From: a virus
Virus record (IMG/VR): IMGVR_UViG_3300013285_000070
Span: 1-25,435 of that record
Length of the DNA: 25,435 nucleotides
Strand: one strand, 5' to 3'
A program made the translations under genes and the position numbers. Below the pieces are notes generated by a model, which saw only the letters and a list, made by a program, of their open reading frames with translations, was not told the DNA's origin and did not search any database. Shown one piece after another: positions 1 to 25,435 of this stretch; within the stretch, counting starts at the first letter, position 1, and each line of letters opens with the position of its first letter.

Positions 1-92
1 GCCAACGCTTCGTGCCAGTGATCGATATAAGGGTTACCGGGCAACATTGCTGCCAGCTTGCTCACTGTGAAATCAAATGTAAAATCTGCCAT
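1..92 (-). CDS. N-terminal fragment of a possible GH19 chitinase-like endolysin
   Basis: Only the first 30 codons are present; the gene runs off the left edge. The ATG overlaps the TAA of the upstream 243-aa gene (TAATG), and an AAGGA ribosome-binding site lies 7 nt before it, so the start is well supported. The visible peptide begins MADFTFDFTVSKLAAMLPGN and continues with an aromatic/acidic stretch ending at HWHEAL. From memory, phage GH19-type lysozymes and chitinases often open this way (a short beta strand, then K-L-A-x-x-x-P-x-N, then an EAL helix before the catalytic region). The enzyme would cleave peptidoglycan glycan strands. The catalytic glutamates are outside the window, so this rests on the N-terminal pattern alone. 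A tail-lysozyme fusion or an unrelated protein remains possible. Confidence 0.45.
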   Translation of the reverse strand, partial: MADFTFDFTVSKLAAMLPGNPYIDHWHEAL

Positions 93-823
93 TATGCTAT
101 CCTTTTAAGTGCCACAGCCCAAGAGCCGTTTTCGAATACGAATGTGTCACCAATCTTATTAATGTTGTAGTTGCCAATCACTTTGGACAAGAACATGACT
201 TCAGCCATGTCTTTGCTTTCTAAAATAATAGGGCCCTTGATGCTGGCGTATATGTCTTGTTTGCTACCGCTGTCCACAATGGAGAATTTTACTTCGCCGC
301 TGTAGGCTCTTTTGAACGAAATACTTTCGTCTAGCAGTTTGATATCGTCTGCATAACTTTTGACAAAAAACTCTTGGAAATTATCCAGCTTGCGCCTTTC
401 AGCAGCCACTTTGTATGCTTCCTTATTGGAAGGCACAATGGTTTTTAGATTTTCCAGTGTGGCAGCATGACTTTTGAAACTTTTGAAATAACGAAAACGC
501 ATGTCACTCATGCCAGTCAGTTTTTCAACACCTTCAACTATTTCAAAAATTTGATCAGCAACATGTCGTGTGCGTTCTAATTCCACAAACACTTTGTAAG
601 TGCCATCGTCAGTTTCGCCTGAACTGCAATCCGCATCCAGCACAAAGTCGTAGCCCATTTCAAAAAAGTTTTCTAAATCTTTGGCAGGATCATCTTGATC
701 CACAGTGAAACTCAACACAACCACATCTTCGTCACGTCCAATCTTGGTAGCATAGCTGTCGATCTCAAACACTTTCTTGACCAAGTCTCTCAAATCATAA
801 GCACGAAGGCTTTCATTTATCAT
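92..823 (-). CDS. Conserved-looking phage protein of unknown function, 243 aa
   Basis: I do not recognise a named family. The protein is acidic and mixed alpha/beta, with no signal peptide, membrane segment or obvious catalytic motif. An early acidic stretch is followed by a D-A-D-C segment around residues 63-66, a Lys/Arg-rich middle, and a beta-rich C-terminus ending near ALKRIA. The start ATG overlaps the TGA of the 195-aa gene by 4 nt (ATGA), and an AGGAG ribosome-binding site 7 nt upstream lies inside that gene's tail, so the two are translationally coupled. Its own TAA overlaps the start of the possible endolysin gene. Sharing a late-promoter operon with these genes suggests a virion or virion-assembly role, but that is inference from context. 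Confidence 0.82.
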   Translation of the reverse strand: MINESLRAYDLRDLVKKVFEIDSYATKIGRDEDVVVLSFTVDQDDPAKDLENFFEMGYDFVLDADCSSGETDDGTYKVFVELERTRHVADQIFEIVEGVEKLTGMSDMRFRYFKSFKSHAATLENLKTIVPSNKEAYKVAAERRKLDNFQEFFVKSYADDIKLLDESISFKRAYSGEVKFSIVDSGSKQDIYASIKGPIILESKDMAEVMFLSKVIGNYNINKIGDTFVFENGSWAVALKRIA

Positions 824-1407
824 ACTGGTGCTCCTGCTGCCGCCCCTGGTGCTGGAGGTGCGCCACCGCCCGTGGGTGCTGCCGGCGCTGGCATTGCTGG
901 AGGTGCTCCAGGCGTTGATGCTGATTGTGGTGGTGTTCCGCCCTGTTGTTTATCACTATTCTCTTGTTTGTTCTCGTTCTTCATCTTGTCCATGTAGCCC
1001 TTGTAGATATCAAAGGCTATTTTCTTTGGCATGGTAACTTCTACAATCCAAATGGGCTTGCGATCAAGATGTCCTTTCTTTGTTCCGGGGCGCATGTCTT
1101 CTGGCACACGAATTGTGCGTGGTTGTAGCAAATGACTCTTCTGATAGGTAACTTTACAACCCATTTCTGTTAGTCGTTTGGCAGCAATGGGGTTGGGCAT
1201 TTTGCCGTGTTCCCACATAAATCCTGCTGTGATCCAGTGACGGTCCACTTTGGGACCATATGCTAGCTCGCCGTCTTCCCAGTTCTCGTAAACATACAGA
1301 TCAAGTTCTTCAAACACACGCTCCATGTCTTTTAACACGGCTAGGCTGCTGTTGTTCTCGTAGAGTTCTTGTATGTTGCGTATGACATCTAGAATATCGT
1401 GGTGCAT
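820..1407 (-). CDS. Phage protein of unknown function with Pro/Ala/Gly-rich C-terminal tail, 195 aa
   Basis: The globular part (about residues 1-145) opens with a helical segment (MHHDILDVIRNIQELYENN), an acidic W-E-D-G-E-L turn near 43-48 and a W-rich stretch (VDRHWITAGFMWEHG). It is followed by a Lys/Asn/Gln linker and a low-complexity Pro/Ala/Gly tail from about 156 to 195. The frame stays open 16 codons further upstream to another ATG at 1455. I prefer the ATG at 1407 because AGGA lies just upstream of it and a T4-like late promoter at 1434-1441 falls inside the longer version, so a transcript from that promoter would lack the upstream ATG. It is the first gene of a three-gene operon. I recall similar N-terminal domains in other aquatic T4-like phages, always unnamed. 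The tail looks like a flexible linker. Confidence 0.82.
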   Translation of the reverse strand: MHHDILDVIRNIQELYENNSSLAVLKDMERVFEELDLYVYENWEDGELAYGPKVDRHWITAGFMWEHGKMPNPIAAKRLTEMGCKVTYQKSHLLQPRTIRVPEDMRPGTKKGHLDRKPIWIVEVTMPKKIAFDIYKGYMDKMKNENKQENSDKQQGGTPPQSASTPGAPPAMPAPAAPTGGGAPPAPGAAAGAPV

Positions 1408-1433
1408 AATGGGTCCTGGGAAACTTGTATACT

Positions 1434-1441
1434 TATTTAGC
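1434..1441 (-). promoter_or_regulatory. T4-like late promoter upstream of the 195-aa gene
   Basis: The minus strand reads GCTAAATA followed by AGTATAC, one mismatch from the T4 late consensus TATAAATA apart from the variable first base. It lies 26 nt upstream of the ATG at 1407, a spacing that leaves room for a short leader with its AGGA ribosome-binding site. It is one of three such octamers in the window, all on the minus strand and all just ahead of genes. Recognition would need a phage late sigma factor (gp55-type), which is not in this window. Confidence 0.6.
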
Positions 1442-1465
1442 TGGTTCCAAATCATAACGTATCAC

Positions 1466-1494
1466 TTTATTATTCTGCGTATCGGTTAAATAAT
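1466..1494 (+). promoter_or_regulatory. Weak candidate promoter for phoH
   Basis: The divergent gap between the 195-aa gene and phoH must hold the phoH promoter. The best sigma70-like match is TTTATT, 17 nt, AATAAT, poor at -35 and good at -10. An overlapping GTTAAATA on the plus strand could instead be a degenerate T4-like late octamer. Neither is convincing. The rest of the gap shows no tRNA, small gene or strong hairpin. The phoH ribosome-binding site TAGGAG is at 1555-1560. Confidence 0.22.
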
Positions 1495-1569
1495 AGTGTA
1501 GGACCTCTGTAGTTATCAGGGCGGTCACTGCAAGTCCCACTTTAACCAGTAGAGTAGGAGCACAACTAG

Positions 1570-2289
1570 ATGAGTAAACAACGAGTGAAAAAGCGTTTTA
1601 CATCAGAAGTTAATATCATTGATTTCCAGCCATATCTTCCGGCAAAAAAGCAACGAGTGGTCATTTCCGCCCGTAATGCTAATCAGAAACTGTATCTCAC
1701 CAAACTATATGAAGAAGCTACTAGCATAGTACTTGCTATTGGCCCAGCCGGCACGGGTAAAACCATGTTGGCAGTACAGTATGGTATTAAAATGTTCCAG
1801 GAAGGCAAGGTTGACAAGATCGTGGTAACAAGACCCGCCGTTTCCGTAGATGAAGATTTAGGATTTTTACCAGGTACATTGAATGAAAAGATGGCACCAT
1901 GGACCCGTCCTATATTTGACGTATTTTCGGAATACTATCAACAAAAAGACATAGCAAAAATGCTAGAGGAAGGTGTTATTGAAATAAGCCCACTTGCATA
2001 TATGCGTGGACGTACATTTAAAAACGCATACATCATTGCAGATGAATGCCAGAATACCACGGTAAATCAAATGAAAATGCTACTTACTAGACTAGGAGAA
2101 GGAAGTAAGATGGTTGTTACCGGTGATTTGGCTCAAGCAGACCGTATGAGCGATAACGGCCTAATAGATTTTTGCAACCTGCTCTCAGGACGAAGCGGTT
2201 TAGAACACATTGATATCATTGAGTTCGACCACAAGGACATCGAACGCCATAATGCCGTGAAGGAGGTGCTTGCGGTTTATGGAGAATAA
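1570..2289 (+). CDS. phoH: PhoH-like P-loop ATPase, 239 aa
   Basis: This is a PhoH-family nucleotide-binding protein, related to the N-terminal ATPase half of superfamily 1 helicases. Walker A is GPAGTGKT at residues 58-65, and Walker B is the IIADECQN stretch with D158, E159 and Q161. Other family hallmarks are VTRPAV near 86-91, LGFLPG near 97-102, YMRGRTF near 144-150 and VVTGDLAQ near 182-189. The length is typical of phage PhoH. The ATG is preceded by TAGGAG with a 9-nt spacer. It is the only plus-strand gene in the window, flanked by opposed genes, with its own terminator immediately downstream, so it is probably monocistronic. PhoH is common in marine phages; its role is unsettled, with RNA metabolism or phosphate-stress functions proposed. 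The family call is secure, the biological role is not. Confidence 0.96.
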   Translation: MSKQRVKKRFTSEVNIIDFQPYLPAKKQRVVISARNANQKLYLTKLYEEATSIVLAIGPAGTGKTMLAVQYGIKMFQEGKVDKIVVTRPAVSVDEDLGFLPGTLNEKMAPWTRPIFDVFSEYYQQKDIAKMLEEGVIEISPLAYMRGRTFKNAYIIADECQNTTVNQMKMLLTRLGEGSKMVVTGDLAQADRMSDNGLIDFCNLLSGRSGLEHIDIIEFDHKDIERHNAVKEVLAVYGE

Positions 2290-2317
2290 AATAGCCTAGC
2301 TATTTTAGATAGTCAAC

Positions 2318-2342
2318 AAAAAGGGCCCCTGGGGCCCTTTTT
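2318..2342. terminator. Bidirectional rho-independent terminator between phoH and gene 44
   Basis: A perfect GGGCCC/GGGCCC stem (2323-2328 with 2332-2337) and a CTG loop is flanked by five A's on the left and a run of T's on the right. It therefore gives a hairpin plus U-tract on both strands. It ends the plus-strand phoH transcript 28 nt past its stop and the minus-strand clamp-loader transcript, whose TAA touches the hairpin edge. Confidence 0.92.
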
Positions 2343-3259
2343 TATTGTAAGTGTGACAAGCGGATCAGTGTTGCCGCTAGATTAATTTCTGGATCACTAA
2401 CCAGTGTATGATCCACAAGTCCTTGTTTGATAATAAGGATAGCTTTGTCTTGCAACATGGTATCGCCAAAGATTTCCACATTGTCATACAGCCAACGATA
2501 GATTTCATCCATTTCTTCTGGCAGTGCTTGACTACATACCAGTTTACGTGCTTCAGCAATCTTGCCCTTCTTGAACAAGTCCACCATTTCTAATCTGTAA
2601 TCTGCGCTGGACTCTGTACTAGTTGGACTAACCAACTGGCCACCGAGGCTGTTCATTTCCAGGGTGTTAATGGTCTTGCGCAGATCTGGATATGTTGCCT
2701 TGACGTATGTGTCCAAGGTGTCCAGATCAAACTCCACATTTTCTTCCACAAGAATTGTGGCAACACGGGCTGTGAACTCAGTCAAGTCAGTCTTTTCAAT
2801 GTGCATCTTTTGACAGCGACTGTGAATGGCTGGAATAAGTTTGTTGGGATAGTTACAAGTGAGTATGAATCTAACGCTGTTGGTGTATTCCTCCATCAAG
2901 TTACGCAGTGCTGGCTGAACTGAGTTCACGTTCATGTAGTCAGCTTCGTCAATCAACACAATTTTGAAATCACCAAACGGCATGGTTTGACAGAATCCAA
3001 TAAGTTTGTCAACCCATTCCACCTTACGTGCTTCTTTAGAACCATTAGCATACAACACATCAGTGTCCTGTACACCCAGTTTATTGATCAGGATCTTTGC
3101 CAGGGTAGTCTTGCCCACACCTGCATTGCCACTGAACATCAAATGCGGAATAGAGCCGTCTTTAATCCAGCTTTCGATGGTTGCCCTCTGAGCATCATCT
3201 TTGAATACATAACCTTCTTGTGTATCTGGGCGATACTTCTCGACCCATAGTTGTTTCAT
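2342..3259 (-). CDS. 44: Sliding-clamp loader large subunit (T4 gp44-like AAA+ ATPase), 305 aa
   Basis: This AAA+ ATPase loads the phage sliding clamp (gp45-type) onto primer-template DNA for the replicative polymerase. It opens MKQLWVEKYRPDT, the classic start of RFC/gp44 small-subunit-type clamp loaders. Walker A is GNAGVGKT at residues 44-51, Walker B is VLIDEAD at 101-107, sensor 1 lies in ILTCNYPNK at 132-140, and the SRC arginine-finger motif is at 147-149. The length is close to T4 gp44 (319 aa). The frame extends 28 codons upstream to a TTG, but the ATG at 3259 has a GAGGAA site and matches the family start. It overlaps the 81-aa gene by 4 nt (ATGA), so translation is coupled. No small clamp-loader subunit (gp62) lies beside it, unlike in T4. 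Confidence 0.95.
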   Translation of the reverse strand: MKQLWVEKYRPDTQEGYVFKDDAQRATIESWIKDGSIPHLMFSGNAGVGKTTLAKILINKLGVQDTDVLYANGSKEARKVEWVDKLIGFCQTMPFGDFKIVLIDEADYMNVNSVQPALRNLMEEYTNSVRFILTCNYPNKLIPAIHSRCQKMHIEKTDLTEFTARVATILVEENVEFDLDTLDTYVKATYPDLRKTINTLEMNSLGGQLVSPTSTESSADYRLEMVDLFKKGKIAEARKLVCSQALPEEMDEIYRWLYDNVEIFGDTMLQDKAILIIKQGLVDHTLVSDPEINLAATLIRLSHLQ

Positions 3260-3501
3260 ACCAGTTCCTCTGCAATGCCTAATACTTCTGCCACTACTAA
3301 CAACCATCCAGCCGCTTGTAGATAGGGATTCATTTCCAACCAACCACCGCTAGCAAGAGCTAGTCCTGCGGCAATTCTAACTCCACTTTTGATCATACTG
3401 ACACTGGTATGTGTAAAAAATTTTTTGTCGGTGGGCACTTGGGCATCCAATACGCTCTTTGCCTTCTTTATATCTTTTACAGCTTCTTCATGTGTGCTCA
3501 T
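3256..3501 (-). CDS. Small probable membrane protein of unknown function, 81 aa
   Basis: The protein has a charged N-terminal half (about residues 1-35, with paired Lys/Asp/Glu) and two hydrophobic stretches, roughly 41-54 (IKSGVRIAAGLALASG) and 63-77 (LQAAGWLLVVAEVLG), separated by a short polar turn. This suggests a hairpin of two membrane helices or a membrane-associated helix pair. The ATG at 3501 is preceded by GGAG with a 6-nt spacer; an upstream in-frame TTG would include this ribosome-binding site and is rejected. It is the first gene after a strong sigma70-type promoter and overlaps gene 44 by 4 nt, so it is probably expressed early with replication. It is not a recognisable gp62 or holin. 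A role in membrane attachment of replication is speculation. Confidence 0.75.
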   Translation of the reverse strand: MSTHEEAVKDIKKAKSVLDAQVPTDKKFFTHTSVSMIKSGVRIAAGLALASGGWLEMNPYLQAAGWLLVVAEVLGIAEELV

Positions 3502-3521
3502 AATGTTCTCCAATAATCTTT

Positions 3522-3550
3522 ATTATACAGGTGAAAACAGGGCTAGTCAA
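3522..3550 (-). promoter_or_regulatory. Strong sigma70-type promoter for the 81-aa gene and gene 44
   Basis: On the minus strand TTGACT (3545-3550) is followed by exactly 17 nt and then TATAAT (3522-3527). This is a 5/6 match at -35 and a perfect -10 at ideal spacing, 20 nt before the start codon at 3501. It would be read by the host housekeeping RNA polymerase, consistent with early expression of clamp-loader functions. The -35 box lies in the loop of the upstream terminator hairpin. Confidence 0.88.
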
Positions 3551-3560
3551 TAGCCCTGTT
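3536..3560 (-). terminator. Rho-independent terminator after the co-chaperonin gene
   Basis: A perfect 10-bp stem (AACAGGGCTA with TAGCCCTGTT) and a 5-nt loop (TTGAC on the minus strand) start 17 nt past the TGA of the GroES-like gene. The stem is followed by a short T run (TTTT counting the last stem bases), so it is a moderate rather than strong terminator. It closes the transcript from the small-gene block and overlaps the next promoter. Confidence 0.78.
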
Positions 3561-3576
3561 GCTCGTTTATATGAGT

Positions 3577-3978
3577 TCAATGCTCGAAGCTGGGTCTTGC
3601 AAACGTGCTTGGATCCACAGATGCGTGGGTAACAGTCGAATGGGCACCGTAGATAATTTGATTGGGCTTCTCGTCTGTGACCATTAAGATAGCTTTCAAA
3701 TCAGCACGACGGATTATAATCTCGGTACCATCGTCTTCTACCACAGTAACACCGCGTGTCCATCTGCCGTGTTCCAGCAAGATCCATTCACCCACGTTGA
3801 CATCTTTTTGTTCTGGACCAATGGCCCAAACACGGCCCCAGCGACTTTTGACTCCTTCGCTTTTGCCATCATCACTTAACAGAACTAGACCACCTTTGGT
3901 TTTTTGTTCACCAAAATCCATGTCTGTGATTAATACATTATCACGTATGGGTATTAGTTTACCAGTTACTTTACTCAT
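3577..3978 (-). CDS. GroES-like co-chaperonin (Cpn10 fold, T4 gp31 role), 133 aa
   Basis: The protein would form the lid of the host GroEL chamber; in T4 the phage lid gp31 is needed to fold the major capsid protein. The first 100 residues follow the GroES pattern: PIRDNVLI (residues 10-17), then a mobile-loop segment KTKGGLVLLSDDGK (26-39) with the GroEL-binding GG-hydrophobic tripeptide, then WGRVWAIGP (47-55), DVNVGEWILLEHG (59-71) and a closing IIIRRADLKAIL (87-98). The sequence is closer to bacterial GroES than to T4 gp31. About 33 extra C-terminal residues, rich in His, Ser, Thr and Ala, follow the normal end. The start overlaps the 61-aa gene's stop (TAATG) with AAGGA 6 nt upstream. 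No GroEL gene is in the window. Confidence 0.9.
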   Translation of the reverse strand: MSKVTGKLIPIRDNVLITDMDFGEQKTKGGLVLLSDDGKSEGVKSRWGRVWAIGPEQKDVNVGEWILLEHGRWTRGVTVVEDDGTEIIIRRADLKAILMVTDEKPNQIIYGAHSTVTHASVDPSTFARPSFEH

Positions 3979-4163
3979 TACTGTCCTTCTTTTTTGGTAG
4001 GTTGTATAATTGTGCCGCCTGGCCCTAATTTATCTCCGCGGGCATTGACTTTGGCATTGCCCACGGCGATTGACAGTTCATTTTGTTGAACCAGTTTGCC
4101 CATATCAATTTCCTTACCGCGAGCTGTACGATATATTTGACGAGGTTGTTCTTTCATTGCCAT
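3978..4163 (-). CDS. Small phage protein of unknown function, 61 aa
   Basis: This short, basic, Gly/Asn-rich protein has an N-terminal IYRTARGKEIDM segment and a central NAKVNARGDKLGPGG segment (about residues 36-50). I recall very similar small proteins, usually unnamed, in other T4-like phages from water. No enzyme motif, membrane segment or metal site is visible. The start ATG has GGAG with a 7-nt spacer, and an in-frame ATG two codons later is possible but less well placed. The TAA shares its last A with the co-chaperonin ATG, so the two genes are translationally coupled. That coupling and the late-gene surroundings make a virion-assembly role plausible but unproven. Confidence 0.75.
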   Translation of the reverse strand: MAMKEQPRQIYRTARGKEIDMGKLVQQNELSIAVGNAKVNARGDKLGPGGTIIQPTKKEGQ

Positions 4164-4189
4164 GTTAATCTCCTAAATTATGTTTGTAC

Positions 4190-4699
4190 TTATCTCAGGA
4201 ATTCCTGCCACTCTAAATTATATTTAACACTGTCCACTTGGTGTATGCCCAGCAAATACAACACAAAACTGGCCACACTGCTTCCACGTCCTACACCCCA
4301 AACGATATTGTTTTCAATGCAGGTATCCACAAAGTGCTTGCACCATTGCAACAAGGGTATCATATCACGGACTTTATATTCTGCCATTTCATCTAGCACA
4401 CGTTGTTTTTGTTCCGCGGTGGTGCAACGACCCAAACAAAACTCTTCCACATCAAAGTCCTTGCAATGATTGGGCATGAACCAATCGCTTTGTAGTGCAG
4501 CATCAAAATCTGCAATATCCAACTGATCCAGCTGCTCGTTGAATCTTTGGAATGTGAATCCGGCTGTGTTCTCCAATTGACGAATTTCGTCCGTGTAGTC
4601 TACAGTTATTTCTTTGAGGTTGGTTAACTTGTTCTGATATAGAACTTTAAAAATATCTAATGTATTAAAGATAGGGTTTCCGAATTTGTCTAGGCGCAT
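4190..4699 (-). CDS. Stand-alone DNA polymerase III alpha (DnaE/PolC)-like fragment, 169 aa
   Basis: The C-terminal half matches the start of the bacterial polymerase III alpha palm region. A helix (ML-like LLQWCKHFVDTCIENNI, about residues 115-131) leads into GVGRGSSVASFVLYLLGI (134-151), the counterpart of the family's G-x-GRGS-x-x-x-S-x-x-x-Y-x-L-x-I motif, and then SVKYNLEWQEFLR (157-169), the counterpart of the D-P-x-x-Y-x-L-x-F-E-R-F-L segment. In true polymerases the catalytic P-D-F-D-x-D-F motif follows next; here the protein stops at exactly that point, so it cannot polymerise. The N-terminal 100 residues resemble nothing I can name. Downstream bases enter a new gene at once, with no trace of a broken continuation. 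Stop and start codons are clean and neighbours tightly packed, so this looks like a maintained small protein, possibly binding nucleotide, DNA or a polymerase partner. Confidence 0.75.
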   Translation of the reverse strand: MRLDKFGNPIFNTLDIFKVLYQNKLTNLKEITVDYTDEIRQLENTAGFTFQRFNEQLDQLDIADFDAALQSDWFMPNHCKDFDVEEFCLGRCTTAEQKQRVLDEMAEYKVRDMIPLLQWCKHFVDTCIENNIVWGVGRGSSVASFVLYLLGIHQVDSVKYNLEWQEFLR

Positions 4700-4709
4700 A
4701 GCCTATATT

Positions 4710-4940
4710 TTAACTTACGTTGATCAGTTTGTCAAGGTTTTTATCGCTCGAAGCCAGCATTTTTTCCAAAGCAACTTGACGACGGCGACTCATTTCTTCT
4801 TTGAGACTGTCCAGTATCATGGCCATTTGCTGACGCACATCTGGATTGTGAGTAATAAAATACTTTTTGGTAAGATCAAAGATCTTTTGCTCCAGTTCAG
4901 CATCCTTGAGTTTGTCTAAATCGTGAACCAGTGGATGCAT
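4710..4940 (-). CDS. Small helical phage protein of unknown function, 76 aa
   Basis: This highly charged, helical protein begins MHPLVHDLDKLKDAELEQKI and continues with an alternating acidic/basic pattern (DVRQQMAMILDSLKEEMSRR) that could form a coiled coil or helical hairpin. It lacks Cys and has no membrane segment. I recall close relatives beside structural genes in other marine T4-like phages, always unnamed. The start overlaps the 277-aa gene's TAA (TAATG), with no strong ribosome-binding site, so it probably relies on translational reinitiation. A 10-nt gap separates it from the polymerase-like fragment. A chaperone or assembly-adaptor role for the structural proteins upstream is only a guess from position and shape. 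Confidence 0.78.
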   Translation of the reverse strand: MHPLVHDLDKLKDAELEQKIFDLTKKYFITHNPDVRQQMAMILDSLKEEMSRRRQVALEKMLASSDKNLDKLINVS

Positions 4941-5773
4941 TACAAGAAGTCGCCTATACTGCGAATAAACACGTTGGCGCCGCCATCATAACTGAACGCA
5001 TCGATGATATGGAATTTTCCACCGTCAGCTTCTATAGGAGTAATCACTGTTGTGGCAGTGTACTTGGAATTTACAACAATGGGACTTGCAATGGTTCCAG
5101 CTGAAGCACTAATGGTCCAATTGGCTCCAACACCACTCACAATGGTGGCATTGTTTGGAATGCCAGCGCCGGAAATAGCTTGTCCAGCTGTAATGACTCC
5201 GGATTTGAGATTGGTCACAGTTAATGCAGTACCGTTTACTGTTGCTGAAAATATCGCACCGTTGGGAAATTTTAGATTGCCGTTAGAGTTGTTGACAGTA
5301 AGAGTGTAAGGATTACCAGAGTTATTGATAGAATTATTTCCATCTCCAACCAATATCAAACGCACTGTGCTGTATATGCCCGACAAACTGAATTGAGTTG
5401 ACATTGTTTGCCAACTGATAAAATTCACAATGGTGTTTCCAGCTATGGTAAATTTCTGTACTGGCCCGTTGTTCAAATTGACCTGCAAGGTACCACTATT
5501 GATAGCACTGGGAAAATTGTAATACACTCCGCCAAGCTGATAATACGATCCGTTATGAATAATACTGTTTTGTAAATTGTTGTCGTAAGGTTTTGTTGGA
5601 GCTGTGGGATCTAATGTAAACACTCCAGCAGTTTGTAATGCTGAAATTTCGTCATAGGCACGTTTGAAATTTGCATTGGTAGCCGCAAAATTGTCTCTAA
5701 AGCCCTGGCTGTCGTTGTCCCGTCCCACAAGGGGAAATTGTTGATTAAGTGCTGTTGGGTTTATGTTGCTCAT
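4940..5773 (-). CDS. Virion structural / tail-fibre-like protein, 277 aa
   Basis: The N-terminus carries a short conserved segment, LVGRDNDSQGFRDNFAATNA (about residues 15-34) followed by a helix, related in pattern to the first residues of the 188- and 315-aa proteins. The middle is Asn/Ser/Thr-rich beta repeat. Residues about 173-235 match the commonest repeat of the giant protein (G-x-A-L-T-V, SGVITAGQAISGAGIPNNAT, then W-T-I-S-x-S). The C-terminal 30 residues (ADGGKFHIIDAFSYDGG and on) form a compact ending. A T4-like late promoter lies 31 nt upstream, inside the preceding gene, and AGGATAACAGT precedes the ATG, which overlaps the 864-aa gene by 4 nt. The composition and modules indicate a baseplate- or fibre-associated virion protein; which one is unknown. 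Confidence 0.85.
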   Translation of the reverse strand: MSNINPTALNQQFPLVGRDNDSQGFRDNFAATNANFKRAYDEISALQTAGVFTLDPTAPTKPYDNNLQNSIIHNGSYYQLGGVYYNFPSAINSGTLQVNLNNGPVQKFTIAGNTIVNFISWQTMSTQFSLSGIYSTVRLILVGDGNNSINNSGNPYTLTVNNSNGNLKFPNGAIFSATVNGTALTVTNLKSGVITAGQAISGAGIPNNATIVSGVGANWTISASAGTIASPIVVNSKYTATTVITPIEADGGKFHIIDAFSYDGGANVFIRSIGDFL

Positions 5774-8364
5774 ACTGTTATCCTGTCATTTTTAAACGCT
5801 AGATATTTATCACTGTTGTATCCCGTCACGGCAGTAATGATAAAGCGGTCCACCACATAGTCTATTGTGGAGAAATTGAACCCGCTGGCCTTGATATTTC
5901 TCAAAACGGTATCGCCTTCGCCTGGCTTGCAAAAGCACAGGGGCAGAGACAACGAATAGTTTAGCTGTTGTTTTTGGCCTTTAGGAATACTTCTCATCCA
6001 CAAAGGCAAGTAATTTCTTTCATGCGATATGCCCACTCCCTCGTTGTCTTTCCAATTTTGGATACTGCTGCGCCAATTGGTTATGCTGTTGGGGAAATAG
6101 GTGTCCACTTGCGGATTACTGGCTTCATAGCCTGTGCTATCCACGGTTAGCCTGTTATAGGACAAACCGGTGATATGTGTTTCATCCACTGTGATAATGT
6201 CCGGCTCCAGTGCGGGAGATACAACTCTACTGGGCAAGTGTGCCCCATTGGGTTCCATGGGGTCTATCATCTGTACATAAATTGCTTCGTAAACACTGGC
6301 ACCGGTTTGTGGATCAATAGCAACAGCTTTCTTCACAGTGTCAAACAGGAACCGTTTACGTTTGGTATTGAGACCCATGGCGGACACATACACCGCTGCT
6401 TCTCTAGTTTCTATGCCAGCATACACCAACACTTTTAAATCTGTTTGAATTCCAAATGCTGGATCATTTAATCTATACAATGTGTTAGGCACAAACACTG
6501 TGGGATTGTTGATGAACTTTTGCCACACATTGCGTTTGGCCGCATCCAAAAATGGTCGCACCATAATATGGCTGTAATTTACAATGTTAGGAGTGCTAAT
6601 TCTCAATGTGAATGTCTGCATTTCTCTGTTGTAACCGTATTGGTCACTGGCAGTGATTGTGAACGTGTACTTTCTATCAAATGTGGTGCTGTTGTTATCA
6701 AAAAATGTAGTGTCGCTGTCAAATGTAATCAACCCTTTTTGCAATGTGACAGCGTTGTAAAACTGATTCACCATGCCAATAATTTCTCCATCAGCATTCA
6801 ATGCCAGACCGGGCGGCAGTTTCTCAAGCACAGTTTGTGGAGTCAAAGTGTATATCACAACACTGTCGGGAATATTACTTGTAGCAAACACATTTAGTGT
6901 ACATGTATAGTTGGCATCGATAGTGCCTAAATCTGTAGGAGTTTGCCAAGTAATGATACTGTTGATATCTCCTATTACCACAATATTAAAAGTTCTACTG
7001 GCTGCAACCATGTCATTTTTACTGCCAGCACGAGTAGCTGTCAAAGTAAATGTGTATTTTTTTGTCACTGTGGGTTGATAAGGAACTACTCCGTAAATGT
7101 CTCCTGTTCCTGGATCAAATTTCGTGCCAGGAGGAGTGGCACACAGTGTACCAATATAAAATGGTGTACCGTTGGGGATTGTTTGCACCAACACAGTGTT
7201 TATGGTGAGACGGTAGATGCCGCCCGGCAAGGCAGTCACAGTAGCAATTTGATAATTTTGTCCGATACCGCCTGCTAGATAATATTCAAAGTTAAACCAT
7301 AAGCCTGGCGCCAACACCACCGCTTCAGATTCGCTGACATTTGTTATAGTAATATGATTACTGCCAATTATGTTATCAGTATTGACCACTTGATATGCAT
7401 TCACATAGATTTCTTGATTGGTAGATTCCAACCTAAATTCAACATTGTTGTTGTCGTACAATGCTATTGGCACAGTGAGATAATTGTTGGCTCTAAACAC
7501 GCCCAAGTTTGGATTGGTAATCCATACTGGTTGACGAATATAAGTGGCATCAGCACTGAACTCATCAGCTAATCCATTCAAAGTGGTACTGTCAGCACGG
7601 AACTCATCGTTGCCCACAACAAATATTCTAAACACACGCTGAGAAAAATTTACACCATCGCTTACTGTTATTTTAAACTGATAGTTGACATTTAGTGTAA
7701 TGGGCTGTGTGGTGGGCACATTGAAATCAAACGTCACATTGTCATATGCATAATCATCAAAGCCGTCTGTGGGCGTAATACCGTAGTCGTAGCCTCTGCG
7801 ATCGTATATACTGGCATCATAGGTTCCGTTACCATCTTTGAGTGTGATAGCAGGTGTGGGTTCAATGTATCCAGTTATTAATCCGCTGTCGCTTAGAGTA
7901 AGTCCTTTGGGTAATTTTCCATCGCCGCTGGCAATATAAAATTTAAGATCACTGCCTTTGGAGTTTAAATTCTCTACTTGTATTTGATAATTCACATAAG
8001 TTGAATCCAATACATACAACTGATGCGCTGGACCAATATCAAGTGGTCCAGATGCTTGTAAAAAGACAGGCACGTTGGGATCAGTCACTGTCATACTAAA
8101 TGTTCTGTCAGCCACTTGCGGTAGATTGTTGACCAGTTTGCTGGCTCTTATACAAAAACTAAAATCCAACTGATGTTTGATAGTGAAACCACTGCCAATG
8201 ATGTCACGGCCTTTCAAGAACATGCCTCTTGGCAATGCTCCAGAAATCACACGATAGGTCACGCCCTCGTCGTCGGCAACAGGTAATGGTATGGTGTAAT
8301 TTGTTTCACCAACAAATGATCCCAAACTGTACCCTGATGGTTTTGTCCACACAACTAGAGACAT
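5770..8364 (-). CDS. Large virion protein with putative Ig-like (He_PIG-type) repeats, 864 aa
   Basis: The motif L-P-x-G-L-x-L-x-x-x-G-x-I-x-G, typical of putative-Ig (He_PIG) domains, recurs at least four times: LPRGMFLKGRDIIGSG near the N-terminus, LPKGLTLSDSGLITGYIEP, PPGTKFDPGTGDIYGVVP and LPPGLALNADGEIIGMV. Each is followed by a Y-x-F-x-x-x-x-x-D/T-type strand. The last third is different and matches, from memory, a conserved end of cyanophage structural proteins: FGIQTDLKVLVYAGIETREA, a Lys/Arg-rich KRKRFLFDTVKKAVA, ERNYLPLWMRSIP, PLCFCKPGEGDT and a final GYNSDKYLAFKNDRITV. The frame opens 6 codons earlier at a TTG, but the ATG at 8364 (MSLVVWTKPSGYSLGSF) fits the family and follows the previous stop by 1 nt. 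It is probably an adhesion or tail-decoration protein. Confidence 0.88.
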   Translation of the reverse strand: MSLVVWTKPSGYSLGSFVGETNYTIPLPVADDEGVTYRVISGALPRGMFLKGRDIIGSGFTIKHQLDFSFCIRASKLVNNLPQVADRTFSMTVTDPNVPVFLQASGPLDIGPAHQLYVLDSTYVNYQIQVENLNSKGSDLKFYIASGDGKLPKGLTLSDSGLITGYIEPTPAITLKDGNGTYDASIYDRRGYDYGITPTDGFDDYAYDNVTFDFNVPTTQPITLNVNYQFKITVSDGVNFSQRVFRIFVVGNDEFRADSTTLNGLADEFSADATYIRQPVWITNPNLGVFRANNYLTVPIALYDNNNVEFRLESTNQEIYVNAYQVVNTDNIIGSNHITITNVSESEAVVLAPGLWFNFEYYLAGGIGQNYQIATVTALPGGIYRLTINTVLVQTIPNGTPFYIGTLCATPPGTKFDPGTGDIYGVVPYQPTVTKKYTFTLTATRAGSKNDMVAASRTFNIVVIGDINSIITWQTPTDLGTIDANYTCTLNVFATSNIPDSVVIYTLTPQTVLEKLPPGLALNADGEIIGMVNQFYNAVTLQKGLITFDSDTTFFDNNSTTFDRKYTFTITASDQYGYNREMQTFTLRISTPNIVNYSHIMVRPFLDAAKRNVWQKFINNPTVFVPNTLYRLNDPAFGIQTDLKVLVYAGIETREAAVYVSAMGLNTKRKRFLFDTVKKAVAIDPQTGASVYEAIYVQMIDPMEPNGAHLPSRVVSPALEPDIITVDETHITGLSYNRLTVDSTGYEASNPQVDTYFPNSITNWRSSIQNWKDNEGVGISHERNYLPLWMRSIPKGQKQQLNYSLSLPLCFCKPGEGDTVLRNIKASGFNFSTIDYVVDRFIITAVTGYNSDKYLAFKNDRITV
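5804..5811 (-). promoter_or_regulatory. T4-like late promoter upstream of the 277-aa gene
   Basis: GATAAATA on the minus strand matches seven of seven fixed positions of the T4-like late octamer NATAAATA. It sits within the last codons of the 864-aa gene, 31 nt before the next ATG, with the AGGA ribosome-binding site between them, so it can give the 277-aa gene and those downstream an independent late transcript. Confidence 0.72.
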
Positions 8365-8365
8365 A

Positions 8366-8932
8366 TTAGGCAAATGTTCCAAAGTCTAGTTGATTTCTAG
8401 GACCCTGTTGTCCAAAGGTCCATGTGCCAAAGTCCAAGGGATTGTGCAAAGGTTGGCCATTCAAATCAAAGTTACCAGCTGAATTGGAAATGATTGGTCC
8501 CAGATCTAAATTCACTGCACTTGATCTGATCAGTAACTCCAGCGTAGCAGCCAGTAATTGTATATCGTATCCAAAAATTCTTGCTTGTACATCACCGCGC
8601 CCGCCCAAAATATATCCATTTAGATCCAAGTCTGATCCCAGCTGTGGATGGGAATCTGTCAGCAAACGTGTTTTTGCACTGAGGTTCACTGTGTTTTCGC
8701 TACTGGTAAACACCACACTGGTGTCAGTACTGGTCAGTGATTTAAATTCTAAATTGACACCTGCTTTGTCTTTAAAAATTCCAGCGCCAGCTCCTAAGTT
8801 TGTGCCATTTATAACTGCTGCTTCAGCAAACAGTTGTGTAAAATTAGCATTGACTTTCTGGAATGCGGTGCGTAAATCGTCACCTGTGCCGTCATTGGCA
8901 TAAGTACCCAAGTTGATCGTTTGAATAGACAT
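8366..8932 (-). CDS. Virion structural protein with N-terminal NDGTGD module, 188 aa
   Basis: Residues 5-36 form a module (TINLGTYANDGTGDDLRTAF, then Q-K-V-N-A-N-F-T-Q-L-F) that recurs in the 315-aa protein and in many T4-like phage fibre and structural proteins, where it is probably an attachment or trimer-capping segment. The rest is beta-rich, with a repeated LDFGT phrase near the C-terminus (NPLDFGTWTFG and NQLDFGTFA). A T4-like late promoter lies 21 nt upstream, and AGAGGG precedes the ATG with a suitable spacer. The TAA is 1 nt from the next gene's ATG, so the 864-aa gene is coupled to it. There is no enzymatic motif. Most likely it is a small baseplate or tail-fibre adaptor. Confidence 0.85.
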   Translation of the reverse strand: MSIQTINLGTYANDGTGDDLRTAFQKVNANFTQLFAEAAVINGTNLGAGAGIFKDKAGVNLEFKSLTSTDTSVVFTSSENTVNLSAKTRLLTDSHPQLGSDLDLNGYILGGRGDVQARIFGYDIQLLAATLELLIRSSAVNLDLGPIISNSAGNFDLNGQPLHNPLDFGTWTFGQQGPRNQLDFGTFA

Positions 8933-8952
8933 GATGTCAGCCCTCTTTTAAG

Positions 8953-8960
8953 TATTTATC
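8953..8960 (-). promoter_or_regulatory. T4-like late promoter upstream of the 188-aa gene
   Basis: The minus strand reads GATAAATA followed by CTTAAAAG, a full match to NATAAATA, 21 nt before the ATG at 8932. It overlaps the final codon of the peptidase gene. With the octamers at 5804 and 1434 it indicates a shared late-gene control signal. Confidence 0.75.
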
Positions 8961-9786
8961 AAGGGTTGGTAACCGCACTGATTAGCCAAAAATCATTGCT
9001 CATTTGTGTGTTTTTGATAACATCGTAAGGCATGTAAAAGTAACCACGATCACCCCAACCAGCGCTCCAACTGTTACGGCATATGAATCTACCGTTGGCT
9101 CGGCCTGCCACTGGCATGTTATCGTCATAGCCCACAATGGCCACAGCATGTCCACCCAACACTTGCTCTGTATTAACATCTGGATAAGGCATCATACCTG
9201 TGGTGTTGTTGACGGTGCCTTCAAAACTTTCGTAAACTGTAAATCCCATCACAACTGGATTACCAGCGGCCAGTGCGTTCTTCACTGCTGTAAAATCTGC
9301 ACAACGTTGATAACCAGTTACCTTACGCTTTAAGGCATCGGTGTAGGCAGCAGGTGCTGGTTTGGTAGCAAACTTGTTTTCAACATAAGGCCAAAGACTT
9401 TCTATAGGAGCACCTTTGGTATAGCACACTTTGATACCATCGCGAATATATGCACCAGCATCAAACCTAACTGATCCTTCCAACACACGTTCCTCGTAAT
9501 AGATGAACAAGCGGCTCACATCTAGATTCTTACCGCGTTTACGATCAATCAGTTCGATTAATCCAGCAATGGCATTGCCAGTACATGAACCAATCTGCCC
9601 TTGATTTTCAATAGCACTGGCATAGTTTCGCAGGTCAACTTTTGCAGCTAATGCAACTGGTTGCAGTTGATACATGTGATCTCTTGGATCAGGAGTATCT
9701 GGTAGCCAACGATACTTTCCTAGAAATTTAGGATTAAAGATCCCCGATACATCGATTGTTGATAAATTTACGCCTGCTGTTTTCAC
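8959..9786 (-). CDS. Papain-family (C1A) cysteine peptidase, 275 aa
   Basis: All four papain active-site residues are present: the oxyanion Gln62 and nucleophile Cys68 in NQGQIGSCTGNA, His213 in LGGHAVAIVGYDD, and Asn238 in CRNSWSAGWGDRGYFY, which also carries the family's G-W-G-x-x-G-Y. An N-terminal YRWLPDTPDPRDHMY (about residues 25-39) matches the short leader seen in bacterial C1A peptidases, where it precedes a V-D-L-R strand as here. No signal peptide or long inhibitory propeptide is visible. The start is GTG at 9786, supported by GGAG 6 nt upstream and coupled to the previous TAA. It lies between structural genes under apparent late control, so plausible jobs are maturation of the long virion proteins, digestion of host surface protein, or a virion-borne enzyme. 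The fold is clear; the target is unknown. Confidence 0.93.
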   Translation of the reverse strand: MKTAGVNLSTIDVSGIFNPKFLGKYRWLPDTPDPRDHMYQLQPVALAAKVDLRNYASAIENQGQIGSCTGNAIAGLIELIDRKRGKNLDVSRLFIYYEERVLEGSVRFDAGAYIRDGIKVCYTKGAPIESLWPYVENKFATKPAPAAYTDALKRKVTGYQRCADFTAVKNALAAGNPVVMGFTVYESFEGTVNNTTGMMPYPDVNTEQVLGGHAVAIVGYDDNMPVAGRANGRFICRNSWSAGWGDRGYFYMPYDVIKNTQMSNDFWLISAVTNP

Positions 9787-9787
9787 A

Positions 9788-10735
9788 TTATGCTCCAGTA
9801 CCGTTGTGTAATATCTTAAATGCTGCTGCCAATCTGTCTATGGCCTCTTGTATTGTTGTAGGAGCAGTACCGTTCCAATCCGTAGATGTTGCAGGAGTGT
9901 ATGAAACTGTGCCACCGGAGGGCAATGTTAGTTTACCATCTGTGTTGAAAGACCAACTTTTTGCAGATGCTGTTATTTTTATAGGCTTGCTAGAGGTAAC
10001 CAACTGCATACCATCCCCGCCACTTGTGCTATATCTAATCTGAGGGTAGACAAGATCACCAGCATCTGGAAAGTAAAATGTTTTATTAGTAGCATCTAAA
10101 GCCCACAAATATGCCACATCACCATCAACGCCCGAAAAAATAGCGCCATTGCCTGTTGGCAATTTGATAGATAGTGGGTTAATCTTAAAGGTGGTATTGA
10201 CGCTGGGCGAGCTGTTGGAAAGATTTACTGTTAGCGAATTACCCGTGGATATAGTAATGCTTTTACCAGTAGTAGTGGTAGCGTCCGGGAATGTTAGTTT
10301 ACCATCTGCGCCAAATGTCCATGTGTTACCCAGTGAATAAATGGTGGTTTGATTACCAGCAATCTCTATATCACCAACTGTGCCATCGTATGGTAAACCG
10401 CCTTGTATAAGTTGTTCAGGTGTGGCTAAGGGAGGAGCACCAGCTTCAATGATCACATTGCCTCCAGCACCATTTCGCATGGCGTTGGCACCTTTGATAT
10501 ACACCGGCATAGCAGTATCAAATCCGCTTTGGATAGTAATACCGCCAGTTGGTACACCTTCGCCGTCCAGCTCAATCCTAACAAACTGTGTGTCGTCACC
10601 CAGGTGGTACTTTGTACTAGTGTCAGTTGCAAACAGTTCAGTAAAATTTTGATTTATTTTGCTAAATGCAACACGCAATGTGTCTCCTGTTTTGTCGTTT
10701 GCCGCCTGACCGACATTGATAGTTAATTTACTCAT
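9788..10735 (-). CDS. Virion structural protein with N-terminal NDxTGD module, 315 aa
   Basis: Residues about 4-36 (TINVGQAANDKTGDTLRVAF, then S-K-I-N-Q-N-F-T-E-L-F) repeat the 188-aa protein's N-terminal module. The body is Gly/Thr/Ser-rich beta structure. It contains two copies of a W-x-F-x-x-D-G-K-L-T-x-P phrase (WTFGADGKLTFPDATTTTG and WSFNTDGKLTLPSGGT) that I know from other marine phage structural proteins. The C-terminus ends in a short helix (TTIQEAIDRLAAAFKIL) that could trimerise. The ATG overlaps the giant gene's TAA (TAATG) and follows GGGGAG. The same operon holds the giant protein and the peptidase. It is probably a fibre- or baseplate-associated protein; no catalytic site is seen. 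Confidence 0.86.
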   Translation of the reverse strand: MSKLTINVGQAANDKTGDTLRVAFSKINQNFTELFATDTSTKYHLGDDTQFVRIELDGEGVPTGGITIQSGFDTAMPVYIKGANAMRNGAGGNVIIEAGAPPLATPEQLIQGGLPYDGTVGDIEIAGNQTTIYSLGNTWTFGADGKLTFPDATTTTGKSITISTGNSLTVNLSNSSPSVNTTFKINPLSIKLPTGNGAIFSGVDGDVAYLWALDATNKTFYFPDAGDLVYPQIRYSTSGGDGMQLVTSSKPIKITASAKSWSFNTDGKLTLPSGGTVSYTPATSTDWNGTAPTTIQEAIDRLAAAFKILHNGTGA

Positions 10736-13700
10736 TATGCTCTCCCCACAGCAATTTCAATTACTCCAGCTTCGCCCGAGTCCTTGTCTTCCAATGCCTT
10801 ACCAATAATAGCACCAAGTGTTGGAGTTGAAGCTCTAACAGCATAACCAGGAGTAGCACTAGTTGTCAGCATATCGCCTTTCCTCACACGTCCTACCACT
10901 TTGCATGGCACACGACCTACCAAGGCAATACAAACTTTTGTGCCCACCAAGTTATGATTCATGGTGTACGCCGGGTCAGTTGTTACCACTCCAGCACATC
11001 TAGTATCATTGATGTGTGTGGTTGTTGTGGTCTCAGCATCCCCACCAAACACCAACACTGTACCAGGCTCATATTCTTCATCACTAGTGTACCACTCAGC
11101 CAAGTCACTGTATGTGGCCTGCATCTGACTGCCTGTACCAGTCAATGTCCATGTGCCTTGGATAGTGCCAGTGGTTGAACCAGTGTTTGATCCGCCGCTG
11201 GTACCAGCCACAATAGCAGATGCATACAGCGTGGCCACTTCACCACCACCTGAGCCGTCACGCAACAACAGCGTACTGGCAGTTCTAGCCACAGCATTTG
11301 GTGTAGTGGCACTGGTAGTTTGACTGGTCACACTGGCCGCAACACCGTTGAATGTGGCTGAACCAGCAGTTGCACCACCACTGTTCACAACAATAAAGTT
11401 GAATGTTATAACACCGCTTGGTGTGCTGTTTGGTGCTGCACTCAGTGTTATGCTGGTTGCACTATTGACTGTTTGCACAGTTTGTCCTGCGATAAATCCA
11501 ACACCGTTCACTGCCATGCCAGCAACTATGGTGCCAGTTGCGCCGGTAAAGTTGAATGTTGTTCCGCTTGAGCCTGTGGCATTGTATGTTGCTGTGATTG
11601 TGTAACTGCTCAACAACAAGCCACTGAATCCCAAGTTGGCATTAACATATCCAGCAAAGAAGTTGCCTGAACTGTTGCGCAACACCAGTGTGTTGGCTGA
11701 GTTGGCAGTGGAGTTGGCTGTGGTAGCACTGGTGGTCTGACTTTGCACACTGGTAGCCACAAAATAGCTGCCAGGGTCAACACTCCAGTTGCCTGTAACA
11801 GTGCCGCTAGTGCCTGAAGCGCTGGTGGTCAGTTTGGTTTGTTTAATGCTGCCGCCTGTGCTGTCGAACACCACACCTGCCCCCAGGGCCCATGAACCGC
11901 TGATTGTACCAGAACCCACACCTGAATCCAGTGTTCTTGTGTACAAGGTTCCTACTGATGTGTCCAGTACATCACCGCTGGCTTTCAGTTTCCAATAACC
12001 AGTAATGGTAGCAGGTGCAACACTGGTACTGCTGACCGCGGTCAGCGTATTGGTTTTCAGTGTGCCGTTTACCACATTCCAAACACTGCCACTCAATACA
12101 CTCCAGTCGCCTTGTACTTGTCCGGTAACTGTGTTGTCTGTGGCGTTGGTTTTGATAGTTCTAGTCAACAGGGTACCTGATGTTGATGCAAGGTCGACGG
12201 TGCCAGTAAACGTTGAAACAGCATTGCTTGTGGTAGTACCAGCCGCTGTCAAAAAGTAAACAGGGCTGGGTCCAGCACTGGCAGGAGTATTGAATTGTAA
12301 TGTTACACCGTCAGCATTCAAACTCACAACACTGTATCCGTTTATCTTAACCCCTACCACATCAATAACACCGCTGGCATCAGATTTAATAATGGCACTG
12401 GTAGCATGTGCTGTGGTCACTGGGGTAATGCTGTAACCAGTGCCTTGGCCAGTTTGTGTAAACACACCAGCACCAGTAAAGTTTGCACTGGCAACGCCGC
12501 CGCCTGCACTCAACACTTGGCTAGCTGTGTATTCAGTTGGACTTGCCGCACTGCCTGACAAATTGGCCAACACTGTGCCAGCAGTCATTTGCTGAATTTT
12601 GGCAAACAACACACCAGTTGTTGCGCTGTTACTGGTTACAAAATCCACCCAGCCGTTGGTCACGCTAAACGCATTGCTGTTGAAAGTTGCAATACCCAAA
12701 TTACTTTGAACCAGCGTGGCAGGCGCAGTGCCCAGAGCAGCAGTGGCCGCTTGCATGGCCAATTTACTTTGTGCAATAGCTGCACTTGCATTCACCATGG
12801 CATTCACAATCTTGTTGGACTGTATGCTGGTAGTCAATAATCCTCCAGCATTGACAGTTGGTGTGTATGAAATGTTAACATCGCCAGTTGGCAAAGCAGC
12901 ATTCTTCCAAGTGGAACTGGTTGGGTCATACACTATAGAATCGCCACCTGACAGATTGCTGAATGTGATAATGGTAGGAGCTATGCCTCCTGGAGGAGCA
13001 CCATTCAATGTGATAATGGTATTGGCACCGGACACTGCAATATTTGTAATGGTTTGGCCAGTAAAGTAACCCGCAATGGCTGAGGTTGGAGCCATTCCTT
13101 TCAAAATTGCTCCATTCACGGTAGTTACAGTGAGAGTCACGCTGCTCAAACTTACCCATGTTGCAGTGCCTTGGAATGCAGTATCTTTTAATTTGAATAA
13201 ACTGTTGCCGCCGGACCCCACAAAGTCCACATAGCCTTTGTTGGCGGCATTGGTGTCATTGGTGACAAATCCAGGCATGTACAAGTTTTGAATAAAGTTG
13301 TTGCCCATATTCAATGCATTCTTCATTGCCAAGCCACCATTTAGTGGCAAGAAGCCTGGTCCAATTATGTTGGCAGCACTGACTGGATTGCTACTGGCAT
13401 CAAGCCCTAGGCGCAAGTCAATGTATCCTCGAATGGCACTTTGTACTGGCACAATGTCAGGAGCATTTTCGTTCATGGTCAAATCAGTTGAGAACTCACT
13501 TACCACAACACCACGTTTGAATCCCAATCCATCCAAGTTGCTCAACGCAATAGAAGCCGCAAAAGTAACCGTACCTGTACCTTGGTCCACTGTAAAGAAT
13601 CTGCCCACACGGAAGATACCGTTTTGGTCAGTACTCACATGGAACACACGACCCACACCTTCTTCAACCACAGCAAATGAACTGTTGGCTGCTTTGGTCG

Positions 13701-16700
13701 GGTTGCCGTAAATTTGATTTGGGTAGTTGGTGGTGTCAAAGCCACCAGTACCAATATCCAAGAAGTCATGACCAGTAGCACGAGTAGTTGAAATACGCAC
13801 TGTGATCTGAGCCTGTGTGCCAGCTGGGTAACCTGCACGTAGTGTGGTAGCACCAGCGGTACTGAATCCTCGTGCAATACCAATGGTGCTACTGGTACCG
13901 CTGGCTGTGTTGGCTGTGATTGTACATGCTGTGCCAGCACCCCATGTGGTACTGTTGCCGTTGGGATTGTATTGGTAAATCAAGGTCAATGTACCGTTGG
14001 CAGCAACAGTTCCAGTTGCTGTGCTGGTTGGATAAGAACCATTGTACAACGTGTTGGTATTGCCAGCCACAGTAAAGTAGGCACCGTTCACCACACTTAG
14101 GCCAGTAGTAATGGTAAATGCCACACTGTAAGTTGTTATGCCAAGAGCAGTTACTGGAGTTACCACAGGTGTGCCTTTGATACCCACTGTGACACCTTGG
14201 ATAAAACTTGGACTACTAAAGTTCATGGTCTGGCCACTGGTCACTGCCTGACTGGTCACTGCTTGTGGAGCACCGTTAGGTGTAGCACTTATGGCCAGGG
14301 TGCTGCCAACCACGGCTGTGATGTAATAGGTCTTGGTTTGATCCAGTCCACCCAGCGTGACGTTACCACTAAATGTAAGTTGATTGCCCGCTTGCAAATT
14401 GGTCACAGTGCTCACGGTCAACAAGTTTGCAGTGCCTGTGATTGTGGTGCTGGAAACAGCTGGAGTAAATCCGATTTGGTTAGTGGCTGTTTGCCATGTG
14501 CTGCTTGGAGCACTACCACCTGTCACATTGCTAGTGATATAAGTGTAGGTGGTACTGGTCAAAGTACCAGCACTGATAACAAATCCACTGTTGCTGTTAG
14601 TGGTATTAGGATAAGTCACAGTGGTAAGGGTGCCTGATATACTTGCACTGGCAGCTGATTGATTGTTGTTCACCGTGTAGGTGGTACCCAGCACTGGAGC
14701 ACCAGTGGCAAATTGATTCAATGTGTAGTTGCCAGTGGATCCAGTACCAGTGCCATATCCTGTGATATAAGTTCCTGCGGTAACACCAGTACCAGTAATA
14801 ACCATGCCAATAGTCACAGTGCCTGTGACAAGTGATATAGATAACAAATTAGTCAATTGCGCATAGGCCAATCCAGTTATGACACCTACACTGGTTGTGA
14901 TAGCTGTGCCCCCGCTGGTAGCGGACAATTGGAATGTTGTGGTACCATTGGTGGCAATGATATAATATGGTGTGCCCGCAACATAACCACTAATGCTTGG
15001 TGCCTGTGCAACAAATGTCAATCCTGTAGTATGACCCTGAGTATTCACAATGGCTGAACCACCGTATGAGCTTAACAGTGAGAATGTTGTGGTACCGTTA
15101 GTGGTACCAATGTAATAAGTATTACCGCTCACATAACCACTGATAACACCAGCATTGAACACCATGGTAACACCAGTCAAATTACCTGTACTTGCTGTGC
15201 TGGTTACATTACCACCACCCAATGAGGCTGACAGTGTAAATGTTGTGCTGCCGTTAGTGGCAATAATAAAGTAAGTTGTGGGAGTTGTATAGCCAGTGAT
15301 ACTGCCACTACCAAATGTTCCACTCAGGGTGATTGATTGTCCAATTACCAAAGTGATAGTGGCTGCCACGTTTAGTGTGAATGCGCCACCTGTGGCCAAA
15401 CTGAATGTGCCACCATATGTGACATTACTTGCAGTGCCAGTAACAATTACTGGTTGATTGGCAAACAATGCGGTGCTTGTAGTTTGATAAGCACCAGCTG
15501 CACTGGTACCATACACATTGGTCAATGTGGTGTTGGTATTGCTAACTGTTCCGCTTATGGTAATCTGTTGTCCTATTACTAATGCAACTGTGGCAGAGGT
15601 CCCCAAGGAAAACGAACCAGTATTGTTGGTAATCGTAACAGTGCCAGGCAATGACGTTGAACCCAGTGTGCCTGTTATAGTTGCTGTATTAATGGCTGTG
15701 ATATAAGTACCGCTACTGATATTGGCGCTTGATACCACTGAACCAACACTGACACTGCCCGTAGTGGTTCCAGTCAATGACAAAAGTGATCCGCTGATAA
15801 AGCCAGCAGTATTGGTAAATGTTGTGCTAGCAGTACTGGTTAGTAAGTATGTTCCGTTGTATCCTGTTGGAGTAACTCCAGACACTTGAATCAACTGTCC
15901 AGACGCGAACGGTGTTTGAATCAAAGCGGGCACAGTGAATGTTACACTGCTGCTGGTAAAGCTGATGCCCAATATGGCCAATGTCAAGTTTTGTGCCACT
16001 CCTGGTCCAGTCAGGATCATGCCAGGTAGAATAGTTCCACTGCTGAATGTGCCCACGGTCAACAAGCCGGAGCCGTTGATACTGCTGGTAGCCATGGCCA
16101 CTGCGCCATTTGTGGTGGCACTAATAGTGCCGTTGGTGCTGGGGTCTGTGGTATACAGCACTTGCATACTGGTATTGATCACGCCAGACTGACCAGTGGT
16201 TGGATAAGTTGGAGTAGTGGTCAGCGTAGGCACCAACACAATTGCAGTTTTTGTAATATAATCTATTAGAGCACCGTCACCGCCACTTAGAGTAATTGTG
16301 GGAATGGTGCTGTATCCAAAACCTGGGTCAATTATGGTAATATTCACACTGCCCGCAGCATCATTGTTAACCGAAGCAACTGCTTTGGCTTGACGATTTG
16401 GACTTGCATACGCCAACCCAGTCAGCGGATTAATTGGCATGGAGAATATCACTGTGGGATTTGAGCCAATTTTATAACCAGAACCAACTGATAGATATGG
16501 ACTAATACTCAACAAGGTAGCTGGCGTCTGAGCACTCAAATTTGACCCAGCTGGAATCCAACATGCGGGACTTACCACAATAGATGAACTTGCAGCATTT
16601 ACACTTTGTATAATAGTTCCACTGGGAACAACTGCATCAGCAGTGCTGGTGGCCAATGCCATACCCGCTGACAATCCAACAATGCTGTTGACATAGATTG

Positions 16701-19700
16701 TGGAGCTGTTTGTAACACCCACTACCTGTTGTTGACCGTTGTATTTTGTGTTGCTGCTTCCGCTGATATTCAATACACTATCAACTGGCGGAAGATTTGG
16801 CACATTTAATCCAGTGGCCGACGCATTGTACGGAATGTTGAATGTAACAATTTTTCCAACTGCGATGCCAGCATTATTGGTCAAAGATGTTTGACTCACA
16901 TACTGCATACTTGATACACCAGTACCAGTGGCGCTGTTGTTGTAAATTGCATTTGAATCAATGGTCAAATAGCCGTTAGCACTGGCACCAAATGTAATGG
17001 TAGCGCCTGCGGTTGGTGTACTGGTTGGCGGATTTGTTAGTGTGATCTGCGCAGTGATAGTAGTATTGAGAATACTTATAATGGGGTCAGTTGCCACATA
17101 CTGTGTACCATTGAACAATCCAGCAGTGGCGCTGGTCACAATCTGTCCCTTGGTTATAGTGCCAATAACTCCAGTCAAAATCAATGTGGTTCCACTGCTG
17201 GCAACAATTGTGCTGTTGATAGGACCTGACACTGCATAACTGCCTTGACTGATACTGGTAGGTGATGTATATCCTATAATACGATGTGTACGACCCAACC
17301 AAGCAAAGATCCAGATGCCTTTGTTCAATTGATTAATTATTGCGGCATTGGCAATTGTGGTAATGGCAATCTTGCTGTCGCCTGCTTTGCTACCCTGTGT
17401 TTTTGTATTGAAATAAATCGGACCAACTGGTGCAATTGTGGGGTAAGCATTTAGTGTAACAGTATACACGCCAGTATATGGCACAGTGTTTACTGTTACA
17501 CTTGCGGGTCCAGAAACAGACACAATAGTTTGTCCCGCAAAACCAATTCCGCCCACTACCTGTCCAGACGCCAGTGTACCAACAACGTTGTTGACAGTTA
17601 GGGTATAACTGTATAGTGCATTACCCACTCCGCCGTACAACACTGTTGCTGTGGTGGCTCCAGCAAGGTCTGCATTAAGAATGGTGCTGGGATCAACAGC
17701 CAACTTGTAAAAGTTAAAGCTGGAATCCACACCAAGAATAGCTGTGCCACTGGTGGTGCCGAATGGCTCACCAGTTGATTCGATCAAATTGTAGGCAATG
17801 ATACGATAGATATCACCCAAGTTATTGATAAACTGTAGTGCTGTACTTGGTCGTACTGGCTTGACGTTGTTGATGTTTTCAAATTTAAAATTTTGCAACA
17901 CACGAATACTTACAATTTGTCCGTCGTACAGTGGATATGCCAAACCAGTAGTGCTCGTGCTGTCAGTACCAGCTGTGCTCAATGTTAAATTTAACACGTT
18001 TACATTGTTGACCGTGACGTCGGTGTGGCTCACTGTGCTGACTTCATAGCGCACAATACCACCACCTACCGCTGTATGATCAATTTCAAGTTCGCTGGTA
18101 TTTTCTGGAGCTATAATATCTTGATAATTGGTGATGTAGATATTCAATCCACCCTTGACCATGGTATTAATATATGCGCCTTGTTTGTACACGTGAGCAT
18201 TATACACCATGTCGTGCGACAAGTTCACTTGGTTTGGCAGTTCCGTTACATCATATCCTGTGGCACGTAAACCATATTGACCATTGGCATTGGAGCCAGC
18301 CACACTGCGAATTTGTGCGCCATTCAAGGACCAATATGCTGTGTAACAGTAATAGGTAAATGTTGATACCTGCTCCGTTAAACCAGCATTAGTACAAAGA
18401 ATACCGTAACCCAAATCGTTAACTAGAGTATAGTCGTTGGCCAACATACTCTTATTACCGCCCATCTCAATATTGATGACCAAATTGGCACCGCTATTCA
18501 ACACACTCAATGTGGTGGTTTGAATAGTTGGGATCCTAGCTATCAATGTGGTATAATCTGCATTACTGATAGCAGGCGCCACACGTGGCGGTATTGTATA
18601 TGTTGTTGGACTTGCAACATAGCCTGACAAGAAATCAGTAAGGCCAGTAGTACCGTTACCAATTATATAACCCACACTAGTAGAACTGATACCGATAGGA
18701 CTGCCACTACTGCCCGCAGTTTGTGCTGAACCACTCACAGCCCATGAGGATCCGGCACCGCTAGTGATGTATGTGTTGGCCGCTATTCCAGTTCCAATCA
18801 CAACCTGATTAGCTCCAATCACACCACTTGTTAGACTGACCACAGTGAGTGTGTTTCCAGTAATATAACCTGTAAACACCGCTTCACCAGCAGAAGGCAA
18901 ACTGGTTACTTGTACATATTGATTTCCACTATTCACCGTTACTGCGGTATTGGTAATCAATTGTTGCATCACATATGCCATTCTTTTGTAAGCTGCTGCA
19001 TACGTTGCGGCACTACTCAGTGCATAGCTGCTGGTGCCTAAATAAATTGTTGTTCCTGAAGTCACAGTTTGGGCATAATTGATGACCCATGTTGTACCGC
19101 TGCCACTTACAACTGTGGTACCAGGAGTAACGCCAGCGCCAGACACAATCTGTCCTGGTTTAATAACACCATCAGCTGGTGTTTTGTCTGAATCCACATA
19201 CAATGTGGTTCCCGTAATATGTCCGGTAAAATACAAAGCACTTGCTGAGCTCTTGGTATAATAGTAACTGAGTGTTTTGTCAAATATGCTGCTGTTGCCA
19301 CCATACATGATATCGTAAGTAATGGCATCTGTGAGATATCCAGCATCCTGTTGTGTGACTAGGCTGTTGTATCCTGGGATCTGTTGTGTGGGATAAGTGG
19401 CACCAATCCATGCTGCCATCTCAGCTTGTATGAATTGTCTGTTATTTTGAATAATGTTGGCAGCTTTCTGAGAAACAGTTGACGCTGACATAATTCCAGG
19501 GAACGCAAGTACAGGAGCAGAAATGGCACCGTTGGTAATGATACTGGCAATAGTTGACAAATTATTATTCACTGCAAATGTGTCAGCAGTGCTTAAACCA
19601 ATTCCTCTGATCAATAGTTGTGCTTCTTGAATACCTTGTTGGACTGCCAATTGTCCCAAGCTGCTCAAAAAGTTTTGTGGTTGCAGATATGTCAAACCGC

Positions 19701-22700
19701 CAATAACAGTTTTGTAATTGCTGTACAAAATACCTGTAATTGTTTGGCTACCAGTACTAACAGCGTAGCCATAGCTCACGCTCCAAGTGCTTGCACTAGT
19801 TGAAGTTCCTGTCAAGTTGGCAGTGATATATGTACCTTGAACAACGCCAGTGCCACTAAGGTACATGCCCACGTAAATTACACCTGCACTGACACCGCCA
19901 ACAGTAAGCACATTGCCCACTATGCTGGCACCAGTCATGGTAGCACTCACACTTGTGGCCATGTCTTGACCAGAATTTATAATCAAATAACACAGTAAAT
20001 TACTGAACATACTGCTGGCACTATTGTAAATTCCAGTTAGCAAGAAAGGTGTACTGTTGTCAATGGTCAATACCGCAGTGCCGCCAGTTACCAATCCGTT
20101 GATATCTGTGTTTTGAACCCAACTTACCACATCGTTGATTTGATATCTATTGCCAGCCACATAAAATGCACATGGCACTTGTGGGGCACGTAGGTCCAGT
20201 CCACTGTTAACAGCTCCGGTAACAGTGAGAGTCTTGCCACCATTACTGATATTGGTAATTGTACCACTCAATCGTCCGGTGAATCCGTCAATAAACTGAC
20301 CACCCGCAAAACGTCTGCCAGTGCCTAAACTTCCGCTGAAGCTGGCTGATTCTTGACAGTATGGTGATTTGGTTTTGATTTGACCTGTTGGATCAAGCAC
20401 CATCATGAATCCACCGTGGCCTTGGCCAGTCATCAACTTGATACGCACAGCATCGTTAACCAAGAACACGTCAATTTCTTTGTTGTTTTTTGGAACACTG
20501 TCCTTGTCCGAAGGGTTGGTCAAATAATGCCTACCATAGTTAATGGTATTGTACAAATGCCATTCGCCAATGTTATAAGTTTTAATAGCACCAAATGGGT
20601 AGATAACTTCAGCATTCATGATGTTACCACTGACACTTAGAATCACAGCCTTGCCAGCTGTGCCGGTTTCACTACTAGCATCCATGAACACATATCCAAC
20701 CCAGCTTTGCAATGCTTGAATATTGTTGCCCAGGGTAATAACAATCACACTGTTGATACCATTAATTGTTGCAGTAGTTCCTGCGGCAACTGAATAGTCA
20801 ACTGCAAAATCAATCAAGCCAACTTGTAAGGCATCAATAATACTGTCACGATAGAAGAAAGTATTTCTCCAAGGACTTTGACTAATACGATCTAGCGGAC
20901 GAATAATTGTGCGACGGAAATCGTCACCGCTGATGGTCACATTTGCTGGAATCTTGATTGGATAATCTTCGTAGTAAATACCCGTTTCAACAAAAATAGT
21001 GATATTCAAATTACTGACCGTCTCGCCAAAGTCTATGGTTTCGCCTTCTAGGAAGAAACCTGGTTGTACCAGTCGCACAGTGACTTGATCGTATGTTGTG
21101 CCAAGGTCATGACCAGATTGATAGCTAACAATCTGTGCAGCAGCACCCGATTGATTGCCCACTAGAATTTTGCCTGGAATAATGTGGATCTGACTTTGTT
21201 TGCCCACAGACACATTACCGCCCTGATCTACGTAACCGTTGCCAGCATTGCCACTGAGAGAACCGTTGTCAAATCTAATGGTGTAAATTCCTGACCCATA
21301 CAATGCTGTGGGAGCATTGCCAAATCCGCCGCGAATAATACTGGTAATGATATTATAGTTTGTAGTGAATGTACTAATAGCACCAGTTGCATCATATGTC
21401 TTGCCCAGGGTGCTATTGGTCTGCTGTCTATATGCCTGTTGATAACGACTGGCTGTGATCTGACGTAATACCTGCAATGCCAAATCTCTAGCAAACGTAA
21501 TGCCATCCAGTGTTTGCACCAGTTGGCTACCAATTGCTATGCCTCTTGCACTGGTATTTTTGTAATAGCTTTTGCCTGCATTGACGCTTTGATAATTGCC
21601 GCCTGTTAAAATATCAATAACTTCAGCATCAATGATCAGTCCCAAGTCACGCAAGTAAGTTGCTTCGTTGTAGTTGAATCCGCCTTTGTATGTTTGATCA
21701 AGGTATGTAAGCGTACCTGATGTGATACTGGCATTTTGACTGTCAATCGTGTCTTTGGTTCCAGACAAACTGGTTTCTACCAAACTTAGACTTGGCACAG
21801 TCAACGTGCGTGGCATCACTGCACTGGTGGTGTACAGTCCAGCGGTGTTGTTGGCTATGATATCTTTCAGCACAGTGAACAATGCAGTGATAGCAACACC
21901 TGGACCTGAGTTTTGAGTGTTGGCCCATGCATTGCTGACCTGTTGAGTAACATTGTCAGTATTCAAAACTGGTGCATATCTTGCAGCTTCAGTTGACACA
22001 ATCACCGCAGAAATAATAGACTGTGCGTGTATGATGCCTTGGTAGTATGCTTGTCCTGGTTGATTTAGACCAGCCAACTGGCTGACTCCATTGACCCATA
22101 ATTTTGCTGCGGCCTTGACCACTGCATAGTTACTGCTGTAGGTAAGGTCGTATCCAACAGCTTCTAGCAAATATCTTAAACTGAGTTTGGTAAATGCATC
22201 CAATGCAGGAGTACTAATGTATCCAATAGTAGGAGCATTTATCTTCATCCATGCCAAAGTCTCAGTTGTGATAAAAGTACTATTGGCTACAATTGCCTGC
22301 TGGGCATGTAAGTAATCAGTATACCCAGGTGTTATGTTGGTAGGAGTATTGAAGGTTATGGCTGGTCTTGTGGCAATACCATTTTGTAACAGGCTGGTAA
22401 TGACTCCAAACAATGTGCCAATAGTGTTTAAAATTATAGCAGTATTTTGGCTATTGTTGTTGTTGATAACAGGGAAATTGGTGTTGATAAACTGTGTGGC
22501 AATGTATTGCAAACCATTTGTGGTGTTGGTATTATTGATAGCTTCAAACCCTAATCTTGCAGTGCGCAAGGTGTCCACAGTGGTCATTGCTCTAGCTGAT
22601 ATGGTTTGAGTCACATTGATGTTGTAACTCACACCAGTGATAACAATCGGAGACGGCTGTGTACCAAGAGTGTAATTGGAATTAACACTCCATGTGTTGG

Positions 22701-25435
22701 TACCGCCACCTGTGATGTAGATTACTTCTCCAGCCGGCCATCCGTTGGCGGTGGAAGTCAACATCATTCCAATGCCAATACTTCCGGTTGGGTTGCCAGT
22801 TATGACTAGGGTGGTTCCTGAAATATAACCTGGAAATGTTGAAGAATTAATACTAGAGATGCTAGTGCCTGGGAGTACTCCATTGGCAATCACAGCCTGC
22901 CCCACAGCAATAGGAGAGCCCACTGGGTTTTGTGCAGATAACACAGTTACGGCTTGATTGCCAGCACCTGTTGTTTGTATAAATCCAGTAAAGCTGGCCA
23001 AATAGTCAGTTGGGTATGCCACTGGCAGTACCAAAGATCCAGTCAGAGTCCCAACTGTGACACTGCTAGGATTACCGGCAAGCGTGACTGGGGCAGGAAT
23101 ACCTTGCGATCCAATGATCTTTATAAATGTAGAAATATTGTCGTGCAGTGATTTTGCATTGGCTGCACCACCTGCGTAAGTTTCGTTGGTGTATTGTTTG
23201 ACACTTTGTTGATATAACACACCTGGTTTGCCGGTCACAGTGCCTGCTTGAGTTTGTGCCCCAGTTGTGGCATTGATATAGCTCACACTGTTGTATGTGC
23301 CCGCAATGACCACATAGGTGCCGTTGTAACCACTTGGGCTGACACCTGCCACAGTGATATACTGTCCTGGAAAAAATGGACTGGCATTTGAACTGGCCAG
23401 TGTTATGGTGACTATACCATTAGTTGCAGCAATACTGCTGGTGGCTTTTGCACTGAGAGCAGTTGCTGCGCCAATCAGTCTGTTACTGATAATGGCTTGT
23501 ACTAGATTATCCAGGTAACTGAATACAGTGGTCCAGAAACTGGAAGTATCTGAATGCAAGTAGTAGCGCAAGCCATATGACACAGTCTGACTATTGCCAT
23601 TATACATCACATCATAGATCAAACTCAATACAATATACTTGATGTCCTGCTCGCTGGTCACAAAATTGTAACTGGTGTTGGGGTAGTTACTGGTGATAAA
23701 TGCAACAAGCTCTGATTGAATAAATCCAATATTATTATACAACAGATTGGCTGCACTGGCCTGACCTATGCTAGTGATTGCTTGACTTGGAAACAGTGGC
23801 GTAGGAAGTAAATTGGTTTGAACAATGTTGCTGATAAGAGTAGCAAGGGACACCAACCTATTTGTCACAGTGGCACTGTTAACTCCGGTATTGCCCAGCA
23901 TGTTGATGATGACATTGTTCTTGGCCACGGTGCCCGGAGTTATCAAATCAATAGCAACTGCACTATTAAAAGTAACACTACCGGTAGTACAGGCCGTGAC
24001 CTGTTGCACACCATTATAATCTGTAGGAGTGAATCCCTGTACCAAAATATAACTGCCAACAGGGAATAGTATGCTGGTTTGTGTATTAAACGCAATGGTA
24101 ACACTAACACCGTTGTATAACAATCCATTTGAGTCAACTATGTTGCTGTCCAACAAATCTACCAGTTCTGGAATGCTAATTCCTGTATTGGCAAATCCGT
24201 AACCCAAAGCCAGCTGAATACTTTGATAATTAGATCCAAGTATCAAGTCGTATCCTATTGCATCGACCAGTTGCCCAATAAACGCCTCTAATGGCACAGT
24301 GTTGTAGGCAAAATCTATCAGTTGAGTCTTGGCATAGTTAATGCCGTCAATAATCTGACTCAGCTGATTATCAATGATATCAGTATTGGTTGAATCAAAC
24401 AAGAAACTTGCTTCAGCAGTGACATTGTACGTGGTCAGGCTGGATCCATCCAGACTGCTCAGTGCCAAGTCATTGCCAACAGCAGTGATAATATTCTTGA
24501 TAATATTGGTATATCGTACCTTGTCATAGGTAAATGTGTTTACATATTTTTTGTTAAGATATGCAATAGTTTCGTATTGAATAAATGTTTTGTTGGCTTC
24601 CAACAAGTCTGCCGCATCGTTGAATGTTTGACTGGCACTGTTGCCTCCGCTCAGTATAACTTTGTAAATTGCGGATTTGGTCTGCGATCCAGTTGCTAGG
24701 TTAGTCCAGGTAATGGTTTGACGATATGGTCCAGGCTCAGTGGAAGACAGGCTGATCAAGTTGTCAGCTTGCAGTGCGGCTGCACCTATGGTACGATATG
24801 CATATTGCCAAGCACGGCCTTCACGACCTGGAGGTGTTTTGCTCTGTAAGTCATCACCTTTGGTGGTAACATACAAATTAACACCGCTGTAGTAAGTGCT
24901 GTTGTCCACATAAAACTTGGTGGCTGCTTGTAGATCATCGCTGCCGTTTGGGGTTCCTTGTCCTGCCATAGGGCTTGGATGATCACTCAGCGTCAGCGCA
25001 CCTGTCATGGAATCTCCACCACGGTACACAGTGTCTTTGCGTTGCATTGCTTCAGTGGCAATGTAGTTACCAGTCAGTTTTGGATCATACAACGGATCTG
25101 TGATTGGTGGTAGTGCTGGCTGAGCACGAACACTCAATGCTCCCACAATGGCTCCATTTAGGGTTTGAATATAATGACTGTCTGCATAGCCTTTGCTGAT
25201 AACCAATCCATCAATGGTGGTCGGTGTGGACGGATTTAAGGAGTTGAATGCGTCTACCAACAGTTGACTTGGAGCAGGTACATTGCCCATAGTAAATGCG
25301 TTTCTAGCATTGATACTGGCAGCCAGGACTGGATTTTTATCGCCGATCAAGCCTGCTGTGGTACTTTGAATAATCAAATCGTTGTTGCTGCTTGTGTCAA
25401 TTTTGATACCGCCAGCGCCAATAACATTTCGTGCA
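10735..25435 (-). CDS. Giant modular virion (tail-associated) protein, 5' end missing, at least 4,899 aa
   Basis: The frame is open from the right window edge to the TAA at 10735, so the true start lies outside; a TTG near 25377 is not a credible start because coding continues upstream with typical phage sequence. Blocks match, from memory, large structural proteins of T4-like cyanophages: YVTTKGDDLQSKTPPGREGR (about 24830-24880), YEDYPIKIPANVTISGDDFR and SQSPWRNTFFYRD (20850-20990), GHGGFMMVLDPTGQIKTKSP (20350-20430), NDLGYGILCTNAGL (18380-18430), RVFHVSTDQNGIFRVGRFF (13594-13650) and a C-terminal DLAEWYTSDEEYEPGTVLVF domain. Between them are helical repeats and Ser/Thr/Gly/Asn-rich beta repeats. 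It is very poor in Cys and has no catalytic site I can name. It is probably a long tail-fibre, baseplate or whisker-like component. It is encoded just before the 315-aa protein and the peptidase. Confidence 0.9.
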   Translation of the reverse strand, partial: ARNVIGAGGIKIDTSSNNDLIIQSTTAGLIGDKNPVLAASINARNAFTMGNVPAPSQLLVDAFNSLNPSTPTTIDGLVISKGYADSHYIQTLNGAIVGALSVRAQPALPPITDPLYDPKLTGNYIATEAMQRKDTVYRGGDSMTGALTLSDHPSPMAGQGTPNGSDDLQAATKFYVDNSTYYSGVNLYVTTKGDDLQSKTPPGREGRAWQYAYRTIGAAALQADNLISLSSTEPGPYRQTITWTNLATGSQTKSAIYKVILSGGNSASQTFNDAADLLEANKTFIQYETIAYLNKKYVNTFTYDKVRYTNIIKNIITAVGNDLALSSLDGSSLTTYNVTAEASFLFDSTNTDIIDNQLSQIIDGINYAKTQLIDFAYNTVPLEAFIGQLVDAIGYDLILGSNYQSIQLALGYGFANTGISIPELVDLLDSNIVDSNGLLYNGVSVTIAFNTQTSILFPVGSYILVQGFTPTDYNGVQQVTACTTGSVTFNSAVAIDLITPGTVAKNNVIINMLGNTGVNSATVTNRLVSLATLISNIVQTNLLPTPLFPSQAITSIGQASAANLLYNNIGFIQSELVAFITSNYPNTSYNFVTSEQDIKYIVLSLIYDVMYNGNSQTVSYGLRYYLHSDTSSFWTTVFSYLDNLVQAIISNRLIGAATALSAKATSSIAATNGIVTITLASSNASPFFPGQYITVAGVSPSGYNGTYVVIAGTYNSVSYINATTGAQTQAGTVTGKPGVLYQQSVKQYTNETYAGGAANAKSLHDNISTFIKIIGSQGIPAPVTLAGNPSSVTVGTLTGSLVLPVAYPTDYLASFTGFIQTTGAGNQAVTVLSAQNPVGSPIAVGQAVIANGVLPGTSISSINSSTFPGYISGTTLVITGNPTGSIGIGMMLTSTANGWPAGEVIYITGGGTNTWSVNSNYTLGTQPSPIVITGVSYNINVTQTISARAMTTVDTLRTARLGFEAINNTNTTNGLQYIATQFINTNFPVINNNNSQNTAIILNTIGTLFGVITSLLQNGIATRPAITFNTPTNITPGYTDYLHAQQAIVANSTFITTETLAWMKINAPTIGYISTPALDAFTKLSLRYLLEAVGYDLTYSSNYAVVKAAAKLWVNGVSQLAGLNQPGQAYYQGIIHAQSIISAVIVSTEAARYAPVLNTDNVTQQVSNAWANTQNSGPGVAITALFTVLKDIIANNTAGLYTTSAVMPRTLTVPSLSLVETSLSGTKDTIDSQNASITSGTLTYLDQTYKGGFNYNEATYLRDLGLIIDAEVIDILTGGNYQSVNAGKSYYKNTSARGIAIGSQLVQTLDGITFARDLALQVLRQITASRYQQAYRQQTNSTLGKTYDATGAISTFTTNYNIITSIIRGGFGNAPTALYGSGIYTIRFDNGSLSGNAGNGYVDQGGNVSVGKQSQIHIIPGKILVGNQSGAAAQIVSYQSGHDLGTTYDQVTVRLVQPGFFLEGETIDFGETVSNLNITIFVETGIYYEDYPIKIPANVTISGDDFRRTIIRPLDRISQSPWRNTFFYRDSIIDALQVGLIDFAVDYSVAAGTTATINGINSVIVITLGNNIQALQSWVGYVFMDASSETGTAGKAVILSVSGNIMNAEVIYPFGAIKTYNIGEWHLYNTINYGRHYLTNPSDKDSVPKNNKEIDVFLVNDAVRIKLMTGQGHGGFMMVLDPTGQIKTKSPYCQESASFSGSLGTGRRFAGGQFIDGFTGRLSGTITNISNGGKTLTVTGAVNSGLDLRAPQVPCAFYVAGNRYQINDVVSWVQNTDINGLVTGGTAVLTIDNSTPFLLTGIYNSASSMFSNLLCYLIINSGQDMATSVSATMTGASIVGNVLTVGGVSAGVIYVGMYLSGTGVVQGTYITANLTGTSTSASTWSVSYGYAVSTGSQTITGILYSNYKTVIGGLTYLQPQNFLSSLGQLAVQQGIQEAQLLIRGIGLSTADTFAVNNNLSTIASIITNGAISAPVLAFPGIMSASTVSQKAANIIQNNRQFIQAEMAAWIGATYPTQQIPGYNSLVTQQDAGYLTDAITYDIMYGGNSSIFDKTLSYYYTKSSASALYFTGHITGTTLYVDSDKTPADGVIKPGQIVSGAGVTPGTTVVSGSGTTWVINYAQTVTSGTTIYLGTSSYALSSAATYAAAYKRMAYVMQQLITNTAVTVNSGNQYVQVTSLPSAGEAVFTGYITGNTLTVVSLTSGVIGANQVVIGTGIAANTYITSGAGSSWAVSGSAQTAGSSGSPIGISSTSVGYIIGNGTTGLTDFLSGYVASPTTYTIPPRVAPAISNADYTTLIARIPTIQTTTLSVLNSGANLVINIEMGGNKSMLANDYTLVNDLGYGILCTNAGLTEQVSTFTYYCYTAYWSLNGAQIRSVAGSNANGQYGLRATGYDVTELPNQVNLSHDMVYNAHVYKQGAYINTMVKGGLNIYITNYQDIIAPENTSELEIDHTAVGGGIVRYEVSTVSHTDVTVNNVNVLNLTLSTAGTDSTSTTGLAYPLYDGQIVSIRVLQNFKFENINNVKPVRPSTALQFINNLGDIYRIIAYNLIESTGEPFGTTSGTAILGVDSSFNFYKLAVDPSTILNADLAGATTATVLYGGVGNALYSYTLTVNNVVGTLASGQVVGGIGFAGQTIVSVSGPASVTVNTVPYTGVYTVTLNAYPTIAPVGPIYFNTKTQGSKAGDSKIAITTIANAAIINQLNKGIWIFAWLGRTHRIIGYTSPTSISQGSYAVSGPINSTIVASSGTTLILTGVIGTITKGQIVTSATAGLFNGTQYVATDPIISILNTTITAQITLTNPPTSTPTAGATITFGASANGYLTIDSNAIYNNSATGTGVSSMQYVSQTSLTNNAGIAVGKIVTFNIPYNASATGLNVPNLPPVDSVLNISGSSNTKYNGQQQVVGVTNSSTIYVNSIVGLSAGMALATSTADAVVPSGTIIQSVNAASSSIVVSPACWIPAGSNLSAQTPATLLSISPYLSVGSGYKIGSNPTVIFSMPINPLTGLAYASPNRQAKAVASVNNDAAGSVNITIIDPGFGYSTIPTITLSGGDGALIDYITKTAIVLVPTLTTTPTYPTTGQSGVINTSMQVLYTTDPSTNGTISATTNGAVAMATSSINGSGLLTVGTFSSGTILPGMILTGPGVAQNLTLAILGISFTSSSVTFTVPALIQTPFASGQLIQVSGVTPTGYNGTYLLTSTASTTFTNTAGFISGSLLSLTGTTTGSVSVGSVVSSANISSGTYITAINTATITGTLGSTSLPGTVTITNNTGSFSLGTSATVALVIGQQITISGTVSNTNTTLTNVYGTSAAGAYQTTSTALFANQPVIVTGTASNVTYGGTFSLATGGAFTLNVAATITLVIGQSITLSGTFGSGSITGYTTPTTYFIIATNGSTTFTLSASLGGGNVTSTASTGNLTGVTMVFNAGVISGYVSGNTYYIGTTNGTTTFSLLSSYGGSAIVNTQGHTTGLTFVAQAPSISGYVAGTPYYIIATNGTTTFQLSATSGGTAITTSVGVITGLAYAQLTNLLSISLVTGTVTIGMVITGTGVTAGTYITGYGTGTGSTGNYTLNQFATGAPVLGTTYTVNNNQSAASASISGTLTTVTYPNTTNSNSGFVISAGTLTSTTYTYITSNVTGGSAPSSTWQTATNQIGFTPAVSSTTITGTANLLTVSTVTNLQAGNQLTFSGNVTLGGLDQTKTYYITAVVGSTLAISATPNGAPQAVTSQAVTSGQTMNFSSPSFIQGVTVGIKGTPVVTPVTALGITTYSVAFTITTGLSVVNGAYFTVAGNTNTLYNGSYPTSTATGTVAANGTLTLIYQYNPNGNSTTWGAGTACTITANTASGTSSTIGIARGFSTAGATTLRAGYPAGTQAQITVRISTTRATGHDFLDIGTGGFDTTNYPNQIYGNPTKAANSSFAVVEEGVGRVFHVSTDQNGIFRVGRFFTVDQGTGTVTFAASIALSNLDGLGFKRGVVVSEFSTDLTMNENAPDIVPVQSAIRGYIDLRLGLDASSNPVSAANIIGPGFLPLNGGLAMKNALNMGNNFIQNLYMPGFVTNDTNAANKGYVDFVGSGGNSLFKLKDTAFQGTATWVSLSSVTLTVTTVNGAILKGMAPTSAIAGYFTGQTITNIAVSGANTIITLNGAPPGGIAPTIITFSNLSGGDSIVYDPTSSTWKNAALPTGDVNISYTPTVNAGGLLTTSIQSNKIVNAMVNASAAIAQSKLAMQAATAALGTAPATLVQSNLGIATFNSNAFSVTNGWVDFVTSNSATTGVLFAKIQQMTAGTVLANLSGSAASPTEYTASQVLSAGGGVASANFTGAGVFTQTGQGTGYSITPVTTAHATSAIIKSDASGVIDVVGVKINGYSVVSLNADGVTLQFNTPASAGPSPVYFLTAAGTTTSNAVSTFTGTVDLASTSGTLLTRTIKTNATDNTVTGQVQGDWSVLSGSVWNVVNGTLKTNTLTAVSSTSVAPATITGYWKLKASGDVLDTSVGTLYTRTLDSGVGSGTISGSWALGAGVVFDSTGGSIKQTKLTTSASGTSGTVTGNWSVDPGSYFVATSVQSQTTSATTANSTANSANTLVLRNSSGNFFAGYVNANLGFSGLLLSSYTITATYNATGSSGTTFNFTGATGTIVAGMAVNGVGFIAGQTVQTVNSATSITLSAAPNSTPSGVITFNFIVVNSGGATAGSATFNGVAASVTSQTTSATTPNAVARTASTLLLRDGSGGGEVATLYASAIVAGTSGGSNTGSTTGTIQGTWTLTGTGSQMQATYSDLAEWYTSDEEYEPGTVLVFGGDAETTTTTHINDTRCAGVVTTDPAYTMNHNLVGTKVCIALVGRVPCKVVGRVRKGDMLTTSATPGYAVRASTPTLGAIIGKALEDKDSGEAGVIEIAVGRA
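10738..11112 (-). other. C-terminal DLAEWY domain of the giant protein
   Basis: About 125 residues starting at YSDLAEWYTSDEEYEPGTVL and including H-x-N-D-T-R-x-A-G-V-V-T-T-D-P-A-Y and GRVPCKVVGRVRKGDMLTTS, ending GVIEIAVGRA. This domain closes many cyanophage structural proteins. Its D-x-A-E start and G-V-V/I-S-x-x-P pattern resemble the C-terminal chaperone/autocleavage domains (Peptidase_G2-like) of some phage appendages, but I cannot confirm the relation or self-cleavage. Confidence 0.6.
11212..11744 (-). repeat. Duplicated ~37-residue SQTTSATT module in the giant protein
   Basis: Two copies begin SQTTSATTANSTANSANTLV (11631-11744) and SQTTSATTPNAVARTASTLL (11212-11328), each continuing L-R-x-x-S-G. 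They flank one copy of the glycine-rich G-x-I-x-x-G-M-x-V-x-G-x-G repeat. Similar modules ending in L-x-R-D-x-S-G-x-F are frequent before the C-terminal domain in T4-like phage fibres. Confidence 0.75.
11752..12183 (-). repeat. Four tandem ~35-residue beta repeats near the giant protein's C-terminus
   Basis: The unit reads G-T-L-x-T-x-T-L, a Ser/Thr/Gly stretch, then T-x-x-G-x-W-x-L/V-x-x-G-x-x-x. Copies begin GTLLTRTIKT, GTLKTNTLTA, GTLYTRTLDS and GSIKQTKLTT, and their second halves include GQVQGDWSVLSGS, ATITGYWKLKASG, GTISGSWALGAG and GTVTGNWSVDPGS. A lone fifth half-unit (GTIQGTWTLTGTGSQ) precedes the C-terminal domain. The regular period suggests a beta-helix or triple-stranded shaft. 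Confidence 0.8.
14880..15310 (-). repeat. Three tandem ~50-residue beta repeats in the giant protein
   Basis: Copies share I-x-G-Y-x-x-x-x-x-Y-x-I-x-x-T-N-G-x-T-T-F-x-L-x-x-x-x-G-G-x-x-I/V: SGYVAGTPYYIIATNGTTTF near 14935-14997, SGYVSGNTYYIGTTNGTTTF near 15085-15147 and TGYTTPTTYFIIATNGSTTF near 15240-15303. The period is close to 150 nt, and the DNA itself is similar between copies, which suggests fairly recent duplication. A weaker relative (KTYYITAVVGSTLAISATPN) lies near 14300-14350. Confidence 0.8.
18715..19240 (-). repeat. Adjacent copies of the G-x-I-x-x-G-x-x-x-x-G-x-G beta repeat
   Basis: Two neighbouring ~60-residue units share F-T-G-x-I-T-G-x-T-L-x-V, x-x-G-V-I-x-x-x-Q-x-V-x-G-x-G, then T-Y/V-x-x-S-G-x-G-x-x-W-x-x: FTGHITGTTLYVDSDK (19045-19240) and FTGYITGNTLTVVSLTSGVI (18715-18890). 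Further copies occur at about 19740-19945, 15990-16090, 14715-14850 and 11400-11560, and one in the separate 277-aa protein. This is the giant protein's most used building block. Confidence 0.75.
19228..24608 (-). repeat. Interspersed helical repeat units in the giant protein (about six)
   Basis: A unit of the form F-I-x-x-E-x-x-A-x-I, then Y-x-x-D-x-x-Y-L-x-x-A-I-x-Y-D-x-x-x-G-x-N-x-x-S, then a tyrosine-rich end, occurs at about 24435-24608, 24185-24300, 23530-23745, 22090-22300, 21541-21670 and 19228-19463. The clearest pair is DIKYIVLSLIYDVMYNGNSQ and DAGYLTDAITYDIMYGGNSS. The units are spread among beta repeats rather than tandem. They are predicted helical and may form hinges or bundle points along the fibre. 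Confidence 0.72.

Follow-up and report, generated by a model that had tools for sequence, protein, structure and literature searches.

A facultative papain-type peptidase in the tail-tip cassette of T4-related jumbo phages

The stretch of DNA analysed here (the window) is a 25,435-nucleotide viral fragment, IMG/VR record IMGVR_UViG_3300013285_000070, and this 25.4-kb fragment is the source of the peptidase gene described below. Along the minus strand the order of products is a giant protein, a 315-aa protein, the peptidase, a 188-aa protein, an 870-aa protein (IG870), a 277-aa protein, a small DnaE-like protein, Cpn10 and a gp44-like clamp loader. PhoH is encoded beyond the clamp loader on the opposite strand. 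The features that the argument needs are the following.

10735..25377, minus: giant protein, at least 4880 aa counted from a TTG, frame open at the record end
9788..10735, minus: 315-aa tail-fibre connector-like protein, directly upstream of the peptidase (PHROG 677, E 1.2e-10)
8959..9786, minus: C1A (xylellain-type) cysteine peptidase gene, 275 aa, GTG start at 9786
9721..9786, minus: extra N-terminal segment of the peptidase, MKTAGVNLSTIDVSGIFNPKFL, codons 1-22
9652..9720, minus: N-terminal leader beginning KYRWLPDTPDPRDHMY, codons 23-45, common to xylellain and bacterial homologues
9601..9603, minus: Gln62 codon, oxyanion-hole position, invariant in 149/149 homologues
9583..9585, minus: Cys68 codon, nucleophile position, invariant in 149/149 homologues
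9148..9150, minus: His213 codon, invariant in 149/149 homologues
9073..9075, minus: Asn238 codon, invariant in 149/149 homologues
8366..8932, minus: 188-aa protein, conserved, downstream of the peptidase slot (PHROG 677, E 1e-9)
5770..8382, minus: IG870, with putative Ig domains (He_PIG, PF05345, E 1e-13), conserved operon member
4940..5773, minus: 277-aa conserved operon protein

The tail genes are tightly packed, with intergenic gaps of -1, 1, 26, -17 and -4 nt. The peptidase starts 1 nt after the end of the 315-aa gene, and the 188-aa gene follows 26 nt further downstream. Each of the two flanking proteins matches PHROG 677 ('baseplate wedge tail fiber protein connector') through its N-terminal part, where both have the same T4 gp9/10-like motif; the corresponding PF07880 matches (E 0.0019 for the 315-aa and 2.2e-4 for the 188-aa protein) are under the curated cut-off, and the middle of the 315-aa protein varies among relatives. 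The preliminary description had the peptidase coupled to structural genes on both sides and next to a protein of nearly 5,000 residues. Gaps and PHROG matches bear out the first statement, and the giant neighbour is real, its 4880 aa being a minimum for a frame that leaves the record. The giant protein has no Pfam match, and only its C-terminal ~150 aa match a PHROG, number 22593, of unknown function. A match of the 315-aa protein to a 'nacht' model in PADLOC (2.5e-6, 24.9 bits) is weak and was set aside as compositional noise. The T4 late-promoter motif TATAAATA is not enriched in the window (24 matches, 28 expected).

The small DnaE-like protein (4190-4699, minus; 169 aa) stands alone and is conserved gene by gene in this clade. 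At its C-terminus it matches bacterial DNA polymerase III alpha over the 'GxGRGSS...' stretch, just past which the protein ends, and it is present in at least 554 IMG/VR stretches.

On its profile, the residue order Gln-Cys-His-Asn and its predicted papain fold, the product of 8959-9786 belongs to peptidase family C1, subfamily C1A. It matches PF00112 (Peptidase_C1) with E 1.9e-15 and 58 bits against a cut-off of 20.7; the only other Pfam match is Peptidase_C39_2, with none to NLPC_P60 or CHAP. PHROG 16701 ('peptidase') is matched with E 1.7e-15. The top sequence match in the PDB (phmmer) is xylellain of Xylella fastidiosa, 3ois, with E 4.6e-50 over residues 23-272, and cathepsin K ranks second at 3e-9. 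An AlphaFold2 model, built from an alignment of 60 sequences from the window and related loci, has a pLDDT of 90.2 and a pTM of 0.87. It is confident beyond residue 22, most of the xylellain-like leader included, while residues 1-22 are poorly modelled or disordered. Foldseek again places 3ois first (E 1.5e-26, TM 0.81, rmsd 2.0, 41% identity), followed by procathepsins. The intact papain-family peptidase of the preliminary description is thus recovered both by profile and by predicted structure.

Gln62, Cys68, His213 and Asn238 are where that description had placed them, in the canonical contexts 'NQGQIGSCTG', 'GGHAVAIVGY' and 'RNSWSAGWG'. We looked for loss of the active site across 149 homologues (85 phage and 64 bacterial) and found none, all four residues being invariant. 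As judged from sequence and model, the enzyme is apparently catalytically competent. It has a short leader in place of a long cathepsin-L-type propeptide, and its alignment to 3ois starts at residue 23. Within the leader, W27, D33, R35 and D36 are conserved in at least 90% of 60 sequences. The likeness of this leader to bacterial C1A enzymes, also remarked earlier, holds: it aligns with the xylellain N-terminus and its motif is common to bacterial homologues. The 22 residues ahead of it are strongly conserved within the subclade of the window peptidase alone and are missing from most other phage copies. That they serve as a docking tag is a guess; a search for the segment in other phage proteins, as a common docking signal, gave nothing convincing. 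A hydrophobic N-terminus is absent from 87 of 88 phage peptidase sequences. One relative (L020:49-1161, frame open) has an insertion of ~90 aa between the equivalents of residues 155 and 158; the idea of its being one of the giant protein's repeat modules was dropped, as the insertion matches no other ORF among the loci compared.

A first scan of IMG/VR with the window peptidase alone as query gave 20 loci, and a scan with an alignment gave at least 124 loci encoding a relative, 80 of which were kept. In the nearest relatives the operon order is identical to that of the window. The window and the nearest of them, L007, have in common a block of ~2.2 kb (8958..11187, minus) that comprises the C-terminus of the giant, connector gene ends and the peptidase. 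Nucleotide identity is 87-88% over 8958-9961 and 10349-11187, while the flanks of the block are mostly 63-77% identical, with a few 300-base bins reaching 0.87 near the far end. For the peptidase dN is 0.033 and dS 0.47, which indicates purifying selection. The last 130 codons of the giant (dS 0.45) and the N-terminus of the 315-aa protein (0.32) are similar in dS; elsewhere the values are 1.1 (PhoH), about 1.8-3, or saturated. The simplest reading of this pattern is a single recent exchange that took in the giant C-terminus, the connector gene and the peptidase, with one edge at the peptidase stop codon.

Deeper ancestry was followed on a quick, unrooted maximum-likelihood tree (135 rows, SH-aLRT only, xylellain itself left out). 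Sixty phage sequences, starred on the tree, form one set without a bacterial member, placed on this tree among bacterial homologues that include Dickeya; the remaining phage copies fall partly among bacterial enzymes (Bacteroidota, Pseudomonadota, Mycobacterium and others). The best bacterial match to the window peptidase has 52% identity. This distribution fits repeated acquisitions from bacteria, one of which would have radiated in phages. The earlier suggestion of acquisition from a bacterium stands for the family, but this copy belongs to the 60-member phage-only set and moved from phage to phage within a tail cassette. On the peptidase tree, the IG870 operon must have been gained or lost at least 7 times, where shuffling gives a mean of 16, so the gene has moved among phage backgrounds several times and is still clustered.

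The neighbours of the peptidase were counted after removal of near-duplicate contigs, which leaves 64 loci with the upstream gene in sequence and 69 for a range of four genes. The upstream neighbour is on the same strand in 60 of the 64, with a gap below 60 nt in 57. In 23/64 loci it is a laminin-G-like protein, and such a protein lies within four genes in 32/69, a lower bound given that the contigs are fragments; Laminin_G_3 (PF13385) is above cut-off in most representatives tested with Pfam. Among records sharing the IG870 operon, PF13385 is found in 9 of 19 with the peptidase and in 3 of 49 without it (Fisher p 2.5e-4, ignoring relatedness; the HMM is independent of these loci). Receptor-binding proteins of the Mtd_N type (Major-tropism-determinant N-terminal domain; 2.6e-13 in L016) are within four genes in 11/69 peptidase loci versus 1/77 peptidase-less loci. 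Overall, a tail or adhesin marker lies within four genes in 52 of the 69 loci, and the other 17 have none.

In some relatives the association is covalent. L029 and L030 encode a 527-aa protein that joins laminin-G (residues 88-234, PF13385, 4.4e-15) to Peptidase_C1 (296-513, PF00112, 5.2e-17), and its laminin-G part is confidently modelled (pLDDT 85.9) as a lectin jelly-roll. In L015 a collagen-like repeat and then a C-terminal domain follow the peptidase in one protein, which also has tail-fibre PHROG matches. The peptidases of L027 and L031 have an additional N-terminal domain of about 80 aa, and that of L019 has a Thr/Ser-rich tail. The window's own fragment has no laminin-G or collagen gene fused to or adjoining the peptidase. 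Kinship of the laminin-G partner with clostridial neurotoxin receptor-binding domains was considered and rejected, the likeness being at the level of fold only (TM about 0.6, 13-19% identity).

Other genes also accompany the peptidase. A fatty-acid desaturase gene lies directly downstream of it within the tail cassette in L007 (10801-11556), L009 (2278-2985), L008, L013, L037, L039 and L077. After the peptidase of L015, methyltransferase-like and AMP-binding-like genes follow (8181-11674), an order repeated in L016, L017, L025, L028, L031 and others. Some blocks of this type add, in phage contigs, a small outer-membrane-barrel-like protein and a periplasmic receptor of the TctC type. Burkholderiales are typical carriers of TctC families, and the gene is a possible hint at such hosts.

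We think the peptidase is somewhat more probably than otherwise a virion-borne, adhesin-directed protease that cuts host surface proteins. Among the alternatives, one is that it acts as a weapon inside the cell, cutting host or defence proteins in the cytoplasm, with its place in a tail operon reflecting late expression or chance. Its patchy distribution is what is expected of host-directed peptidases (PMC7824862), a signal-like N-terminus is absent, and a thiol enzyme is suited to the reducing cytoplasm. The peptidase stands alone amid opposite-strand genes in L019, L064 and Burkholderia phage FLC9, the last an isolated phage whose homologue, gp163, has 37% identity and lies outside any tail cassette. 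Beside the peptidase, seven loci have a fatty-acid desaturase and six a methyltransferase (eight when a distance of two genes is allowed); this tells against a role in the virion and means that the slot takes non-structural cargo too. The desaturase cargo and the few lone copies lend the alternative some weight. Against it stand the fusions to laminin-G and to a collagen fibre, the recurrent association with adhesins and Mtd_N proteins, and the exchange of the peptidase together with the giant C-terminus; known defence-system models in PADLOC also leave the peptidase unmatched, which weighs little. We regard action inside the cell as unlikely.

Whether the other tail genes need the peptidase was addressed with 80 loci picked by the DnaE-like marker regardless of the peptidase. 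Three of them carry it (L176, L180 and L191, the same contigs as L059, L005 and L010). Many of these contigs extend only a little way upstream; in 43 of them the sequence reaches 4 kb or more beyond IG870 on that side, and a single one of the 43 has the peptidase. Close peptidase-less relatives read giant, connector, connector, IG870, with the slot empty, and the last 130 aa of the giant are recognisable in peptidase-less relatives at 55-85% identity. Searched over their whole length with PF00112, 49 peptidase-less records, of which three measure 270-372 kb, gave no C1 peptidase. Since most relatives keep the giant C-terminus and the operon without a C1 peptidase, the enzyme is optional and is not needed by the giant: it is a facultative cargo of the tail-tip/receptor-binding cassette of T4-related jumbo phages. 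The co-occurrence with the giant gene that the preliminary description proposed to survey therefore runs one way only, the giant C-terminus being often present without the peptidase. The enzyme does not stand in for the prohead protease either. All seven related records of 258 kb or more (258-372 kb), four with C1A (258-361 kb) and three without (270-372 kb), encode a T4-type Peptidase_S77 regardless of the C1A gene, which rules out a replacement.

The same survey bears on maturation of virion proteins, in which a late peptidase would trim or activate the fibre and adhesin proteins of its own cassette (the 315-aa protein, the giant C-terminus, the laminin-G partner), either ahead of assembly or following it. 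In favour of this, the gene is translationally coupled to tail genes and shares a single recombination block with the 315-aa gene and the C-terminus of the giant, and group-specific peptidases among jumbo-phage structural proteins have been suggested to process virion proteins (PMC7824862). Yet the giant C-terminal domain, the connectors and IG870 exist without a C1 peptidase in most relatives, S77 is kept in all seven large records, and an assembly protease is not expected to be fused to binding modules. Obligate maturation of the giant is ruled out by relatives that have the operon and lack the peptidase, and we consider maturation in general quite unlikely, though it may apply to a variable partner present only alongside the peptidase. 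Of the three roles offered in the preliminary description, attack on the host surface thus fits best, on account of the fusions to binding modules, and maturation of the giant or of other conserved operon proteins is contradicted. An endolysin-like function in peptidoglycan breakdown or lysis, prompted by a homologue in Alicyclobacillus phage MMB025 that is annotated endolysin and has a peptidoglycan-binding-like C-terminal region, and by a BFVD match named peptidoglycan binding-like (A0A6J5MXS7), is highly improbable for an enzyme with the fold and residues of C1A/xylellain, from a clade that has no wall-binding domain and whose fusions are of lectin and collagen type; the murein peptidases with a papain-like fold known from phages are of the NlpC/P60 or CHAP families.

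Returning to a protease directed at the host surface, we infer that the peptidase is present in the particle, acts outside the cell on a host-surface substrate and is activated through its leader. The enzyme would ride on the virion, fixed to fibre or adhesin proteins or docked with them, and a connector or adhesin would hold it close to the host surface. During adsorption it would cut surface proteins, so that a protein barrier is thinned or a receptor exposed. In xylellain, part of the active cleft is reportedly covered by an N-terminal stretch; if the window enzyme is covered likewise, it would be switched on once the leader is displaced or cleaved. A point against this reading is that, outside the cell, a thiol enzyme has to be protected or to find a reducing environment. 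Tentatively, and with slightly less than even confidence, we propose that freshwater jumbo phages use an adhesin-guided papain-type protease at the tail tip, swapped together with fibre tips, to strip surface proteins and so open or select receptors. Enzymes borne on phage tails mostly cut sugars, lipids or murein, and the adhesin-guided protease may, at a similarly tentative level, be the protein counterpart of polysaccharide depolymerases. If this is true, surface proteins (S-layers, pili, outer-membrane proteins or a protein-rich matrix) would form a barrier, or a layer of receptors, on the hosts that these phages infect, and a role would be suggested for the viral branch of xylellain-type peptidases. 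With at least 124 IMG/VR loci encoding a relative, and with the fusions at hand, the idea of a surface protease is directly testable.

Neither the family nor its occurrence in tailed phages is new. Short xylellain-type C1A peptidases have been transferred independently to Myoviridae and Siphoviridae (PMC10380794, 2023), and we found no genomic context, fusion or role given there for these Caudoviricetes genes. Across the open-licence papers searched, we found no virion-borne C1A phage protease, no description of the coupling to a receptor-binding cassette, of the facultative nature or of the laminin-G and collagen fusions, and no prior demonstration that the giant can do without C1A and that C1A does not serve as the prohead protease. 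Tail fibres of jumbo phages are known to carry laminin-G domains (PMC7824862); the laminin-G and Mtd_N receptor-binding proteins that adjoin or fuse with the peptidase in relatives are binding modules and not enzymes, and the window has neither. The T4 gp21-type prohead protease (Peptidase_S77) is likewise encoded by these same phages, but it is of an unrelated family and separately encoded. NlpC/P60 peptidases, sometimes tail-associated in phages (PMC7824862), have a papain-like fold as the window enzyme does, but form a separate family and act on murein. The closest known system is xylellain (3ois), whose natural substrate is still unknown (PMC12090721). Xylellain and bacterial xylellain-like C1A enzymes have in common with the window peptidase the fold, the catalytic residues and the N-terminal 'PDxxDxRD' leader, whereas the window copy lies in a phage tail cassette, belongs to a phage-only set and has an extra 22-aa N-terminus, and some of its relatives are fused to laminin-G or collagen fibre modules.
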